From Albimonas pacifica (GTDB lineage: Bacteria > Pseudomonadota > Alphaproteobacteria > Rhodobacterales > Rhodobacteraceae): a stretch of 64,000 bases of DNA. Positions 1 through 64,000 of this stretch are shown here, in pieces. How positions within the stretch are numbered: the stretch's first letter is position 1; each line of letters begins with the position of its first letter. Under the pieces are notes generated by a model that saw only the letters and a list, made by a program, of their open reading frames with translations, did no database searches and was not told where the DNA came from. Location: the NCBI RefSeq assembly GCF_900113695.1, contig NZ_FOQH01000010.1:186001-250000 (forward strand). Reading direction: 5' to 3'. The translations under genes and the position numbers were made by a program.

Positions 1-228
1 AGCGCCATGCGTCGTCCTTCCTCTGCCTGATCCATTCGCGACGATGTTAGCGGGAAACCGACATGAAAAAGAACCCCGCAGTGCAGCATTCCTTGCGGCG
101 GGGGCGAGAGCGGGGCGCGGGCGGCCCGGCGCGTCCGCTGCGCGGCCGCGACCGCCCCGCCCTGCTTCCCCGTCGCGGCAGGCCGGGATCCGTCGGGCAG
201 GGCCGGGCTGCGCGACCGGGCGGAGGGC
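1..228. other. Left-edge stretch without a recognised gene
   Basis: No reading frame here has plausible coding character. The translated products are arginine/proline-rich strings typical of GC-rich antisense or intergenic DNA. The first 70 bases are less GC-rich than what follows and could hold a promoter for a gene to the left, but I cannot define one. Confidence 0.4.
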
Positions 229-1632
229 CTAGAGGCGGGCGTCGATGGCGGTCGCGTGGATCGAGGCGGGGAGGCCGCCGGGCGGGGCGAAGAAGACCTC
301 GCCCGCGCCCTCGATCCGCAGGGTCTCGCCGCCAGCGAGGGTCAGGAGCAGGGCGCCGTCGTCCTGGCGGGAGAGGGCGTGGTCGCCCTCCGCCTGCACC
401 AGCACGGTGGAGCCCCGGGCGACCGTCAGCCGGTCGTGGCCGTCGCCGGCGGCGAAGGTCACGGTCGCGCGCTCGGCCGCCACCAGGATCAGGTCGTCGC
501 CGGCGCCGCCGGAGACCCGCCGCGCCTCGCCGCCGGAGACGGCGATCGCGTCGTCGCCGGCGCCGCCCTCGACCGCGCCGATGCGCCGGCCCTCGACCGT
601 CAGGGCGTCGTTCCCGGCGCCGCCGGCCACCCGGTCCACCCGGTCGGCGAGGACCGAGACGGCGTCGTCCCCGGTCCCCGCGTCGACGGCGGCGCGTCCG
701 GCGACCGCCGAGATCGCGTCGTCGCCTGCGCCGCCGTCGACCTGCGCCTCCTGCGCCAGGACCGAGATCGCGTCGCCGCCCTCGCCCCCGTCGACCGCCG
801 CGCGCCCGCCCGCCACGAGGGCGATGGCGTCGCCCCCATCCCCGCCGGAGACGGAGGCGTCGAGCTGCACCCGGAGGGAGATCGCGTCGCCGCCGGCCCC
901 GCCGTCGAGGTCGCGGACCGAGCGCGCGGCGCCGGCGAAGACGTCCGCCCCCTCGCCCAGGTCGACGCGCCCGTAGTCGAGCCCGGCGAGCCGCCCGTCG
1001 AACAGCACCCGGTCGTCGCCGGCGCCGGCGTCGAGGTCCCCCGGGACCTGCCGCTCGCCGAACCGGCCCAGCGAGATCGCGTCGATCTCGACCGAGCTCA
1101 GCACGTCGGCGACGTCCGACCCCGCGATCCGGTCCTCGGCGGAGACCGTGGCCGCGCCGTCGGCGCGGACCCCGGAGGCGGCGGCGAAGCGCCAGCTCAG
1201 GCTCTGGTCGCCGATGGTCAGGGAACGGGATTCGGTCTGCACATGGCCGGCGGCGCCGTCGAGATCGCGCCAGGCCCGGTAGGAGGCGGTCTCGCGCGCC
1301 AGGGCGCCGCCGACGCGGACCTCGGCCGCGTAGTCCAGCCGCATCAGGGCGGCGGAGCGCCCCGGCGCCACCGCGATCCCGGCCGCCGCGCCCGAGCCGC
1401 GCATCAGCCGCGACAGGGCGCGGTTCAGCTGGACGATGCGCCTGTCGAGCCGGGCGATCTCCCGGGCGTCCGCCCGCGACCCTCCGCGGCCGTCGGCGGC
1501 GGGGATGCGGCGAAGCTCGCCCGTCGGGTCGCGGTCGGCGGAGGGGGAAGCGGCGCGGGCGGAGAGGTCGGCGCGCGCCGCGACGGCGCCGGCGAAGGCG
1601 AAGAAGCGGGACGGGGATGCGGCGTCGGTCAT
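229..1632 (-). CDS. RTX-like repeat protein with a long (about 19-residue) repeat period
   Basis: The 467-residue product has no signal peptide. Residues 1-85 are polar and include a possible helical segment (about 55-78). Residues 100-195 look like a small beta-rich domain. Residues 200-400 carry about nine glycine/aspartate turns of the type GGAGDDAIS or GGEGGDAIS, spaced 18-20 residues apart. Such turns are known from RTX calcium-binding proteins secreted by type I systems, where the usual spacing is nine residues, so this is a variant or degenerate form. The start ATG at 1632 is preceded by AAGGAG at good spacing; the same frame stays open upstream only because of base composition. No transporter genes are adjacent. 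Function unknown; export by a type I system is inference. Confidence 0.75.
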
Positions 1633-2031
1633 GGGAACGGTCTCCTTCAGGGATCCTGGGGACGACCGGCTTCTCCGGCTGCCGGACCTGCGTCGGGCGG
1701 GGGCGCCTGCGTCGCGCAAGCGGCCTGCGCCCGAAGAGCGGCGGCGCCGGACAGGCTGTCGCGCCAGGGTGAAGAAAGCCTGAAGAAAGCCGGCGGGAGC
1801 GCCCGCTGCGGGAAGGGCCCGGCCCCGGGCCCGGCGGGGCGGGCGGGGGCGCGCGCCGGGGCCGGGCCCGCCCTCCGCGGGGCGCGCGCGGGGGAGGCTC
1901 CCGCTTTCCACCTGGCGGCGCCCGCTCCGCGCGTCGGCGCCTTTGCGTGCGGCGGTTTCGGCGCTAAACCGGAGGCGACCCGGCCGGGCGCGCCCTGCGC
2001 CGGCCCCATCCGCTCGCCCTCCGGAGATCCC
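1633..2031. other. Divergent intergenic region upstream of alc
   Basis: About 400 bp between the RTX-like gene (minus) and alc (plus). It contains a tandem 11-bp duplication TGAAGAAAGCC at 1770-1780 and 1781-1791, several GC hairpins (about 1815-1880), and an inverted repeat CGGTTT-N7-AAACCG at 1953-1971, some 60 bp before alc. The last could be an operator for the ureide operon, but there is no other evidence. No gene seen. Confidence 0.4.
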
Positions 2032-3048
2032 ATGGCCGAAGAGATCGTCGCCCCGCTGCCCGACCTGCCCGAGTGGGCCGCGAACAAGATCAACCTCGCC
2101 TCGCCGCGCCTGGGGGCCGAGGCGGTCGCGTGCTCGAACGACTTCTTCGCCGAGATGAACCGGATGCTGCAGGACGGCCCCGCCGTGTTCCGCCCCGCCG
2201 CCTTCGACGACAACGGCAAGTGGATGGACGGCTGGGAAAGCCGCCGCCGCCGCGACTCGGGCCACGACTGGTGCGTGGTGCGCCTGGGCGGCAAGGGCGC
2301 GATCCACGGGGTGGACATCGACACCTCGTTCTTCACCGGCAACTACCCCCGCGCCGCCTCGGTCTGGGCGACCTATTGCGAGCAGGCCCCGGGCGAGGAC
2401 GCCGAGTGGGTCGAGATCGTCCCCTCCGTCACGCTGGGCCCGTCGCAGCACCATTTCGTCGAGACCCGGGACGCGGGCCTGTTCAACTGGGTGCGCCTGA
2501 ACATCTATCCCGACGGCGGCGTGGCGCGGCTGCGCGTCTACGGCTCCCCCGCGCCGAGCTGGGAAGGGTCGGACCGCGAGGGCGTCGTGGAGCTGTCGGC
2601 CCTGCGCAACGGCGGGCGCGTGCTGGGCTGGAACGACGCGCATTACGGCGACGTCTGGGCGATCCTGTCGGAGGGCCGCGGCCGCAACATGGGCGACGGC
2701 TGGGAGACGCGGCGCCGGCGGGAGCCCGGCTACGACTGGATCATCGTGCAGCTCGGCGCCGCGGGCGTGGTCGAGCGGATCGAGCTCGACACGGCGCATT
2801 TCAAGGGCAACTACCCCGACCGCGCCTCGATCCAGGCGGCCGACGTGGGCTGGGGCACTGACAGCTCGGTCGTCACCCAGTCGATGTTCTGGCCCCGCCT
2901 GATGGGGGAGCAGAAGCTGGAGGCCGACAAGATCCACGTCTTCGGCAAGGAGCAGCTCGAGACGCTGGGCCCGGTCACCCATGTGAAGCTCAACATCCAC
3001 CCCGACGGGGGCGTCTCGCGCCTGCGGATCTTCGGGCGGCGCACGTGA
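2032..3048 (+). CDS. alc: Allantoicase
   Basis: Allantoicase (EC 3.5.3.4) hydrolyses allantoate to ureidoglycolate and urea in purine catabolism. The 338-residue protein has the family's duplicated architecture. The first half carries [17 protein letters not shown] followed by GHDW (about residues 62-85). The second half carries a matching [10 protein letters not shown] followed by GYDW (about 225-245), and each half ends in a related [13 protein letters not shown] / [13 protein letters not shown] segment. The ATG follows a GGAG-containing sequence. It overlaps the next gene by 4 nt, so the two are translationally coupled. Allantoinase and uricase genes are not adjacent; a PuuE-like gene lies 57 kb away but in another context. 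Confidence 0.95.
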
Positions 3049-3515
3049 GGCGGCTGAGGCCGGAGCCCCTGACGCCGGAGGCCTTCGCCCCCTTCGGCAC
3101 GGTGATCGAGGCGGACCCCGCCTCGGCCATCGGCATCAACGCGGGCTTCACCACCCGCTTCCACGCGCTGGCGGAGGTGGAGGTCGAGGGCGGCGCGCCG
3201 ATCCTGTCGATCTTCCGCGGCCGCCCGCGCCCGCTGGTGATCGACATGCTGGAGCGTCACCCGTCCGGCACCCAGGCCTTCGTGCCGCTGGGGGGGCGCC
3301 CGTGGCTGGCGGTCTGCGCGCAGGCGCCGGGCGCGCCGCTGCGCGCCTTCCTCGCCCGCGGCGACCAGGGCGCGCAATACGCCCGCGGGGCCTGGCACTT
3401 CCCCCTGCTGACGCTGGCCGCGCAGGACTTCCTGGTGGTCGACCGCGCCGCCCCCGAGCGCAACGTCGAGCTCGCCGACCTGGCCGAGCCGGCGCAGGTC
3501 GCGCTGGACGGCTGA
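3045..3515 (+). CDS. allA: Ureidoglycolate lyase
   Basis: Ureidoglycolate lyase (EC 4.3.2.3) splits ureidoglycolate into glyoxylate and urea, the step after allantoicase. The 156-residue length and the opening [14 protein letters not shown] are typical of the AllA family, as are the central [10 protein letters not shown] and [21 protein letters not shown] segments and the [10 protein letters not shown] segment near the C-terminus. The start is GTG, overlapping the TGA of alc (GTGA). An ATG start is not available nearby, and the overlap supports coupled translation. Together the two genes form a minimal two-step module feeding glyoxylate and urea nitrogen into metabolism. Confidence 0.93.
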
Positions 3516-3676
3516 GGGCGGCTTCGGGACGGGCTTCCGCCCCTCGGCGGGTGGATGGGTCCTCCGCCCTGCGGATCGACGCGGTTCCGCCGGGACATCG
3601 GCGCCGTTCCGCCTTGCCGCGCGACGATCTCCTGGTCCGGACGGAGACATCCGAGCGGACAGCGAAGGAGGAGACC

Positions 3677-4177
3677 ATGCCCAAGTCCAGTTTCACCCGC
3701 GGCGCGCTCGCCGCCGCCTGCGCGGCGATGATCGGCGTCGGCCTCGGCGCCGCCTCGGCCCAGACCGCCTATCCCGACCCCGGCGGCGGGACCCGCTTCA
3801 CGCCGCTGCCGGCCGACGCCCGCGACGCCTTCAACAGCCCCGCGCCCGAGACCGCGGTCGACTCGAAGCCCGAGATCGACGCCCTGCAGGACCGCCGGGC
3901 CGAGTGGCGCTATCGCGAGCAGGTCGAGCAGGCCCGCGCCCGCGAGGCGATGAAGCAGCGCCTGGGCGCCGCGGACGAGGACGACCTGCGCGCCCTGAAC
4001 GGCGGGGCGGAGGCGGCGCGGCGCGACTCGATGCTGCCGGGCCGGGTCTCGAGCCAGGACCCGTTCTTCGGCTCGCCCCCCTCGCTGACCGAGGAGGACG
4101 TGACCGTCGATGCGCCGCGCAGCGTCGACGGGCCCCGCGTGACCCATGACGAGGACGGCCGCCCGGTCCTGCGCTGA
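3677..4177 (+). CDS. Small predicted periplasmic/secreted protein
   Basis: 166 residues with a clear Sec signal peptide: a basic N-terminus, then a hydrophobic stretch of Ala/Gly/Val, then a cleavage-like ASAQT at about residues 27-31. The mature part is charged, with a helical, coiled-coil-like region rich in Glu, Arg and Gln around residues 65-105 (DRRAEWRYREQVEQARAREA). I see no enzymatic motif and do not recognise a family. The ATG is preceded by AAGGAGGAGA at ideal spacing. It lies on the same strand as, and 160 bp after, allA, and 166 bp before another small secreted protein. Function unknown. Confidence 0.75.
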   Translation: MPKSSFTRGALAAACAAMIGVGLGAASAQTAYPDPGGGTRFTPLPADARDAFNSPAPETAVDSKPEIDALQDRRAEWRYREQVEQARAREAMKQRLGAADEDDLRALNGGAEAARRDSMLPGRVSSQDPFFGSPPSLTEEDVTVDAPRSVDGPRVTHDEDGRPVLR

Positions 4178-4343
4178 CCGGGCCGGAGACCGGACCGGGC
4201 CCGGAACCGAGCGGATCGGGCCCGGGCCGGGGAGGTTCCGCCCCGATCCGCGCCCGCGAGGCGCGGATCGGCGGTGGACAGGCGGGCGGGAGGGCCTCTC
4301 TCGCCGCCCTCGCTCCGCCGCAATCGCGGGGGAGACTGGCGGC

Positions 4344-4790
4344 ATGACCCAGCATCCTCCCTCCGTCGCCCGCCCGTCGGGCCCGGCGCGACCCCGCCGG
4401 GCCCGTTCGCGCGTCGCAGCGCCCGCGGCGGCCGCGTGGCTCGCCGTCCCGCTGGCGGCCTTGACGCTCGCGGCCGGGCCGGCGGCGGCGCAGTATCAGC
4501 CCAACCTGCCCAGCGTCGCCCGCCAGCCGCTGGTGCAGCCCTGCTGCGAGCCCTACGACGCCCGCGGCGCGGCCCGGGGGCTGAGCCTGCAGCAGCAGGC
4601 GCCCGGGCCCCTCTCGGCCCCGCCGCGGGTGGAGAGCCTCGCCCCCGCCCAGCCCCAACAGCGCGCGCCGGTGGAGACGCGGCCCGGCATGGCGCTGCAG
4701 GGGACCGGCGCGGACGGGCCCGGAACGGTCTACGACGGCCCGTCGCGGGATCTGTTCCGGCCGGTGAAGCCGCCCGCGCCGCTGGACTGA
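4344..4790 (+). CDS. Small predicted secreted proline/glutamine-rich protein
   Basis: 148 residues. A long basic N-region is followed by a hydrophobic stretch (AAWLAVPLAALTLAAG) and an Ala-rich cleavage-like site ending in AAAQYQ near residue 50. The mature part is rich in proline and glutamine and holds a CC pair (QPCCEPYD), possibly for a disulfide or lipid modification; there is no lipobox in the usual place. GGGGAGA precedes the ATG. No family recognised. It could be an outer-membrane-associated or disordered periplasmic protein. Codon usage matches its neighbours. Confidence 0.65.
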   Translation: MTQHPPSVARPSGPARPRRARSRVAAPAAAAWLAVPLAALTLAAGPAAAQYQPNLPSVARQPLVQPCCEPYDARGAARGLSLQQQAPGPLSAPPRVESLAPAQPQQRAPVETRPGMALQGTGADGPGTVYDGPSRDLFRPVKPPAPLD

Positions 4791-4814
4791 CCGGGGGCGT
4801 CACCGGGGGCGTCA
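4791..4814 (+). repeat. Tandem 12-bp duplication after a stop codon
   Basis: CCGGGGGCGTCA occurs twice in tandem directly after the stop codon of the preceding secreted-protein gene. It is too short to infer function and may reflect replication slippage. Confidence 0.7.
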
Positions 4815-4931
4815 CAGGGGCCCCGGGCGCGGATCCGGGGCGGGCGCCCTTGCCTCGGACCCCCCTTGCGCCCTAAATCCCGGCCGACCCGCCAAGGGCG
4901 CGACGCCCATCCGACGGAGCAGCTGGAGCCG

Positions 4932-5891
4932 ATGCAGACCTATCTCGACTTCGAAAAGTCGCTCGCCGAGATCGAGGGCAAGGCCGAGGAGCTGCGCGCC
5001 CTCGCCCGGCAGGACCCCGAAATGGATGTCGAGAAGGAGGCGCGCTCGCTCGACGACCGCGCCCGCACGATGCTGGCGGACATCTACAAGGGGCTGACGC
5101 CTTGGCGGAAATGCCAGGTGGCGCGCCACCCGCTGCGCCCGCACGCCCTGGACTACATCGGGGCGCTGTTCACCGAATACACGCCGCTCGCCGGCGACCG
5201 CGCCTTCGCCGAGGACCGCGCGGTCGTCGGCGGCCTGGCGCGGTTCAACGACCGCCCGGTGGTGGTCTTCGGCCACGAGCGCGGCCACGACACCCAGTCG
5301 CGGCTCGACCGCAACTTCGGCATGGCGCGGCCCGAGGGCTACCGCAAGGGCGCGCGGCTGATGCAGCTCGCCGACCGCTTCGACCTGCCGGTGATCACGC
5401 TCGTCGACACCGCCGGCGCCTATCCCGGCAAGGGCGCGGAGGAGCGCGGCCAGGCCGAGGCCATCGCGCGCTCGACCGAGATGTGCCTGACGATCAAGGC
5501 GCCGCTGATCTCGGTGATCATCGGCGAGGGCGGCTCGGGCGGCGCGGTGGCCTTCGCCACCGCCGACCGCGTGGCGATGCTGGAGCACTCGGTCTACTCG
5601 GTGATCAGCCCCGAGGGCTGCGCCTCGATCCTGTGGAAGAACGCCGAGAAGATGCGCGAGGCCGCCGAGGCGCTGCGCCTGACCGCGCAGGACCTCAGGA
5701 AGCTCGGCGTCTGCGACCGGATCATCCCCGAGCCCGTCGGCGGCGCCCAGCGCGACCGCGGCCTGACCCTGCAGCGGGTCGGCCAGGCGATCGGCGAGAT
5801 GCTGGGCGAGCTCGACGCGATGTCCCCCGACGACCGCCGCGCCGCGCGGCGTCGCAAGTACATCGAGATGGGCGCCCGCGGCCTCGCCTGA
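4932..5891 (+). CDS. accA: Acetyl-CoA carboxylase carboxyltransferase subunit alpha
   Basis: The alpha subunit of the carboxyltransferase half of acetyl-CoA carboxylase (EC 2.1.3.15) pairs with AccD to transfer carboxyl from carboxybiotin to acetyl-CoA, the committing step of fatty-acid synthesis. At 319 residues it has the standard length. It opens with [20 protein letters not shown] and contains [23 protein letters not shown], the oxyanion-forming GEGGSGGA loop (about residue 200) and [11 protein letters not shown]. The ATG at 4932 is chosen over an in-frame start at 4866 because it has a GGAG site and matches the family N-terminus. accD is not in the window, as is usual. Confidence 0.97.
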
Positions 5892-6029
5892 GGCGCCGGC
5901 GCCGCGCTCCTCCTCCGCGATAGCCCCTGCGACGTCGGGACGATGCGCGCGTGCGCACGTCGTGTTAATGTTGCGGTCATGCGTATGCGTTCCGGCCCTG
6001 TCGCGGCCGCTTATCGAGGAGACGGGAGG

Positions 6030-6800
6030 ATGCGGGCTTCGGGCCTGGCTCCGGTGCGGGGAATCGCGGCGGCGCTCGCGATCTCCTGCGGATCCGGCGT
6101 CGCGGCGACGGGCGGTTCCGCCCACGCCGAGGAGATCGGCGCTCTCGACAGTTTCTTTCACACCGAGGAGGCGGCGACGCTGACCCCGGCGCCCCTGGCG
6201 CCGACCGGGGCGGCGGTGATGCCGCCGCAGGGCGCGAAGGCCGGCGGCCGGCCGCGGGCGGAGCTGCTGCTCGACCTGCCCGGCGGCGCCGAGGGGCCGA
6301 CGATCCTGTCCGAGGCCGCCCGCCGCTCGCTGCGCTTCGAGGCGACGGCGGCGGCGCTGCGCTCGGGCCTCGAGGATCCGCTGGCCCGGCGCGAGGCGGA
6401 GGCGGCGACGCGGGCCGAGCCCGGCGCCCGCCTGCGCCGCCTGCTGCGCGCCAGGACGCCCGAGCGGGCGGGTCCCGACGAGGCGGGCATGGTGGCGCGG
6501 CTCTTCGACGGCGTCGAGGGTCCGCTGCAGGACGCGCTCCGCGGGCGCGACGACCCGATCCGGACCGGCGCCCTGCTGGCCACGGCCCGGGGCGCGGCGC
6601 TGAACCCCGCCATCGTGATCGCCGCCGCGCTTGCGGCCGAGGAGGCGCCGGCGATCGTGGAGGCCCCGACGGCCGAGACCGACGCGGTCGGCCGGCGGAT
6701 CATGCTGCTGGCGGTGGGGCTCGCGGCCGTGCTGACGGTGGCGGGCGCGGTGATCTATTCCTTCGCGCCCACCGGCGGCGCCAGCCTGCGGCGGCGCTGA
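6030..6800 (+). CDS. Predicted membrane-anchored protein with N-terminal signal sequence
   Basis: 256 residues. The N-terminus has a hydrophobic Sec-type segment (about residues 8-30) ending in SAHAEE. The C-terminus has a second hydrophobic segment, RIMLLAVGLAAVLTVAGAV (about 225-245), followed by a short Arg-rich tail, so the middle should lie in the periplasm. The middle region is helical and Arg/Glu/Ala-rich (ARREAEAATRAEPGARLRRLLRA), with no catalytic motif. Start ATG 6030 follows GAGGAGACGGGAGG; in-frame starts at 5943 and 5979 are possible. Family not recognised. Confidence 0.65.
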   Translation: MRASGLAPVRGIAAALAISCGSGVAATGGSAHAEEIGALDSFFHTEEAATLTPAPLAPTGAAVMPPQGAKAGGRPRAELLLDLPGGAEGPTILSEAARRSLRFEATAAALRSGLEDPLARREAEAATRAEPGARLRRLLRARTPERAGPDEAGMVARLFDGVEGPLQDALRGRDDPIRTGALLATARGAALNPAIVIAAALAAEEAPAIVEAPTAETDAVGRRIMLLAVGLAAVLTVAGAVIYSFAPTGGASLRRR

Positions 6801-6807
6801 GGGCGGC

Positions 6808-6838
6808 GGCCCGGGCGCGCGGACGACGCGCCCGGGCC
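6808..6838. terminator. Bidirectional hairpin between convergent genes
   Basis: A perfect 12-bp stem (6808-6819 with 6827-6838, arms GGCCCGGGCGCG / CGCGCCCGGGCC) with a 7-nt loop lies just after the preceding stop codon and before the end of the minus-strand dehydrogenase gene. There is no T-run, so the terminator role is inferred from position. A second smaller hairpin (6924-6940) lies nearer the minus-strand gene end. Confidence 0.55.
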
Positions 6839-6954
6839 CGCCCGCCGAGCGATCCTCGGGAGGGGCGGCGGGCCGGATGCAGGGCCCGTGCGGGCGGCGG
6901 CGTCCGTCCCCGACGCGCGGGGGCCGGGGGCTGCCCCCGGTCGGGGGCCGGCCG

Positions 6955-8397
6955 TCAGAGGCCCATGGCGCGGTAGCTCTCCGCCACCCGGTCGATGGCG
7001 ACGAGATAGGCGGCGGTGCGCAGGTCGGGGACGTCGTCGCGGCTGCGCCAGACCTCGCGCATCGCCTGGTAGCTCTCGCGCATGGTGTCGTCGAGGCCGG
7101 AGCGCACCAGCTCCAGCTCCGTCGCCCCGCGCAGGTAGTTCTGGCGGAACCCGGCCGAGAGCCCCTCGCCGGGCGCGCCGCCGCCGAGACGGTCGAGCTC
7201 GTCGACCAGAAGCTGGTGGCGCGCCTCCTCCCGCCGCCGCTCCATGCGGCCGAAGCGGATGTGGGAGAGGTTCTTGACCCATTCGAAATAGGAGACGGTG
7301 ACGCCGCCGGCGTTGGCGTAGAGGTCGGGGATGATCACCACCCCCCGGTCGCGGAGCTGCTCGTCCGCGGCGGCGGTGATCGGGCCGTTGGCGGCCTCGA
7401 CGATCAGGTTGGCGCGGATGCGGTGGGCGTTGCCGGCGTGGATCGCGCCCTCGAGCGCCGCGGGGATGAGGATGTCGCAGGGCTCCTCCAGCGCGGACAT
7501 GGCGTCGGCGCGGAAGGTCCCCTGCGCGTAGCCCCGCACGCCGCCGCAGGCCGCGAGGTGGGTCTTCAGCGCCTCGATGTCGACGCCGTCGGGGTCGAGG
7601 ATCGCGCCGTCGTGCTCGACCACCGCGACGATGCGGGCGCCGTCCTGCTCGGAGAGGAACTTCGCGGCGTGGTAGCCGACGTTGCCCAGGCCCTGCACGA
7701 TGACGCGCTTGCCCGAGAGGTCGCCCACCAGCCCCGCGGCGGCGGCGTCGTCGGGGTGGCGGAAGAACTCCCGCAGGGCGTACTGGATGCCGCGGCCGGT
7801 GGCCTCGGTCCGCCCGGCGATGCCGCCCTGGGTCAGCGGCTTGCCGGTGACGCAGGCGCGCGCGTTGATGTCGGTGGTGGCCATGCGCCGGTACTGGTCG
7901 GCGATCCAGGCCATCTCCCGCTCCGAGGTGCCCATGTCCGGCGCCGGCACGTTCTGGGAGGGGTTGATCAGGTCGCGCTTGATCAGCTCGTAGGCGAAGC
8001 GGCGGGTGATGCGCTCGAGCTCCTCCTCGGTCCACTCGCGCGGGTCGATGCACAGGCCGCCCTTGGCGCCGCCGAAGGGCGCCTCCACGAGGGCGCACTT
8101 GTAGGTCATCAGCGCGGCCAGCGCCTCGACCTCGTCCTGGTCGACCGAGAGCGCGTAGCGGATGCCGCCCTTGGCGGGCTCCATATGTTCGGAATGCACG
8201 GCGCGGTAGCCGGTGAAGGTGCGGATGCCGCCGCGCAGGCGGACCCCGAAGCGGACGATGTAGGTGGCGTTGCAGACGCGGATCTTCTCCTCGAGCCCGG
8301 GCGAGAGGTTCATCAGCGCCGCGGCGCGGCTGAACATCATCTCGACGGACTGGCGGAAGGAGGGCTCGGCGGCGTGGATCGCCTGCGGCGCGTTCAT
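6955..8397 (-). CDS. gdhA: Glu/Leu/Phe/Val dehydrogenase family protein, probable glutamate dehydrogenase
   Basis: Family members catalyse NAD(P)-dependent oxidative deamination of an amino acid; glutamate to 2-oxoglutarate is most likely here. The 480-residue protein has the ELFV dimerisation domain with PAKGGIRY and the catalytic-lysine region APFGGAKGG (about residues 95-130). A Rossmann domain follows with VIVQGLGNVGYHAAKF (about 240-255) and a conserved EAANGPIT / YANAGGVTVSYFEW region. ATG 8397 gives a plausible N-terminus (MNAPQAIHAAEPSF), though its ribosome-binding site (GGGGAAA) is weak. It is monocistronic and divergent from the next gene. Substrate specificity cannot be told from sequence alone. 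Confidence 0.9.
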   Translation of the reverse strand: MNAPQAIHAAEPSFRQSVEMMFSRAAALMNLSPGLEEKIRVCNATYIVRFGVRLRGGIRTFTGYRAVHSEHMEPAKGGIRYALSVDQDEVEALAALMTYKCALVEAPFGGAKGGLCIDPREWTEEELERITRRFAYELIKRDLINPSQNVPAPDMGTSEREMAWIADQYRRMATTDINARACVTGKPLTQGGIAGRTEATGRGIQYALREFFRHPDDAAAAGLVGDLSGKRVIVQGLGNVGYHAAKFLSEQDGARIVAVVEHDGAILDPDGVDIEALKTHLAACGGVRGYAQGTFRADAMSALEEPCDILIPAALEGAIHAGNAHRIRANLIVEAANGPITAAADEQLRDRGVVIIPDLYANAGGVTVSYFEWVKNLSHIRFGRMERRREEARHQLLVDELDRLGGGAPGEGLSAGFRQNYLRGATELELVRSGLDDTMRESYQAMREVWRSRDDVPDLRTAAYLVAIDRVAESYRAMGL

Positions 8398-8684
8398 CAG
8401 CGTTTCCCCTGTGCTCGATCCCCGGCCGAAGGCCCGGCCGGCGCGGCGGCCGTTCCGGCTCTGCCTGCTCCTTGATCTGCGAGCCGGGGCCTGCGGATCA
8501 AGCGACACGCGAGCGTGGGCGCGAAAACGTGACCGTTTGGTAAACAAGTCTCTCACGCCGTGATCAGGCGGGCCGACCGCCCGGGGGGTCCGTTCATCTT
8601 CGGCTGTCATCGCGGCGCGCCCGTGGTAGCGTCGCCCGACCGCGGGCTGTTCCGCCCCGCCGCTCCGGACGCCGACCCTTCCTC
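8398..8684. promoter_or_regulatory. Divergent intergenic region with short palindrome
   Basis: This 287-bp region separates the dehydrogenase gene (minus) from an unknown gene (plus). A less GC-rich patch contains the palindrome GTTTGGTAAAC (8535-8545), which could be an operator or part of a promoter for the dehydrogenase. I cannot assign sigma-factor boxes with confidence. Confidence 0.3.
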
Positions 8685-9983
8685 ATGATCGCCAGGCTTT
8701 TCAGGATCGCGCTCGCGCTCGTCGCGCTGCTGGTCGTCGTCGCGGCGGCGCTGGGCGTCGTCTTCCTCGAGACGGCGCCCCTGGTCGCGCGCGCGGCGCC
8801 CCCCACGGCGCAGGACGTGACCGAGGCGCGGCGCTTCGTGCGCGGCGTGCGCGGGGCGATCCAGGCCGATGCGGACGGGGGCTTCGCGACCACCGAATCC
8901 GAGCTCGACAGCGTGGTCCGGCTGGGCGCGCGCTTCGTGCCGGGCTTCCGGGGCGAGGTGGCGATCGGCGAGGGGCGGGTGACCGGCGCGGCCTCGATCC
9001 CGGTTCCCGGCGCGGGGGAGCGGCTGTGGCTGAACCTGCGCGCCGCCGCGCCCGCCTTCGAGGGCCGCTTCCGACTGTCGAGCGTCGAGGTCGGCGGCGT
9101 GCCCCTGCCCCCCGGCCCGACGCTGGAGGCGGGCCGGATCGGGGCCAACCTGCTGTTCGGCGACCGGCTGGGCGACACGGTGCTGGACGCGGCGCAGGCG
9201 ATGCGGATCGAGGGGGACGCGGCGGTCTTCGACCTGGCCATCGACCAGCTCGGCCAGAACGGGGTGATGCGCGGCCTCTTCGGCGCCCTGCGGGGCGAGG
9301 AGATGCCCGTCGCCGCCGAGGTCGACCGCTACCACCGCCTGCTGCGCGAGGCGATGGAGGCGGGGGCGCTGCCGCTGGAGGGCAGCTACCTGCCCTACCT
9401 GGTCTTCACCCTGAAGGCCGCGCAGGAGGGGGCGCGCGAGCACGGGCCGGCCAATGCCTACACCGCCGCCTTCTTCGCCCTGGCGCGGACCTGCGGGGCG
9501 AAGGACTTCGCGATGGTGGTGGGCAGCCTGATGGGCGGCGACGCGCCCGCGCCGGAGCCGCGGGCGTGGACCGCGCGCTGCGACGCGCTGACCTTCAACG
9601 GCCGCATCGACAGCCGCCGGCACTTCACCACCGCCGCCGCCATCCAGGCGGCGAGCAACCGGGGCTTCGCCGTCTCGGTGGGGGAGTTCAAGGAGCTTTA
9701 CGACACGGTCAAGGCGGGCGGGTTCGACTTCACCGACATCGCCGCCAACAACTCCGGCATCCGGCTGTCGAACACCTTCATGGCCGCCCCGCTGGAGGCC
9801 TGGCCGGAGCTGATCGCGCGGATCGAGGCGGAGGGCGACGTGATCGTATCGTTCGAGGGCGTGCCCCGGATCCTGTCGGGCGAGGCGTTCCGGGCCCGCT
9901 ACGGCGAGATCGACAGCCCCGCCTACCGCGCCGAGCTGGCGCGGATCGAGGCCCGCATCGACGCGCTGCCGCTGCACCGCTGA
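8685..9983 (+). CDS. Membrane-anchored protein of unknown function
   Basis: 432 residues. A single N-terminal hydrophobic segment (about residues 5-28, ALALVALLVVVAAALGVVF) acts as a signal anchor; the rest appears extracytoplasmic. A beta-rich region (about 60-145) is followed by a helical domain with YLPYLVFTLKAAQEGAREHGPANAYTAAFFALARTCG and a C-terminal FNGRIDSRRHFTTAAAIQAASNRGFAVSVGEFKEL segment, which looks like a conserved domain that I cannot name. The ATG lies 21 bp after a weak purine stretch. It is transcribed alone and ends at a strong hairpin shared with yebC. Confidence 0.75.
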   Translation: MIARLFRIALALVALLVVVAAALGVVFLETAPLVARAAPPTAQDVTEARRFVRGVRGAIQADADGGFATTESELDSVVRLGARFVPGFRGEVAIGEGRVTGAASIPVPGAGERLWLNLRAAAPAFEGRFRLSSVEVGGVPLPPGPTLEAGRIGANLLFGDRLGDTVLDAAQAMRIEGDAAVFDLAIDQLGQNGVMRGLFGALRGEEMPVAAEVDRYHRLLREAMEAGALPLEGSYLPYLVFTLKAAQEGAREHGPANAYTAAFFALARTCGAKDFAMVVGSLMGGDAPAPEPRAWTARCDALTFNGRIDSRRHFTTAAAIQAASNRGFAVSVGEFKELYDTVKAGGFDFTDIAANNSGIRLSNTFMAAPLEAWPELIARIEAEGDVIVSFEGVPRILSGEAFRARYGEIDSPAYRAELARIEARIDALPLHR

Positions 9984-9997
9984 GGGGCGCAGACGCG

Positions 9998-10026
9998 AAA
10001 GCCCCGGGCGCGGGGCCCGGGGCTTT
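9998..10026. terminator. Bidirectional intrinsic terminator
   Basis: A perfect 11-bp stem (9998-10008 with 10016-10026), AAAGCCCCGGG / CCCGGGGCTTT with a 7-nt loop, sits between convergent genes. The A/T ends of the stem provide a short U-run in both directions. Confidence 0.8.
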
Positions 10027-10050
10027 CGTCGACGGCGTCGCGGGCGCGGC

Positions 10051-10797
10051 TCAGCCGGCGAGCGCGGCCATCACCTCGTCGGACATCTCGAAGTTGGCGG
10101 TGACGTTCTGCACGTCGTCGTCGTCTTCCAGCGCGTTGATCAGACGCAGCACCTTCTCGGCCGCCTCCTGGTCGAGGTCGTTGGTGATGTTCGGCTTCCA
10201 GACGAGCTTGGCGGTCTCCGCCTCGCCCAGGGAGTCCTCCAGCGCGGTCGAGACCTCGTTGAGGTCCTCGGCGGCGCACCAGATCACGTGGGTCTCCTCG
10301 TCGGATTCCACGTCCTCGGCGCCGGCCTCGATGGCGGCCTCCATCACCGTGTCGGCGTCGCCGACGGAGGCGGCGTAGATCACCTGGCCCTTGCGGTCGA
10401 ACATGAACTGGACCGAGCCGGTCTCGCCCAGGTTGCCGCCGTGCTTGGAGAACAGCGAGCGCACGTTGGAGGCGGTGCGGTTGCGGTTGTCGCTCAGCGC
10501 CTCGACGATCACGGCGACGCCGCCGGGGGCGTAGCCCTCGTAGCGGATCTCCTCATAGGTCTCGGCGTCGCCGCCGGAGGCCTTGTTGATCGCGCGGGTG
10601 ATCACGTCCTTGGGGACCGACTGGGACTTCGCCTCCCGCACCGCGAGGCGCAGGCGGGGGTTCTTGTCGGGGTCCGGGTCGCCCATCTTCGCCGCCACGG
10701 TGATTTCCTTGGCGAGCTTGGAGAAGAGCTTGGAGCGCGCCGCGTCCTGGCGCCCCTTGCGGTGCTGGATGTTGGCCCATTTGGAATGGCCGGCCAT
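10051..10797 (-). CDS. yebC: YebC/PmpR family regulator
   Basis: A 248-residue YebC-family protein, known as a DNA-binding regulator in some species and, more recently in the literature, linked to translation of proline-rich stretches. Diagnostic segments are the N-terminal [18 protein letters not shown], then [18 protein letters not shown], the [23 protein letters not shown] block (about residues 88-112), and a very acidic C-terminus (EDDDDVQNV). GAGAGG precedes the ATG. In many bacteria it lies beside ruvC; here it does not. The proline-rich coding style of this genome fits a translation role, but that is only inference. Confidence 0.95.
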
Positions 10798-10991
10798 GAC
10801 GAGCCTCTCGCGCGGTTTTCCGATGTCCCGATGGGCCGCCGTCTTAGGCGAAGGCGCCGTCGGGGGCAAGGCGCGCCGAGCGGGGGACGCCGCGGCCGGC
10901 GCCGATTGCGGGCCCCGCCGTCCCTCCCCCCGTCCCCTCCGTCGCGCCCGGTCCGCGGGACGGACGCCCGGGCGCGGCGCGACGCCGGGCC

Positions 10992-11300
10992 TCAGGCGAG
11001 GAACAGGGCGAGCAGGAAGGCGGGCGCGAGGAAGATGAGGCCGGTGCGCAGGCGCCGCTCGCGCGCGGCGGCGGCGGTCAGCGCGGGGTCGGGGGGCAGC
11101 GCCTCGCCCTGGCCCAGCGCCTTCTGCAGCTCGGAGGCGATGGCCATGCGGGCGGGCTTGCGCGCGGCGCGCATCCGCAGGTCCTCGGCGAAGGCGGGGT
11201 GGGCGCGCTCGATGCGCAGGACCATGGCGCGCACGGTCCAGCCCCAGGCGGTCAGGGCCGCGAGCAGGGCGAGACCGAAGAGCGCGATCAGCGTCGACAT
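10992..11300 (-). CDS. Small membrane protein downstream of the SLC13 transporter
   Basis: 102 residues with a hydrophobic N-terminal helix (about residues 4-24), a charged middle helix ([20 protein letters not shown]) and a C-terminal hydrophobic helix (about 86-101), so two membrane spans with a cytoplasmic or periplasmic loop. It starts 7 bp after the stop of the SLC13-type gene on the same strand, so the two are almost certainly co-transcribed. It may be an accessory subunit, but I do not recognise a family. Confidence 0.7.
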
Positions 11301-11307
11301 GCGCCCC

Positions 11308-13083
11308 TCACAGCGGCCAGATCAGGGGAATCAGCAGGCAGGCGACGACGCCGACCAGAAGGTTCAGCCCGAGGCCGATCTTCACGAAGTCGGTGAACTT
11401 GTAGCCGCCCGGCCCGTAGACCAGCGTGTTGGTCTGGTAGCCGATGGGGGTGGCGAAGCTGGCCGAGGCTGCGATCATCACCGCCACCACGAAGGGGCGC
11501 GGGTCGACGCCGAGCGTATGCGCCAGCGTGATCGCGATCGGCGTCATCACCACCGCCACGGCGTTGTTCGACACCAGCTCGGTCAGCGCCGAGCAGATCA
11601 GGAACAGGAGCCACAGCGCCACCTGCGGGTTCACCTGCATCAGCGCGGGGGCGATGGCGTCGACCACCAGGCGCACGGCGCCCGAGCTCTCCAGCGCCGC
11701 GCCGATGCCGAGCATGGCGAAGATCAGGGCCAGCAGGCGGCCCTCGACCGACTGGAACGCCTCGTCGGCGTCGATGCAGCGGGTGAAGAGGACCACGGCG
11801 ACGCCGATGACGGCGGCGGCGACGATGGGCACGATCTCGACGGCCGAGAGGATCACCACCGCGGCCAGCACCGAGATCACGATCCAGGCGCGGTCGCGGC
11901 GGTAGGGGCGTTCGGTGGGCGTGGCGATGTCCACCAGGCGCACGTCCTCGGCGAGGCGCTTGATGTCGTCGGGGTCGCCCTCCAGCAGCAGGGTGTCGCC
12001 GATGCGCACGAAGATGTCGTCGAGCTGGCGGCCCAGGTTCTGGGAGCGGCGGTGCACCGCCAGCGGGTAGACGCCGTAGCGGCGGCGCAGGCGCAGCTCG
12101 CCCAGGCGGCGGCCGACGAGGCGGCAGTCGGGGCCGATCAGCGCCTCGACGGTGACGGTCTTCTTCTCGGAGATCCGGTCGACCATGTGCAGGGCGCGCG
12201 TCTCGCGCAGGCCCAGGAGCTCGTTGACGCCGGTGCGCAGGACCACGCGGTCGCCCTCCTGCAGCACCACGCCGGCCATGTTGCGGCGGAGCGATTCGTC
12301 GCCGCGCAGCACGTCGATGACCCGCATCCCCTGGCGGCGGAAGAGGTCGACCTTGAGCACCTCCTGCCCGATGACGGGGGAGCCGGGGGGGACCGCGACC
12401 TCGGTCATGAAGGACAGGCGCTTGCGCTCGCCCAGGAAGTCGGTGATCGCCTGGCGCTCGGGCAGCAGGCGGGGGGCGGCGATGCGCAGGTAGAGGACGC
12501 CGGCGAGCGCCACGGCGATGCCCAGCGGCGTGACCTCGAACATCGAGAAGGGCTCCATCCCCGCCTGGCGGGCGACGCCGTCGACCAGCAGGTTGGTGGA
12601 GGTGCCGATCAGGGTGCACAGGCCCCCCAGGATCGCGAGGTAGCTCAGCGGGATCAGCAGGCGCGAGCCGGTGGTGCCGACCTTCTGGGCGAGGCGGATG
12701 GCGATGGGGATCAGCACCACCACGACGGGCGTGTTGTTCATGAAGGCCGAGGCGGTCAGCGTGAACAGCGCGAAGGCGGCGAGCGTGGCGGCGGGGCGCG
12801 TCTCGGCCCAGACCAGGGCGAGGCGGGTGAAGGCGTCGAGCGCGCCGGTGCGCACCAGGGCGCCGGAGAGGATGAACATCGCTCCGATGGTGATCGGGGC
12901 GGCGTTGGAGAAGGCCCCCAGCATCACCTCCGGCTCCAGCACACGGGTCGCCATCAGCACGGCGACGCCGCCGATGGCCACGACCTCGGGCGAGAAGCGC
13001 TCGAGGCAGAACAGCGTGAACATGCCGATGAGCACCGCGAGGGTGATCAGGGCCGGTCCATGAGCGAGCAGGAAGTCGATCAA
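11308..13083 (-). CDS. SLC13/DASS-like permease with two TrkA-C (RCK_C) domains
   Basis: A 591-residue inner-membrane transporter of the SLC13 / CitT superfamily, which typically moves anions such as dicarboxylates or sulfate, usually with sodium. Two membrane halves flank a cytoplasmic insert of about 200 residues (about 200-400) holding two TrkA-C-like domains (VIGQEVLKVDLFRRQGMRVIDV; LVGRRLGELRLRRRYGVYPL). Signature loops are SAFMNNTPVV in the first half and ELVSNNAVAVVMTPIAI in the second. I place the start at TTG 13083, which follows CGGAG at 10 nt and leads straight into a membrane helix. The frame stays open upstream as proline/arginine-rich sequence, with an ATG at 13545 but no ribosome-binding site. 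Substrate unknown. Confidence 0.85.
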   Translation of the reverse strand: MIDFLLAHGPALITLAVLIGMFTLFCLERFSPEVVAIGGVAVLMATRVLEPEVMLGAFSNAAPITIGAMFILSGALVRTGALDAFTRLALVWAETRPAATLAAFALFTLTASAFMNNTPVVVVLIPIAIRLAQKVGTTGSRLLIPLSYLAILGGLCTLIGTSTNLLVDGVARQAGMEPFSMFEVTPLGIAVALAGVLYLRIAAPRLLPERQAITDFLGERKRLSFMTEVAVPPGSPVIGQEVLKVDLFRRQGMRVIDVLRGDESLRRNMAGVVLQEGDRVVLRTGVNELLGLRETRALHMVDRISEKKTVTVEALIGPDCRLVGRRLGELRLRRRYGVYPLAVHRRSQNLGRQLDDIFVRIGDTLLLEGDPDDIKRLAEDVRLVDIATPTERPYRRDRAWIVISVLAAVVILSAVEIVPIVAAAVIGVAVVLFTRCIDADEAFQSVEGRLLALIFAMLGIGAALESSGAVRLVVDAIAPALMQVNPQVALWLLFLICSALTELVSNNAVAVVMTPIAITLAHTLGVDPRPFVVAVMIAASASFATPIGYQTNTLVYGPGGYKFTDFVKIGLGLNLLVGVVACLLIPLIWPL

Positions 13084-13964
13084 CGCGGGCGGGCTCCGGG
13101 GGCGGACGGCTGCGGAAGGGGCGGGCGGGCGGCGGAGGTCGGGGCGGAGGTGCGGGCGGGGGTCTTGCGGGCGCGGCGCGTGGGGTCGGCGGAGGGTCGG
13201 AAGGCGGCGGTCGGGGCGGCTTGCGGACGACGGGCGGGCGGCGGATCGCGGCGGCAGGTCGGGTCGGATCGGCGGGCGGCGGACATGAGGCGGGCGGCGG
13301 TTCGGGCGGGACGGTCGGCTGCGGGCGGGGTCGGGCGCGGAGACGGTCGGTCGGGTCTGGGCCGGCGGGCGCCCTCGGCGGCGCCTGGGCGGCGGCCGGC
13401 TGGGGCGCGGGGCGGTCTGGCTCGGCTGGCGGTCGGCGGGCGCTCCGTTCGTGGTCGGTCGGGTCGGCGGCTCCTCGGGCGCCGGCGCGGGGCCGGCCGG
13501 GTCGAGGAATACGCCGGCCTGCACCGGGGTTCTAGAGGCGCGCATCGCCGCGGCCCGTCGTTCAGAATGACGGGTTTGCCTCGGCGAGGCCAGCGTTTCC
13601 CGGGGCCGGGGGCCCGCGGCGACGCCGCGGGCGCGCCGCGTCTCCCCCGCGCCCGGGGCGGGCGTCGGACCCGCGGCGCGGGACCGGCGGGGCGCGTCGG
13701 GGCGGGCCGGGACCCGGGGCGGAGCTCCGGGCGGGAGGGCGGGGCCGGGGCCCCGACGCCGGCCGGGGGCGCCCGGCCGCAGGGTCGGGGCGGCGCCGGC
13801 CGCAGGCGCCGCCGCGGCGGGCCGGGCAGGGCCCGGGGCGTCCGGCGCGCCCTCGCGGCCGGCGGCGGTCGCCCCGGGCGGGCCGGCAGCCGCGCGCCGC
13901 GGGCGGAGGCGCCCGGCCGGGCGCGCGGGTCGACGCGGCGCCTCCGCCGCCCGCCGCCGGCGCT
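13084..13964. other. 881-bp GC-extreme intergenic region
   Basis: No convincing gene. The plus strand is a low-complexity G-rich run of short GGCGG/GGGCGG-type units from about 13090 to 13540, then mixed GC sequence to 13960. A short hairpin CCCGTC-N9-GACGGG lies at 13554-13574 in a locally less GC-rich patch. In the frame of the SLC13 gene this region translates without stops into Pro/Arg-rich sequence, so an N-terminal extension cannot be excluded. Confidence 0.5.
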
Positions 13965-15128
13965 TCAGTCCAGCAGCATCGCCCGTGCGGCCGCGGCGTG
14001 GATCCGCGCGGCGGCCAGCATGTCGGCGACCGCCACGCTCTCGTCCAGCGCGCCGGAGGCTCCCAGCGCCCCCGGACCCAGCGTCGCCGTCTCCAGCCCG
14101 AAGGCCGGGGCCAGCACGCAGGCGTCGGTGAAATAGCGCGCCCCGCGCGGGGCCAGCGGCCGGCCGCGCTCGGCCTGCGCCGCGGCCAGAACGGCCGCGG
14201 CCAGCGGCGCGTCGGCCGGGCTCTCGACCCCGGGCTTGAAATCCAGCCGCTCGACCGTGAAGCCGGGACCGAGGCGGGCGCGGATCGCCGCCTCCAGCGC
14301 CGGCGCGTCCGCCGCGGGGGGCAGGCGCAGGTCGAGCTCCGCCGTGCAGCGGTCGGCGGCGAGGTTGATCGCCGTCCCGCCCGCGATCCGCCCCACGCTC
14401 AGCGTGGCCCCGCCGAGCAGCGGATGCGTCTGCGCCGGCAGCAGCGCCGGCAGGCCGGGCAGGGCCTCGAGCATCGCCGCGATCGCGTTCGCGCCGCCCT
14501 CGGCGTCGCCCGCGGGCCCGCCCGAGCCGTGCCCCGCCCGCCCCCGCGCCGTGACCCGCAGCCACAGCGCCGCCGTGGTCGCCGTCACCAGGTCCAGCGA
14601 GGTCGGCTCGGCCACCAGCAGCCCCGCCGCGCCGTCGAGCGCCCGCCGCTCGACCAGCCGCCGGGCGCCGAGGCAGTTCGAGCTCTCGCCCCCCGTCGCC
14701 GCCAGCACCAGGTCGCCGCGCAGGCGCGGGCCGCGCCCGGCCTCGCCGTCGCGCGCCGCGCGGGCGAGGTCGGTCAGGGCCGAGACCAGCGCCGCCAGCC
14801 CCGCCTTCATGTCCGCCGTGCCGCGCCCGTGCACGCGGGCCCCGTCGTCGTGGCCCGAGTACGGATCGCGCGCCCAGTCCCCCTCGCCCGGCGGCAGCGT
14901 GTCCATGTGGGCGGAGAAGACCAGGCCGGGGCGCGAGCCGTCGCCGCGAAGACGCACGAGCAGGTTGAAGCGGCCGGGGGCGAATTCCTCGATCTCGGGC
15001 GCGAAGCCCAGGGCGCGCAGCTCGGCGGCGAGCACGGCGCAGACCCGGGTCTCGTCGCCCGGGGGATCCGGGCTCTCGGCCCGCACCAGGGCGGAGAGCA
15101 GGCGGACGGTCTGGTCGCGGTCGAGCAT
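13965..15128 (-). CDS. M20-family (ArgE/DapE-like) amidohydrolase with one metal site missing
   Basis: A 387-residue M20 peptidase/deacetylase-like protein; the family removes acyl or amino-acid groups using a two-zinc centre. Visible family residues are SAHMD (His74, Asp76), the bridging aspartate in [10 protein letters not shown] (Asp106), a general-base glutamate (Glu148 in [11 protein letters not shown]) and the metal ligand Glu174 in VAEPT. The usual second Glu of the EE pair is Ser149. The C-terminal metal His of the GPG-x5-H motif is Gly359 ([13 protein letters not shown]). Both missing residues belong to the same zinc site by family knowledge. GAAAGGG precedes the ATG. It is flanked by long intergenic DNA, so substrate context is absent. 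Confidence 0.85.
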
Positions 15129-15632
15129 GCGGGCCCTTTCGATGCAGTCGCCCCGGCGTCGCCCCGCGCCCCAGGCTCGCCCGGTCCCGGTTCCGAGCCC
15201 GAGGAGGAGGGGCAGGGCGCAGGCGCAGACGCGCGGCGGGCGTCCCGGCGGCCGGCCCGGCGCCGGGCCCCGGAAGGCGGAGCCCCCGGTCCGGGCAGGG
15301 GACCGGGGGCATGCTCGCCCGGGGGGGCGAGGCCGGCAAGCGGGCTTGCGGCGGCCCGCCTGCGACCCCCGGTCCCGGCGCTGCACCGCGGGGATCGGGG
15401 ATTCCGTGGCCGCCCGGGGAGACGGACCGGCCCCTGCGCCGCGCCGCCGCCCGCGGGCGGGGCGCGGGGAGGGCGGGCCCTCGGCGCCCCCGGGGGGAGC
15501 GCAGAGGACCGCCGGCCCAGCCCGCAAGCGGCGAGCGTGGAGCGCCGCCGCGCCGCCGCTGCCGGGCGGGCTGCGCGGACAGAGGCCGGCCCACCGCGCA
15601 GCGGCGCTCGGCGCGGCGCCCGGGGGCGGCGG
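15129..15632. other. 504-bp intergenic region with strong hairpins
   Basis: No gene seen. It contains a perfect 11-bp stem (15282-15292 with 15300-15310, GCCCCCGGTCC / GGACCGGGGGC) and another GC palindrome around 15251-15272. Both the M20 gene on the left and the usp gene on the right are on the minus strand, so the region should contain the M20 promoter and the usp transcript end. Confidence 0.45.
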
Positions 15633-16469
15633 TCAGTGGGCCATCAGGACGGGGACGTCGAGCTCGGCGAGGATCCGGCGGGTGACGCCGCCCAGGATCT
15701 CCTCGGCGAGGCGCGAATGCTCGTAGGCGCCCATCACCAGCAGGCCCGAGCGCTGCTCGGCCAGCGCCGCGCGCAGGGCGGCGGCGACGCCGCCCGGGCC
15801 GCGCTCGGCCCGGCGCAGGTCGGCCTGGATGCCGTGGCGGGCGAGATGGGCGACGACGTCGCGGCCCTCGCTCCCGCGGGCGGCGTCGGGATCGCCGACG
15901 GTGACCACCGAGACATGGGCCTGCGTCTCCAGGATCGCCATCGCGTCCGAGAGCGCCCGCGCCGCCGCCTTGCCGCCGTCCCAGGCGAGGATGGCGCGGT
16001 CGGCCAGCCGCTCGATCCGGCAGCCGGGCGGCACGATCAGCACCGGGCGCCCGCAGCGCAGCGCCAGGAGGTCGGGATGCGGCGCGAGGTGAAGACTGTC
16101 GCCGTCCGCCTCGTCGCGGCCGACCACCACGATGTCGTAGACGCGCGCGGCCTCGATCAGGCCCGCGTCGGGCTCGCCCGCGATCTCGACGTAATGGGTC
16201 TTGCCGGGGCGGTCGCGCTCCAGCTCGCGGGTCAGCTCATGGAAGGCGGCGGCGATGGCGGCGCGGCGCTCGCGCTCGGCCGCAAGCAGGGGGTCGGCGG
16301 CGCCGGAGGGGATCCAGGGACCCAGCGCGGCGGCGGCGCGGCTGGTCCCGTGGACCAGCATCCCGGTCAGGTGGGCGTCGTGCCTGCGCGCCATCAGGGC
16401 GGCGAGGCGCAGGGCGTCCTCGGCGCCCGGCAGGCCGGTCCAGCAGACGAGAATGTTCTTGATCGCCAT
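15633..16469 (-). CDS. Universal stress protein, tandem UspA domains
   Basis: 278 residues made of two Usp folds. The first (about 1-140) starts [24 protein letters not shown] and ends with VVVGR and a RPVLIVPPG strand. The second (about 147-278) starts [19 protein letters not shown] and ends [26 protein letters not shown] plus VPVLMAH. The ATP-binding-type GxxGHSR motif is only partly kept (MGAYEHSR), as in many tandem Usps. The ATG has GGGGAGA upstream. It is divergent from rpsD. A candidate FNR/CRP-type site lies about 170 bp upstream, fitting known oxygen-dependent control of usp genes. Confidence 0.9.
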
Positions 16470-16638
16470 GGGGCGTCTCCCCTCGATAGGCGCGCCCCCG
16501 CCCGGGAGCGGGCGAGGCCGCGGCCGGCCGGGCGGCCCGACGGGGCCGGCCCGGGGGCCGCGATCGCGGGACCGGCGGACGGGCGCCCTCCGGTCGTCGG
16601 CGCCGGGCGGAGGATCGGCGAGTCGGCCGCGCGCCGCC

Positions 16639-16652
16639 TTGATCCAGGTCAG
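16639..16652. promoter_or_regulatory. Candidate FNR-type half-palindrome
   Basis: TTGATCCAGGTCAG resembles the FNR consensus TTGAT-N4-ATCAA with one perfect half and one half matching at 3 of 5 positions. It lies in the usp-rpsD divergent region (16470-16856). Assignment to usp is inference. Confidence 0.35.
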
Positions 16653-16691
16653 GCGCGGGCGGGATCCGCAGGCGCGCGGGCGCGGCGGCGG

Positions 16692-16719
16692 TTGACTCGC
16701 GGCGCTCCGGGCGTAAAAG
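16692..16719 (+). promoter_or_regulatory. Candidate sigma-70 promoter of rpsD
   Basis: TTGACT (16692-16697) and TAAAAG (16714-16719) are separated by 16 bp and lie about 140 bp before the rpsD start. Matches to consensus are 5/6 and 4/6, and the AT-rich hexamers stand out in very GC-rich surroundings. Confidence 0.5.
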
Positions 16720-16856
16720 GCGCGGGTCCGGCGCGACCCCGCCCGGACCGCCGCCCGAGGTCCGTCCTGTCCGCAGGCCGGCCTGTCGGCCCTCTCCCCG
16801 GGGAGAGGCGCAGAGGAGGGCGCGCGATTGCGAGACCTGTCAGAGGAGCGACTGCG

Positions 16857-17477
16857 ATGACCAAGCGCACGTCCGCGAAATACAAGATCGACCGCCGCAT
16901 GGGCGAGAACATCTGGGGCCGTCCCAAGTCCCCGGTGAACCGCCGCGAGTACGGCCCCGGCCAGCACGGCCAGCGCCGCAAGGGCAAGCTCTCGGACTTC
17001 GGCGTGCAGCTGCGCGCCAAGCAGAAGCTGAAGGGCTACTACGGCGACATCACCGAGAAGCAGTTCCGTCGCATCTACGCCGAGGCCGAGCGTCTGCGCG
17101 GCGACACCGGCGATCTGCTGATCGGCCTGCTGGAGCGGCGCCTGGACGCGGTGGTCTACCGCGCCAAGTTCGTGCCGACGATCTTCGCCGCCCGCCAGTT
17201 CGTGAACCACGGCCACGTGACCGTGAACGGGCGCCGCGTGAACATCCCCTCCTACCGCGTGAAGGAGGGCGACGTGGTCGCGGTCAAGGAGAAGTCCCGC
17301 CAGCTCGAGCTGGTGATGGCCGCCGCCGAGAGCTCGGAGCGCGACGTGCCCGACTACCTCGAGGTCGATCACTCGAAGATGACCGCCTCCTTCGTGCGCA
17401 CCCCGTCGCTGGGCGACGTGCCCTACCCGGTGCAGATGGAGCCGAACCTGGTCGTCGAGTTCTACGCGAAGAACTGA
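16857..17477 (+). CDS. rpsD: 30S ribosomal protein S4
   Basis: S4 binds 16S rRNA early in assembly of the small subunit. The 206-residue protein has the alphaproteobacterial form: [20 protein letters not shown], then [21 protein letters not shown] and the S4 RNA-binding domain [46 protein letters not shown] (about residues 95-145). It lacks the N-terminal zinc-binding cysteines found in some S4 proteins. AGAGGAG precedes the ATG. It is monocistronic, with its own promoter and a clear terminator. Confidence 0.98.
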
Positions 17478-17505
17478 TCTTCGCCGAACCGGATCGGAAG
17501 ACTGC

Positions 17506-17530
17506 AAGGGCCGCGCATCGCGCGGCCCTT
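17506..17530 (+). terminator. Intrinsic terminator of rpsD
   Basis: Stem AAGGGCCGCG (17506-17515) pairs with CGCGGCCCTT (17521-17530) around a 5-nt loop, followed by a T. It lies 29 bp after the stop codon. Confidence 0.8.
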
Positions 17531-17607
17531 TCGCGTTCGCGGGCGGGAGGCGCCGCGTCGGGCGGGGCGCCGGCGGGGGCCGTTCGGCTCGCGGCGCATG
17601 GCGGGCG

Positions 17608-17926
17608 GGGGCGCCTGGGGCGGGCCTCGCGAGGCGGGGCTCGCTCGGCCATGCGCGCGCCTTGCGCGCGGCGGGCGGGCGCCCGCGGGGGCCGCTTCTG
17701 GACTCACCCGAGAACAGGGCCGCGCCTGTCCTCCGGATCCGTCCGTCGCTGACGATGCCTGAGCGACTCGCCCGCCCCGGTCAAGGACAAGCCCGGCTGC
17801 GCCGGGTCGCTTCGCGATCCTTGACCGGAGCGGGCGAGCCGCTCTTACGGCATCAGCGACGGACGGCTCCGGAGAACAGGCGCTCCCGGCAGGGCTCGGG
17901 GCCGGCCGGGGGCGCCTGGGGCGGGC
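17608..17926. repeat. 19-bp direct repeats flanking palindrome copy 1
   Basis: The same 19-bp sequence (GGGGGCGCCTGGGGCGGGC) is present at 17608-17626 and 17908-17926, exactly 300 bp apart in the same orientation, with the long nested palindrome between them. It may be a duplication made on insertion or part of the element ends. Confidence 0.65.
17699..17905. repeat. Long nested palindromic repeat, family A, copy 1
   Basis: The core is 17723-17882. From outside to inside, the arms pair as CGCCTGT.../...ACAGGCG, GTCCGTCGCTGA / TCAGCGACGGAC, GAGCGACTCGCCCG / CGGGCGAGCCGCTC, and GGTCAAGGA / TCCTTGACC. The apical hairpin is CCCGG / CCGGG (17792-17806). Related copies are at 23683-23990 and 32085-32390. 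It lies between convergent rpsD and exoD. No open reading frame of its own. Confidence 0.9.
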
Positions 17927-17936
17927 GTCGGGAGGG

Positions 17937-18563
17937 TCAGACGCCGCCGGAGGCGAGCAGGATCACGGGGGTCGCGAAGACGGCGGCCATCACGATGAAG
18001 GCGAGGCTCGCGAACAGGCCGTCGCGGGCGACGATCGAGATCGCCAGCAGCGCCACGGCGCCGCCGAGGAAGGAGGAGGTGAAGGGCACCAGTTCCAGGA
18101 CCGGCATCGCCAGGCCGCAGAGCAGGCACAGCGCCAGAAGCAGCCGGTCGAAGGGCGGGTTCACCAGGCCGGGGAGGCGGCGGCGGGTGCGCCGCTCGAT
18201 CCAGCCGACGGGGCGGCGGAGCCAGTCGACCGCCTCGGAGAGGCGCCTGCCCTCGATCCGTCGGCGGGTGACGAAGCCGGGCAGCCACACGTGGCTGCGC
18301 CCCAGCAGCCCCGCCAGGCTGATCAGCGCGATGGTCAGCCCGCAGATCGACGACAGCAGCGGCACCCCCGAGAGCGGCGTGACCACCACCAGCGCCGGGA
18401 CCAGCAGCAGGGTCACGGTGGAGTGCTGGCCCACGGCGTCGATCACCTCGCCGGCGGAGGGCTTCTCCTGCCGGGCGGTCTCCTCGATGCGGTCGAGGAC
18501 GGTCGAGATCGGGCCGGACTCCGGGCCCTGCGGGGCGGAATCGGCGGCGGCGGCGTGGGTCAT
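17937..18563 (-). CDS. exoD: ExoD-like exopolysaccharide synthesis protein
   Basis: A 208-residue integral membrane protein of the ExoD family, first linked to exopolysaccharide production and alkali tolerance in rhizobia; the biochemical role is not established. Visible features are a cytoplasmic N-terminus and hydrophobic segments at about 48-85, 138-160 and 165-205. The family-like SICGLTIALISLAGLLGRSHVWLPGFVTRRRI and LERRT-type loop (IERRTRRRLPGLVNPPFDRL) are present. The ATG has CGGAGA upstream. Its 3' end faces rpsD across the family A palindrome. Confidence 0.85.
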   Translation of the reverse strand: MTHAAAADSAPQGPESGPISTVLDRIEETARQEKPSAGEVIDAVGQHSTVTLLLVPALVVVTPLSGVPLLSSICGLTIALISLAGLLGRSHVWLPGFVTRRRIEGRRLSEAVDWLRRPVGWIERRTRRRLPGLVNPPFDRLLLALCLLCGLAMPVLELVPFTSSFLGGAVALLAISIVARDGLFASLAFIVMAAVFATPVILLASGGV

Positions 18564-18791
18564 CGGGGTCTCCGGTCGAGGTCTCCGGGTGCGATCTCCG
18601 GATCTGGGGCGCTCGCAGCAGAGGTCGTGCCTCCGCAAGGCGTTTCAAGGGCGCCCAAGGGGCATGCCCGGGGCGCCGGCGGCCGGCCGACGCCGGCCGG
18701 GCAAGCCTGCGCGGGCCGGGGAGCCGGCCGCTGCGCGGCCGGTGTCGACCTGCGGTCGGGGGGCGGCTCGGCGGGCGGCTGGGCGGGCGGC

Positions 18792-19619
18792 TCAGCGGGC
18801 GGGGCGCAGGAAATCCGGGGGGTTGAAGACGTCGCAGAAGGCGTCGGGGCCGAGCGGCCGGGCCTCGAAGAACGCGTCGGGACGGGCGCGGGAGAGGGCC
18901 GCGTCGGTCATCCCGATCAGCGCCTCGGCGCAGTCGAAGCCCCAGGCGAGGAGGACGCCCGGGTCGGGGAGGTGCAGGCGGTCGACCGGGCGCCCCTGCT
19001 CCCGCCCGTCGGGGAGGCGTCGGGTCAGACGCAGGGCCGGGGCGCCGGGCCGGAGGGCCGAGACGGGGATGGAGGTCGAGACCTCGTCGAACTCGCTGAT
19101 CGCGAGGACCTCGTGGGCGCCGAGCGCCTCCAGGAAGCGGCCGATTGCGGGCTCGCCGGCAGGGGGCAGGCGGCCGTCGGTCGGCAGGAACCAGCGCTCG
19201 GCCTGCATCCACGCCTCGAGGCGGTGCTGGAGGGCGAGGAGTTCGGGGCCGCGGGCGGGCGCGTGGCCCTGGATCGCCAGCAGCCAGGCGGCGCGGTCGG
19301 AGAGCTCGGGCGGGGCCTCCGGCGCGGCCCGCGCGCGGGCTTCGGGCCAGGAGAGGGTGTGGGCGGAGGCCTTGGCGCGGGCCTCGAAGGCCTCGTGGAC
19401 CTCGTCGGGGTCGTCGATGCCGTCGGGGTGGTCGACGGGGGCGAACGACCAGGCCCCTTCGCCGAAGGCGCCGGGCAGGGGCAGGCGGTAGAACGGATTC
19501 GGCGCGACGAAGGCGTGGGGGTAGATGCTGGCCCACCAGGTCAGGACCGGGACGTCGACCGGGGGGGCCTGGCGGGCGCGCTCGGGCCTCGGGATTTCCG
19601 ACACGTTCATGCACGCCAT
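18792..19619 (-). CDS. Conserved-looking protein of unknown function
   Basis: 275 residues, soluble and acidic, with no signal peptide or membrane span. Notable segments are VPVLTWWASIYPHAFVAPNPFYRLPLP near the N-terminus, ISEFDEVSTSIPVSAL in the middle and VLLAWGFDCAEALIGMTDAALSRARPDAFFEA near the C-terminus; the aromatic-rich ends suggest a folded domain. I do not recognise a family. Two ATGs (19619 and 19610) are possible and neither has a good ribosome-binding site. The 3' end falls within a tandem GGCGGGCGGCT repeat (about 18760-18802). It is divergent from the DapC-like gene, so the two share a short promoter region. Confidence 0.7.
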   Translation of the reverse strand: MACMNVSEIPRPERARQAPPVDVPVLTWWASIYPHAFVAPNPFYRLPLPGAFGEGAWSFAPVDHPDGIDDPDEVHEAFEARAKASAHTLSWPEARARAAPEAPPELSDRAAWLLAIQGHAPARGPELLALQHRLEAWMQAERWFLPTDGRLPPAGEPAIGRFLEALGAHEVLAISEFDEVSTSIPVSALRPGAPALRLTRRLPDGREQGRPVDRLHLPDPGVLLAWGFDCAEALIGMTDAALSRARPDAFFEARPLGPDAFCDVFNPPDFLRPAR

Positions 19620-19711
19620 CCAAAACTGGACGCATCCCCCTGCGCAAGGTATCTTTTCCCCGAACGAGGGCCGCGCCAAATGACGGCCCCGTCGGAATGA
19701 GGCCAGGCAAG

Positions 19712-20923
19712 ATGCAGCAGCCCGAGCGATTCTCGGACCTGCCGGAGTACGCGTTTCCGCGGCTCCGCGCCCTGTTGGAGGGGACCCCCGCCGGCGGTCC
19801 CCTGCTTCCCATGTCGCTGGGCGAACCGCGCCATCCGCTGCCGCCCTTCCTGGGCGAGGAGCTTGCGCGCCACCACGACCTCTACGGACGATACCCCCCG
19901 AACGAGGGCTATCCGGAGCTGCGCGAGGCGATCGCGGGCTGGCTGCAAAGCCGCTTCGGGATCGCCGGGGACCGCGCGGACCCCGAGCGGCACGTGTTCC
20001 CGCTGAACGGCACGCGCGAGGGGCTGTTCGCGGCCTGCCTGGCGCTGGTGCCCGAGCGCAAGAACGGCCAGCGCCCGGCGGTGCTGATCCCCAACCCGTT
20101 CTACCAGTGCTACGCCGTCGCCGCGCTCGCGGCCGGGGCCGAGCCGATCTACGTGCCCGCGACGCCGGAAAGCGGCTTCCTGCCCGACTTCGAGAGCCTG
20201 CCCGAGGACCTGCTGGCGCGCACCGCGGCGGTCTACCTGTGCTCGCCCGCCAACCCGCAGGGGGTGGTGGCGGGGATGGAGCGGTGGAAGGGGCTGATCG
20301 CGCTCGCCGAACAGCACGACTTCTTCGTCTTCGCCGACGAATGCTATTCCGAGATCTGGCGCGACGCGCCCCCGCCCTCGGCCTTGCAGGCCAGCCAGGA
20401 GATGGGCGCCGACCCCGAGCGGGTTCTGGCGTTCCACTCGCTGTCCAAGCGCTCGAACCTGCCGGGTCTGCGCTCGGGCTTCTGCGCGGGCGGTCCGAAG
20501 GCCATCGCGGCCATGAGAAAACTGCGGGCCTATACCGGGGCGCCGCTGCCGGGGCCGATCCAGATGGCCTCGGCCGCCGTGTGGCGGGACGAGGCGCATG
20601 TGGACGCCTCCCGCGCGCTCTACCACGAGAAGTTCGCCATGGCGGACCGGATCCTGGGGAACATGGAGGGCTACCGCCCGCCCGAGGCGGGGTTCTTCCT
20701 GTGGCTCGACGTCTCCGCGAAGTGGGGGGACGGCGAGGCCGCGACCCTGCACCTGTGGAAGGAGACCGGGGTGCGGGTGTTGCCGGGGGCCTATCTCTCG
20801 CGCCCCTCGCCCGACTGGCTGGGCGGCGGCGATCCGGGCGAGGCCTATGTGCGCATCGCCCTGGTGGAATCCGTGGAGGACGTCGAGCGGGGGCTGACCC
20901 TGATCCGCGAGGCGCTGGGCTGA
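19712..20923 (+). CDS. dapC: Class I/II aminotransferase, probable succinyldiaminopimelate aminotransferase
   Basis: A 403-residue PLP-dependent fold-type I aminotransferase resembling DapC, which makes N-succinyl-LL-diaminopimelate in lysine and peptidoglycan synthesis. Visible features: LGEPRHPLPPFL, YPPNEGYPELREAIAGWL, the NGTREGLF substrate loop, the IPNPFYQCYAVAALAAGAEP block, SPANPQG, ADECYSEIW (PLP-pyridine aspartate and tyrosine), the Schiff-base lysine in SLSKRSNLPGLRSGF, and the carboxylate-binding Arg in YVRIALV. ATG 19712 is preferred over 19697, as the N-terminus MQQPERFSDLPEYAFPRL fits the family. Exact substrate is inferred from family resemblance. Confidence 0.8.
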   Translation: MQQPERFSDLPEYAFPRLRALLEGTPAGGPLLPMSLGEPRHPLPPFLGEELARHHDLYGRYPPNEGYPELREAIAGWLQSRFGIAGDRADPERHVFPLNGTREGLFAACLALVPERKNGQRPAVLIPNPFYQCYAVAALAAGAEPIYVPATPESGFLPDFESLPEDLLARTAAVYLCSPANPQGVVAGMERWKGLIALAEQHDFFVFADECYSEIWRDAPPPSALQASQEMGADPERVLAFHSLSKRSNLPGLRSGFCAGGPKAIAAMRKLRAYTGAPLPGPIQMASAAVWRDEAHVDASRALYHEKFAMADRILGNMEGYRPPEAGFFLWLDVSAKWGDGEAATLHLWKETGVRVLPGAYLSRPSPDWLGGGDPGEAYVRIALVESVEDVERGLTLIREALG

Positions 20924-21002
20924 GACCGGCCGGCGCGCCGCCCGCCCCATGACGGGGCCGGCCCGGGCGCGCGGCTGCAACGACAGGATGACAGGCACAC
21001 AG

Positions 21003-23660
21003 ATGGCGTTCTTCTCCCGCTCCGACCTCGACGACGACTTCGGCGGCCGCGACGCCTTCCTGCCGGAAAGCTGGTCCGAGGCCATCGGCCGCCGCTTCAT
21101 GGAGGGCGCGGGCCTGGCCCTGTGCCTGCTGGCGGTCGTCGCCGCGATGATGCTGGCGAGCTACGATCCCAACGACCCCAGCTTCTTCAACGCCTCGGAC
21201 GGGGCGCCGTCGAACTGGCTGGGGCTGCCGGGGGCCTACCTGGCCGACCCGCTGATGCGCACGCTGGGGCTGGCGGCCTGGTCGCTGGTGCTGCTGCCCG
21301 GCGTCTGGGGCTGGCGGCTGGTGACCCATGAGGGCGAGTGGCGGGCCTGGTCGCGCCTGCTGGTGGCGCCCTTCGCGATCCTGGCCGCGGCCGCGTGCCT
21401 CTCGGCCCACGTGCCGCCGGAGGCCTGGCCGCATCCCTACGGGCTGGGCGGGCTGATCGGCGACGGCGCCGACCGCACGCTGGTCGCCTACATGCCCTGG
21501 GGGCTGGAGATCGCGCTGCCGATGCTCTCGGTCGGGCTGTTGGCCGCGACCCTGGCGCTGGGGGGGCTCGCGCTGGGCATGGACACGGCCGAGGCCGCCG
21601 AGCTGGTGCGCTGGCTGGCCTCGGGCCTGGGCTGGGCGATGCGCACGGCGCTGGGTCTGCTGGGCCTCGCCGCCGGCGGCGCCGCGCGGCGCATGGCGCG
21701 CCCGCGCTCGGCCCGCGTGGCCCCGCCCGAGCCCTATGGCGCGGCGCGGCGGGAGCCGGCCGGATCCTTCGACGAGGAGGAGGAAGAGGAGGAGGACGAG
21801 CCGCCCCTCACCTCGCGCCGCCGCACGCCGAAGCTGGGCTCGGCGCTCGACGACGAGCCTCCCGCGCGGGAGCCGAGCGTGCTGGACCGCATCCGCTCGG
21901 CCGCCAGGCGCATCGAGCCCGGCCCGATGACCCGCCGCGAGCCGGAGCCGGAGGCGGACGAGGTCCTCTACGACGATCGCGACGACTATGACGACTACGA
22001 GCCCGCGCCCGTCCCCCGCGCCATGGCGCCGGCGCCGATCCCGCAGCCGCGGGCGGAGGTCGCCGCGCCGGTGAAGAAGGTCCCGGTCAGCCGCCGGGCC
22101 GAGGCCGAGGCGCAGCCGAAGTTCGAGTTCGACGACCTCTCCGAGGACGCGGCCTGGTCCTGCCCGCCGCTGTCGCTCTTGCAGAGCCCGCGCGAGATCT
22201 CCCGCCCCCAGCACTCGACCGAGGCGCTGGAGGAGAACGCGCGGATGCTCGAGGCGGTGCTGGACGACTACGGCATCCGCGGGGAGATCGTGAAGGTCTC
22301 GCCCGGGCCGGTCGTGACGATGTACGAGCTGGAGCCGGCGCCGGGCCTGAAGGCGAGCCGCGTGATCGGCCTGGCCGACGACATCGCGCGGTCGATGTCG
22401 GCGCTGGCGGCGCGCGTGTCCACGGTTCCGGGCCGCTCGATCATCGGCATCGAGCTGCCCAACGAGGTGCGCGAGAAGGTGCTGCTCCGCGAGCTGTTCG
22501 CGGCCAAGTCCTTCGGGGATGCCAAGGAGAAGCTGCTGATCGCGCTGGGCAAGGACATCGCCGGGGCGCCGATGGTGGCGAACCTGGCGCGGATGCCGCA
22601 CCTGCTGATCGCGGGCACCACCGGCTCGGGCAAGTCGGTGGCGATCAACGTGATGATCCTGTCGCTGCTCTACCGGCTGTCGCCGAAGGAGTGCCGGATG
22701 ATCATGATCGACCCCAAGATGCTGGAGCTGTCGGTCTACGACGGCATCCCGCATCTGCTGAGCCCGGTGGTGACGGACCCCAAGAAGGCGGTGGTCGCGC
22801 TGAAGTGGACGGTCGCCGAGATGGAGGACCGTTACCGCAAGATGTCGCGCATGGGCGTGCGCAACATCGAGGGCTACAACCAGCGCGTCCGCGACGCCCA
22901 GTCCCGCGGCGAGGCCTTCACGCGGTCCGTGCAGACCGGCTTCGACCCCGACACCGGCGAGCCGATCATCGAGACCCAGGAGTTCGAGCCCGAGGAGCTG
23001 CCCTTCATCGTCGTCGTGGTCGACGAGATGGCCGACCTGATGATGGTCGCGGGCAAGGAGATCGAGGCCTGCATCCAGCGCCTGGCGCAGATGGCCCGCG
23101 CCTCGGGCATCCACCTGATCATGGCGACGCAGCGCCCCTCGGTCGACGTCATCACCGGCACGATCAAGGCGAACTTCCCCACCCGGATCTCGTTCCAGGT
23201 GACCTCGAAGATCGACAGCCGCACCATCCTGGGCGAGCAGGGCGCCGAGCAGCTGCTGGGCATGGGCGACATGCTCTACATGGCCGGCGGCGGTCGGGTG
23301 ACGCGCGTGCACGGGCCCTTCGTCTCCGACGAGGAGGTCGAGGAGGTGGTGATGCACCTCAAGTCCCAGGGCGAGCCGGAATACCTCAGCGGCGTCACCG
23401 ACGGCCCCGACGAGGAGAACGCGGCCGACATCGACGCGGTGCTGGGGCTGGGCTCGGGCGACGACTCCGAGGCCGACCTCTACGACCGCGCGGTGGCGAT
23501 CGTGGCGCGGGACCGCAAGTGCTCGACCTCCTACATCCAGCGCAAGCTCGCCATCGGCTACCAGCGGGCGGCACGGCTCGTGGAGCAGATGGAGGAGCAG
23601 GGCGTGGTGACGCCGGCCAACAAGGTCGGCAAGCGGGAGATCCTGGTGGGCGAGGTCTGA
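21003..23660 (+). CDS. ftsK: DNA translocase FtsK
   Basis: A septum-located DNA pump that moves chromosome termini and activates XerCD at dif. The 885 residues comprise an N-terminal membrane domain with about four hydrophobic spans (to about residue 220). A linker follows, rich in acidic residues, proline and arginine (about 255-375). The motor (about 400-800) has Walker A GTTGSGKS at about 538 and Walker B VVVVDEMADLM at about 670, and the C-terminal gamma winged helix carries TSYIQRKLAIGYQRAARLVEQMEEQGVV. In-frame starts at 20949 and 20988 are also possible; 21003 gives the most natural N-terminus. It ends just before palindrome copy 2. Confidence 0.95.
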   Translation: MAFFSRSDLDDDFGGRDAFLPESWSEAIGRRFMEGAGLALCLLAVVAAMMLASYDPNDPSFFNASDGAPSNWLGLPGAYLADPLMRTLGLAAWSLVLLPGVWGWRLVTHEGEWRAWSRLLVAPFAILAAAACLSAHVPPEAWPHPYGLGGLIGDGADRTLVAYMPWGLEIALPMLSVGLLAATLALGGLALGMDTAEAAELVRWLASGLGWAMRTALGLLGLAAGGAARRMARPRSARVAPPEPYGAARREPAGSFDEEEEEEEDEPPLTSRRRTPKLGSALDDEPPAREPSVLDRIRSAARRIEPGPMTRREPEPEADEVLYDDRDDYDDYEPAPVPRAMAPAPIPQPRAEVAAPVKKVPVSRRAEAEAQPKFEFDDLSEDAAWSCPPLSLLQSPREISRPQHSTEALEENARMLEAVLDDYGIRGEIVKVSPGPVVTMYELEPAPGLKASRVIGLADDIARSMSALAARVSTVPGRSIIGIELPNEVREKVLLRELFAAKSFGDAKEKLLIALGKDIAGAPMVANLARMPHLLIAGTTGSGKSVAINVMILSLLYRLSPKECRMIMIDPKMLELSVYDGIPHLLSPVVTDPKKAVVALKWTVAEMEDRYRKMSRMGVRNIEGYNQRVRDAQSRGEAFTRSVQTGFDPDTGEPIIETQEFEPEELPFIVVVVDEMADLMMVAGKEIEACIQRLAQMARASGIHLIMATQRPSVDVITGTIKANFPTRISFQVTSKIDSRTILGEQGAEQLLGMGDMLYMAGGGRVTRVHGPFVSDEEVEEVVMHLKSQGEPEYLSGVTDGPDEENAADIDAVLGLGSGDDSEADLYDRAVAIVARDRKCSTSYIQRKLAIGYQRAARLVEQMEEQGVVTPANKVGKREILVGEV

Positions 23661-23682
23661 CGCCTCCGGCGAGGACCGGACT

Positions 23683-23990
23683 ACAGGCGCCCTGCGGGCG
23701 GGCCTGGCTGCGGCGCGCCGGTGGGAAGGCCAGGGCCGGATCGTGACGGGTCGGGAGCCTGCGGCGGGCTCCTGACTCACCAAAGAACAAGGCGCGCGCC
23801 TGCTCTCCGGAGCCGTCCATCGCTTCTGGCCTGCCTGAGCGACTCGCCCCCGCCGGTCAAGGACAAGCCCCCTTCGGGGGTCGCTGCGCGATCCTTGACC
23901 GGAGGGGGCGAGTCGCTCCGTTGGCCGCCAGCGACGGACGGCTCCGGAGAACAGGCGCTCCCGGCAGGGCCTGGGGCGAGGGGCGCCTGC
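23683..23990. repeat. Long nested palindromic repeat, family A, copy 2
   Basis: The outermost arms CAGGCGCCC (23684-23692) and GGGCGCCTG (23981-23989) enclose the core 23797-23955. The core has the same order of nested arms as copy 1, including GAGCGACTCGCCCC / GGGGCGAGTCGCTC and GGTCAAGGA / TCCTTGACC, and an apical hairpin CCCCC-TTC-GGGGG (23868-23880). It sits between convergent ftsK and dctM. The sequence differs from copies 1 and 3 mostly in paired positions. Confidence 0.9.
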
Positions 23991-24013
23991 GGCGGGCGGT
24001 CGGCGGAGATGAG

Positions 24014-24046
24014 AAAGGGCGCGACGGGGGGACCGTCGCGCCCTTT
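24014..24046. terminator. Bidirectional terminator between ftsK and dctM
   Basis: A perfect 14-bp stem, AAAGGGCGCGACGG (24014-24027) with CCGTCGCGCCCTTT (24033-24046), and a 5-nt loop. It lies 20 bp past the dctM stop and ends the dctPQM transcript; the T-run side also serves the plus strand. Confidence 0.85.
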
Positions 24047-24065
24047 CGCTTTCGTCCGCGTCGGC

Positions 24066-25445
24066 TCAGCGGGTGATCAGCTCCGGGCCCATGAAGTAGG
24101 TGGGCAGGAAGGTGCTCATGCCCGGGATGTAGGTGACCATGATCAGGAAGATGAAGAGGATGCCCAGCCAGGGCAGCGCCGCCTTCACCACGTCCCACAT
24201 CGCCATGCCCGCCACGCCCGAGGTGACGAAGAGGTTCAGGCCCACCGGCGGGGTGATCATGCCGATCTCCATGTTCACCACCATGATGATGCCGAGATGG
24301 ATCGGGTCGATCCCGAGGCTGATCGCGATGGGGAAGACCAGCGGGGCCACGATGATGATCAGGCCCGACGGCTCCATGAACTGGCCGCCGATCAGCAGGA
24401 TCAGGTTCACGATGATCAGGAACATGATCGGCCCGAAGCCCGCGTCCAGCATCGAGGTGGCGATGGCCTGGGGGATCTGCTCGTCGGTCAGAACGTGCTT
24501 GAGGATCAGCGCGTTGGCGATGATGAACAGCAGCGTCACCGTCAGCTTGCCCCCCTCGAACAGCGCGTCGCGCGTGTCGGGGTGGACCCAGACCGTCAGC
24601 GCCGTCCAGGGCTTGCGGTAGAAGGCGACCGGCGCGCCGTCCTCGGTGGTCGCCTTCAGCGGGCCCATGTCGCGGTAGATGAAGTTCGCGATCAGGAAGG
24701 CGTAGATCGCGGCGACGGCCGCGGCCTCGGTCGGGGTGAAGATGCCGCCGTAGATGCCGCCCAGGATGATCACGATCAGGAACAGGCCCCAGCCGGCGTC
24801 GCGGGCGGAGGCGAAGACCTCGCCCCAGCCCAGCCAGTCGCCCTTGGGCAGGTTCTGGACCCGGGCCGCGACGTAGATGCCGATCATCAGCATCAGGCCC
24901 GCCACCAGCCCCGGGATCACGCCCGCGAGGAACATGCGCCCGACCGAGACGTCGGTGGCGGCCGCGTAGACCACCATCACGATCGAGGGCGGGATCAGGA
25001 TGCCCAGCGTGCCCGCGTTGCAGATCACGCCGGCGGCGAAGCTTTTCGTGTAGCCCACCTGCTGCATGCCCGCGATGACGATGCCGCCGATGGCCACGAC
25101 CGTCGCGGGGGACGAGCCCGAAAGGGCGGCGAACAGCATGCAGGCGAAGACGCCCGCGATGGCGAGGCCGCCGCGGAACTGGCCGACGCAGGCGATGGAG
25201 AAGCGGATGATCCGGCTCGCCACGCCCCCCGTCGACATGAAGGTCGAGGCCAGCACGAAGAAGGGGATGGCGAGCAGCGTGTAGTGGCCCGCCATGGCGT
25301 TGTAGAGGGTCTGGGCGATGGAGGCGAGCGAGCTGTCCGACAGCACCAGCAGGAACAGGGTCGAGGACACGCCCAGCGCCACCGCGATCGGCACGCCGAT
25401 CAGCAGCAGGCCCACGACGACCGCGAAGAGGATGGCGACTTCCAT
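24066..25445 (-). CDS. dctM: TRAP transporter large permease
   Basis: The 459-residue DctM-type subunit, the ion-coupled membrane channel of a TRAP uptake system. It is hydrophobic throughout, with about 12 spans. Family segments include IPFFVLASTFMSTGGVASRII, LSGSSPATVVAIGG, NAGTLGILIPPSIVMVVYAAAT, GGIFTPTEAAAVAAIYAF, GQFMEPSGLIIIVAPLVFPIA and EIGMITPPVGLNLFV. It carries a hydrophilic insert of about 45 residues (about 250-295, YRDMGPLKATTEDGAPVAFYRK) that is longer than in the shortest family members. The start lies 4 bp after the dctQ stop, so translation is coupled. Confidence 0.95.
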   Translation of the reverse strand: MEVAILFAVVVGLLLIGVPIAVALGVSSTLFLLVLSDSSLASIAQTLYNAMAGHYTLLAIPFFVLASTFMSTGGVASRIIRFSIACVGQFRGGLAIAGVFACMLFAALSGSSPATVVAIGGIVIAGMQQVGYTKSFAAGVICNAGTLGILIPPSIVMVVYAAATDVSVGRMFLAGVIPGLVAGLMLMIGIYVAARVQNLPKGDWLGWGEVFASARDAGWGLFLIVIILGGIYGGIFTPTEAAAVAAIYAFLIANFIYRDMGPLKATTEDGAPVAFYRKPWTALTVWVHPDTRDALFEGGKLTVTLLFIIANALILKHVLTDEQIPQAIATSMLDAGFGPIMFLIIVNLILLIGGQFMEPSGLIIIVAPLVFPIAISLGIDPIHLGIIMVVNMEIGMITPPVGLNLFVTSGVAGMAMWDVVKAALPWLGILFIFLIMVTYIPGMSTFLPTYFMGPELITR

Positions 25446-25449
25446 GGTC

Positions 25450-26193
25450 TCAGCGCTCCGTCGGGCCGCGGCGATGCGCGGGATCGTGGTGGTGCAGCGG
25501 ATCGGCGGCGCCGGGATCGGGGATGGCGTGGTGGGAGCGGGCGTCCTCGACCGCCTCCTCGGCCTCGTGGGAGGCGATCAGGGTGGCGCGCTCGCCGGTC
25601 AGCAGCTCCCATCCCGCCTGGGCGAAGCGCAGCACCAGCAGCAGCATCGAGATCGGAAGGATGACGTAGGGCACCAGGCGGGGCAGCTTCTCGTAGGCCT
25701 CGCCCTCGTTGAACCACTCGGCGAAGAGCGGGTTGAGGAAGGCGGGCATGGGCACGTCGTTGAGCTCGTACCAGCCCTGGCCGCGGGCGGAGGCGAAGCC
25801 GGTGGGGAACCAGCGGCCGGTGGTCGGCTGCATCTCGCCGTAGGGGGCCCAGAAGTCCCAGGCGCCCTTCAGCAGCAGCAGCGCGAAGGCCAGGCAGATC
25901 GCGGCCGAGATCAGCGACAGCGTGCGGCGCACCGGCGGCGAGACGATGTTGATCACCGCGTCCACGCCCAGGTGGGCGGTGACCTTCACGCAGTAGCTGG
26001 CGCCCAGCAGCACCAGCCAGGCGAACAGGAACGACGTGGTCTCGAGCGCCCACAGGATGTTGGAGTTGAAGACGTATCGCGCGACCACGTTGGCGAAGGT
26101 GATCAGCGTCATGGCGCCCAGGATCGCGGCGATCAGCGTCTCTTCGACGGCGTTGATCGCGCGGCCTGCGGGCGTGCGGGCCTTGTAGTGCAT
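25450..26193 (-). CDS. dctQ: TRAP transporter small permease, long form
   Basis: The 247-residue DctQ-type subunit, longer than the usual 160-200 residues. It has four hydrophobic segments (about 18-38, 45-68, 85-110 and 175-200). Between the third and fourth is an extra loop of about 60 residues (FWAPYGEMQPTTGRWFPTGFASARGQGWYELNDVPMPAF), and there is a His/Asp/Glu-rich C-terminal tail (about 215-247). Family-like residues include ANVVARYVFNSNILWALETTSFLFAWLVLLGASYCVK. GGGGGAGG precedes the ATG. It is separated from dctP by 209 bp containing a hairpin. Confidence 0.92.
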   Translation of the reverse strand: MHYKARTPAGRAINAVEETLIAAILGAMTLITFANVVARYVFNSNILWALETTSFLFAWLVLLGASYCVKVTAHLGVDAVINIVSPPVRRTLSLISAAICLAFALLLLKGAWDFWAPYGEMQPTTGRWFPTGFASARGQGWYELNDVPMPAFLNPLFAEWFNEGEAYEKLPRLVPYVILPISMLLLVLRFAQAGWELLTGERATLIASHEAEEAVEDARSHHAIPDPGAADPLHHHDPAHRRGPTER

Positions 26194-26310
26194 GGGGCCT
26201 CCCCCCCTTGGGAGCGGCGGCGCGCGAGGCCTTGAGGCCGCGCGACCGGCCGCCGGAGCCGGAGCGAGCCGGGGCCGCCTCCTCCCAGAGGGTCCCGGCG
26301 CCGGACGGCG

Positions 26311-26341
26311 CCGCCCCGACCGGGCGGGCCGGTCGGGGCGG
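26311..26341 (-). terminator. Intercistronic hairpin between dctP and dctQ
   Basis: A 13-bp perfect stem (26311-26323 with 26329-26341; arms CCGCCCCGACCGG / CCGGTCGGGGCGG) with a 5-nt loop. By position it may stabilise the dctP message or reduce read-through into dctQM, so that binding protein is made in excess. No T-run follows. Confidence 0.5.
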
Positions 26342-26402
26342 GCGATGGATGCGGACGGGTTCGCCCCCGGGCCGCGCAGGGCGGCCGGGGGCGTCCGGTC
26401 TC

Positions 26403-27404
26403 TTACATGGACGCATTGATCTTCTGGGCGGCCTCGATGTTCTCGGCCCCCACGTCGCCCTCGAACTCGGCCCACACGGGCTTCATCGCGTCGACCCAGG
26501 CGGCGCGCTGCTCTTCGGTGAGCTGGCGGACCTCGCCGCCGGCGTCGATGATCGACTGCTTGGCTTCCTCGTTGACCTGGAAGCTGTCGCCGTTGCGGTC
26601 GGCCGTCACCTCGTCGAGGATGGTCAGGAACTGCTCGCGCACGTCGGCGTCGAGCCCTTCCAGCCAGTCGACCGAGGTCACCACCAGGTAGTCGATGACG
26701 CCGTGGTTGGTCTCGGTGGTGCCGTCCTGCACCTCGAAGAACTTCTGGCCGTAGATGTTGGACCAGGTGTTCTCCTGCCCGTCGACGACGCCGGTCTGCA
26801 GGGCGCCGTAGACCTCGGAGAAGGCCATCGCCTGGGGGTTGGCCTCGAGGGCGGCGAACTGCGCCTTGAGCACCTCGGAGGGCTGAACGCGGAACTTCAG
26901 CCCCTTGGCGTCGGAGGGCAGCAGCAGCGGCTTGTTGGCCGAGATCTGCTTCATGCCGTTGTGCCAGTAGGCGAGCCCCTGCAGGCCGCGCCGCTGCATC
27001 GAGTCGAGCAGGCCCTGCCCGGTCTCGGAGGCCTGGAAGGCGTCCACCGCGTCGATGTTCTTGAACATGAACGGCAGGTCGAAGATCCGGAACTTCTTGG
27101 TGAAGGTCTCGAACTTCGACAGCGACGGCGCGGCGAGCTGGACGTCGCCGTTCAGCATCGCCTCGAGCACCTGGTCGTCGTTGTAGAGCGACGAGTTGCC
27201 GTAGACCTCCATGCAGGCCTTGCCGTTCATCTCCTCGTTGACCCGCGACTGCAGGAGCGAGGCGGCGATGCCCTTGGGGTGCTTGTCGGTGTTGGTGACG
27301 TGGCTGAACTTGATGACCATCTCGCCCGCGTCGCACGCGGCGTGAGCGGCGGTCGTCATCATCAGCGCCGCCGCGGCGGTCGCGGCGATCTTGAGAAAGC
27401 GCAT
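26403..27404 (-). CDS. dctP: TRAP transporter periplasmic substrate-binding protein
   Basis: A 333-residue DctP-family solute-binding protein. The signal peptide (about 1-22) ends AHAACD. The mature part begins VIKFSHVTNTDKHPKG and contains LNGDVQLAAPSLSKF, FDLPFMFKNIDAVDAF, WHNGMKQISANK, the carboxylate-binding Arg in LKFRVQPSEV (about residue 165-175), MAFSEVYGALQTGVVDGQENTWSNIY and TNHGVIDYLVVTS. These features place it near C4-dicarboxylate binders (DctP/DctB subgroup), so malate, succinate or fumarate are likely substrates by family resemblance. GGGAGG precedes the ATG. It is the first gene of dctPQM. Confidence 0.93.
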   Translation of the reverse strand: MRFLKIAATAAAALMMTTAAHAACDAGEMVIKFSHVTNTDKHPKGIAASLLQSRVNEEMNGKACMEVYGNSSLYNDDQVLEAMLNGDVQLAAPSLSKFETFTKKFRIFDLPFMFKNIDAVDAFQASETGQGLLDSMQRRGLQGLAYWHNGMKQISANKPLLLPSDAKGLKFRVQPSEVLKAQFAALEANPQAMAFSEVYGALQTGVVDGQENTWSNIYGQKFFEVQDGTTETNHGVIDYLVVTSVDWLEGLDADVREQFLTILDEVTADRNGDSFQVNEEAKQSIIDAGGEVRQLTEEQRAAWVDAMKPVWAEFEGDVGAENIEAAQKINASM

Positions 27405-27719
27405 GTCCTACCTCCCTGTTGGTTCCCGAATGCGCAAGGGACCTGACCGCAGCCTAGGCGGCGGCTGGTGCGGCGTAAATGACGTTTCGGAGACGAAATC
27501 AACCGGCGATCGCCGCGGATCGCAGTAAATTGCTCCCCGTTCCGCAGGGCGATGCGACCGGTCCGCATTCGGCGCCGGTCGGCGGAGGCGGCGGCAAGAT
27601 CCTTGCCGCAGGGGGGAGGAGGGCGACCGTTCCTGTCCGCCGCGGTGCAGCACGCGCAGCGGGGGCCGGAAGGCCCGCCGCGCGGCCGGGAAGGGGGGCG
27701 GGGCGGCGTCGAGCGCGGC
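27405..27719. promoter_or_regulatory. dctP upstream region with palindrome
   Basis: This 315-bp region holds the dctPQM promoter. A palindrome TTTCG-GAGA-CGAAA (27485-27498) lies 81-94 bp upstream of the dctP start in the only AT-richer part and is a candidate operator. No two-component regulator genes (DctBD/DctSR) are adjacent. Confidence 0.35.
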
Positions 27720-28499
27720 TCAGGCCGCCGCGCCCTCGCCGTGGCAGCGCCGCGCGTGCCAGATCTGGAGCGCGTCGGCGGTGACGTGGAAGAACGGCCC
27801 CGCGTCGCCCGACAGCACCTCGAAGGGCGTGTGCGGCTCGCCGAGGCTGGAGACCACCAGCATCGCGCCCGAGAAATCCTCGTCGCGGGTGTAGAGGCCG
27901 GGGGCGGCCAGCACCTCGAGCCCGGCGCCGCTGGCCGAGGCGACGCCGCGGGCGCTGTCCTCGATGGCGACGGCGGCCTCGGGCGGGACGCCCAGGCGCT
28001 GCAGGGTCAGGCGGTAGGGGGCGGGATCGGGCTTCGAGGTCTCGACGTCCTCGCGGGTGACGACGACCGCGAACCAGTCCAGCGCCTCGAAGCCGAAGGC
28101 GTTGAGGATCAGCGCCTCGAACGTCTCGCGCGACGAGGTGGTGCAGGCGGCGAGCTTCACCCCCGACGAGCGCAGGTCCTCCAGCAGACGGGCGACGCCG
28201 GGGCGCAGGGCGGCGCCTTCCTCGATCATCGAGACGAACAGGGCCTGCTTGCGCTCATGGATGCGCTCGAAGTCGCCGGCGTGCTCCATGGTGGTCAGGT
28301 CGCGGGGGCGGTGCGCCTCGGCGTAGTGGCGCATGCGGGCGAGGCCGCCTTCCACCGCCAGCAGCTCATGATAGCGCTCGCGGTCCCAGGACCAGTCGAG
28401 GCCGGCCTCGGCGAAGGCGGCGTTGAAGGCGGCGCGGTGGAGTTCCTCGGTCTCGGCGAGGGTTCCGTCGACGTCGAAGATCACGGCCTTGAGGGTCAT
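27720..28499 (-). CDS. HAD-IA hydrolase, CbbY-like sugar-phosphate phosphatase
   Basis: 259 residues with all HAD motifs: DVDGT (residues 9-13, nucleophile and acid aspartates), CTTSS (motif II, about 118-122), the lysine in SKPDPAPY (about 160-167) and IEDSARG (motif IV). The cap domain has the CbbY-type TEELHRAAFNAAFAEAGLDWSWDRERY segment. CbbY of Rhodobacter degrades the RuBisCO inhibitor xylulose 1,5-bisphosphate, but relatives act on other sugar phosphates and no cbb genes are nearby, so the substrate stays open. The ATG has AAGGA upstream at slightly long spacing. It is divergent from pntA. Confidence 0.85.
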   Translation of the reverse strand: MTLKAVIFDVDGTLAETEELHRAAFNAAFAEAGLDWSWDRERYHELLAVEGGLARMRHYAEAHRPRDLTTMEHAGDFERIHERKQALFVSMIEEGAALRPGVARLLEDLRSSGVKLAACTTSSRETFEALILNAFGFEALDWFAVVVTREDVETSKPDPAPYRLTLQRLGVPPEAAVAIEDSARGVASASGAGLEVLAAPGLYTRDEDFSGAMLVVSSLGEPHTPFEVLSGDAGPFFHVTADALQIWHARRCHGEGAAA

Positions 28500-28853
28500 G
28501 ACGGCAAATCCTTCGATTGGGCGGACGCCGCGGGGCTTGCGCCGGCCGCATCCCGCGTGGGGGACAGGACGCGGTACGCTGGCGGCCGCTGGCTCGGGCG
28601 GGTCCGGTCGGATCGTTGCGCGGGCATGGCACGATGCCCGCGGTTCGCGACAGGTCGATGACGGGAGGGCGTTCGGTAAGGAATGCGAACTTAGCGCCCA
28701 ATTTCCGCCATGATACCCCCCGGAAACGGGCGCGTCGACTCCTTCGCATCTCGACAGCGACGCCCCTTGATGCGAATCCGACGCGAGCGGTTGCGGAAAC
28801 GGGCGGACGAATCCGCCGGTTTCCGCAGCGGCGCTGCGCCGCGGCGAACGGCC

Positions 28854-28870
28854 GCGCAATAATATTGCGC
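28854..28870. promoter_or_regulatory. Perfect 17-bp AT-centred palindrome
   Basis: GCGCAATA-A-TATTGCGC is a perfect inverted repeat of 8+1+8 in the 500-bp region between the CbbY-like gene (minus) and pntA (plus), 131 bp before the pntA start. Its AT-rich centre in GC-rich DNA suggests a dimeric regulator site. The rest of 28500-28930 shows no gene; one more hairpin lies at about 28618-28642. Confidence 0.5.
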
Positions 28871-28930
28871 AAGTGGGGGTCTGGACGTCTTGCCTGTTTC
28901 GCACGTCTAGGCCAAACCGACGGTGGACAA

Positions 28931-28969
28931 AGCGGCGCCCGGAAGGTCTGTTCCCTTCCGGGCGCCGCT
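28931..28969 (+). promoter_or_regulatory. Leader hairpin just upstream of pntA
   Basis: A perfect 16-bp stem, AGCGGCGCCCGGAAGG (28931-28946) with CCTTCCGGGCGCCGCT (28954-28969), and a 7-nt loop, sits 5-12 bp before the pntA ribosome-binding region. No plus-strand gene lies upstream, so it is not a read-through terminator; a role in mRNA stability or translation control is likely. Confidence 0.6.
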
Positions 28970-29000
28970 GCGTCCGGAGGAGAACATGGAGGAGGGACGC

Positions 29001-30572
29001 ATGAGGATCGGCGCCCCAGCTGAGATCTTCGAGGGCGAAAAGAGGGTCGCCCTCACGCCAGAAAGCGCGAAGCGCCTGCAGAAGCTGGGCTACGAGTGCC
29101 TGGTGCAGAGCGGCGCCGGCGAAGCCGCGAGCTTCAAGGACGAGGCCTATGCCGAGGCCGGCGTCACGGTGGTCGAGACCGCCGCGGACCTGTGGAGCCA
29201 GGCCGACGTCATCGTCAAGGTGCGGGCCCCGTCGGACGAGGAGATCGCCGCCGCGCCCGAGGGCAAGACGCTGATCTCGTTCATCTGGCCGGCCCAGAAC
29301 GAAGAGATGCTCGCGGCCCTGAACGCCAAGCGGATGACCGTCCTGGCGATGGACATGGTGCCCCGCATCAGCCGCGCGCAGAAGATGGACGCGCTGTCGT
29401 CGATGGCCAACATCGGCGGCTACCGCGCGGTGGTCGAGGCGGCGAACAACTTCGGCCGCTTCTTCACCGGCCAGGTGACCGCCGCGGGCAAGGTGCCGCC
29501 GGCGAAGATCCTGGTGGTGGGCGCGGGCGTCGCGGGTCTCGCGGCCATCGGCGCCGCCCAGGCGATGGGCGCCGTGGTGCGCGCCTTCGACGTGCGCCCC
29601 GAGGTGGCCGAGCAGATCGAGTCCATGGGCGCCGAGTTCCTGTTCCTCGACTTCGAGGACAGCCAGGACGGCGCCGGCACGGGCGGCTACGCGGCCCCCT
29701 CCAGCCCTGAGTTCCGCGAGAAGCAGCTCGAGCTGTTCCGCGCCCAGGCCCCCGAGGTCGACATCGTCATCACGACGGCGCTGATCCCCGGCCGGCCCGC
29801 GCCGAAGCTGTGGACCGAGGACATGGTCCTCGCGATGAAGAACGGCTCGGTCATCGTCGACCTCGCCGCCGAGCGCGGCGGCAACTGCGACCTGACCGTG
29901 CCCGACGACAAGATCGTCACCGAGAACGGCGTCACCATCATCGGCTACACCGACCTGCCGAGCCGGATGGCGACCCAGTCGTCGAACCTCTACGGCACCA
30001 ACATCGCCCACATGATGTCCGACCTGACGCCCGAGAAGGACGGCAAGCCGGTCGTGAACATGGACGACGACGTGATCCGCGGCTCGACCGTGTGTCACCA
30101 GGGCGAGATCACCTTCCCGCCGCCGCCCCCCAAGGTGAAGGCGATCGCGGCTGCGAAGCCGAAGGAGAAGGTGAAGGAGCCGACCCCCGAGGAGAAGAAG
30201 GCCGCCGAGCTCGCCGCCTTCAAGAAGCAGACCCGCAGCCAGGTCACGCTGCTGGCCGTGGGCGCGGCGCTGCTGCTGGGCGTGGGCCTGGTCGCTCCGG
30301 CCAGCTTTATGCAGCACTTCATCGTCTTCGTGCTGTCGGTCTTCGTCGGCTTCCAGGTGATCTGGGGCGTGGCGCATTCGCTGCACACGCCGCTGATGGC
30401 GGTGACCAACGCCATCTCCTCGATCATCATCCTGGGCGCGCTGATGCAGATCGGCTCGGGCTCGTGGATCGTGATCGTGCTCGCCGCGCTGTCGGTGTTC
30501 ATGGCCGGCATCAACATCTTCGGCGGCTTCCTCGTCACCCGGCGCATGCTCGCCATGTTCCAGAAATCGTAA
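29001..30572 (+). CDS. pntA: NAD(P) transhydrogenase subunit alpha
   Basis: The 523-residue PntA of the proton-translocating transhydrogenase, which uses proton flow to make NADPH from NADH. Residues 1-380 form domain I (NAD(H)-binding): [43 protein letters not shown]-like [20 protein letters not shown] and the Rossmann [34 protein letters not shown] Lys/Pro/Glu-rich linker (about 385-405) leads into membrane domain II with four spans (about 412-510). ATG 29001 (GGAGG 8 nt upstream) matches the family start; ATG 28986 is an alternative. It forms an operon with pntB, 13 bp apart. Confidence 0.97.
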
Positions 30573-30585
30573 GGAGGGCGAGGGC

Positions 30586-32019
30586 ATGGACTACGGATTC
30601 TCGACCGCGGCCTATGTGGTCGCGGCGGTTCTCTTCATCCTGTCGCTGGGCGGCCTGTCGAACCAGGAGAAGGCCAAGCGCGCGGTCTGGTACGGCATCG
30701 CCGGCATGGCGCTGGCCGTCGCCGCCACGCTGGTGGGCCCCGGCTCGGGCCTGTGGCTGCTGTCGGTGATCCTGATCGCGGCCGGCGGCATCATCGGCTT
30801 CTTCGTCGCCAAGCGCGTGCAGATGACCGAGATGCCCCAGCTGGTCGCGGCGATGCACTCGCTGGTGGGTCTGGCCGCGGTCTTCGTGGGCTACAACGCC
30901 CATGTCGAGCTGGGCCGGGTCATGGCCATGGACGACGCGGCGCGCGTGGGGCTGGAGGGCTTCGCGGCCCTGCTCGCCAAGAAGGACGCGGTGGAGATCG
31001 CGATCCTGCGCGTCGAGCTGTTCCTGGGCGTGTTCATCGGCGCGATCACCTTCACCGGCTCGGTCATCGCCTACGGCAAGCTGGCGGGGAAGGTCACCTC
31101 GGCCGCGAAGAAGCTGCCGGGCGGGCATGTGCTGAACGCCTCGGCGGCCGCGATCTCGGTGCTGTCGCTGATCTGGTACTTCAACTCCGGCGGGCTGGCG
31201 CCCCTGCTGATCATGACGATCTGCGCGCTGTTCATCGGCTACCACCTGATCATGGGCATCGGCGGCGCCGACATGCCGGTGGTCGTGTCGATGCTCAACT
31301 CCTACTCGGGGTGGGCGGCGGCGGCGATCGGCTTCAGCCTCGGCAACGACCTGCTGATCGTGGTCGGCGCGCTGGTCGGTTCTTCCGGTGCGATCCTGAG
31401 CTACATCATGTGCAAGGCGATGAACCGGCACTTCGTCTCGGTGATCCTGGGCGGCTTCGGCGGGACCTCGGGCCCGGCGATGGAGGTCGAGGGCGAGATG
31501 GTCGCCATCGACGCCGACGGCGTGGCCGCGGCGCTGGAGGAGGCGGACTCGATCATCGTGGTGCCGGGCTACGGCATGGCGGTGGCGCAGGCGCAGCAGT
31601 CGGTCTCGGAGCTGACCCGCAAGATGCGCGCGGCGGGCAAGGAGTTCCGCTTCGCCATCCACCCCGTCGCGGGGCGTCTGCCGGGGCACATGAACGTGCT
31701 GCTGGCCGAGGCCAAGGTCCCCTACGACATCGTCCTGGAGATGGACGAGATCAACGAGGACTTCCCCGAGACGGACGTGGTGATCATCATCGGGGCGAAC
31801 GACATCGTGAACCCCGCGGCGCAGGACGACCCGAACTCCCCCATCGCCGGCATGCCGGTGCTGGAGGTGTGGAAGGCCAAGCAGGTGTTCGTGTCCAAGC
31901 GCGGGCAGGGCACCGGCTACTCGGGCATCGAGAACCCGCTGTTCTTCAAGGACAACACGCGGATGTTCTACGGCGACGCCAAGGCCTCGATCGACGCGCT
32001 GCTGTCGAAGCTGGGCTGA
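30586..32019 (+). CDS. pntB: NAD(P) transhydrogenase subunit beta
   Basis: The 477-residue PntB. Membrane domain II residues (about 1-270) show [51 protein letters not shown] (the His of the proton path is in AMHSLVG) and [22 protein letters not shown]. The NADP(H)-binding domain III (about 290-477) shows [38 protein letters not shown] and [25 protein letters not shown], ending with [25 protein letters not shown] precedes the ATG. The transcript ends at a strong hairpin at 32044-32075. Confidence 0.98.
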
Positions 32020-32043
32020 GGCCTCGAACGATCTGAGAACGGG

Positions 32044-32075
32044 ACGGGCCGCGCATCGGTGGATGCGCGGCCCGT
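32044..32075 (+). terminator. Intrinsic terminator of pntAB
   Basis: A 14-bp perfect stem, ACGGGCCGCGCATC (32044-32057) with GATGCGCGGCCCGT (32062-32075), and a GGTG loop, followed by TCGG. It starts 25 bp after the pntB stop codon. Confidence 0.8.
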
Positions 32076-32084
32076 TCGGAGTCT

Positions 32085-32390
32085 ACAGGCGCCCTGCGGG
32101 CGGGCATGGCTGCGCTGCGCGTGTGGGAGCGTCGGGAGGAATCGGCTGATGGCGGAGCCTCCGGCGGGCTCCTGACTCACCCAAGAACAAGCCCGCGCCT
32201 GTCCTCCGGAGCCGTCCATCGCGTCTGATGCCTGAGCGACTCGCCGGGGGCGGTCAAGGACAAGCCGCGCTTCGCGCGGTCGCTGCGCGATCCTTGACCG
32301 CCCCCGGCGAGTCGCTCTGATCGGCATCCGCGATGGACGGCTCCGGAGAACAGGCGCTCCCGGCAGGGCCTGGGGCCGGCGGGCGCCCGG
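32085..32390. repeat. Long nested palindromic repeat, family A, copy 3
   Basis: The core is 32196-32356 and has the most perfect arms: GCCGTCCATCGCG / CGCGATGGACGGC, then GAGCGACTCGCCGGGGGCGG / CCGCCCCCGGCGAGTCGCTC, GTCAAGGA / TCCTTGAC, and apical CCGCGC-TTC-GCGCGG (32265-32279). The 21-bp left end (32085-32105) is identical to that of copy 2. It lies between convergent pntB and the DUF3253 gene. Confidence 0.92.
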
Positions 32391-32407
32391 AGAGGCGCGT
32401 CGCGCGG

Positions 32408-32662
32408 TCAGTGCAGGGGGCGCGAGAGGCGGATCGGACCCTTGGCGGAGAGGGCGTCGACCGCCTTGCCCGACTGGGTGACCGAGATCAGCCCGTCGCG
32501 CTGCAGGCGACTCGCCACCATGCGCACGCGGTCGAGCAGGGGGCGCCAGTCGTCGGGGTTCAGCGCACGCGCGGCGTCGGAAGGGCAGAAGCTGGAATCG
32601 GCGTCGCGGCTGCGGGCCAGGTCGAGCAATGTCTCGGCGATTCGGTCGTCTGTCGTATTCAT
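32408..32662 (-). CDS. DUF3253 family small protein
   Basis: An 84-residue protein matching the DUF3253 pattern as I know it: an N-terminal ETLLDLARSRDADSSFCPSDAARAL, then DWRPLLDRVRMVASRLQRDGLISVTQSGKAVDALSAKGPIRL. The order of helices, with QRDGLISVTQSGK as a wing, suggests a winged-helix fold that may bind DNA. GGGAGG precedes the ATG by 10 nt. It is monocistronic and lies next to palindrome copy 3. Function unknown. Confidence 0.8.
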   Translation of the reverse strand: MNTTDDRIAETLLDLARSRDADSSFCPSDAARALNPDDWRPLLDRVRMVASRLQRDGLISVTQSGKAVDALSAKGPIRLSRPLH

Positions 32663-33014
32663 TGTGATTCGATCCTCCCGGAGCCCGGCAACATAGCACC
32701 GTCGGGCCGGAGGCGCCCCGTCGCCGGGACGCGCCACGCGGAGCCCCCGGGCGGCGCCGCCGGCCCGCGCGACGGGGTCGCGGCGGGGCGGCGCTACGGC
32801 GCTGCGGGAGGGGCGTCGAGGGGAGGCGGAAACCGCATGCCTCCCACGCGCCGGAGAAATCCGGCCCGCCTTTATATGGACATCGCCGACCGCGCGGCTA
32901 GGGTCGGGCGCGAAGGAATTCGCCTCGCGCCGCGGCGGCCCCCCGCAATCGGTTCTCGGATCGGGACAGGCCGCCGGACCCCCGGCGCCGGCAATGAAGC
33001 AAGGGATGATCGAC
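32663..33014. other. Divergent intergenic region with hairpin
   Basis: This 352-bp region lies between the DUF3253 gene and the molybdenum-hydroxylase subunit gene. It holds a hairpin built from GGGAGGCGG (32821-32829) and CCGC-AT-GCCTCCC (32833-32845), a palindrome CCGGAGAAATCCGG (32850-32863) and an AT-rich TTTATATG (32871-32878) that could be a -10 element for the plus-strand gene. No small gene seen. Confidence 0.4.
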
Positions 33015-35318
33015 ATGGTGAAGTTCGGCGTCGCCCAGCCTGTAACCCGCAAGGAGGACCTGCGCCTGCTGACCGGCGGCGGCCGGTATGTCGACGACAC
33101 CGCGCCCGAGGGCGCGGCCTGGGTGCATTTCCTGCGCTCGCCCGTGGCGCACGCGCGCCTGCTGCAGGTCGACGCCGAGGCGGCGCGCAAGGCGCCGGGC
33201 GTGCTGGCGGTGTTCACCGCCGAGGACCTCGAGGGCAAGCTGCGCAACTCGATGGACGCGGGCGTGGTGCAGAACCGCGACGGCACGCCGGGCGCGGCCC
33301 CGATCCGGCCGATCCTGGCCGCCGACAAGGTCGCCTATGTCGGCGAGGCCGTCGCCGCCGTGGTCGCCGAGACCCAGGCCCAGGCCCGCGACGCCGCCGA
33401 ACTGATCGAGCTGAACTACGAGGAGCTGCCCGTCGCCTTCGACACCGCGCTCGCGCAGGAGCAGCCCGAGGTCCACCCCGAGGTGGCCCTGAAGAACGTC
33501 GCCTTCGACTGGGCCTTCGGCGACGAGGAGGCCACGAAGCAGGCCTTCGAGGGCGCCGCCCATGTCGTCGAGCTGCCGCTGATCAACAACCGCGTCATCG
33601 CCACCCCGATGGAGACCCGCGGCGCCTGGGCGGAGTGGGACGGCCAGAAGCTGCACCTCTCGACCAACGGCCAGGGCGTGTGGGGCCTGAAGCGGGAGCT
33701 GTCCAAGAAGATCGGCCTCGCGCCCGAGCAGGTGCGCATCACCAACCCCGACGTCGGCGGCGGCTTCGGGATGAAGGCCTTCAACTACCCCGAGCATTTC
33801 ATCGTGGCGCTGGCCGCCAAGGAGCTCGGCCGCCCGACCCGCTGGATGGCCGACCGCTCCGAAAGCGCGATGACCGACGCCATGGGCCGCGATCACGTCA
33901 CGCTCGCCCGCGGGGCCTTCGATGCGGACCACAAGCTGCAGGCGATCCACTTCTCGGTGATCGCGGGGCTGGGGGCCTACAACTCGCCCTTCGGGCAGTA
34001 CATCCCCTCCGAGGTCGCCAAGAACGTGCTGCCGGGCGTCTATGACGTGCAGATCGGCCTCTTCGAGGTGAAGGGCGTCTACACCAACACCTGCCCGGTG
34101 GATTCCTACCGCGGCGCCGGCCGGCCGGAGGCGATCTACCAGATCGAGCGCCTGATGGACGCGGCCGCCCGCCAGTTCGGGATGTCGCCGGCGGAGGTCC
34201 GCCGCAAGAGCTTCATCCCCAAGGACAAGTTCCCCTACAAGACGCTGGTCGGCCAGCTCTACGACGTGGGCGACTTCGACCGGGTGATGACCCGCTGCCT
34301 GAAGGAGGCCGACTGGGACGGGTTCGAGGCGCGCCGCGCCGAGAGCGCCAAGCGCGGGATGCTGCGCGGCCGGGGGCTGGCCACCTACATCGAGTCGATC
34401 CTCGGCGCCCAGAACGAGACGGCGAAGATCGAGTTCGCCGAGGACGGGGGCTACAACCTCTATGTCGGCACCCAGTCCAATGGGCAGGGGCACGAGACGG
34501 TCTACGCCCAGATCCTGCACGAGCGCTCGGGCCTGCCGTATGAGAAGATCCGGGTGATCCAGGGCGACAGCGACCTGATCAAGACCGGCGGCGGCACCGG
34601 CGGCTCGCGGTCCGTGACCATGCAGGGCAACGCGATCAACGCCGCCACCGACGACATGGTCGAGAAGTTCCGGCCGATGGCGGAGGAGGAGCTCGAGGTC
34701 TCCGGCGGCGACCTCGTGTTCGAGGAGGGCGCCTTCCGCGTCGCCGGCACCGACCGCATGGTCACGCTGGAGACGCTGGGCGCCAAGGCCCGCAGCCTCG
34801 GCAACCTCGAGATGCTGGTGCATGAGACCGAGAACACCGTCCCCGGCCGCTCGTTCCCCAACGGCTGCCATATCTGCGAGGTCGAGGTGGACCCCGACAC
34901 CGGCCGCACCCAGGTGGTGAAATACACCGTGGTCGACGACTTCGGCCTGCTGATGAACCCGGTGCTGGCCATCGGCCAGGTGCACGGCGGCGTGGTGCAG
35001 GGCGTGGGCCAGGCGATCAACGAGCAGGTGGTCTATGACGAGAGCGGCCAGTTGCTGACCGCGACCTTCATGGATTATTCCCTGCCGCGCGCCTATGAGG
35101 TGCCCGACATGCCGTTCTTCCACGAGGGCACGCCCTCGACCGCGAACGCGATCGGCATGAAGGGCTGCGGCGAGGCCGGCACCGTCGGCGCGCTGGCCGC
35201 GGTGACCAATGCGGCGCTGGATGCGGTCTCGGCCGCGGGCGTGACCCATGTGGACATGCCGCTGACCCCGCAGCGGGTCTGGTCCTGGCTGAACGCCGCC
35301 AAGACCGCGGCGGAGTGA
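33015..35318 (+). CDS. Molybdenum hydroxylase large subunit (CO dehydrogenase/xanthine dehydrogenase type), orphan
   Basis: A 767-residue molybdopterin-cytosine-dinucleotide-type large subunit. Visible features: [17 protein letters not shown] at the start, GGGFGMKAF (about residue 248, cofactor binding), SYRGAGRPE (about 363-371), the position where true form I CO dehydrogenases have a Cys loop, so this is form II-like. Further on are [23 protein letters not shown] and the catalytic glutamate in [13 protein letters not shown] (about 719). Form II-like enzymes oxidise aldehydes, N-heterocycles or unknown substrates. The FAD and 2Fe-2S subunit genes that normally accompany it are missing on both sides. 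Start ATG 33015 follows AAGGG; 33006 and 32994 are alternatives. Confidence 0.9.
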
Positions 35319-35370
35319 CCGAAGCCGCCGCGCGGCGCAGACGCCGCGCGGCGACGAACCGGGGGGACGG

Positions 35371-36204
35371 ATGACAGGATTCCTCAGGCGGCTGCTGGGC
35401 CGCGGCGACGCCGCGTCCGCGGGCGCGCCTAAGAAGGGCGGCAAGGCCAGGGGCGGCCAGGGCTTCGACGCCCCGCTCGACATCGACATGCCGACCTATG
35501 CGATCGGCGACATGCACGGTCGCGCCGACCTGCTCGAGCGGCTGCTGGGCCGCATCGACGAGGACGCGCGCGAGCGCGGCTTCGAGGCCTGGCGGCTGGT
35601 CGCCATGGGCGACTACGTCGACCGGGGGGAGCAGTCGGCCCAGGTTCTGGCGCGCCTGCGGGGGATCCTCGCCTACGGCGGCTGGCAGGGCGGCCCGTCC
35701 GAGGTGGTGGCCCTGCGCGGCAACCACGAGGAGATGATGGTCGCCTTCGTGGACCAGCCCGCCGAGGCCGGCGCCCGCTGGCTGCGCAACGGCGGCCTGC
35801 AGACCCTGATGAGCTACGAGGTCGGCGGCGTCTCGCCCACCATGGAGGGCGAAGCGCTGGTCGAGGTGGCCGAGCGCCTGAAGCGCGTGGCGGGGCCGGA
35901 CATCGAGATGATCCGCGCGCTGCCCGCCTGGGCGCGCTTCGGCACGGTGCTGTTCGCCCATGCCGGCGCCGACCCCGAGGCCCCGCCCGAGCTGCAGTCG
36001 GACCGCACCATGACCTGGGGCGTGTCGCGATTCTTCTCGATTCCGCGCCGGGACGGGCTGTGGGTGGTCTACGGGCACTACGTGGTGGACGAGGCCGGCC
36101 ACGCCGGCGGGCGCATCGCGGTGGACACCGGCGCCTACTACTCCGGCGTGCTCTCGGCCGTGCGGCTGGAGAGCGGGGCGGCCCCGGCCTTCCTGACCTC
36201 GTGA
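35371..36204 (+). CDS. Metallophosphoesterase, serine/threonine-phosphatase type
   Basis: 277 residues with the phosphoprotein-phosphatase signature: GDMHGR (residues about 46-51), GDYVDRG (about 79-85), RGNHEEMM (about 115-122), then FAHAG and GHYVVDEAGHAGGRIAVDTGAYYSG near the end. These supply the two-metal centre. Family members include bacterial PrpA/PrpB-like protein phosphatases and diadenosine tetraphosphatases; which applies here is unclear. A basic N-terminal tail of about 35 residues precedes the domain. GGGGGGA precedes the ATG. It lies 52 bp after the molybdenum-hydroxylase gene and may be read from the same promoter. Confidence 0.88.
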   Translation: MTGFLRRLLGRGDAASAGAPKKGGKARGGQGFDAPLDIDMPTYAIGDMHGRADLLERLLGRIDEDARERGFEAWRLVAMGDYVDRGEQSAQVLARLRGILAYGGWQGGPSEVVALRGNHEEMMVAFVDQPAEAGARWLRNGGLQTLMSYEVGGVSPTMEGEALVEVAERLKRVAGPDIEMIRALPAWARFGTVLFAHAGADPEAPPELQSDRTMTWGVSRFFSIPRRDGLWVVYGHYVVDEAGHAGGRIAVDTGAYYSGVLSAVRLESGAAPAFLTS

Positions 36205-36285
36205 CCGCGCGCCTGCCGGCGGCCGGTTCGGCTTTGCATGGCGGGCGAAACTGCACTAGGTGACGGGAGAGCAAGGAGGGCCGCC

Positions 36286-37335
36286 ATGCCTGCCGACACG
36301 ATCCCCCCCGCGCCCGCCGCAGAGACCGGGGCAGAGACCGGCGCCGAGATCGCCGCCGAGACGGCGGCCGCGCCTCGCCTGGTCCGCCCGCGCGACCTCA
36401 AGGACCGCGCCCAGCGCCACCCCGAGAAGCAGGGCCGCGCCGACGCGCCGGTGCTGCGCAAGCCCTCCTGGATCCGGGTGAAGGCGCCGGGCGGCGAGGG
36501 CTACGAGGCGACGCGGCGCATCGTGAAGGAGCACCGCCTCGCCACCGTGTGCGAGGAGGCCGGCTGCCCCAACGTCGGCGAGTGCTGGTCGCAGGGCCAC
36601 GCCACCATGATGATCATGGGCGAGATCTGCACCCGCGGCTGCACCTTCTGCAACGTCGCCACCGGCCGCCCCGAGGCGCTGGACGCCTTCGAGCCCGCCC
36701 GCGTCGCCGATGCGGTCGCGAAGCTGGGCCTGAGCCACGTGGTGATCACCTCGGTCGACCGCGACGACCTCGAGGACGGCGGGGCGGAGCATTTCGCCCG
36801 CACCATCCGCGCGCTGCGCCGCAAGGCCCCCGACACCACCATCGAGATCCTGACCCCCGACTTCCTCAAGTGCGGGCCGGAGGCGCTGGAGATGGTCGTC
36901 GAGGCGCGCCCCGACGTGTTCAACCACAACCTCGAGACGGTGCCCGGCCTCTACCCCGAGGTGCGTCCCGGCGCGCGCTACTTCCACTCCCTGCGTCTGC
37001 TGCAGCGGGTGAAGGAGCTGGACCCGACGATCTTCACCAAGTCCGGGATCATGGTCGGTCTCGGCGAGGAGCGGGCGGCGGTCCATCAGGTGATGGACGA
37101 CATGCGCTCGGCCGACGTGGATTTCCTGACCATCGGCCAGTACCTGCAGCCCACCCGCAAGCACCACGCGGTCGCGAAGTTCGTCGAGCCGGCGGAGTTC
37201 GCCGCCTATGAGCGCGCGGCCTGGGGCAAGGGCTTCCTGATGGTCTCGGCCACCCCCCTGACCCGGTCGAGCTACCACGCCGGCGAGGATTTCGCCCGCC
37301 TTCGCGAGGCGCGGCTGAAGGCGGTCGGCCGCTGA
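36286..37335 (+). CDS. lipA: Lipoyl synthase
   Basis: A radical-SAM enzyme (EC 2.8.1.8) that inserts two sulfurs into octanoyl groups on lipoyl domains. The 349-residue protein has the auxiliary cluster [12 protein letters not shown], the radical-SAM motif CTRGCTFC, and the C-terminal RSSYHAGED segment whose serine serves the auxiliary cluster in this family. Residues 1-50 are a low-complexity Ala/Glu/Pro extension ([19 protein letters not shown]) not needed in the core enzyme. AAGGAGG precedes the ATG. lipB is not nearby. Confidence 0.97.
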
Positions 37336-37382
37336 CCGGCGGCTGATCCCGCGCCGACCGCGCGCGCTGCGACGCCGCCCGG

Positions 37383-37418
37383 CCATGGTTTCCGTTGTTA
37401 ACCAATGTGAAACCATGG
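37383..37418. promoter_or_regulatory. 36-bp interrupted palindrome upstream of the secreted protease gene
   Basis: CCATGGTTTC (37383-37392) and GAAACCATGG (37409-37418) are perfect inverted arms around a 16-bp AT-rich spacer that itself contains TTGTTAACCAA. Two CACGTGA units follow at 37459-37486. The region is strikingly less GC-rich than its surroundings and lies 79-114 bp before the protease start, so it is probably a regulator site. Confidence 0.6.
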
Positions 37419-37496
37419 TTCATGTTGACGTCAGGATGGGCTCAGGCTCTATTCACCCACGTGAATCGCGTACCCCTTCACGTGACGGAGACCCTG

Positions 37497-38678
37497 ATGC
37501 GTAACCGCGTGGCGGAGGCCTGGTCCGACAGGCTGCCCGAAGACGTGCTCGACTTTCTGAGCGACCGGCAGGAGCGCAAGCTCGATCGCCTGGCGGAGAA
37601 GGGCAAGCACGAGAAGCTCCTCTCCAAGCTCGATAAGATGCTCGACCGGCTCGGGATCGACTTCGATCCGGACGATCTCGACGGCGGCGCGGCCGCGGCC
37701 CGCGGCGGCCGCAAGGGCGGCGGCACGACGGACGGCGGCACGACCGACGGGGGGACCACGGACGGGGGGACCACCGACTCCGGCGCCGGCGCGACCAGGG
37801 GCAAGGGCGGCGGCAAGAAGGGCGGCGACGGCGGCGATCCTGGGACCGATCCCGGCACGGACCCCGGGACCGATCCCGGAACCGACCCGGGCACGGATCC
37901 CGGGACCGACCCGGGCGACGGTCCCTACAACACCGCGGACGCCTCGGGGCTCTATTCCACCTACGTGTCGGGCAAGGGCGACCTGGGCGTGACCAGCGCC
38001 TACAACGTCGAGGTGGTGTTCAACGGCGCCTGGACCGTGGCCCAGCAGAGCGCGATCCTGACCGCGGTCGAGATGATCTCGACCCTGGTGACGGGCGACG
38101 TGGCCGACTACGGCTCGGTCGACGATCTGCGGATCACGCTCTCGTCCTATGCGATCGACGGCGCCTACGGCACCGTGGCCCGCGCCTCGGTCAGCGGCGC
38201 CCGCGCGGCCGACGACATCCCGTGGAGCGGCTGGGTCCAGTTCGACAGCGGCGACATGGAGCGTCTGCTGGGCGCGGGCACGCTCGACGACGTGGCCTTC
38301 CACGAGATCCTGCACGCCATGGGCTTCGGCCCGCAGTGGGACGAGATGGGCCTGGTCGCGACCGTCGCCGGCGAGACCCGCTTCACCGGCGCCAACGCCA
38401 CCCTCGCCTGGCAGGCGGAGTTCTCCGGCCCGGCCGGCGTCGATCCCGGCGCCGCCTCGGGCGTGCCGGTGGAGATGGACGGCGGTTCGGGCACCGCGGG
38501 CGTGCACTGGGACGAGATGATCTTCCGCAAGGAGATCATGACCGGCTACGTCAACGCCGACAACTTCATCGCCGCGACCACCGTCGCCGCGCTGGAGGAC
38601 ATGGGCTACGACACGATCTTCGACGCCGCCGATCCACTGGCCCCCGTGCCGCAGCTCGACGAGCTCCTGGTCGCCTGA
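37497..38678 (+). CDS. Leishmanolysin-like secreted metallopeptidase with repeat linker
   Basis: 393 residues, no signal peptide. Residues 1-55 form charged helices. Residues 62-115 are Gly/Lys-rich with four TTDGG-type repeats, and residues 114-140 contain seven DPGT/DPGD repeats. From about 145 a peptidase domain follows with zinc motif HEILHAMGF (269-277). A downstream third-ligand candidate is in GVHWDEMIF (His337), and a Met-turn-like EIMTGY has Met348, the spacing known for M8-type enzymes rather than HExxHxxGxxH metzincins. The DPGT linker looks like a flexible tether. Absence of a signal peptide suggests type I or other export. ATG 37497 has CGGAGA upstream; an earlier in-frame ATG is at 37422. 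Confidence 0.82.
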   Translation: MRNRVAEAWSDRLPEDVLDFLSDRQERKLDRLAEKGKHEKLLSKLDKMLDRLGIDFDPDDLDGGAAAARGGRKGGGTTDGGTTDGGTTDGGTTDSGAGATRGKGGGKKGGDGGDPGTDPGTDPGTDPGTDPGTDPGTDPGDGPYNTADASGLYSTYVSGKGDLGVTSAYNVEVVFNGAWTVAQQSAILTAVEMISTLVTGDVADYGSVDDLRITLSSYAIDGAYGTVARASVSGARAADDIPWSGWVQFDSGDMERLLGAGTLDDVAFHEILHAMGFGPQWDEMGLVATVAGETRFTGANATLAWQAEFSGPAGVDPGAASGVPVEMDGGSGTAGVHWDEMIFRKEIMTGYVNADNFIAATTVAALEDMGYDTIFDAADPLAPVPQLDELLVA

Positions 38679-38706
38679 TCCGGCCCGGGAAACGGGACCG
38701 GCGAGA

Positions 38707-38737
38707 GACGGCCGCCTGGAGAACCCAGGCGGCCGTC
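38707..38737 (+). terminator. Intrinsic terminator of the protease gene
   Basis: A 13-bp stem, GACGGCCGCCTGG (38707-38719) with CCAGGCGGCCGTC (38725-38737), and an AGAAC loop, followed by TTCCGTT. Confidence 0.8.
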
Positions 38738-38844
38738 TTCCGTTCGCGGCGTGCGCCTGCACGATCCCCGGACGCGCCCGCCGCCGCCGGCGAGAGGCCC
38801 CGGCGCGGGGCCGGGGCGCGCCCGGGGGAGGCGGCGCATGGAAA

Positions 38845-38871
38845 GGCCCCGGAGCGGGGCGCTCCGGGGCC
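38845..38871 (-). terminator. Intrinsic terminator of the CAP-RTX gene
   Basis: An 11-bp stem, GGCCCCGGAGC (38845-38855) with GCTCCGGGGCC (38861-38871). Read on the minus strand it is followed by TTTCC, 29 bp after the stop of the minus-strand gene. Confidence 0.75.
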
Positions 38872-38899
38872 GATGGGGCCGCGCCGCGCGGGGCCTGCG

Positions 38900-40186
38900 T
38901 CAGACCAGCAGCAGGTCGTCGAGGTCGATGCGCCCGGCGGCGTCCTCGATCACCACCACCGTGCCGGCGACGCGCAGGACCGCGTCGTCGCCGGACGCGG
39001 AGAGGGCGGCGTCGGACCGCTCCAGCCGCCCGCCCAGCGCGATGGCGTCGCCCGGGCCCCAGTCGAGCACGCGGTCGTGGCCGTCGCGGGCATGGAACAC
39101 GAAGAGGTCCGCCCCGCCGCCGCCCTTGAGGACGTCGTCGCCGCGCCCGCCCTCGATCCGGTCGCGCCCGGCGCCGCCGGAGAGGTGGTCGGCCCCGCCC
39201 TCGCCGTCGAGCGCGTTGCGCCCGGCGTTGCCCTGCAGCCGGTCGCGGCCGCCCTTGCCGGAGAGGTCGACGTCGCCGATCCCCAGCGCGATCGCCCCCG
39301 CACCGCCCCGCTTCAGGTCGAGGTCGGCGCTGGTCGCCACCATCGCGCGGTCGACGAGGTCGAGCTTGACGTTGTCGCGCCCCACCTCGACCGAGAGGGC
39401 GATGCGGCCCTTCACGGCGGCGCCGGAGAGGGCGAGGGCGGCCTCGCCCTCGCCGACCTCCAGCGACCAGCCGCCGGCCTTGGCGGAGGCGGCCTGACCG
39501 CGCCCCTCGGCCGCGACCTTCAGGCCCTTCATGCCCTCGCCCATCGAATAGGCGCCGTCCCCGTCGCGGTCGCGATAGGCGACGCCGGTCAGGAACGGGC
39601 CGGCGTCGGCGCGCGCGGCGAAGTTCTGGGTGACGATCCAAGGCCCGGTGGAGGCCGAGGCGTCGTCCTGGCGCAGCGCGCCGATCCCGACCTCGGAGAA
39701 GCCGGCGTAGACGAGGTTCACGCGGTGGCCCCGGCCGGCCTGCATGCCGTCCGCGGCGGGACCCCAGTCGACCACGAAGGCCTCATGCGCGTGGCGACCG
39801 GATTCGGCGTAGGAATAGACGTTCTCGCCCGCCCGGATCGGGTCGTAGCCGGCGTCGCGGATCCGCTCGCCCAGCGGCGCCTCGCCGCGCGAGGTCACCT
39901 GGTGGGACTGCACGTCGGCCCGGCGCAGCACCTGGCTGTGGCCGGTCGCGGCGGCGGCGAGCCGCCCGTTCCAGGCCAGCGGCTGCACGGGGTCGAGCGC
40001 GTCGAGCTCGCGCTCCAGCGTGCGCAGGTCGACGCCGAACCAGCGCAGGGCGGCGGTGACGTCGGGGTCGTGCGCCCTCCGCCCGCCCGTGTCGGCGACG
40101 ATGCGCTCGTATTCCCCGGCCGGGTCCAGGCGGAACCGGTTGATCAGCTCGACCAGGTGCTGGTCGAACGCGCTGGCGGTCGGCAT
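38900..40186 (-). CDS. CAP/SCP-domain protein fused to RTX repeats
   Basis: 428 residues, no signal peptide. Residues 1-195 form a CAP (SCP/PR1) domain: LVELINRFRLDPAGEY, the metal-site histidine in SHQV, AGENVYSY, HEAFVVDW, GHRVNLVYAGFSEVGIG and TQNFA. A calcium-loop-like DRDGDGAYSMGE (about 206-217) follows. Residues about 295-375 hold RTX nonapeptides (GGRDRLQGN AGRNALDGE GGADHLSGG AGRDRIEGG RGDDVLKGG). The C-terminus ends in aliphatic residues (LDDLLLV), typical of type I secretion signals. GGGGAGC precedes the ATG. It is convergent with the protease gene. Its role outside the cell is unknown. Confidence 0.88.
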   Translation of the reverse strand: MPTASAFDQHLVELINRFRLDPAGEYERIVADTGGRRAHDPDVTAALRWFGVDLRTLERELDALDPVQPLAWNGRLAAAATGHSQVLRRADVQSHQVTSRGEAPLGERIRDAGYDPIRAGENVYSYAESGRHAHEAFVVDWGPAADGMQAGRGHRVNLVYAGFSEVGIGALRQDDASASTGPWIVTQNFAARADAGPFLTGVAYRDRDGDGAYSMGEGMKGLKVAAEGRGQAASAKAGGWSLEVGEGEAALALSGAAVKGRIALSVEVGRDNVKLDLVDRAMVATSADLDLKRGGAGAIALGIGDVDLSGKGGRDRLQGNAGRNALDGEGGADHLSGGAGRDRIEGGRGDDVLKGGGGADLFVFHARDGHDRVLDWGPGDAIALGGRLERSDAALSASGDDAVLRVAGTVVVIEDAAGRIDLDDLLLV

Positions 40187-40281
40187 GGCCCGCTCCCCTT
40201 CGCTTGCTCCGGGGAGGAGCTATAGGGCCGGCCGATTTACGCCCGGTTTCCCAATGGTTTTCGGAGCGTTGACGCGGCGCC

Positions 40282-41271
40282 TCAAAGCAGGGCGGCGGCG
40301 AGGAAGCCCGCGGCCATCAGCAGGCCCGCGTTGCGGTTGTCGCGGAACAGGCGCAGGCAGACGCCGCCGTCGGTGCGGTCGAAGCGGCGCAGCTGCCAGT
40401 GCAGGCGCAGGGCGAAGGCCCAGACCCCGGCGATGGCGAGGACCATGGGCAGGATCCCCGACCAGGCGGTGGCGAGCACCGCCGCGGCCAGGGCCAGCAG
40501 GCTCGCCGCGACCAGGAAGCCGAACAGCCAGCGTCCGGTGGACTCGGCGAACAGGCGCGCGGTCGACTTCACCCCGATCAGGGCGTCGTCCTCGGCGTCG
40601 CAGCAGGCGTAGATCGTGTCGTAGAACAGCGTCCAGGCGATGCCCGCGAGGTAGAGCAGCACCGCCGGCCAGCCCAGCGTCCCGGTATGCGCCGTCCAGG
40701 CCAGCAGCGCGCCCCAGTTGAAGGCGAGGCCGAGGAACACCTGCGGCCACCAGGTGACGCGCTTCATGAACGGGTAGATGCAGACCGGCGCCAGCGAGAT
40801 CACGCCCAGCAGGATCGCCATGGGATGCAGCGTCAGCAGCAGGAAAAGGGCCACGACCGCCTGCAGGACCATCCAGGCCAGGGCCTGCTTCACGGTGACG
40901 CGGCCCGAGGGCAGGGGGCGCGAGCGGGTGCGCGCCACGCCGCCGTCGATGTCGCGGTCGGTGACGTCGTTCCAGGTGCAGCCCGCGCCGCGCATCAGGA
41001 ACGCGCCCACGGCGCAAACCCCTGCGATCCAGAGGTCTTCCAGGCGCCCCCCGGCGGGGTCCGCGGCCACGGCGAGCGTCAGGCTCCACCAGCAGGGAAT
41101 CAGCAGCAGCCAGGTCCCCGCGGGCCGGTCCGCCCGGCTGAGACGCAGGTAGGGGCGGCTCCATCCCGGGGCGAAGCGGTCCACCCAGTTGCGATCGGTC
41201 GAATCGGAAACTCGACCGTCGGGCGCGGGCGGGGTATCCCATGGAGCGGTGGATTGGTCGGGCGCGTTCAT
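40282..41271 (-). CDS. ubiA: 4-hydroxybenzoate polyprenyltransferase
   Basis: A 329-residue inner-membrane prenyltransferase (EC 2.5.1.39) that attaches the polyprenyl chain to 4-hydroxybenzoate in ubiquinone synthesis. The two Asp-rich motifs are NDVTDRDIDG (about residues 107-116) and YACCDAEDDALIGVKSTA (about 225-242), with SRPLPSGRVT in the first loop. It has about eight membrane spans. ATG 41271 is preferred (an in-frame ATG at 41301 would overlap the divergent rsmE start). ubiA and rsmE start 10 bp apart on opposite strands, so their promoters must overlap each other's coding sequence. Confidence 0.93.
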   Translation of the reverse strand: MNAPDQSTAPWDTPPAPDGRVSDSTDRNWVDRFAPGWSRPYLRLSRADRPAGTWLLLIPCWWSLTLAVAADPAGGRLEDLWIAGVCAVGAFLMRGAGCTWNDVTDRDIDGGVARTRSRPLPSGRVTVKQALAWMVLQAVVALFLLLTLHPMAILLGVISLAPVCIYPFMKRVTWWPQVFLGLAFNWGALLAWTAHTGTLGWPAVLLYLAGIAWTLFYDTIYACCDAEDDALIGVKSTARLFAESTGRWLFGFLVAASLLALAAAVLATAWSGILPMVLAIAGVWAFALRLHWQLRRFDRTDGGVCLRLFRDNRNAGLLMAAGFLAAALL

Positions 41272-41281
41272 GAGGGGGCTT

Positions 41282-42073
41282 ATGGCAGAAAAGGCCGCCA
41301 AGGTCAGGCTCTGCGTGCCGGACGATCTGTCGCCGGAGGCGCGGATCGAACCCGCGCGCGAGCAGGCGCATTACCTGTTCAACGTCATGCGCCTGGCGGC
41401 GGGCGACCCGCTGCTGGTGTTCAACGGCCGCGACGGCGAGTGGCTGGCCGAGGTCAGCGAGGCGACCCGCAAGGGCGGCGTCCTGACCTGCCGCGAGCGG
41501 GTGCGGGCGCAGACCCGGCCGCGCGACCTGGTGCTGCTGTTCGCCCCGGTGAAGAAGGCCCGCACCGACTTCATCGTCGAGAAGGCCTGCGAGCTGGGCT
41601 GCGCCGCGCTGCGCCCGGTGTTCACGAAACGCACCAACGCCGAGCGCCTGCGCCCCGACCGGTTGCGCGCCCACATGGTGGAGGCCGCCGAGCAGTGCGG
41701 CTTTCTCACCGTGCCCGAATTGCTGGAGGCCGAGCGCCTCGATCGGGTCCTCGACGACTGGGACCCCGCCCGGCGGATCCTGTTCTGCGACGAGCGGCGC
41801 GACGCGCCCCCCGCAGCGCAGGCGCTGGCCGCGCACAGGCCCGCCGACGGGGGCGAGGCCGGCCCCTGGGCGGTGCTGATCGGCCCCGAGGGGGGCTTCG
41901 ACGAAGCGGAATCCGCGCGGCTGAGGGGCCTCGCGCAGGTGGAGGCGGTCTCGCTGGGACCGCGGGTGCTGCGGGCCGACACCGCCGCGGTGGCGGCGCT
42001 GACGATCTGGCAGGCGGTGCTGGGCGACTGGACGGCCGAAGGCGAAGCGATGGCCGAGGGGACGAGGACATGA
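41282..42073 (+). CDS. rsmE: 16S rRNA (uracil-1498-N3)-methyltransferase
   Basis: A 263-residue RsmE (EC 2.1.1.193), a SPOUT-fold methyltransferase. An N-terminal PUA-like domain (EQAHYLFNVMRLAAGDPLLVFNGRDGEW, about 25-55) precedes the SPOUT domain with LLFAPVKKARTDFIVEKACELGC, AAEQCGF, the knot loop VLIGPEGGFDEAES (about 196-210) and LGPRVLRADTAAVAAL. GAGGGGG precedes the ATG. It overlaps the next gene by 4 nt (ATGA), so it heads a small operon that probably runs on to gshA. Confidence 0.95.
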   Translation: MAEKAAKVRLCVPDDLSPEARIEPAREQAHYLFNVMRLAAGDPLLVFNGRDGEWLAEVSEATRKGGVLTCRERVRAQTRPRDLVLLFAPVKKARTDFIVEKACELGCAALRPVFTKRTNAERLRPDRLRAHMVEAAEQCGFLTVPELLEAERLDRVLDDWDPARRILFCDERRDAPPAAQALAAHRPADGGEAGPWAVLIGPEGGFDEAESARLRGLAQVEAVSLGPRVLRADTAAVAALTIWQAVLGDWTAEGEAMAEGTRT

Positions 42074-42645
42074 GCGAGGGCATGGGTGGAACCTGGCCGG
42101 GAATGGGAGGCGGCTCCGGCGCCGCCCTGCTGGCGCGCTGGGCGGAGACGCTGATCGCGGGCGCCCTGGCCGTCACGCTGCTGGGCGTGGGCGTGAGCGC
42201 GGGGCTGAACGGCGGCTGGCTGGGCTGGGGCATCGCGGCGCTGGGTCTGCCGGCGGCCGCCTGGGCGGTCGTCGCCTTCAGCCGCGGGCGCCTGAAGGGC
42301 GCGGGCGAGGGCCCGGGCGTGGTCGAGGTCGCCGAGGGCCGGATCGCCTATCTCGCGCCCGAGGGGCACGAGCAGTTCTGGGGCGGCGTGGTGCGCGTCG
42401 AGGAGCTGTGGACCGTCGAGGCGGTGCTGCTCAAGCGCAACGCCGGCCTCGCCTGGCGGCTGCGGCCCATCGACGGGCTGCCGGTGGTGATCTCGGTCGG
42501 CGCCCGCGGCGCGGACCGGATCCCCGAGGCGCTGACCGCGCTGCCCGGCTTCTCGGTGATGCGCGCCGCCAAGGCCTTCGAGCATGGCGGGCTGGGGGTG
42601 CGCCCGATCTGGCGGCGCTCGGTCCACGGGCGCGGTTTTCTGTAA
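42070..42645 (+). CDS. Membrane protein of unknown function between rsmE and gshA
   Basis: 191 residues. Two hydrophobic segments (about 22-45 and 50-70) are followed by a basic FSRGRLKG turn and a C-terminal cytoplasmic beta-rich domain (VVEVAEGRIAYLAPEGHEQFWGGVVRVEELWTVEAVLL). The start ATG overlaps the rsmE stop. No family recognised with certainty, although the layout resembles small two-span proteins with a PH-like domain. Position in the operon gives no functional hint. Confidence 0.75.
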   Translation: MSEGMGGTWPGMGGGSGAALLARWAETLIAGALAVTLLGVGVSAGLNGGWLGWGIAALGLPAAAWAVVAFSRGRLKGAGEGPGVVEVAEGRIAYLAPEGHEQFWGGVVRVEELWTVEAVLLKRNAGLAWRLRPIDGLPVVISVGARGADRIPEALTALPGFSVMRAAKAFEHGGLGVRPIWRRSVHGRGFL

Positions 42646-42737
42646 GCCGTCCGAACGGGGTTGCCCCCTCAGGCCGCCCCTTCTAAGTCTGCCGATGGCC
42701 GCCGGTTCGCGCGGCGAAGACGGCGCCGGGAGCGGGC

Positions 42738-44123
42738 ATGTCGATACCTCAGAGCGGCGGCGGCCCGATCGAGCGCCGCGAGCAGCTGGCCGAATATCTC
42801 GCCTCCGGCTGCAAACCCGCCGACCAGTGGCGCATCGGGACCGAGCACGAGAAATTCGGCTATGTCCGCGGCAGCCATGCGCCGCTGCCCTACGAGACGC
42901 CGGCGGACGGTCCCGCGGCCTCGGTGCGCGCGATGCTGGAGGGTCTGCGCGACCGCTTCGGCTGGGACCCGATCGAGGAATCGGGCCATCTGATCGGCCT
43001 GACCAAGGACGGCGCCAACGTCAGCCTCGAGCCGGGCGGGCAGCTCGAGCTCTCGGGCGCGCCGCTGGAGACGCTGCACCAGACCTGCGACGAGTCGAAC
43101 CGTCACCTGGCCGAGGTGAAGGAGATCGCCGACGAGATCGGCGCCGGCTTCATCGGCCTGGGCGCGGCTCCGGAATGGCGCCACGAGGAGATGCCGATGA
43201 TGCCCAAGGGGCGCTATCGGCTGATGACCGGCTACATGCAGTCGATCGGTCCCTGGGGCACCCAGATGATGTACCGGACCTGCACGATCCAGGTGAACCT
43301 GGACTTCGGGTCCGAGGCCGACATGGTCCAGAAGCTGCGCGTGGGCCTGGCGCTGCAGCCGGTGGCCACAGCGCTGTTCGCCAACTCGCCCTTCTTCGAG
43401 GGCAAGGTCAACGGCCAGAAGTCCTGGCGCTCGCGCATCTGGCAGGACCTGGATCCCGACCGCACCGGCATGCTGCCCTTCGTCTTCGAGGACGGGATGG
43501 GGTTCGAGCGCTGGGTGGACTACGCGCTCGACGTGCCGATGTACTTCGTCTACCGCGACGGCAAGTACATCGACGCCCTGGGCCAGTCGTTCCGCGACTT
43601 CCTGGTTGGAAAACTGCCGGCCCTGCCGGGCGAGACGCCGACCCTGTCGGACTGGGCCGACCACCTGACCACCGCCTTCCCCGAGGCGCGCATCAAGAAG
43701 TTCATCGAGATGCGCGGCGCCGACGGCGGCCCGTGGCGGCGCATCTGCGCCCTGCCGGCGCTGTGGGTGGGGCTGCTCTACGACCAGGGCGCGCTCGACG
43801 CCGCCTGGGACCTCGCCAGGGACTGGACCGCCGAGGAGCGCGAGGCCCTGCGCCGCGACGCCGCCAAGCGGGGGCTGGAGGCGGAGATCCGCGGCCGCTC
43901 GATGCGAGAGCTGGCGGGGCAGGTGCTCGACATCGCCGGGGCCGGCCTCAAGGCCCGGGCGCGTCCCGGCGCCGGGGGGCTGATCCCGGACGAGGGGCAT
44001 TTCCTCGACGCGCTGCGCGAGACGGTCGACAGCGGCCAGACGCCGGCGGACGAGCTGCTCGCCCGCTATCACGGCGACTGGGGCGGGGACCTCTCGAAGA
44101 TCTACGGCGAATACAGCTACTGA
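42738..44123 (+). CDS. gshA: Glutamate-cysteine ligase, plant/alphaproteobacterial type
   Basis: 461 residues of the plant-type GCL family (EC 6.3.2.2), which makes gamma-glutamylcysteine, the first step to glutathione. Visible features: the IGTEHEKFGYV start of the catalytic domain, GANVSLEPGGQLELSGAPL, LGAAPEWRHEEMPMMPKGRY, the MTGYMQSIGPWGTQMMYRTCTIQVNLDF block and VNGQKSWRSRIWQDLDPDRTG. Length and motifs match the family. A GAGCGGG sequence is the only ribosome-binding signal. It lies 92 bp after the preceding membrane protein on the same strand. gshB is not in the window. Confidence 0.95.
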   Translation: MSIPQSGGGPIERREQLAEYLASGCKPADQWRIGTEHEKFGYVRGSHAPLPYETPADGPAASVRAMLEGLRDRFGWDPIEESGHLIGLTKDGANVSLEPGGQLELSGAPLETLHQTCDESNRHLAEVKEIADEIGAGFIGLGAAPEWRHEEMPMMPKGRYRLMTGYMQSIGPWGTQMMYRTCTIQVNLDFGSEADMVQKLRVGLALQPVATALFANSPFFEGKVNGQKSWRSRIWQDLDPDRTGMLPFVFEDGMGFERWVDYALDVPMYFVYRDGKYIDALGQSFRDFLVGKLPALPGETPTLSDWADHLTTAFPEARIKKFIEMRGADGGPWRRICALPALWVGLLYDQGALDAAWDLARDWTAEEREALRRDAAKRGLEAEIRGRSMRELAGQVLDIAGAGLKARARPGAGGLIPDEGHFLDALRETVDSGQTPADELLARYHGDWGGDLSKIYGEYSY

Positions 44124-44139
44124 GCGCGGCGCCGGCGGC

Positions 44140-44589
44140 TCAGGCCGCCGCCGGCAGCTCCCGCACCCCGGCGATCCAGCGCACGATCAGCAGGCTGGCC
44201 GCGCCCATGCCGCCCAGGATCAGCGGCTGGGCGAGCGTCAGGCCCACCCCGAACACGAGGCTGGAGGCGAGCGCGAAGAGCACGCCCCCCGCGATGCCGG
44301 CAAGCGCGAAGGCCAGCGCCGTGCGGCGGCGGGCGAGCCACAGGCCCAGCACCGCCAGCAGGCCGAAGGTCGCCGAGAACACCACGAAGGCCGACAGCGC
44401 GGTGAGCGCCACGTTGGTCGCGGCCTGGGTCACCATGGCGCCGTCGGGCAGGGTCATGCCGGCCACCACGAAGGCCAGCGGCGCGGTCAGCGCGCCGATC
44501 AGCACCGGCGCCAGCGCCAGCCCGGCCACGAGTCTCAGGACGGGGCGTTTCGCCTCCGCCGGCCACCAGTCCAGTCCCAGGTTCGCCAT
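44140..44589 (-). CDS. Small multi-pass membrane protein
   Basis: 149 residues with four hydrophobic segments (about 15-45, 50-75, 85-110 and 115-138) and almost no loops. It starts MANLGLDWWPAEAKRPVLRL and ends ELPAAA. No family recognised. It is convergent with gshA (16 bp gap) and 42 bp downstream of another membrane protein gene on the same strand, so the pair are likely co-transcribed. Confidence 0.7.
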   Translation of the reverse strand: MANLGLDWWPAEAKRPVLRLVAGLALAPVLIGALTAPLAFVVAGMTLPDGAMVTQAATNVALTALSAFVVFSATFGLLAVLGLWLARRRTALAFALAGIAGGVLFALASSLVFGVGLTLAQPLILGGMGAASLLIVRWIAGVRELPAAA

Positions 44590-44631
44590 GGCCCCTCCGC
44601 TCGTCGCGCGCCTCGCTTGGTGGGGCGGAGC

Positions 44632-45257
44632 CTAGGACGCGTCGCCTCCCGGCGCCAGCCCGCGCCGCGCGACGCGCAGCCGCCGGCGCCAGGCGACGGC
44701 GACGCAGGCCGCGGTCCAGATCGCGCCCAGCGTCACGGGGACGATCAGCACCACCGCCCAGCCGACGACCTCGGTGGCGATGCCGGGCCAGGCGAAGCCG
44801 CCGTTGGCGAGCGCGCCGCCCAGCAGCGACAGGCCGGGAAAGGCCAGCAGCCAGGCCGCGAGGCCGGAGAGGAGGGCGGAGCGCAGCCCCGCCAGCCGGA
44901 GCAGCGCCAGCATCAGCGCCAGCGCGGGGCCCAGCACCACCCACAGCGACAGCGCCGCCCCCAGCGCCGAGAACGCCGTGTGCACGTCCCAGCGCCCGAG
45001 GCCGGTGATCGCCGCCAGCGGCGGATGCGCCAGCGCGTAGGCCGCCGCGGCGAGCCCGCCCAGCGGCGCGAAGGGGAACAGGGCGGCGAAGACCAGCCCC
45101 GGCGCGATCCCCGGCGCGAAGGCGCGGGGACGGGCGCGGCCGCCGGGCGGGGCGTCCGGCGACGGCCCGCGCCGCGGCGCCTCTCCCGCGGGGGCGGAGA
45201 CGGGGGCGCGTCTCAGGATCGGGGCCCCGCGCGGCGGGACGGTGGGGGGAGGGTCAT
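44632..45257 (-). CDS. Multi-pass membrane protein with an apparent frameshift near its start
   Basis: The uninterrupted frame from GTG 44985 gives 117 residues that begin in mid-domain. The same frame stays coding-like upstream, with a membrane span (GLVFAALFPFAPLGGLAAAAYAL) and a Pro/Arg-rich N-terminus, but has no start codon there. An ATG at 45257 with AGGAGA at ideal spacing is out of frame by one base and reads into a stop after 14 codons. A run of six G (45244-45249; C on the coding strand) lies between, and one more base in this run would join the ATG to the frame (about 208 residues). Either a sequencing indel or a real frameshift. Function unknown. Confidence 0.55.
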
Positions 45258-45394
45258 GCCCGGTCTCCTGCGCCGCTTGGGCGATGGGGGGCGAGGCTAC
45301 GCCGCCCGGCCGGCCGCCGCCAGAGGCGCCGCGGCGGCTTTCGCGCAGGGCCGGGGCGGGGGAGGGCGGGGCCGCCGCCCTCCCCCCATGCGCG

Positions 45395-46267
45395 TCAGAG
45401 CAGGACGTCGGAGGCGTCGAGGTCGGCCTTCTCGACCCCGGCGAGCAGGATCCGCCCGCCGTCGAGGTCGAGGACCAGCCCGGCGCGGGTGTCGTCAGCC
45501 GACTTCATCAGCTTGTTGAAGCCGCCCGGGGCCGCGGTCTTGCGCAGGTCGAGCACGTCGCCGTCCCCGAAGTCCTTCACCACGTCGCGGCCGAAGGCCT
45601 TCACGAAGCGGAACTTGTCGTTCCCCCCGCCGCCCCAGAGCGCGTCGTTGGAGGCGCCGCCGTCGAGCAGGTCGTTGGCGTCGCCGCCCCACAGCCGGTC
45701 GTTGCCGGCCTGGCCGAAGAGCTTGTCCTTGCCCTCCTCGCCCCAGAGCTGGTCCTTGCCGTCGCCGCCCTTGAGCAGGTCGTTCCCCCGGCCGCCGCCG
45801 ACCTTGTCGGCGCCGCCGCGCAGGTCGAAGACGTCGGCGCCCTCGAAGTCGACGGGGTAGCCGTCGCTGGTCTTGTCGCCGGGACGCGCGATGTCGGCCA
45901 CGTCGTTGCCGACGTAGTTCCAGGAGAAATTCTTGAGGAAGTACTTCTCGAACGCCCGGATGTCGGAGCCCGAGTCCTCGCCCTTGATCGCCGAGATCAG
46001 CGAGCGGACGGAGAAGTCGGCGTTGGAGATCGTCACCGCCAGCTTCCCGTCGACCGAGGTCTTCCAGGTGTCGACGGTCCCGGCGCCCCGGCCGTTGATG
46101 TTGATGCCCGAGCCGGTGAGGATCGTGACCGTGTCGTCGTAGCGGATCGTCACCTTGGAAGAGCTGTTCTGCGTGCCGTCGCCCAGCAGGATGTTGCCGA
46201 GCTCTTCCATGAATTCCTGAAGGCTGATGTCCCAGCCCTTCGTGTACCGGACCTTCACCTTGGCCAT
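45395..46267 (-). CDS. RTX calcium-binding protein
   Basis: 290 residues, no signal peptide. Residues 1-140 form a beta-rich N-terminal domain (MAKVKVRYTKGWDISLQEFM onward). Residues 150-218 contain seven to eight consecutive nonapeptides of the RTX type (GGADKVGGG, RGNDLLKGG, DGKDQLWGE, EGKDKLFGQ, AGNDRLWGG and so on), expected to form a calcium-bound beta-roll. The C-terminal 70 residues end in DASDVLL, as in many type I substrates. ATG 46267 is preferred over 46273 because GGGGGG then lies at usable spacing. This region is lower in GC than its neighbours at the N-terminus. No transporter genes are adjacent. Confidence 0.85.
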   Translation of the reverse strand: MAKVKVRYTKGWDISLQEFMEELGNILLGDGTQNSSSKVTIRYDDTVTILTGSGININGRGAGTVDTWKTSVDGKLAVTISNADFSVRSLISAIKGEDSGSDIRAFEKYFLKNFSWNYVGNDVADIARPGDKTSDGYPVDFEGADVFDLRGGADKVGGGRGNDLLKGGDGKDQLWGEEGKDKLFGQAGNDRLWGGDANDLLDGGASNDALWGGGGNDKFRFVKAFGRDVVKDFGDGDVLDLRKTAAPGGFNKLMKSADDTRAGLVLDLDGGRILLAGVEKADLDASDVLL

Positions 46268-46435
46268 GGCCATCCCCCCGTCGGTTTCCGCAGCGACGGC
46301 CGGATGATCAGACGATATCGGGCCGCGCGAAGTCGTTAGCAGAGAGATGAACGTTGCGGAAGGGAGACCGGGGGCGAATGGTCGGGATGAATCGTCCTAT
46401 CCTGCCTGTCGGGGCGCTTCGCCGGGGGGGGCTCG

Positions 46436-46463
46436 GCCGCGCCCGGCCGGGGCCGGGCGCGGC
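46436..46463 (-). terminator. Hairpin after tldD
   Basis: GCCGCGCCCGGCC (46436-46448) pairs with GGCCGGGCGCGGC (46451-46463) just past the tldD stop. The loop is very short and there is no clear T-run, so termination is inferred from position. Confidence 0.5.
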
Positions 46464-46468
46464 GGGGC

Positions 46469-47902
46469 TCAGCCCGCCCTGGCGCCGCCGACGGTCAGGC
46501 CGCCGATCAGCAGGGTCGGCTGGCCGACGCCCACCGGCACCCACTGGCCGGCCTTGCCGCACATGCCCATGCCGGGGTCGAGCGCCATGTCGGTCCCCAC
46601 CGCCCGGATCTTCTGCAACGCCGTCGCCCCGTCGCCGATCAGCGTCGCGCCCTTCACCGGGTGCAGGACGCGGCCGTTCTTCACCCGGTAGGCCTCGGTG
46701 CAGGAGAACACGAACTTGCCGTTGGTGATGTCCACCTGGCCGCCGCCAAAGGCGACCGCGTGGATGCCGTCCTCGACCCCCGCCACCACGTCCTGCGGGC
46801 TCGCGTCGCCGGCGAGCATGATCGTGTTGGTCATCCGCGGCATCGGCGGGTGGGCGTAGCTCTGCCGCCGGCCGTTGCCGGTGGGCTCGACGCCCATCAG
46901 GCGGGCGTTCTGGCGGTCCTGCATGTAGCCGACCAGGCGGCCGTCCTCGATCAGCACGTTGCGCGCGGACGGCGTGCCCTCGTCGTCGATGGTGATCGAG
47001 CCGCGGCGGTCGGGGATGGTGCCGTCGTCGACCACCGTCACCCCCGGCGCGGCGATCATCTGGCCCATCAGGCCCGCGAAGGCCGAAGTCTTCTTCCTGT
47101 TGAAATCGCCCTCCAGCCCATGGCCCACGGCCTCGTGCAGCAGGATGCCGGGCCAGCCGGAGGAGAGGGCCACGTCCATCACGCCGGCGGGGGCGTCCTC
47201 GGCCTCGAGGTTGACCAGCGCCTGGCGGGTGGCCTCGTCCACGAGCCGCCTGCCGTGCTCGGGGTCCATCACCGCCTCGACGCCGAAGCGGCCGCCGCCG
47301 CCGGCGGAGCCGCTCTCGCGCCGGCCGCCCGATTCGCAGATCACCGAGACGTTCATGCGCACCAGCGGGCGGACGTCGGCCACGCGGCGGCCCTCGGGGC
47401 GCAGGATCTCGATCTCCTGCATCGAGCAGGCTAACGATACCGTGACCTGCGCAACCTTCGGCTCCCGCGCGCGGGCGTAGGCGTCGAGCTCCGAGAGGAG
47501 GGTGACGCGGGCCTGGAAGTCGGGGCCCTCCAGCGGGTCGTCGTCGGAATAGAGGCGGCGGTTGGTGGCCTGCGGGGGCGCGGCCGGACCGGTCCCGCCG
47601 CCGTCGCGGGCGGCCAGGCGGCAGGTCTGCGCGGCCCGTTTCAGGGCGGCGGCGGAGAGCTCGGTCGAATGGGCGTAGCCCGAGGCCTCGCCGCAGACGG
47701 CGCGCAGGCCGAATCCCTCGCCGGCGTCGTAGCTTGCGGTGCGCAGGCGGCCGTCGTCGAAGGCCAGCGCCTCGGAGCGGCGACGCTCGAGATACAGTTC
47801 GCCGTCGTCGGCGCCTGCGACAGCCTCGCGCAGGATGGCGAGCGCCTCCGCTTCGTCGAGGGCGGTCTCGAACGGGCGGAACGGGTCGCGGGACCGGGTC
47901 AT
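46469..47902 (-). CDS. tldD: Metalloprotease TldD
   Basis: A 477-residue TldD, which with TldE forms a zinc protease that degrades unfolded small peptides and processes some modified peptides. The zinc motif HEAVGHGLEGD is at about residues 263-273. Other family blocks are IPDRRGSITIDDEGTPS, MQDRQNARLMG, NGRRQSYAHPPMPRMTNTIM, GGQVDITNGKFVFSCTEAYRVKNG and the C-terminal GMCGKAGQWVPVGVGQPTLLIGGLTVGG. GAAGGAGC precedes the ATG. It is divergent from ctaC, an arrangement I know from Rhodobacteraceae. Confidence 0.96.
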   Translation of the reverse strand: MTRSRDPFRPFETALDEAEALAILREAVAGADDGELYLERRRSEALAFDDGRLRTASYDAGEGFGLRAVCGEASGYAHSTELSAAALKRAAQTCRLAARDGGGTGPAAPPQATNRRLYSDDDPLEGPDFQARVTLLSELDAYARAREPKVAQVTVSLACSMQEIEILRPEGRRVADVRPLVRMNVSVICESGGRRESGSAGGGGRFGVEAVMDPEHGRRLVDEATRQALVNLEAEDAPAGVMDVALSSGWPGILLHEAVGHGLEGDFNRKKTSAFAGLMGQMIAAPGVTVVDDGTIPDRRGSITIDDEGTPSARNVLIEDGRLVGYMQDRQNARLMGVEPTGNGRRQSYAHPPMPRMTNTIMLAGDASPQDVVAGVEDGIHAVAFGGGQVDITNGKFVFSCTEAYRVKNGRVLHPVKGATLIGDGATALQKIRAVGTDMALDPGMGMCGKAGQWVPVGVGQPTLLIGGLTVGGARAG

Positions 47903-47982
47903 GAGGGCTCCTTCGCGCGGGGGCGGACCGGTTCGGAGAGAAACGGCCCGGGTCTGAGAGGGCGGGCTGCCCTACACGTGGC

Positions 47983-47999
47983 GCAATGCGCCGCATTGC
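47983..47999. promoter_or_regulatory. Perfect 17-bp palindrome between tldD and ctaC
   Basis: GCAATGCG-C-CGCATTGC is a perfect 8+1+8 inverted repeat in the 246-bp divergent region, 150-166 bp before ctaC. It has the same geometry as the palindrome upstream of pntA but a different sequence. Candidate operator. Confidence 0.45.
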
Positions 48000-48148
48000 T
48001 CAACCGTCTCGCATATGATCGTTTCCGCGGCGAAATTCACTAGCCTGAGGCGAAGGGTCTGGCGTATGCCGCCCCCGCCATGCCAAGGAACCGGCGATCG
48101 CCGGAGCGGCCTTTCCCGGCCGCCGAAGAACAAGGGGGAAGATCGGAC

Positions 48149-49066
48149 ATGCGAGCTGGCAAGATGGCGTCGATCCTGTCCGGGCTGACGAGCGGCCTGA
48201 CCGCCGCGGTCGCCGCGCCCGCGGCTTTCGCGCAGGACGCCGCCACCATCATCGGGATCCCGCATCCCGGCGGCACCGGCTTCCAGCATGCGGCGACGGA
48301 GCTGGCCTCCGACCTGCACTGGCTGGACGGGTTCCTGCTGGTGATCATCACGGTGATCGTGCTGTTCGTCACCGCGCTGATGGCCTTCGTGGTGTTCCGC
48401 TTCAACGAGAAGGCGAACCCCAAGCCCGCGACCTTCACCCACAACTCGCTGGTCGAGGTGGTGTGGACCGTGGTGCCGATCGTGATCCTGGTGGCGATCG
48501 CCATCCCCTCGCTGCAGCTGCTGTCCAAGCAGGTGACGATCCCCGAGGCGGACCTGACCATCAAGGCCACCGGCAACCAGTGGTACTGGTCCTACGAGTA
48601 TCCCGATCCGAACGGCGAGGAGGACTTCGCCTTCGACGCGATGATGGTCGGCTACGGCTACAAGGACTACGACACCGCGGTCGCCAACGTCGGCGACGAA
48701 ATGCAGGCCGCCGGCGTCACCCGCGAGAATTACCGCCTGCAGACCAACACCTTCGTGGTGGTCCCGGTGGGCAAGGTGGTGCGGATGCAGGTGACCGCCT
48801 CGGACGTGATCCACTCCTGGACCGTGCCCGCCTTCGGCGTGAAGATGGACGGCATCCCCGGCCGCCTGAACGAGATCTGGTTCCAGGTCGACGAGCCCGG
48901 CATCTACTACGGCCAGTGCTCGGAGCTCTGCGGCAAGGACCACGCCTACATGCCGATCTCGGTCAAGGCCGTTTCCGAGGCCGAGTACGAGACCTGGCTG
49001 GCCGAGTCGAAGGAGATGTACGCCGGCGTGACCCGCGACGTCTCGGTCGCGGCGCTGGCCGACTGA
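48149..49066 (+). CDS. ctaC: Cytochrome c oxidase subunit II
   Basis: A 305-residue subunit II of aa3-type cytochrome c oxidase (EC 7.1.1.9), which accepts electrons from cytochrome c at its CuA centre. A signal peptide (about 1-27, ending AFAQDA) is followed by two membrane spans (about 55-85 and 100-125) and the periplasmic cupredoxin domain. That domain carries the aromatic patch GNQWYWSYEYPD, the first CuA His in ASDVIHSWTVPAFGVKMD and the CSELCGKDHAYM motif (both Cys, His and Met ligands). ATG 48149 has AAGGGGGA upstream; an ATG at 48080 is unlikely. Subunit I is not in the window. Confidence 0.97.
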   Translation: MRAGKMASILSGLTSGLTAAVAAPAAFAQDAATIIGIPHPGGTGFQHAATELASDLHWLDGFLLVIITVIVLFVTALMAFVVFRFNEKANPKPATFTHNSLVEVVWTVVPIVILVAIAIPSLQLLSKQVTIPEADLTIKATGNQWYWSYEYPDPNGEEDFAFDAMMVGYGYKDYDTAVANVGDEMQAAGVTRENYRLQTNTFVVVPVGKVVRMQVTASDVIHSWTVPAFGVKMDGIPGRLNEIWFQVDEPGIYYGQCSELCGKDHAYMPISVKAVSEAEYETWLAESKEMYAGVTRDVSVAALAD

Positions 49067-49265
49067 TCCGACCCGCGGACGGGGCCCCGCGCCCCGCCCG
49101 CCCGACCTCCTCCGCCGCGGGCCGCCTCGCCGGACCGCGGCGCGGCCTCCCCCGAGCGGGAGGCCCGAGCGGAGCGCGGCGCCCGACGCCCGCCCCCACG
49201 ACCGCCACCGCCGCCCTCGCCGCGATCCGCGCGGGGCGCGAGAGCCAGGACGCCGACGCCGCCCC

Positions 49266-50240
49266 ATGACCGACGCCTCGATCATCGACACCGCCCGCGA
49301 GCCGGTCTCCGGCCAGCCGAAGGAGCCGTCGGTCCGCGACTACGTCAGCCTGCTGAAGCCGCGGGTGATGTCGCTGTCGATCTTCACGGCGCTGGTGGGG
49401 ATGCTCTGCGCGCCGGCGTCGCTGAACCCGGTGGTCGGCTTCGCCGCGATCCTGTGCATCGCGGTCGGGGCCGGCGCCTCGGGCGCGCTGAACATGTGGT
49501 GGGACGCCGACATCGACGCCAAGATGCGCCGCACCGCGGGCCGCCCGATCCCCGACGGCCGCATGGCCGCGGGCGAGGCGCTGGCCTTCGGCCTGGCGCT
49601 GTCGGTGCTGTCGGTGATGATGCTGGCCGTCTTCACGAACCCGCTGGCGGGGGGGCTGCTGGCCTTCACCATCTTCTTCTACGTCGTGATCTACTCGATG
49701 TGGCTGAAGCGCTCGACGCCGCAGAACATCGTCATCGGCGGGCTGGCCGGCGCGCTGCCGCCGCTGGTCGGCTGGGCGGCGGCGACGGGCTCGGTCGGGA
49801 TCGCGCCGCTGCTGATGGTCGGGCTGATCTTCATGTGGACCCCGCCGCATTTCTGGGCGCTCGCGCTCTTTGCGGAGACGGACTACGAGAAGGCCGACGT
49901 GCCGATGCTGCCCAACGTGGCCGGCGACGCCGAGACCCGCAGGCAGATCCTGATCTACGCGCTGCTGCTCGCCCCGGTGGCGATCGCCCCCGCCTTCACG
50001 GTGGCGGGCGGGCCGCTCTATCTGGCGGTGGCGCTCTACTTCAACGCGCGCTTCGCGGCGGGGGCCTGGCGGCTCCGCCGGAGGGACGAGGCGCAGGCGA
50101 AGGCCGACAAGTATGCGGCCGAGAAGGCGTTCTTCCGCCTCTCGCTGCACTTCCTGTTCTGGTCCTTCGCAGCGCTGCTGGGCGAGGCCGCGCTGCGCGC
50201 CGCGCTCGGCGACTACGCCGCCGCCATGCAGCTCTTCTGA
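49266..50240 (+). CDS. ctaB: Protoheme IX farnesyltransferase (heme O synthase)
   Basis: A 324-residue UbiA-superfamily membrane enzyme (EC 2.5.1.141) that converts heme B to heme O for the oxidase. Visible features: DYVSLLKPRVM, the first Asp-rich motif NMWWDADIDAKMRRTAGRPIPDGR (about 76-99), YSMWLKRSTPQNIVIGGLAGALPPLVGW and FMWTPPHFWALALF, followed by DYEKADVPMLPNVAG. It has about nine spans. No clear ribosome-binding site precedes the ATG, and the 199-bp gap after ctaC is GC-rich without a gene. Confidence 0.96.
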   Translation: MTDASIIDTAREPVSGQPKEPSVRDYVSLLKPRVMSLSIFTALVGMLCAPASLNPVVGFAAILCIAVGAGASGALNMWWDADIDAKMRRTAGRPIPDGRMAAGEALAFGLALSVLSVMMLAVFTNPLAGGLLAFTIFFYVVIYSMWLKRSTPQNIVIGGLAGALPPLVGWAAATGSVGIAPLLMVGLIFMWTPPHFWALALFAETDYEKADVPMLPNVAGDAETRRQILIYALLLAPVAIAPAFTVAGGPLYLAVALYFNARFAAGAWRLRRRDEAQAKADKYAAEKAFFRLSLHFLFWSFAALLGEAALRAALGDYAAAMQLF

Positions 50241-50264
50241 GCCGAGGGGAGAAAGGGAAGTCCG

Positions 50265-50417
50265 ATGATCCCCAAGGAGGAACACGAGCTCCACCGCCGC
50301 CGCCGCGGGCGCAACTTCGCGCTGGGCGGGGCGCTGCTGGCCTTCGTGCTGCTGGTCTTCGCCGTCACCATCGTCAAGCTGTCGGAGGGCCAGATCGGCT
50401 CTCTGCAGGGCTACTGA
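50265..50417 (+). CDS. Small single-span cytochrome oxidase cluster protein
   Basis: A 50-residue protein: a charged N-terminus (MIPKEEHELHRRRRGRN), one membrane span (FALGGALLAFVLLVFAVTIV) and a short tail ending SLQGY. GAAAGGG lies 7 nt before the ATG, and its stop is 1 bp before the ctaG start, so it is part of the ctaC-ctaE operon. Rhodobacterales and relatives carry a small ORF in this position (often annotated as a CoxF-type assembly protein), so I regard it as real. Its exact function is not known to me. Confidence 0.85.
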   Translation: MIPKEEHELHRRRRGRNFALGGALLAFVLLVFAVTIVKLSEGQIGSLQGY

Positions 50418-50418
50418 C

Positions 50419-51033
50419 ATGAACGGGTGGTGGAAAGGGCTCGAGCCGCAGGCGCGCACCGCGCTGCGCTGCCTCGGGCTGCTGGCGGTGATGGCCTCCC
50501 TGACCGTGCTGGCGGTGCCGTTCTACTCGTGGTTCTGCCGGGTGACCGGCTACGGCGGCGAGACCAACGTCGCCGCGGTGAACGAGAAGGGCGTGCTGGA
50601 CCAGACCATCAAGGTCCGTTTCGACGCCAACGTCGAGCGCGGCTTCCCCTGGACCTTCAAGCCCGAGACCCGGGAGATGGAGATCAGGATCGGGGAGACG
50701 GGCCTGGCCTTCTACGAGGCGACCAACAACAGCGACCGTCCGATCGCGGGGCAGGCGTCCTACAACGTCGCGCCCTTCTCGGCGGGCTACTACTTCACCA
50801 AGATCGACTGCTTCTGCTTCACCTACCAGGTGCTGCAGCCGGGCGAGTCCATCATGATGCCGGTCACGTTCTTCGTGGACCCGGAGATCGTGCAGGACCG
50901 CGAGGCGAAGCATGTGCATACGATCACGCTGAGCTATACGTTCCACGAAACCGACGTCCAGGACGAGGACCGGACCACCGAGGCGACCGACGCCTCGGCG
51001 GTGCTGCCGGCGCCTGCGCAGGACGTCAACTGA
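50419..51033 (+). CDS. ctaG: Cytochrome c oxidase assembly protein CtaG (Cox11)
   Basis: 204 residues. CtaG/Cox11 is a membrane-anchored copper chaperone that inserts CuB into subunit I. It has one N-terminal membrane span (about 18-38, LLAVMASLTVLAVPFYSWFC) followed by a periplasmic immunoglobulin-like domain. That domain has the strictly conserved copper motif CFCF (in KIDCFCFTYQVL, about residues 133-144) and family blocks NVAPFSAGYYF, PGESIMMPVTFFVDPEI and ITLSYTFHET. It starts 1 bp after the small ORF stop. Confidence 0.96.
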   Translation: MNGWWKGLEPQARTALRCLGLLAVMASLTVLAVPFYSWFCRVTGYGGETNVAAVNEKGVLDQTIKVRFDANVERGFPWTFKPETREMEIRIGETGLAFYEATNNSDRPIAGQASYNVAPFSAGYYFTKIDCFCFTYQVLQPGESIMMPVTFFVDPEIVQDREAKHVHTITLSYTFHETDVQDEDRTTEATDASAVLPAPAQDVN

Positions 51034-51084
51034 CGGCATCAGGACGGCGCGCGCCGGGACCGACTTTCCGAGGGGAGACACGCC

Positions 51085-51885
51085 ATGGCCCACGAGAAGA
51101 ACCACGACTACCACATCCTGAGCCCCAGCCCCTGGCCGCTGCTGGGCTCGCTCGGCGCCTTCGTCATGCTGTTCGGCGCCGTGATGTGGATGCACGACGG
51201 CGGCCCCTGGCTGTTCATCATCGGCTTCCTGGGCGTGCTCTACGTCATGTTCGGCTGGTGGCGCGACGTGGTGATCGAGAGCCGGGCCGGCGACCACACC
51301 CCGGTGGTGCAGCTGGGCCTGCGCTACGGCGTGATCATGTTCATCATCTCCGAGGTGATGTTCTTCGCCGCCTGGTTCTGGACCTTCTTCAAGCACGCGC
51401 TCTACCCCGGCGGCGCCGAGCAGCCGGTCGAGTTCAGCACCTGGCCGCCGCAGGGGATCGAGACCTTCGACCCCTGGCACCTGCCGCTGATCAACACGCT
51501 GATCCTGCTGCTGTCGGGCTGCTTCGCCACCTGGGCGCACCATGCGATCGCCCATGACAACGACCGCAAGACCATGGCCCAGGCCCTGATCGGCGCCGTG
51601 GCGCTGGGCGTGGTGTTCACCATCTGCCAGGCCTACGAGTACCAGCACGCCACGTTCTCGTTCTCGGGCAACATCTACGGCGGCACCTTCTTCATGGCGA
51701 CCGGCTTCCACGGCCTGCACGTGATCATCGGGACCATCTTCCTGGCGATCTGCATGCTGCGCGCCTTCGCCGGCCACTTCACCGCCGAGAAGCACATCGG
51801 CTACGAGGCGGCGGCCTGGTACTGGCACTTCGTCGACGTGGTCTGGCTGTTCCTGTTCGCGGCCGTCTACATCTGGGGCGCCTGA
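51085..51885 (+). CDS. ctaE: Cytochrome c oxidase subunit III
   Basis: A 266-residue subunit III, a membrane protein that stabilises the catalytic core of aa3 oxidase. It has seven spans. Family residues include [66 protein letters not shown] (with the buried Glu of the lipid/proton region), [23 protein letters not shown], the [18 protein letters not shown] block and the final [28 protein letters not shown] precedes the ATG. A hairpin follows at 51936-51959. Confidence 0.97.
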
Positions 51886-51935
51886 GCCGCCGGCTCGTCC
51901 CGCCCCCCGCCGCGACCCGTCGCGCGACGATCCCG

Positions 51936-51959
51936 AAGGGGCGGCCTCGGCCGCCCCTT
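51936..51959 (+). terminator. Hairpin after ctaE
   Basis: AAGGGGCGGCC (51936-51946) pairs with GGCCGCCCCTT (51949-51959). The loop is very short and the T-run weak, so it may reduce rather than stop transcription into surf1. Confidence 0.5.
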
Positions 51960-52037
51960 CCGCGTTCGGGGCCCCGTCGCCCCTTCCGCCGCCGGCGCCG
52001 CGCCGGCGGGCCCCCTCCTCCGATCCCAGGAGCCTGC

Positions 52038-52727
52038 ATGTCCTCCCGCACTCCCCGCGCCCGCCTGGTCTTCGCCCTCGTCATCGGCCTGGGCGGGGTG
52101 GCGATCCTCTGCGCCCTGGGGACCTGGCAGGTGCAGCGCCTGGCCTGGAAGGAGGGGCTGATCGCGGAACTGGAAGGGCGGCTCGCCGCCGCGCCCGAGG
52201 CCCTGCCCGAGGCGCCGACGGAGGCGCGGGACGAGTACCTGCGCGTCGCCGTGACCGGCGACTACCGGCCCGGCGAGATCCACGTCCTGACCTCGCGCAA
52301 GCCCTGGGGCCCCGGCTTCCGCATCGTCGCCCCCTTCGAGACCGAGGCCGGCCGGCGGATCCTGGTCGACCGCGGCTTCGTGCCGGAGACGGAAAAGGGC
52401 GCCGCGCGGACGCTGCCCGAGGGGGTCGAGGTCACGGGCGCGCTGCTCTGGCCGCAGGAGGTCGACGGCTTCACCCCCGATCCGGACCGCGAGGCCAACA
52501 TGTGGTTCGCCCGCGACCTGCCGGCGATGGCCCAGGCGCTGGACGCCGAGCCGATCCTGGTGGTGGCCGAGGCCGACCCCGCCGCCGCCCCCGACGCGCT
52601 GCCCGCCGCCTGGCCGCTGACGGTGAACCTGACCAACGACCACCTGGAATACGCGATCACCTGGTTCGGTCTGGCCGCGGTCTGGGCCGGCATGTCCATC
52701 GCCTTCGGGATGCGCCGGCGGGCCTGA
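52038..52727 (+). CDS. surf1: SURF1 family cytochrome oxidase assembly protein
   Basis: 229 residues. SURF1 proteins help insert heme A into subunit I. The layout is typical: an N-terminal span (about 11-31, with LGTWQVQRLAWKEGLI just after it), a periplasmic domain (VTGDYRPGEIHVLTSRKPWGPGFRIVAPFET, VDRGFVP) and a C-terminal span ending NDHLEYAITWFGLAAVWAGMSIAF, the family's most conserved stretch. CAGGAG precedes the ATG. It is the last gene of the oxidase cluster. Confidence 0.95.
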   Translation: MSSRTPRARLVFALVIGLGGVAILCALGTWQVQRLAWKEGLIAELEGRLAAAPEALPEAPTEARDEYLRVAVTGDYRPGEIHVLTSRKPWGPGFRIVAPFETEAGRRILVDRGFVPETEKGAARTLPEGVEVTGALLWPQEVDGFTPDPDREANMWFARDLPAMAQALDAEPILVVAEADPAAAPDALPAAWPLTVNLTNDHLEYAITWFGLAAVWAGMSIAFGMRRRA

Positions 52728-52747
52728 GCGGCGGGCGGCGCGCCCGC

Positions 52748-52822
52748 CGCCGGCGCGCGCCGGGTCGGCGGACGGCCCGCCCGCCCACCCCCGCCCGCCG
52801 ACCCGGCCCGCGCCGACGCCGC
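52748..52822. repeat. Palindromic repeat family B, copy 1
   Basis: A GC palindrome, GCCGGCGCGCGCC... / ...CCGCGCCGACGCC with inner arms CCGGGTCGGCGG / CCGCCGACCCGG, around a loop region (52773-52796) identical over 24 bp to that of copy 2 at 56213-56236. It lies just after surf1. Confidence 0.8.
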
Positions 52823-52906
52823 GGAGCGGGGCGCAGGGGGGCGGGCCTGGGCAGGGGCGCCCGGGGGCGTGCGGCCGGGGCCGCGGCGCCGCGCTGCGGC
52901 GTTACT

Positions 52907-52922
52907 GACCGTTCGGCCGGTC
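52907..52922. promoter_or_regulatory. Candidate operator upstream of the MBL-fold gene
   Basis: GACCG-N6-CGGTC forms an inverted repeat of the kind bound by TetR-family repressors (family consensus often TGACC-type arms). It lies 123 bp before the MBL-fold start. No TetR gene is adjacent, so this is tentative. Confidence 0.3.
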
Positions 52923-53044
52923 GACAAGGTCATCAGCCGGGCTTACGGCATGGTATGACTCGAACGAATCGGATCGACGCGCGCAGGCTGCAGGCTCCGC
53001 GAGGGCCGCGCCGCGCCGCACAACGAACGCTGAGGGAGACCTTC

Positions 53045-54091
53045 ATGCCCAAGGACCACCGCGCCCAGCCCGCCCCCGCGCATCCGTTCCCGGAGGCGCC
53101 GAAGCCGGGCGAGGTCCTCGAGGTCGCCCCCGGCCTCCTGTGGCTGCGCTTCAAGCTGCCCTTCGCGCTGAACCACGTGAACGTCTACCTGATCGAGGAC
53201 GGCGCCGGCTGGGCCGCGGTCGACACCGGCATCGGCGACGACCTGACCCGCGAGGTCTGGGAGAGCCTGTTCGCCGGCCCCCTGAAGGGCCGTCCGCTGA
53301 CCCGGCTGATCCTGACCCATCACCACCCCGACCACATGGGTTCGGCGGGGTGGCTGTCGGAGAAGTTCGGCATCCCGGTCCACATGACCGAGACCGAGTA
53401 TTTCATGGGCCGCTACCTGGGCACCGGCCACGACGCGGTGCATGGCGACGCCCACCGGATCTTCTACCAGAACCACGGCATGACCGAGAGCGGCGCCGCC
53501 GCCGTCACCGGCCGCGGCCACATGTACCTGGAGATGATCACCGGCCTGCCGTCCTCGTTCCACGCGCTGGAGCCGCGGGAGCCGTTCGAGATCGGCGGGC
53601 GGACCTTCCAGGTCCACACCGGCGGCGGGCACTCGTGGAACCAGGCGATGCTGCATTGCGAGGACGAGACTTTCTTCATCGCCGCCGACCAGGTGCTGGG
53701 GCGGATCACGCCCAACATCTCGGTGCATTCGGTGCAGCCGGACGGGGATCCGCTGGGGCGCTATCTCGACAGCCTCGCCTCGCTGCGCGCGGCGATCCCG
53801 GACGGCACGCTGACCCTGCCGGGCCACGACCTGCCGATCACCCACCTGCACCAGCGCATCGGCGAGCTGATCGCCCACCATGACGAGCGCTGCGACATCG
53901 TGCTGAACGCCTGCCGCGACAAGGTGCTGAGCTGCGCCGAGATCACCCCGATCCTGTTCACCCGGCAGATGGACGAGCACATGTTCTCCTTCGCCTTCTC
54001 CGAGACGCTGGCGCATGTGAACCGCCTGCTGCGCGAGGGGCGGCTGGTGGACGTGGGCGAGCCCGACGGGCCGCGCTTCCGCTCCGCCTGA
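53045..54091 (+). CDS. MBL-fold metallohydrolase
   Basis: A 348-residue metallo-beta-lactamase-fold protein. The metal motif is THHHPDHMGSAGW (about residues 94-106), with VDTGIGDD before it, GGGHSWNQAMLHCED (second His) and AADQVLGRITPNI (metal Asp) after, and LPGHDLPITH (final His). A helical C-terminal domain (about 270-348) with RQMDEHMFSFAFSETLAHVNRLL resembles that of LACTB2-like and quorum-quenching-like hydrolases. Substrates in this group include thioesters, lactones and nucleic acids, so none can be assigned. GAGGGAGA precedes the ATG. It is probably monocistronic. Confidence 0.88.
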   Translation: MPKDHRAQPAPAHPFPEAPKPGEVLEVAPGLLWLRFKLPFALNHVNVYLIEDGAGWAAVDTGIGDDLTREVWESLFAGPLKGRPLTRLILTHHHPDHMGSAGWLSEKFGIPVHMTETEYFMGRYLGTGHDAVHGDAHRIFYQNHGMTESGAAAVTGRGHMYLEMITGLPSSFHALEPREPFEIGGRTFQVHTGGGHSWNQAMLHCEDETFFIAADQVLGRITPNISVHSVQPDGDPLGRYLDSLASLRAAIPDGTLTLPGHDLPITHLHQRIGELIAHHDERCDIVLNACRDKVLSCAEITPILFTRQMDEHMFSFAFSETLAHVNRLLREGRLVDVGEPDGPRFRSA

Positions 54092-54163
54092 GGGGCGCGC
54101 GGTTGACGGGGGCGGGCGGCCTCCTACCCTGAAGGCGTCAGCAACGGGGCGAAGGGGGCGCGC

Positions 54164-54823
54164 ATGGCCCGCGGCGAAGGGTTCGTGATCATCGGCCTGG
54201 GCACGTTCGGCACCACGGTGGCGACCGAGCTCGCCCGCGCCGGCGAGCATGTGCTGGGCATCGACCGGCACGAGCGGCACGTGGCGCGGGTGGCCGACGA
54301 GCTGTCGGAGGCGATCATCGCCGACGCCCGCGACGAGGACGCCTTGCGCGAGGCCGGCGTGGGCGCCTACGCCACCGTCATCGTCGGCATCGGCGAGGAC
54401 CTGGAGGCGAGCCTGCTCGCCACCATGAACGCGCGCCTGCTGGGGGTGAAGCGGGTCTGGGTGAAGGCCAAGACCCGCACCCACCACCGCATCCTGCTCA
54501 AGATCGGCGCCGACCGGGTGATCCTGCCCGAGCAGGAGATCGGCCGCCACGCCGCCCAGGTGCTGCGCAATCCGCAGGTGCGCGACTACGTCAGCCTCGG
54601 GAACGGCTTCCATGTCGTCGAGTACGTCGCCTCCGAGGATATGGACGGCTGGACGCTGGATCGCCTGAAGCTCGACGATTACCAGGACCTGCGCGCGCTG
54701 GGCCTGATGCGGGGGACCGAGTTCGTGCCCTGCACCTCCCCCGAGACGGAGCTGAAGGCCGAGGACAAGCTCCTCCTGCTGGGGCGGCGCGAGGATTTCC
54801 GCCGCTTCGGCGACGTGCTCTGA
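54164..54823 (+). CDS. ktrA: Potassium uptake regulatory subunit KtrA/TrkA type
   Basis: 219 residues: an RCK_N domain with Rossmann motif VIIGLGTFGTTVATEL (about 7-22) and the acidic nucleotide contact GIDRHERHV, then a TrkA_C domain (about 135-219, SEDMDGWTLDRLKLDDYQDL ... AEDKLLLLGR). KtrA octamers bind ATP/ADP and gate KtrB. The single RCK unit (about 220 residues) rather than the doubled TrkA form supports a Ktr-type system. GAAGGGGG precedes the ATG. Its stop is 7 bp before the membrane subunit gene. Confidence 0.93.
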   Translation: MARGEGFVIIGLGTFGTTVATELARAGEHVLGIDRHERHVARVADELSEAIIADARDEDALREAGVGAYATVIVGIGEDLEASLLATMNARLLGVKRVWVKAKTRTHHRILLKIGADRVILPEQEIGRHAAQVLRNPQVRDYVSLGNGFHVVEYVASEDMDGWTLDRLKLDDYQDLRALGLMRGTEFVPCTSPETELKAEDKLLLLGRREDFRRFGDVL

Positions 54824-54830
54824 GCGGCCG

Positions 54831-56168
54831 ATGGCGAAGGGGCAGGCGGTGTTCCGAAAGCGGGTGCGGCTGCCCCCTCCGGCGGCGCTGGCGCTGCTCT
54901 ACGCCGCGCTGGTGGCGCTGGGGGCGGGGCTGCTGAGCCTGCCGGGCGCGACGGTCGAGCCGATCGGCTGGGGGGACGCGCTGTTCACCTCGGCCTCGGC
55001 CGTCACGGTCACGGGGCTGGCGGTGGTCGACACCGGCACGGGCTTCACTCTGTTCGGGCAGGCGGTGATCCTGGGGCTGATCCAGCTCGGCGGGCTGGGG
55101 CTGATGACCTTCGCGGCGCTGGTGCTGACCATGCTGGGGCGGCCGATGGGGTTCTCGTCGCGCAGCTTCCTGCGCGAGGACCTCAACCAGACCTCGATCT
55201 CCGAGCTGTTCCGGCTGGTGCGCCTGATCCTGAAGGTGGTGCTGGTCTGCGAGGCCGCGGGCGCCGCCGCCCTGGCGGCGGTCTTCGTGCCGGCGGAGGG
55301 GCTTTGGCCGGGCCTGTGGTCGGCGGTCTTCCACTCGGTCTCGGCCTTCAACAACGCGGGGTTCTCGCTCTATTCCGACAGCCTCTCGGGCTTCGCGGCG
55401 AACCCGGTGGTGAACCTCGCGACGCCGGCCCTGCTGATCGTGGGGGGGCTGGGCTACATGGTGCTGCACGAGATCCTGAACCGCACGCCCTGGCGCGCGA
55501 TGAGCCTGCATTCCAAGCTGACGCTGATCGGCACGGGCGCGCTGCTGGCCTGGGGCATGGTCGCCTTCGCGGCGCTGGAGTGGACCAACCCCGGCACGCT
55601 CGGCCCGATGCCCTGGTGGGAGAAGCTGATGGCGAGCTGGTTCCAGTCCGCCACCACCCGCACCGCGGGCTTCAACACGGTCGACATCGGGGCGCTGCAC
55701 GACTCGACGGCGCTGATGTTCATGTCGCTGATGATGATCGGGGGCGGCTCGACCTCGACCGCGGGGGGAATCAAGGTCACCACCTTCATCGTCCTGATCC
55801 TCGCCACCGTCGCCTTCTTCCGCAGGCGCGACACGCTGCACGCCTTCGGCCGCTCGCTGGGGGTGGACGAGGTGATGAAGGTGCTGGCGCTGGCGATGGT
55901 CAGCCTGCTGACGGTGATGGGGGCGACCTTCGTGCTGTCGGTGATGCACGACGGGGAGTTCCTGGACCTGGCCTTCGAGACGGTCTCGGCCTTCGCCACC
56001 GTGGGCCTGTCGCGGGGGGCCACGGGGGAGCTCGACGGGCTCGGCCGGGCCGCGGTGGTGTTCCTGATGTTCGTGGGGCGCGTCGGTCCGCTGACGCTGG
56101 GCTTCTTCCTGGCCACCCAGGCGCCCCCGCGGGTGCGCTATCCCGGCGGGCGGGTGTTCCTGGGCTGA
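54831..56168 (+). CDS. ktrB: Potassium transporter membrane subunit KtrB type
   Basis: A 445-residue TrkH/KtrB-family channel. It shows four M1-P-M2 repeats; selectivity-loop segments include SASAVTVTGLAV (about 52-63), SVSAFNNAGFSL (about 174-185), SATTRTAGFNTVDI (about 272-285) and SAFATVGLSRG (about 387-397), each with the conserved glycine. GGGSTSTAGGIKVTT and the C-terminal FVGRVGPLTLGFFLA are typical of KtrB. A short basic N-terminus precedes the first helix. It forms an operon with ktrA. A small hairpin CAGACG-TTG-CGTCTG (56262-56276) and repeat family B follow it. Confidence 0.93.
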   Translation: MAKGQAVFRKRVRLPPPAALALLYAALVALGAGLLSLPGATVEPIGWGDALFTSASAVTVTGLAVVDTGTGFTLFGQAVILGLIQLGGLGLMTFAALVLTMLGRPMGFSSRSFLREDLNQTSISELFRLVRLILKVVLVCEAAGAAALAAVFVPAEGLWPGLWSAVFHSVSAFNNAGFSLYSDSLSGFAANPVVNLATPALLIVGGLGYMVLHEILNRTPWRAMSLHSKLTLIGTGALLAWGMVAFAALEWTNPGTLGPMPWWEKLMASWFQSATTRTAGFNTVDIGALHDSTALMFMSLMMIGGGSTSTAGGIKVTTFIVLILATVAFFRRRDTLHAFGRSLGVDEVMKVLALAMVSLLTVMGATFVLSVMHDGEFLDLAFETVSAFATVGLSRGATGELDGLGRAAVVFLMFVGRVGPLTLGFFLATQAPPRVRYPGGRVFLG

Positions 56169-56185
56169 GCCGGAAGGGGGCGCGA

Positions 56186-56260
56186 GGCGCCGGCGCGCGC
56201 CGACCCGGCGGTCGGCCCGCCCGCCCACCCCCGCCCACCGGCCCGGCGCGCGCCGGCGCC
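56186..56260. repeat. Palindromic repeat family B, copy 2
   Basis: Perfect 17-bp terminal inverted repeats, GGCGCCGGCGCGCGCCG (56186-56202) and CGGCGCGCGCCGGCGCC (56244-56260), enclose the same 24-bp loop sequence (56213-56236) as copy 1. It lies just downstream of ktrB. Confidence 0.85.
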
Positions 56261-56291
56261 GCAGACGTTGCGTCTGGGGGCAGGGGGGAGG

Positions 56292-56397
56292 GCGCCCGGG
56301 CTTGACCCGGGGCCCCCGACGGCCGGCAGGGGGCGCGGGCCTTGCCGGAAGGGCGCCGCGCCCGCCACGGGCCCAAGCCCGCCCGCAGGGCGCCTGT
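56292..56397. repeat. REP-like half element and a partial family A end
   Basis: 56292-56313 (GCGCCCGGGCTTGACCCGGGGC) is close to one arm of the inverted repeat at 59424-59521. 56377-56397 is the exact reverse complement of the 21-bp left end shared by family A copies 2 and 3. Both lie between convergent ktrB and the thiamine-diphosphate enzyme gene. Confidence 0.7.
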
Positions 56398-56443
56398 GGG
56401 CCCGGGAATCCCCGGCCCGAGGGCCGGGGAGGATTGCGAAGAG

Positions 56444-57994
56444 TCAGATCCGGGCTTCGATCAGGAACGGGCCCTTGGTCTTCATGGCGTGGTCGAGGAG
56501 CTTGCAGAACTCCTCGATCGTCTCGGCGCGGCCGCCGTCGACGCCCATGCCCTTCGCCATCAGCACCCAGTCGAGGTCGGGACGGTCCAGGTCCAGCATC
56601 CGCCGGGCGTTCTCGCCGAAGTCGTTGACGCCGACGTTGCGCATCTCGCCCTGCAGGATCGCGTACTTGCGGTTGGCGTAGACGATGGTGACCACGTCCA
56701 GCTCCTCGCGCGCCTGGGTCCACAGGCCCTGCACCGTGTACATGCCCGAGCCGTCGGCCTGCATCGCCACCACCTTGCGGTCGGGGCAGGCGATGCCGGC
56801 GCCGATGGCGAGCGGGATGCCCTCGCCGATGGCGCCGCCGGTGAGGGGCAGGTGGTCGTGGGGGTGCAGGCCGGGGGAGAGCGCCGCCAGCGGGCCGGCG
56901 GAGGTCACCGACTCCTCGACCACGATCGCGTTCTGAGGCAGGCGCCGGGCCACGGCGGCGGCGATGGTGGCCGGCGTCAGGGCGCCGGTGGGCTCGGCGA
57001 TCTCGTTCTGCACGAAGGCGTTGGCCTTGAAGGGGGACTTGGCGGTCAGGCCGATGGCCTCGGCGAGCTGCTGCAGCGCGGCCTCGAGATCATGCTCGTG
57101 CTCGGCGACCTGGATCACCTCCGCCGCGTCGGGCAGCGGCGAGGAGGGCTTGCCGGGGTAGCCGAAGAACACCGCCGGCTTCTTCGCGCCGATGCAGATC
57201 GCGACCTCGACATGCTCCAGCGCCTGGATCGCCATGTCGACGTTGTAGGGGGTCATCCGCACGGCCACCCGGCCGGCGCCGCGCTGGCCGCGGTCGGACT
57301 GGGGGTGGAAGAGGTCGGCGCCGGTCGCCAGCGCGATGCGGCCCGCCCACTCCAGCGCCCGCTCGCGCAGCGCGCGGTGCTGCAGGAACAGCGCGCAGCG
57401 CTTGCCGGACTTCAGCGCCTGGGCGGCGGCCTTCAGCGGGCCCTCGTCGATGGCGGGCGGGACCGGCATCGGCAGCTTGGAGGGGGTGCGCGCCTCGACC
57501 TCGCCCCAGGCGGAGTCGGCGGGCAGGATCAGGGTGACGGGGCCGCGGGTGGCGATGGACTGGGTCCAGGCTTCTTCCGTCTTCGGGCCCACGTCCTCGG
57601 GCGAGGTGGCGCGCCCGACCCAGTGCGACATCGGCCAGGCCAGCCCGTCGATGTCCGAGGTCAGCGGCGCGTCGGCGGCCAGGTGCCACGAGGCATGGTC
57701 GCCCGGCACGTTGATCATCGGCGTGCGCGCGCGCCGGGCGTTGTGCATGTTCGCCAGACCGTTGGCGAGGCCCGGCCCCGTGTGCAGCAGCGTCACCGCC
57801 GGCTTGTCGGCCATGCGTGCGTAGCCGTCGGCGGCGCCGGTCACCACGCCCTCGAACAGGCCCAGCACGCAGCGGAGCTGGGGCTTGCGGTCGAGGGCCG
57901 CGACGAAGTGCATTTCGGACGTGCCGGGGTTGGAGAAGCACACGTCCACGTCGTTCGCCAGCAGCGTGTCGCAGAGAAGGTCGGCGCCGTTCAT
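56444..57994 (-). CDS. Thiamine-diphosphate enzyme, acetolactate-synthase/benzoylformate-decarboxylase-like
   Basis: A 516-residue three-domain ThDP enzyme. The Pyr domain (about 1-165) has the activating Glu in GLFEGVVTGAADGYARM (Glu48) and HTGPGLANGLANMHNAR. A short central domain (about 185-330) follows, then the PP domain (about 350-516) with the magnesium motif QADGSGMYTVQGLWTQARE and ANRKYAILQGEM. It is shorter than true acetolactate synthase (about 570) and lacks obvious FAD-contact residues, so a decarboxylase or lyase on a 2-oxo acid is likely. It is divergent from the split decarboxylase genes, with 284 bp shared between them. Substrate unknown. Confidence 0.85.
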   Translation of the reverse strand: MNGADLLCDTLLANDVDVCFSNPGTSEMHFVAALDRKPQLRCVLGLFEGVVTGAADGYARMADKPAVTLLHTGPGLANGLANMHNARRARTPMINVPGDHASWHLAADAPLTSDIDGLAWPMSHWVGRATSPEDVGPKTEEAWTQSIATRGPVTLILPADSAWGEVEARTPSKLPMPVPPAIDEGPLKAAAQALKSGKRCALFLQHRALRERALEWAGRIALATGADLFHPQSDRGQRGAGRVAVRMTPYNVDMAIQALEHVEVAICIGAKKPAVFFGYPGKPSSPLPDAAEVIQVAEHEHDLEAALQQLAEAIGLTAKSPFKANAFVQNEIAEPTGALTPATIAAAVARRLPQNAIVVEESVTSAGPLAALSPGLHPHDHLPLTGGAIGEGIPLAIGAGIACPDRKVVAMQADGSGMYTVQGLWTQAREELDVVTIVYANRKYAILQGEMRNVGVNDFGENARRMLDLDRPDLDWVLMAKGMGVDGGRAETIEEFCKLLDHAMKTKGPFLIEARI

Positions 57995-58278
57995 CGGTCT
58001 TGGCTCCAGGGTCTTGGGGGGCGCGGCGCGGCAGGGCGTCGGGCGTCGGGAAGGAAACCGCCGCCGGCAGGGCCGCGGCGGAAGGAGGGCGGCCGAAAGT
58101 GGACCGGCCGGCCGGTGGATGTCGAGAGCAATCGTCGACAGTTCGCGCCGACAAGGCTTCCCCCCCGCGCGCCGGGCGCCCTAGGCTGCGCCGTGAACGC
58201 CCCGGCGAGGGCGAAGCCGCACGGACGTCCCCTGCGCCGCGCGCGGCGCCGGCCGCGGCGCCTGACGGGAGGACCGAA

Positions 58279-58815
58279 TTGACCGACGCCCCACCCCTGT
58301 CCACCGAGGCGGCCGCCTGGCCCGCCCAGCTCTACGCCGCGCTGAAAAGCGCCGGCGTGCGCCATGCCTCCTACGTGCCCGACGCGGGCCATGCCGAGCT
58401 GATCCGCCGCTTCCAGCAGGATCCCGAGGCGATCGAGGTGATGCTCTCGACCGAGGAGGAGGGGGTGGCGCTGGCCTGCGGCGCCTGGCTCGGCGGGATG
58501 CGCTCGGTGGTGCTGATGCAGTCCTCGGGCGTCGGCAACTGCATCAACATGCTGTCGCTGCCGGCGCAGGCGCGGATGCCGCTGCTGATGCTGGTGACGA
58601 TGCGGGGCGAGTGGGGCGAGTTCAATCCCTGGCAGGTCCCGATGAGCCGCGCGGTCCAGCCGACGCTGGAGGCGATGGGCATGACCGTGCTGCGGGTCGA
58701 GGCCGCGCAGGACGTGGCCCCCACCGTCGCCCAGGCTGCCGCGATGGCCTACGGGGCCGACCAGCGCATCGCCGTGCTGCTGGGACAGAAGCTGCTGGGA
58801 GCGAAGACATGGTGA
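58279..58815 (+). CDS. ComD-like ThDP decarboxylase alpha subunit (Pyr domain)
   Basis: 178 residues, a stand-alone ThDP Pyr domain like the alpha subunits of sulfopyruvate (ComD) or phosphonopyruvate decarboxylases. Family features: SYVPDAGHAELIRRF, the activating Glu in MLSTEEEGVALACGAWLGG (about 58-77), LMQSSGVGNCINMLSLP and TMRGEWGEFNPWQ. The start is TTG at 58279, preceded by GGGAGGA at ideal spacing; no ATG is in a better place. It overlaps the beta subunit gene by 7 nt. Substrate not determinable; neither phosphonate nor sulfonate genes are adjacent. Confidence 0.87.
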   Translation: MTDAPPLSTEAAAWPAQLYAALKSAGVRHASYVPDAGHAELIRRFQQDPEAIEVMLSTEEEGVALACGAWLGGMRSVVLMQSSGVGNCINMLSLPAQARMPLLMLVTMRGEWGEFNPWQVPMSRAVQPTLEAMGMTVLRVEAAQDVAPTVAQAAAMAYGADQRIAVLLGQKLLGAKTW

Positions 58816-59408
58816 GCCAGACCGTCGAGCGTCGCGCCGCCGTCGCCGCCCTGCTGGCGGAGCGCGGAGAGGGCGAGGCCCGGGCCCTGGTGGTCAGCGG
58901 CCTCGGCTCGCCGACCTGGGACCTGCACGCCGCCGGCGACGTGCCGGAGAACTTCTACCTGTGGGGCGCCATGGGCGGCGCCGCGATGGTGGCGCTGGGC
59001 GTCGCCCAGGCGCAGCCCGCCCGCCGGGTGATCGCCCTGACCGGCGACGGCGAGCAGTTGATGGCGCTGGGCGCGCTGGCCACCATCGGGGCCGCCAAGC
59101 CCTCGAACCTGACTGTGGTGGTGCTGGACAACGAGCACTACGCCGAGACCGGCGCCCAGCCCTCCCACACCGGCCGGGGCGTGGACATGGCCGAGGTCGC
59201 CCGCGCCTGCGGCTTCGCCGAGACCGCCGTCGCGCGCAGCCTCTCGGAGGTCGAAACGCTGGGCGCCCGCCTGGCGGAGCCCGCCAACGGCCCCCGCCTC
59301 TTCGTGGTGAAGATCGGGGTCGAGGCGCCCCCCCGCTCGTTGCCGACGCGGGACGCGCCGTATCTCAAGACCCGGTTCCGGGAGGCGCTGGGCTTCAAGC
59401 CCGGCTGA
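58809..59408 (+). CDS. ComE-like ThDP decarboxylase beta subunit (PP domain)
   Basis: 199 residues, a stand-alone ThDP PP domain. Features: LVVSGLGSPTWDLHAAGD, NFYLWGAMGGAAMVALGVAQAQP, the magnesium/ThDP motif ALTGDGEQLMALGALATIGAAKPSNLTVVVLDNEHYAETG (GDGE to N spacing as in the family) and HTGRGVDMAEVARACGF. With the alpha subunit it should form a complete active site at the subunit interface, decarboxylating a 2-oxo acid (for example sulfopyruvate- or phosphonopyruvate-like). It ends at a strong inverted repeat. Confidence 0.87.
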   Translation: MVSQTVERRAAVAALLAERGEGEARALVVSGLGSPTWDLHAAGDVPENFYLWGAMGGAAMVALGVAQAQPARRVIALTGDGEQLMALGALATIGAAKPSNLTVVVLDNEHYAETGAQPSHTGRGVDMAEVARACGFAETAVARSLSEVETLGARLAEPANGPRLFVVKIGVEAPPRSLPTRDAPYLKTRFREALGFKPG

Positions 59409-59423
59409 AACCTCGCCGGCCGA

Positions 59424-59521
59424 GCGCGCCCCGGGCCTGACCCGGGGCCTCGTGCCCGCCGTCCTCCACGGCGTCCGGCGCGGGCGTCTCGCAGAGGCCC
59501 CGGGTCAGGCCTGGGGCGCGC
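59424..59521. repeat. REP-like 28-bp inverted repeat between convergent operons
   Basis: Arms 59424-59451 and 59494-59521 are complementary at 27 of 28 positions and are separated by 42 bp. The arm contains CCCCGGGCCTGACCCGGGG. Placed between the ComE-like gene (plus) and the deacetylase operon (minus), it probably ends transcription from both sides. A related half site is at 56292-56313. Confidence 0.85.
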
Positions 59522-59542
59522 GTGGGGCGGGCGGCGCGCCTC

Positions 59543-60433
59543 TCAAGCCGGCGGGTGGAGGGAGGCGTAGTGCGCCGCCACCTGGCCCGGCGTGGTGATC
59601 CACAGCTTGTCGCGGAAGGCCGCGACATGGGCCAGCGCCCGGCGCAGGGCGCGCAGGCGGTAGGGCTGGCCGATGACGAACGGGTGCAGGACGATCGTGT
59701 AGACCAGCGGGTATTTCCCGGACTGGAACAGCATCTCGTCGAACTGGTCGACCATCATCCGCTCGAAATCCGCGGCGCCCTGCTGGCGGAACACCATGGC
59801 CGGGCTGTCGTTGACCTCGATGGAATAGGGCACCGAGAGCAGCGGCCCCGAGCGGGTGCGCATCCAGAACGGCTGGTCGTCGGCGGGCCAGTCGAGCACA
59901 TAGTCCAGCCCCGCCTCCTTCAGCAGGTCGAGCGTCACCGGGGTCTGGGCGAGATACGGGCCAAGCCAGCCCTTCGGCGCGGTCCCGGCGAAGGCGCGGA
60001 TCGCCGCGAGGCTCTCCTCGATCAGGGCGCGTTCCTCGGCTTCGGGCAGCGTGTCCTGCCGCTCGGCGTTGGTGCGGCCGTGGCCGACGAACTCGTCGCC
60101 CCGCTCCAGGATCCGCTCGGCGATGCGGGCGTGGCGGTCGAGCAGCAGCGAGTTGAAGTTGTGCGAGGCCGGAAACCCCAGCTCGTCCAGCAGGTCAAAC
60201 AGATACCACTGCCCGACCCGGTTGCCGTATTCCCGCCAGGCGTAGTTGCGGGTGGTCTGCGGCGCCCCGACCTGGGCGCTGTCCGAGCCCAGCCCGTCGA
60301 GGTAGCTGAACACCTCGATGTTGTTGCAGATGCAGACCGCGAGGCGCTTGCCCTCCGGCCAGGAGAAATCCGGCCGGTCGGGCAGGGCCGAGAAGCCGAA
60401 GCGGTCGTGGGTCTTGAGGTCGATCATCGGCAT
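59543..60433 (-). CDS. Polysaccharide-deacetylase-family protein, PuuE-like
   Basis: 296 residues of the NodB-like superfamily. The resemblance is to PuuE-type, metal-independent amide hydrolases: the block REYGNRVGQWYLFDLLDELGFPASHNFNSLLLDRHARIAERI is characteristic. The usual metal motif 1 (TFDDG) is replaced by CNNIEVF, and motif 2 (HxxxH) by VGHGRTNAERQ, so a deacetylase metal site is absent. PuuE is an allantoinase, suggesting that this protein opens a cyclic amide or ureide. GAAGGGAA lies upstream of ATG 60433. It is the last gene of the minus-strand operon, 11 bp after the 2Fe-2S subunit gene. Confidence 0.82.
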   Translation of the reverse strand: MPMIDLKTHDRFGFSALPDRPDFSWPEGKRLAVCICNNIEVFSYLDGLGSDSAQVGAPQTTRNYAWREYGNRVGQWYLFDLLDELGFPASHNFNSLLLDRHARIAERILERGDEFVGHGRTNAERQDTLPEAEERALIEESLAAIRAFAGTAPKGWLGPYLAQTPVTLDLLKEAGLDYVLDWPADDQPFWMRTRSGPLLSVPYSIEVNDSPAMVFRQQGAADFERMMVDQFDEMLFQSGKYPLVYTIVLHPFVIGQPYRLRALRRALAHVAAFRDKLWITTPGQVAAHYASLHPPA

Positions 60434-60444
60434 GGCGGTTCCCT

Positions 60445-60927
60445 TCAGGCGGGGGCGGCGGTCCGGGCCCCGGCCCAGGCGCGCACCGCCTTGAGGATGT
60501 TCACATAGCCCGTGCAGCGGCAGAGGTTGGAGGAGAGGACCTCGACCAGCTCCTCGTCGCTCATCTCCGGGTCCCGCTCCAGCGCCGCCACCGCCAGCAT
60601 CAGGAAGCCGGGCGTGCAGAAGCCGCACTGCAGGGCGTGGTGGTCGATGAAGCTCTGCTGGAGGGGATGCAGCGTCTCGCCCTCGGCCAGGCCCTCGACG
60701 GTGCGGATCTGCGCGCCCTCGGCCTGGTGGGCGAACATCAGGCAGGACCGGACGGGGGCGCCGTCGACGATCACCGTGCAGGCGCCGCAGACGCCATGCT
60801 CGCAGCCCAGGTGCGTGCCGGTCAGGCGGCAGTCCTCGCGCAGCGCGTCGGCGAGGGTTTTTCTATGCTCCACCTCGATCGCGTGAGGCCGGCCGTTCAC
60901 GGTCAGGGTGACGGGATGCTTGCTCAT
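60445..60927 (-). CDS. Molybdenum hydroxylase 2Fe-2S subunit
   Basis: A 160-residue small subunit of the CO dehydrogenase/xanthine dehydrogenase type (CoxS/CutS). The plant-ferredoxin-like cluster uses CEHGVCGAC and the Cys of SCLMF (about residues 42-64). The C-terminal helical cluster uses CGFCTPGF and CRCTGY (about 101-140). It passes electrons from the molybdenum site to FAD. The ATG overlaps the stop of the FAD-subunit gene (ATGA, 4 nt). Confidence 0.95.
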   Translation of the reverse strand: MSKHPVTLTVNGRPHAIEVEHRKTLADALREDCRLTGTHLGCEHGVCGACTVIVDGAPVRSCLMFAHQAEGAQIRTVEGLAEGETLHPLQQSFIDHHALQCGFCTPGFLMLAVAALERDPEMSDEELVEVLSSNLCRCTGYVNILKAVRAWAGARTAAPA

Positions 60928-61796
60928 GCGGGGCTCTGGGCGGTCAGGGCGGCGGCGAGGGCGCGGCGGATCGCGGTCCCGGCCAGGTCGCGGCGGTAGT
61001 CGGCGGGGGTGGCGGGGTCGCCCATCGGGTCGAGGCCGGGCATGACCGCCTCGGCGACCTCGGCGAACAGCGCCTCGGAGGGCGGCTGGCCCTCCAGCAT
61101 CGCCTCGGCCTGGGCCAGGCGGCGGGGGCGGTCCTCGACGGCGCCGAGGCCGAGGCGGACGTCTTTCATCAGCCCGCCGTCCAGCGTGACCACCGCCAGC
61201 GCCATGCCCAGGGCGAAATCGCCGGCGCGGCGGTTGAACTCGTAGAAGCCGTGGCGGGCGGCGGGGGCCAGCAGGGGAAGGGAGACGGCGGTCAGCATCT
61301 CTTCCGGCTCGCGCGCGGTGGTCATCGGGCCCTCGAACCAGTCGGCGGCGGCGACGTCGCGGGGGCCCTCGGGGCCCTCGAGGTGCAAGCTCGCGTCGAG
61401 GGCGGCGGCGACCAGGCACCACTCGGAGGCGGGGTCGGAGTGGCAGAGGCTGCCGCAGAACGTCCCCCGCTCGCGGATCGGGACGTGGGCGATGTGGCGG
61501 CAGACGTCCGAGAGCAGCGCGCCCAGCGGGTTGGCCGTGACCGGCCGGCGGAAGGCGGTGTGGCGGGCCGCGGCGCCGATGCGCAGGGCGCCCTCGGCCT
61601 CCTCCACCCGGTCGAGGCCGGGGATGGCGTTGATGTCGATCACGTCCGGCGGGAAGGCCACCCGCAGCGCCATCATCGGCGTCAGGGTCTGGCCGCCGGC
61701 GAGGATCAGCCCGCCCTCCTCCGCGGTGGCGGCGAGCAGGCTCACCGCCTCGGCCACGCTGCCCGGGCGGTGGAGGATGAAGGGGGCGGGCTTCAT
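60924..61796 (-). CDS. Molybdenum hydroxylase FAD-binding subunit
   Basis: A 290-residue medium subunit (CoxM/CutM type). FAD-binding segments are ILAGGQTLTPMMALR (about 31-45) and RERGTFCGSLCHSDPASEW (about 107-125, where relatives have GTIGGSLAHADP). A C-terminal CO_deh_flav_C domain includes FNRRAGDFALGMALAVV. Two cysteines in the FAD loop are unusual compared with the common Gly/Ala. It overlaps both neighbouring genes by 4 nt, showing coupled synthesis with the class II aldolase and the 2Fe-2S subunit. Confidence 0.93.
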   Translation of the reverse strand: MKPAPFILHRPGSVAEAVSLLAATAEEGGLILAGGQTLTPMMALRVAFPPDVIDINAIPGLDRVEEAEGALRIGAAARHTAFRRPVTANPLGALLSDVCRHIAHVPIRERGTFCGSLCHSDPASEWCLVAAALDASLHLEGPEGPRDVAAADWFEGPMTTAREPEEMLTAVSLPLLAPAARHGFYEFNRRAGDFALGMALAVVTLDGGLMKDVRLGLGAVEDRPRRLAQAEAMLEGQPPSEALFAEVAEAVMPGLDPMGDPATPADYRRDLAGTAIRRALAAALTAQSPA

Positions 61797-62518
61797 TCTG
61801 GGGCTCCTGAGGTGGAGGAGAGATCGGCGGTCCAGTGGCTCCAGCAGCGCTCGATCGCGCCGCGGGCGACGGCGCCGGACTGGGCCGCCTCGCCGGGGGA
61901 GAGGGGGCGGAAGGCGCCGCCAAGCGCCCGGGCGCGGCGCTGGTGGTCGGCGTCGCGGCAGGCGTGGACGGCACGGAAGGCGAGCTCGCGCGGGTCGGCG
62001 GCCACCACCACCGCGCCATGTCCCCGCATCAGCGCCATCGGCGCGTTCCCCAGCGTCTGGGCGAGGCAGGCCGCCTGCGCGGGGTCGCAGACCAGCATCC
62101 CCGTGTCCCCGAAATGCGTGGCCGAGTCCCAGACCGGGACCGCGCCCCCCATCCAGCCGCCGGTCTGGCTGACCGGGACCAGCGGCACGTCCGACAGGCA
62201 GAAGGGCAGGATCGCGGGCGCGTGGTGGTGGACGACGGCGTGCACGTCCGGGCGCTGGGCGTAGACCTCGGCATGGATCCAGCGTTCGGCGAAGAGGGGG
62301 CCGGGCGCCTCGGCGCGGACGCCTCCCGAAAGGTCGTGGGGCAGGAAGTCCGCGGCCCGCGTGGCGCTGGGCGGCTGGGCGGCGGTCAGCCAGAACACGC
62401 CCGGGTCCGAGGGATCGCGGACCGAGGCATGCCCGAAGGCGTCCAGCACGCCCTGCGCCACCAGCAGGCGGTGCAGGAGGGCGAGGTCGGCCAGAAGGGC
62501 CTCGGGGCGAGCGGTCAT
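61793..62518 (-). CDS. Class II aldolase/adducin family protein
   Basis: A 241-residue class II aldolase-fold protein. Family features: LVAQGVLDAFGHASVRDP, the zinc-site motif AVVHHHAPAILPF (about 95-107), SQTGGWMGGAVPVWD, MRGHGAVVVAADPRELAFRAVHACRDA (third zinc His in the GHG loop). The catalytic acid of fuculose-phosphate aldolase (Glu73-like) may be the Glu of FAERWIHAEVY. Members are aldolases, epimerases, dehydratases or decarboxylases. Its position between molybdenum-hydroxylase subunit genes, overlapping each by 4 nt, means that it acts in the same pathway. AGGAG precedes the ATG. Confidence 0.9.
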   Translation of the reverse strand: MTARPEALLADLALLHRLLVAQGVLDAFGHASVRDPSDPGVFWLTAAQPPSATRAADFLPHDLSGGVRAEAPGPLFAERWIHAEVYAQRPDVHAVVHHHAPAILPFCLSDVPLVPVSQTGGWMGGAVPVWDSATHFGDTGMLVCDPAQAACLAQTLGNAPMALMRGHGAVVVAADPRELAFRAVHACRDADHQRRARALGGAFRPLSPGEAAQSGAVARGAIERCWSHWTADLSSTSGAPE

Positions 62519-64000
62519 GCGGCGCTCCTGGCTGCGCGCATCAGGGCGCGGAGGTCGGCGGGCGACAGCGGCGCCCGGGCGGCGTGAAGGCCGAGGTCGG
62601 CGCAGGCGTCGTCGACGGCCGACAGCACCGCGGCGGCGATCGGGATCACCCCGCTCTCGCCCACGCCCTTCAGGCCCAGCACGTTCAGGGGGCTGGGGCT
62701 CTCGCGGTGGAGGATCTGGAGGGGCGGCATCTCGGCGGCGGTGACCATCAGGTAGTCGGCCAGCGTGGCGGTCAGGGGCTGGGCGTCCTCGTCGAAGATC
62801 ATGCGTTCGTAGAGCGCGCCGCCGAGCCCGTGGGCGACGCCGCCCGCCACCTGGCCCTCGACGGTCATCGGGTTGACCATCACCCCGCAGTCATGGGCGA
62901 GGACCAGGTTCAGGACGCGCACCCGGCCGGTGTCGGGGTCGACCTCGACCTCGGCCACGGCCGTGCCGTTGGAATAGGCCATGGCGGGGACGTCGACCTG
63001 GGCCGAGGCCTCCAGCCCCGGCGTGTCGATGCCCGGCAGGGGGAACCCGGGCAGGCCGGCGGCGGCGGCGGCGAGCTGGGCGAAGGTCCGGAACCGATCC
63101 TCCGCCCCCTTGATCGCCACCCGGTCGCCGGCGATGTCGAGGTCGTCGGGCGAGACCTCCAGCAGGTGCGAGGCGACCTTCAGCAGCTTCCCCCGCACCT
63201 CCAGCGCCGCGGCATGAGCCGAGGCCCCGGCGGTCACCGTCTGGCGGCTGTTGAAGCCGCCGAAGCCCAGGGATTGGCGCGTATCCCCGCAGGTCACGTC
63301 GATCCGCGAGAGGTCGCCGCCCAGCTGCTCGCCCGCCACCTGGGCGATCATCGTGGCGGTGCCCTGGCCCATGGCGGCGGCGCCGGTCGAGATCAGCACC
63401 CGGCCCGACCGCGCGATGCGCACGGTCGCGGTCTCATAGGGCCCGCGGCCGGTGCCCTCGACGTAGTTGGCGATCCCGATGCCCCGCCGGCGGCCCTGCG
63501 CCCGGGCCTCGGCCTGGCGTGTCGGAAAACCGGCCCAGTCGGCGGCCGCCTGCGCCTCGGCCTGGGTGGCCGGGTAGTCGCCGCTGTCGAGCGCCGCGGC
63601 CTCGCCGCCGCGCATGCGCATCGGTTTTTCGCAGGGCATCTGCTCGGGGCGGACGAGGTTGCGGCGGCGGATCTCGTCTCGCGGGAGCCCCAGCGCCATG
63701 GCCGCGCGGTCCAGCAGACGCTCCATCACGAAGGCGCCCTGGGGCTGGCCGGCGCCGCGGATCGGGGTGACGGGGACCTTGTTGGTCAGCGCCACCTGGA
63801 TGTCGAGCCGGTAGGCCGGCACGTTGTAGGGCATCGGCAGAGTCACCCCCGCCCCGTAGGCCACGTTCAGACCCCGCGGCGTGTAGGCGCCGTGGTCATG
63901 CACCAGCGTCCCGCGGATGCCGAGGATACGCCCCTCCGCATCCAGCGCCATCTCCATGGTCCAGTCCTGGTCCCGCTCCTGGCAGGTGGAGAGGAAATGC
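62515..64000 (-). CDS. Molybdenum hydroxylase large subunit, truncated by the window edge
   Basis: The C-terminal 494 residues or so of a xanthine dehydrogenase/CO dehydrogenase-type large subunit; the N-terminus is beyond base 64000. Seen are VHDHGAYTPRGLNVAYGAG, TPIRGAGQPQGAFVMERLLD (where CO dehydrogenases have the active-site loop), GQGTATMIAQVAGEQLG, FGGFNSRQTVTAGAS (cofactor contacts), DPDTGRVRVLNLVLAHDCGVMVNP and the catalytic Glu in GLKGVGESGVIP. The loop differs from both form I CO dehydrogenase and the orphan subunit at 33 kb, so the substrate is probably different. It overlaps the aldolase gene by 4 nt. Confidence 0.93.
   Translation of the reverse strand, partial: HFLSTCQERDQDWTMEMALDAEGRILGIRGTLVHDHGAYTPRGLNVAYGAGVTLPMPYNVPAYRLDIQVALTNKVPVTPIRGAGQPQGAFVMERLLDRAAMALGLPRDEIRRRNLVRPEQMPCEKPMRMRGGEAAALDSGDYPATQAEAQAAADWAGFPTRQAEARAQGRRRGIGIANYVEGTGRGPYETATVRIARSGRVLISTGAAAMGQGTATMIAQVAGEQLGGDLSRIDVTCGDTRQSLGFGGFNSRQTVTAGASAHAAALEVRGKLLKVASHLLEVSPDDLDIAGDRVAIKGAEDRFRTFAQLAAAAAGLPGFPLPGIDTPGLEASAQVDVPAMAYSNGTAVAEVEVDPDTGRVRVLNLVLAHDCGVMVNPMTVEGQVAGGVAHGLGGALYERMIFDEDAQPLTATLADYLMVTAAEMPPLQILHRESPSPLNVLGLKGVGESGVIPIAAAVLSAVDDACADLGLHAARAPLSPADLRALMRAARSAA

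Follow-up and report, generated by a model that had tools for sequence, protein, structure and literature searches.

The stretch analysed here (the "window") comprises 64,000 nt of the genome of Albimonas pacifica (G000; NZ_FOQH01000010.1, positions 186,001–250,000), and all coordinates below are window-based. It holds three copies of a long palindromic repeat, with core hairpins at 17723–17881, 23797–23956 and 32196–32355, all on the plus strand. As originally predicted, each copy lies between the end of a plus-strand gene and the end of a minus-strand gene (rpsD/ExoD, ftsK/DctM and pntB/DUF3253). Each unit consists, in order, of a CTCACC tag, a short repeat ("R"), a 5′ arm that includes the complement of R ("R′"), a long stem topped by two tip hairpins, and a second R at the 3′ side. 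The features are as follows.

16857–17477, plus strand: rpsD, left of copy 1
17703–17708, plus strand: copy 1, 5′ tag CTCACC, from sequence
17710–17718, plus strand: copy 1, 5′ copy of R, GAGAACAGG, from sequence and R5/R3 coupling
17723–17881, plus strand: copy 1, giant hairpin, with R′ in the 5′ arm and a 3′ arm ending in R (17872–17880)
17779–17791, plus strand: copy 1, upper stem and unpaired CAAG, GGTCAAGGACAAG
17792–17817, plus strand: copy 1, two tip hairpins, variable A CCCGGCTGCGCCGGG and B TCGCTTCGCGA
17937–18563, minus strand: ExoD-family gene, right of copy 1
21003–23660, plus strand: ftsK, left of copy 2
23685–23703, plus strand: copy 2, separate floating repeat AGGCGCCCTGCGGGCGGGC, upstream
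23754–23772, plus strand: copy 2, small 5′ hairpin GGAGCC..GGCTCC, within the copied block
23776–23781, plus strand: copy 2, tag CTCACC
23784–23789, plus strand: copy 2, 5′ copy of R, AGAACA
23797–23956, plus strand: copy 2, giant hairpin (3′ R at 23948–23953; upper stem and tip at 23855–23891)
24066–25445, minus strand: TRAP transporter DctM gene, right of copy 2
30586–32019, plus strand: pntB, left of copy 3
32087–32105, plus strand: copy 3, floating repeat AGGCGCCCTGCGGGCGGGC, upstream
32154–32172, plus strand: copy 3, small 5′ hairpin GGAGCC..GGCTCC
32176–32181, plus strand: copy 3, tag CTCACC
32184–32189, plus strand: copy 3, 5′ copy of R, AGAACA
32196–32355, plus strand: copy 3, giant hairpin (3′ R at 32347–32352; upper stem and tip at 32252–32290)
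32408–32662, minus strand: DUF3253 gene, right of copy 3, start inferred, missed by the gene caller used

A 24-mer quoted in the original prediction occurs three times in the window and in none of 100 shuffles, and the 236–316 nt stretches around the window copies fold with z-scores of −9.65 to −11.4 relative to shuffles. In the flank consensus, CTCACC is present upstream in 55 of 57 copies. The base at position −2 of R is identical in the 5′ flank and the 3′ arm in all 174 parsed copies, where 134 identities are expected. Among the closest pairs listed, near-identical hairpins at unlinked sites have in common a block that extends from the GGAGCC hairpin as far as AACAGGCGCT; their flanks are unrelated. 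By eye, GC-rich palindromes separate from the element are visible at a gene end beside each window copy; the terminator scan left these unscored.

Spread of the repeat and its place among genes

What had been described as a three-copy family is found by a covariance model at 147 places in the source genome, including all 92 exact-core matches. The model also finds 76 copies within 0.8 Mb of a sister genome of the same genus (G001), so the family has further copies both in the genome and in a relative. The stretches retrieved for study hold 119 and 76 copies, respectively. A further genome of the genus (G002) yields a single weak partial match and lacks the element where its ftsK and pntB genes end. 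Farther afield, a motif that shares the tip is widely distributed among Roseobacters, and relatives of the tip occur across Rhodobacterales. In Roseobacters, 9 of 81 copies of this motif lie 21–34 nt ahead of a gene, betA (seven) or cobM (two), the names being read from protein starts. A search of plasmids and phages, which may omit near records, gave no match to the element; four matches in viral contigs comprise two clusters resembling gene transfer agents and two chance-like cases.

None of the 194 copies in the two Albimonas genomes lies inside a called gene. Of the gene pairs in the stretches, which were picked around copies and in part overlap, a copy is held by 66 of the 283 convergent, 113 of the 1095 tandem and 15 of the 282 divergent ones. 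Placement between convergent genes, thought at first to be invariable, therefore applies to only 66 of the 194 copies, those with gene ends on both sides, while the 15 divergent copies have no gene end beside them. Tandem copies face either way (50 ++ and 63 −−). Copies are found mostly behind stop codons, with a median distance from hairpin edge to stop codon of 66–140 nt and to gene start of 158–213 nt. The neighbors resemble core genes (e.g., rpsD, ftsK, pnp and aroC).

The common orientation of the window copies reflects a bias and not a rule. The locally G-rich strand carries 103 of 148 copies where skew exceeds 0.02 (p 2e-6), compared with 834 of 1716 genes. Where skew is strongest, above 0.1, the bias is weaker (19 of 29 copies; p 0.14), and neither ++ copies (26/48) nor divergent copies (4/14) show it.

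Paired change in the arms and turnover between species

Structure is conserved while sequence changes. In a test on 45 copies with 500 shuffles and five measures, 98.5% of cells are paired (89.4% in shuffles), 23 pairs have changed on both sides (13.4 in shuffles) and 209 cells have changed on both sides (63.7 in shuffles); no shuffle reaches any of these three values. A weaker measure, the number of further pair types, is 34 compared with 30.3, and is reached by 25 of 500 shuffles. Shifting the partner by 1–3 columns lowers pairing to 35.5–42.0%. Only 31 of 11848 cells with letters are G-U, which is thus nearly absent on the plus strand; A-C cells number 144, of which 50 come from one column pair. 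Across 45 orthologous pairs, 265 pair cells are double-changed and still Watson-Crick, 112 have changed on one side and 24 on both sides otherwise. The paired changes of the original prediction are thus beyond chance, and the structure is indeed kept. Selection, which they had been taken to imply, is only one option, since hairpin-templated repair or template switching could leave the same pattern; PMC8794818 describes template switching as an origin of matched changes.

The closest paralogues (distance 1–6) bear on the tempo of these changes. In them, 55 of 79 changed cells differ otherwise than by matched double changes. Because matched double changes are the minority here, correction must take time, and the changes may equally come from ordinary compensatory selection. 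Simultaneous block exchange of the arms was considered and set aside: runs of at least three double changes are in mild excess (5.6% of runs compared with 1.2% expected), and most differences between the closest paralogues are not matched double changes.

Sites and sequences have had different histories in the two species. Among 57 copies of the source genome with a syntenic stretch in the sister genome, 45 have a counterpart at the same place and in the same orientation, two are ambiguous and 10 have none, a degree of sharing that is inflated because stretches were selected for containing copies. Among 322 orthologous gene pairs, 44 hold a copy in both species, eight and five in one species, and 265 in neither. 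The variable arms of orthologous copies are 0.514 and 0.475 identical, compared with 0.500 and 0.483 expected if they were independent, and four-fold sites are 0.766 identical between the two genomes. The nearest relative of a copy lies within its own genome for 107 of 119 copies (source genome) and 72 of 76 (sister genome). Some memory of the locus persists: one P1 pair has a value of 0.500 compared with 0.327, and the true orthologue has a median rank of 0.30. The variable arms are linked strongly to each other (z 28.0 and 20.2) and less so to the tip (z 4.7 to 6.6). Thus, many sites are kept while variable-arm sequences are replaced, by concerted evolution or recopying in place. Six sites that lack a copy in one of the species were compared and show neither a clean boundary nor a target duplication; the spacers are too diverged.

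Known repeat systems and the search for a carrier

ERIC elements (intergenic repeat units) of enterobacteria are long intergenic palindromes, found also within operons, that are noncoding and for which mobility is inferred. Compared by description, the Albimonas repeats are likewise long palindromes between genes with no coding capacity; they differ in lineage, and in that paired change and species-wise turnover were measured. Integron attC sites have a conserved structure and variable sequence, and are recognized as a folded single strand. The Albimonas repeats similarly keep structure while sequence varies and would likewise be recognized as a folded strand; their copies are dispersed beside core-like genes, apparently outside cassette arrays. 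With REPs and REPINs they share dispersed, intergenic, palindromic copies in large number (147 places, all 194 copies analysed being extragenic), a one-sided tag and populations that differ between species. For REPs/REPINs with a RAYT, PMC3733652 gives a GTAG or CGTC tetranucleotide beside the palindrome; the Albimonas tag is CTCACC, and its hairpin is ~160 nt long, with two tip hairpins and R on both sides. The guide-bearing ends of IS200/IS605 elements (see PMC6006769) also have an end hairpin, an internal stretch that can pair with the flanks and a link to the replication strand. The original prediction did not recognize the repeat as a described family, and none was found here: Rfam gave no match at the gathering score, and we found no description of it in the open-licence literature.

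A further difference from REPINs and IS200/IS605 concerns the usual partner of such elements, a Y1/RAYT transposase (PF01797). There was no match in G000, G001, G002, G003, G022, G241 or G279, all draft genomes; G020, which has one copy of the hairpin type, has a match of 18 bits where the cut-off is 23. As a control, the search found matches in 6 of 14 control genomes. Y1/RAYT was dropped as the carrier, with nothing above the cut-off in the six hairpin-type genomes covered (G000, G001, G020, G022, G241 and G279; G276, G284 and G423 lay outside the search). A genome with the Roseobacter-type repeat (G017) seemed to offer a missing link: two of its copies have Y1 stretches nearby, at the same spacing of ~138 bp. 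This link was discarded because the Y1 stretches are remnants of a degenerate IS200 that has inserted at TTCAC within the repeat; these two copies, with remnants inside the repeat, do not represent an IS200/IS605 parent with the same ends. Lastly, the 102 gene entries between close copies, some of them counted in both species, include no transposase noticeable in their first 120 residues. They are housekeeping-like (e.g., aroC, pnp, rpsO and gatB), and a parent gene between close copies was rejected.

Possible explanations

In the best reading, these palindromic repeats form a new family, akin in kind to REPINs and ERIC, whose structure is conserved. We consider it probable that these are dispersed noncoding repeats that multiply and renew themselves inside the genome at the DNA level, as is thought for REPINs and ERIC. 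The hairpin would form in single-stranded DNA, which one replication strand would expose more often; tag plus hairpin would be recognized and then copied into or over sites; R′ could pair with R on either side; and errors in a single arm may be matched later by hairpin-templated repair, selection or both. The non-autonomous element of the original prediction fits best among the readings it offered, although without its usual partner above the cut-off. Several other observations sit uneasily with copying at the DNA level: (i) no clean target duplication is seen at the six sites; (ii) transposition alone does not predict high site sharing; (iii) gene conversion without mobility would also yield species-wise likeness; (iv) some locus memory persists, and the R/R′/R triple is exact at only 4 of 16 other loci; (v) the strand bias weakens where skew is greatest and is absent in ++ and divergent copies.

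A possible but unlikely alternative is a bidirectional terminator or mRNA 3′-end shield, held in place by selection, whose sequence drifts because only pairing matters. Copies lie close to stop codons, convergent gaps are enriched, sites are common to both species, and G-U pairs are nearly absent, as a need for both strands to fold would predict. Moreover, a terminator scan that gave 10 sites, compared with 4.1 in shuffles, picks out tip hairpin A plus CTTGTCCTTG on the minus strand of each of the three window copies. However, no T run flanks the long hairpin on either side in the consensus (55 and 57 flanks), separate GC-rich palindromes are visible by eye at a gene end beside each window copy, and the G002 ftsK and pntB ends lack the element. 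The reading is weakened because only 66 of 194 copies are flanked by two gene ends and 15 by none; tandem copies also occur in both directions. Selection in place predicts neither divergence of orthologous copies beyond that of four-fold sites nor species-wise likeness.

Rather more doubtful is a guide-bearing single-strand hairpin that returns to sites it already occupies, with R′ pairing to R on either flank, a putative non-Y1 enzyme overwriting copies and the arms templating each other. If this were true, loci would persist for long while the genome's current population overwrites their sequences.

Pure concerted evolution, in which old fixed repeats undergo ectopic gene conversion and template switching (described as a source of matched changes in PMC8794818) matches the arms, with neither mobility nor function, is improbable. 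It accounts for species-wise likeness, retained sites and double changes in the arms, but linear conversion tracts should link the tip to both arms, whereas the arms are linked mainly to each other; some copies occur in one species only; and conversion over ~200 bp at ~85% likeness must outrun synonymous change. The comparison of arms and tip could lose force if the tip changes in place by itself.

A structured RNA from one strand, i.e., a regulatory RNA or sRNA family, is very improbable: strong covariation, the same-tip motif shortly before betA/cobM and an excess of A-C over G-U (equivalent to G-U over A-C on the opposite strand) speak for it, but orientation to neighboring genes is not fixed, plus-strand G-U is nearly absent and a third of the A-C cells (50/144) share one column pair, ~150 near-equal loci are many for a single RNA, and Rfam gave nothing at the gathering score over the window elements (two sub-threshold microRNA-family matches, E 0.25 and 0.32) or at the repeats of 14 loci (two matches, tRNA and SorX, fall elsewhere).

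With self-renewing repeats as the preferred reading, the Albimonas family is a natural case in which sites persist and contents are replaced, in repeats without the transposase of their best-studied relatives. Finding the carrier could reveal a new way to move folded single-stranded DNA. The origin of paired changes is usually debated on RNA genes; even without mobility, ~150 matched hairpins in two species offer a direct test of stepwise selection versus template switching.

Copy number, gene context and strand

The three palindromes of the original prediction are present in the window, and they fold far better than shuffled sequence:

17723-17881, + strand: giant hairpin, first copy
23797-23956, + strand: giant hairpin, second copy
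32196-32355, + strand: giant hairpin, third copy

They had been described as a three-copy family, a number that proved far too low. The proposed covariance-model search, with a model built from 45 copies, gave at least 150 matches in the Albimonas pacifica genome (6.02 Mb, 68 contigs), or at least 147 places after removal of three reverse-strand duplicates, two of the places being weak (78 and 52 bits). This count is a lower bound: 150 of 12369 candidates were scored, so further copies are possible. A core pattern has 92 exact copies, all among these places, while its reversed control has none.

Nor do copies always lie between convergent genes, as had been supposed. According to a home-made gene caller with codon scores, only 66 of 194 copies are convergent, with 50 in ++ tandem, 63 in -- tandem and 15 in divergent contexts, and none inside genes. 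Among gene pairs, those holding a copy number 66 of 283 (convergent), 113 of 1095 (tandem) and 15 of 282 (divergent); because the stretches were picked for their copies, the fractions do not apply to the whole genome. Overall, 126 of 189 copies are oriented on the G-rich strand, compared with 834 of 1716 genes; at a balanced skew above 0.02 it is 103 of 148 copies, and above 0.1 it is 19 of 29. Split by gene context, this orientation is found in 51 of 66 convergent, 45 of 61 --, 26 of 48 ++ and 4 of 14 divergent copies. The G-rich strand is assumed to be the leading strand.

Two further repeats accompany the hairpins. AGGCGCCCTGCGGGCGGGC lies upstream of many copies at variable spacing (window 23685-23703 and 32087-32105); the flanks of near-identical hairpins suggest that it is outside the copied block. 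GGGCCTCGCGAGGCGGGGCTCGCTCGG lies upstream of some copies (in the window, upstream of 17690, and at several copies in A. pacifica and its sister species) and is also found without a hairpin (L123 beside L184, two fetched loci), which makes the intergenic gaps mosaics of several repeats.

Anatomy and pairing

The unit starts, at its 5' end, with a small hairpin (GGAGCC..GGCTCC), followed by the tag CTCACC, a short repeat R (AGAACA) and a short loop, after which R', the complement of R, lies in the 5' arm of the giant hairpin. The long stem is interrupted, and its middle eight pairs are freely variable. The upper stem is GGTCAAGGA, with CAAG unpaired; the tip comprises variable hairpin A and then hairpin B, and the 3' arm ends in R, followed by GGCGCT. 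R was parsed by requiring AACA on both sides, which dropped 21 copies and left the measurement of R' unreliable. Two positions before AACA, the 5' flank and the 3' arm carry an identical base in all 174 parsed copies (134 expected; 151 A, 23 G); one position before it they agree in 174 (168 expected), and three positions before it in only 62 (52 expected). Pairing of R' with the 3' R is visible in the covariation analysis of 45 copies. In four of 16 other loci, R, R' and R form an exact triple at least six letters long; further repeated words in these 16 loci are chance.

Exact R/R'/R triples in other loci
G022 (a genome with this hairpin type): GAACGAAG
G241 (a genome with this hairpin type): GAAGAGG
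Acuticoccus: GCGATCAGG
second G022 locus: ACAGGC, near the Albimonas letters

The predicted covariation was borne out in these 45 copies: 209 cells are changed on both sides versus 63.7 in shuffles, and 0 of 500 shuffles reach 209. A weaker measure, further pair types, is reached by 25 of 500 shuffles, and pairing falls steeply in sliding-partner controls. Across 195 copies and 61 pairs, there are 11523 Watson-Crick, 31 G-U, 144 A-C and 150 other cells, and 47 with gaps, omitting one column pair that is G-T throughout. That G-U is almost absent argues against selection acting on a single RNA strand read in this orientation. The surplus of A-C, which depends on a few columns, could reflect the opposite strand or a mutational bias.

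Distribution among relatives

The sister species (G001) gave at least 48 matches in the first search, and 76 full copies and two fragments in 40 fetched stretches. A third member of the genus (G002) has one weak partial match, and the element is absent from its ftsK and pntB gene ends; it carries short intergenic palindromes of its own, of the kind GGCGGGTTCGCACCCGCCCTACG (L319, L320, L323). Under set limits and filters that lose weak matches, the model found matches in 6 of 61 relatives, in 6 of 295 genomes of the family and in 2 of 289 of the class, own genome included.

The core pattern restricted to CCGC variants was found in at least 91 stretches. Among 80 loci listed for it, 63 are titled as Rhodobacteraceae or as what we take to be Rhodobacterales genera (Sulfitobacter, Tateyamaria, Leisingera, Phaeobacter and Maritimibacter among them); the remaining 17 include unclassified Alphaproteobacteria and matches in unrelated groups, which look like chance. 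The tip, with its upper stem, CAAG and two small hairpins, is common to the inspected loci, but the pattern selects for it; most of them have a different 5' domain. A second model, built from 55 of these loci, matched 11 of 61 family genomes, including the own genome through its tips, with 41 matches in G017, 24 in G076, 22 in G006 and one to five in each of seven others. Rfam gave no family match at the repeats in the 14 wider-relative loci searched.

These Roseobacter-type copies occupy the same operon junctions in several genera, 21-34 nt upstream of the start of betA (betB-betA junction; L210, L250, L272, L276, L284) or cobM (L216, L225), gene names being read from protein ends. Two copies (G017:C3:149183-149712 and G017:C8:62740-63316; L336, L337) each contain a degenerate IS200, a Y1 transposase remnant, inserted at TTCAC in the 3' part of the repeat. 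Two gene clusters listed among viral contigs, read here as putative gene transfer agents, terminate precisely at a TGA that lies within a repeat's tip (last 50 bases of L344 and L346), as if the stop codon of the last gene had been borrowed from the repeat.

Turnover and proposed copying

Flanks were long enough in 117 A. pacifica copies, and for 57 of these the stretches fetched from the sister species include the syntenic region: 45 are shared in the same orientation, two are ambiguous and 10 are absent. Of the 322 orthologous gene pairs compared, 265 are without a copy in either species, 44 have one in both, and 8 and 5 have one in a single species. The two variable arms of orthologous copies have identities of 0.514 and 0.475, versus 0.500 and 0.483 expected if independent. 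Four-fold sites are 0.766 identical (usable match for 318 of 822 genes), and copy-free spacers retain some likeness (0.81-0.83 versus 0.73-0.74 at random). Some memory of the locus persists within the repeat, at one P1 pair (0.500 versus 0.327) and in the rank of the true orthologue (median 0.30; best in 1 of 90 cases). For 179 of 195 copies, the nearest relative is in their own genome. Outside the unit, orthologous identity climbs from random level to 0.84-0.91 past roughly 200 nt.

In the 45 orthologous pairs, 265 cells have both sides changed and are still Watson-Crick, 24 have both sides changed otherwise, and 112 are changed on one side, including 10 between Watson-Crick and G-U. Matched double changes make up 24 of 79 changed cells in close paralogues (distance 1-6) but 29672 of 43253 in distant ones (distance 21-30). 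Arm errors therefore seem to be single at origin, with matching coming afterwards.

The repeat is a block common to unlinked places, alike within species, retained at its sites, with matched arms and a strand bias. The copied form would be the hairpin at the DNA level, with R' as a putative guide to both copies of R. Template switching has been published as a source of matched changes (PMC8794818), and REPIN-RAYT pairing is described in PMC8049555 and PMC3733652. Unusual in the family are the missing transposase (no Y1/RAYT, PF01797, match above cut-off in six tested genomes with this hairpin type), R on both flanks, the forked tip and the persistence of sites with replacement of their content. 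The giant hairpins are best read as palindromic repeats with conserved structure, forming a family that is new but of a general kind already known.
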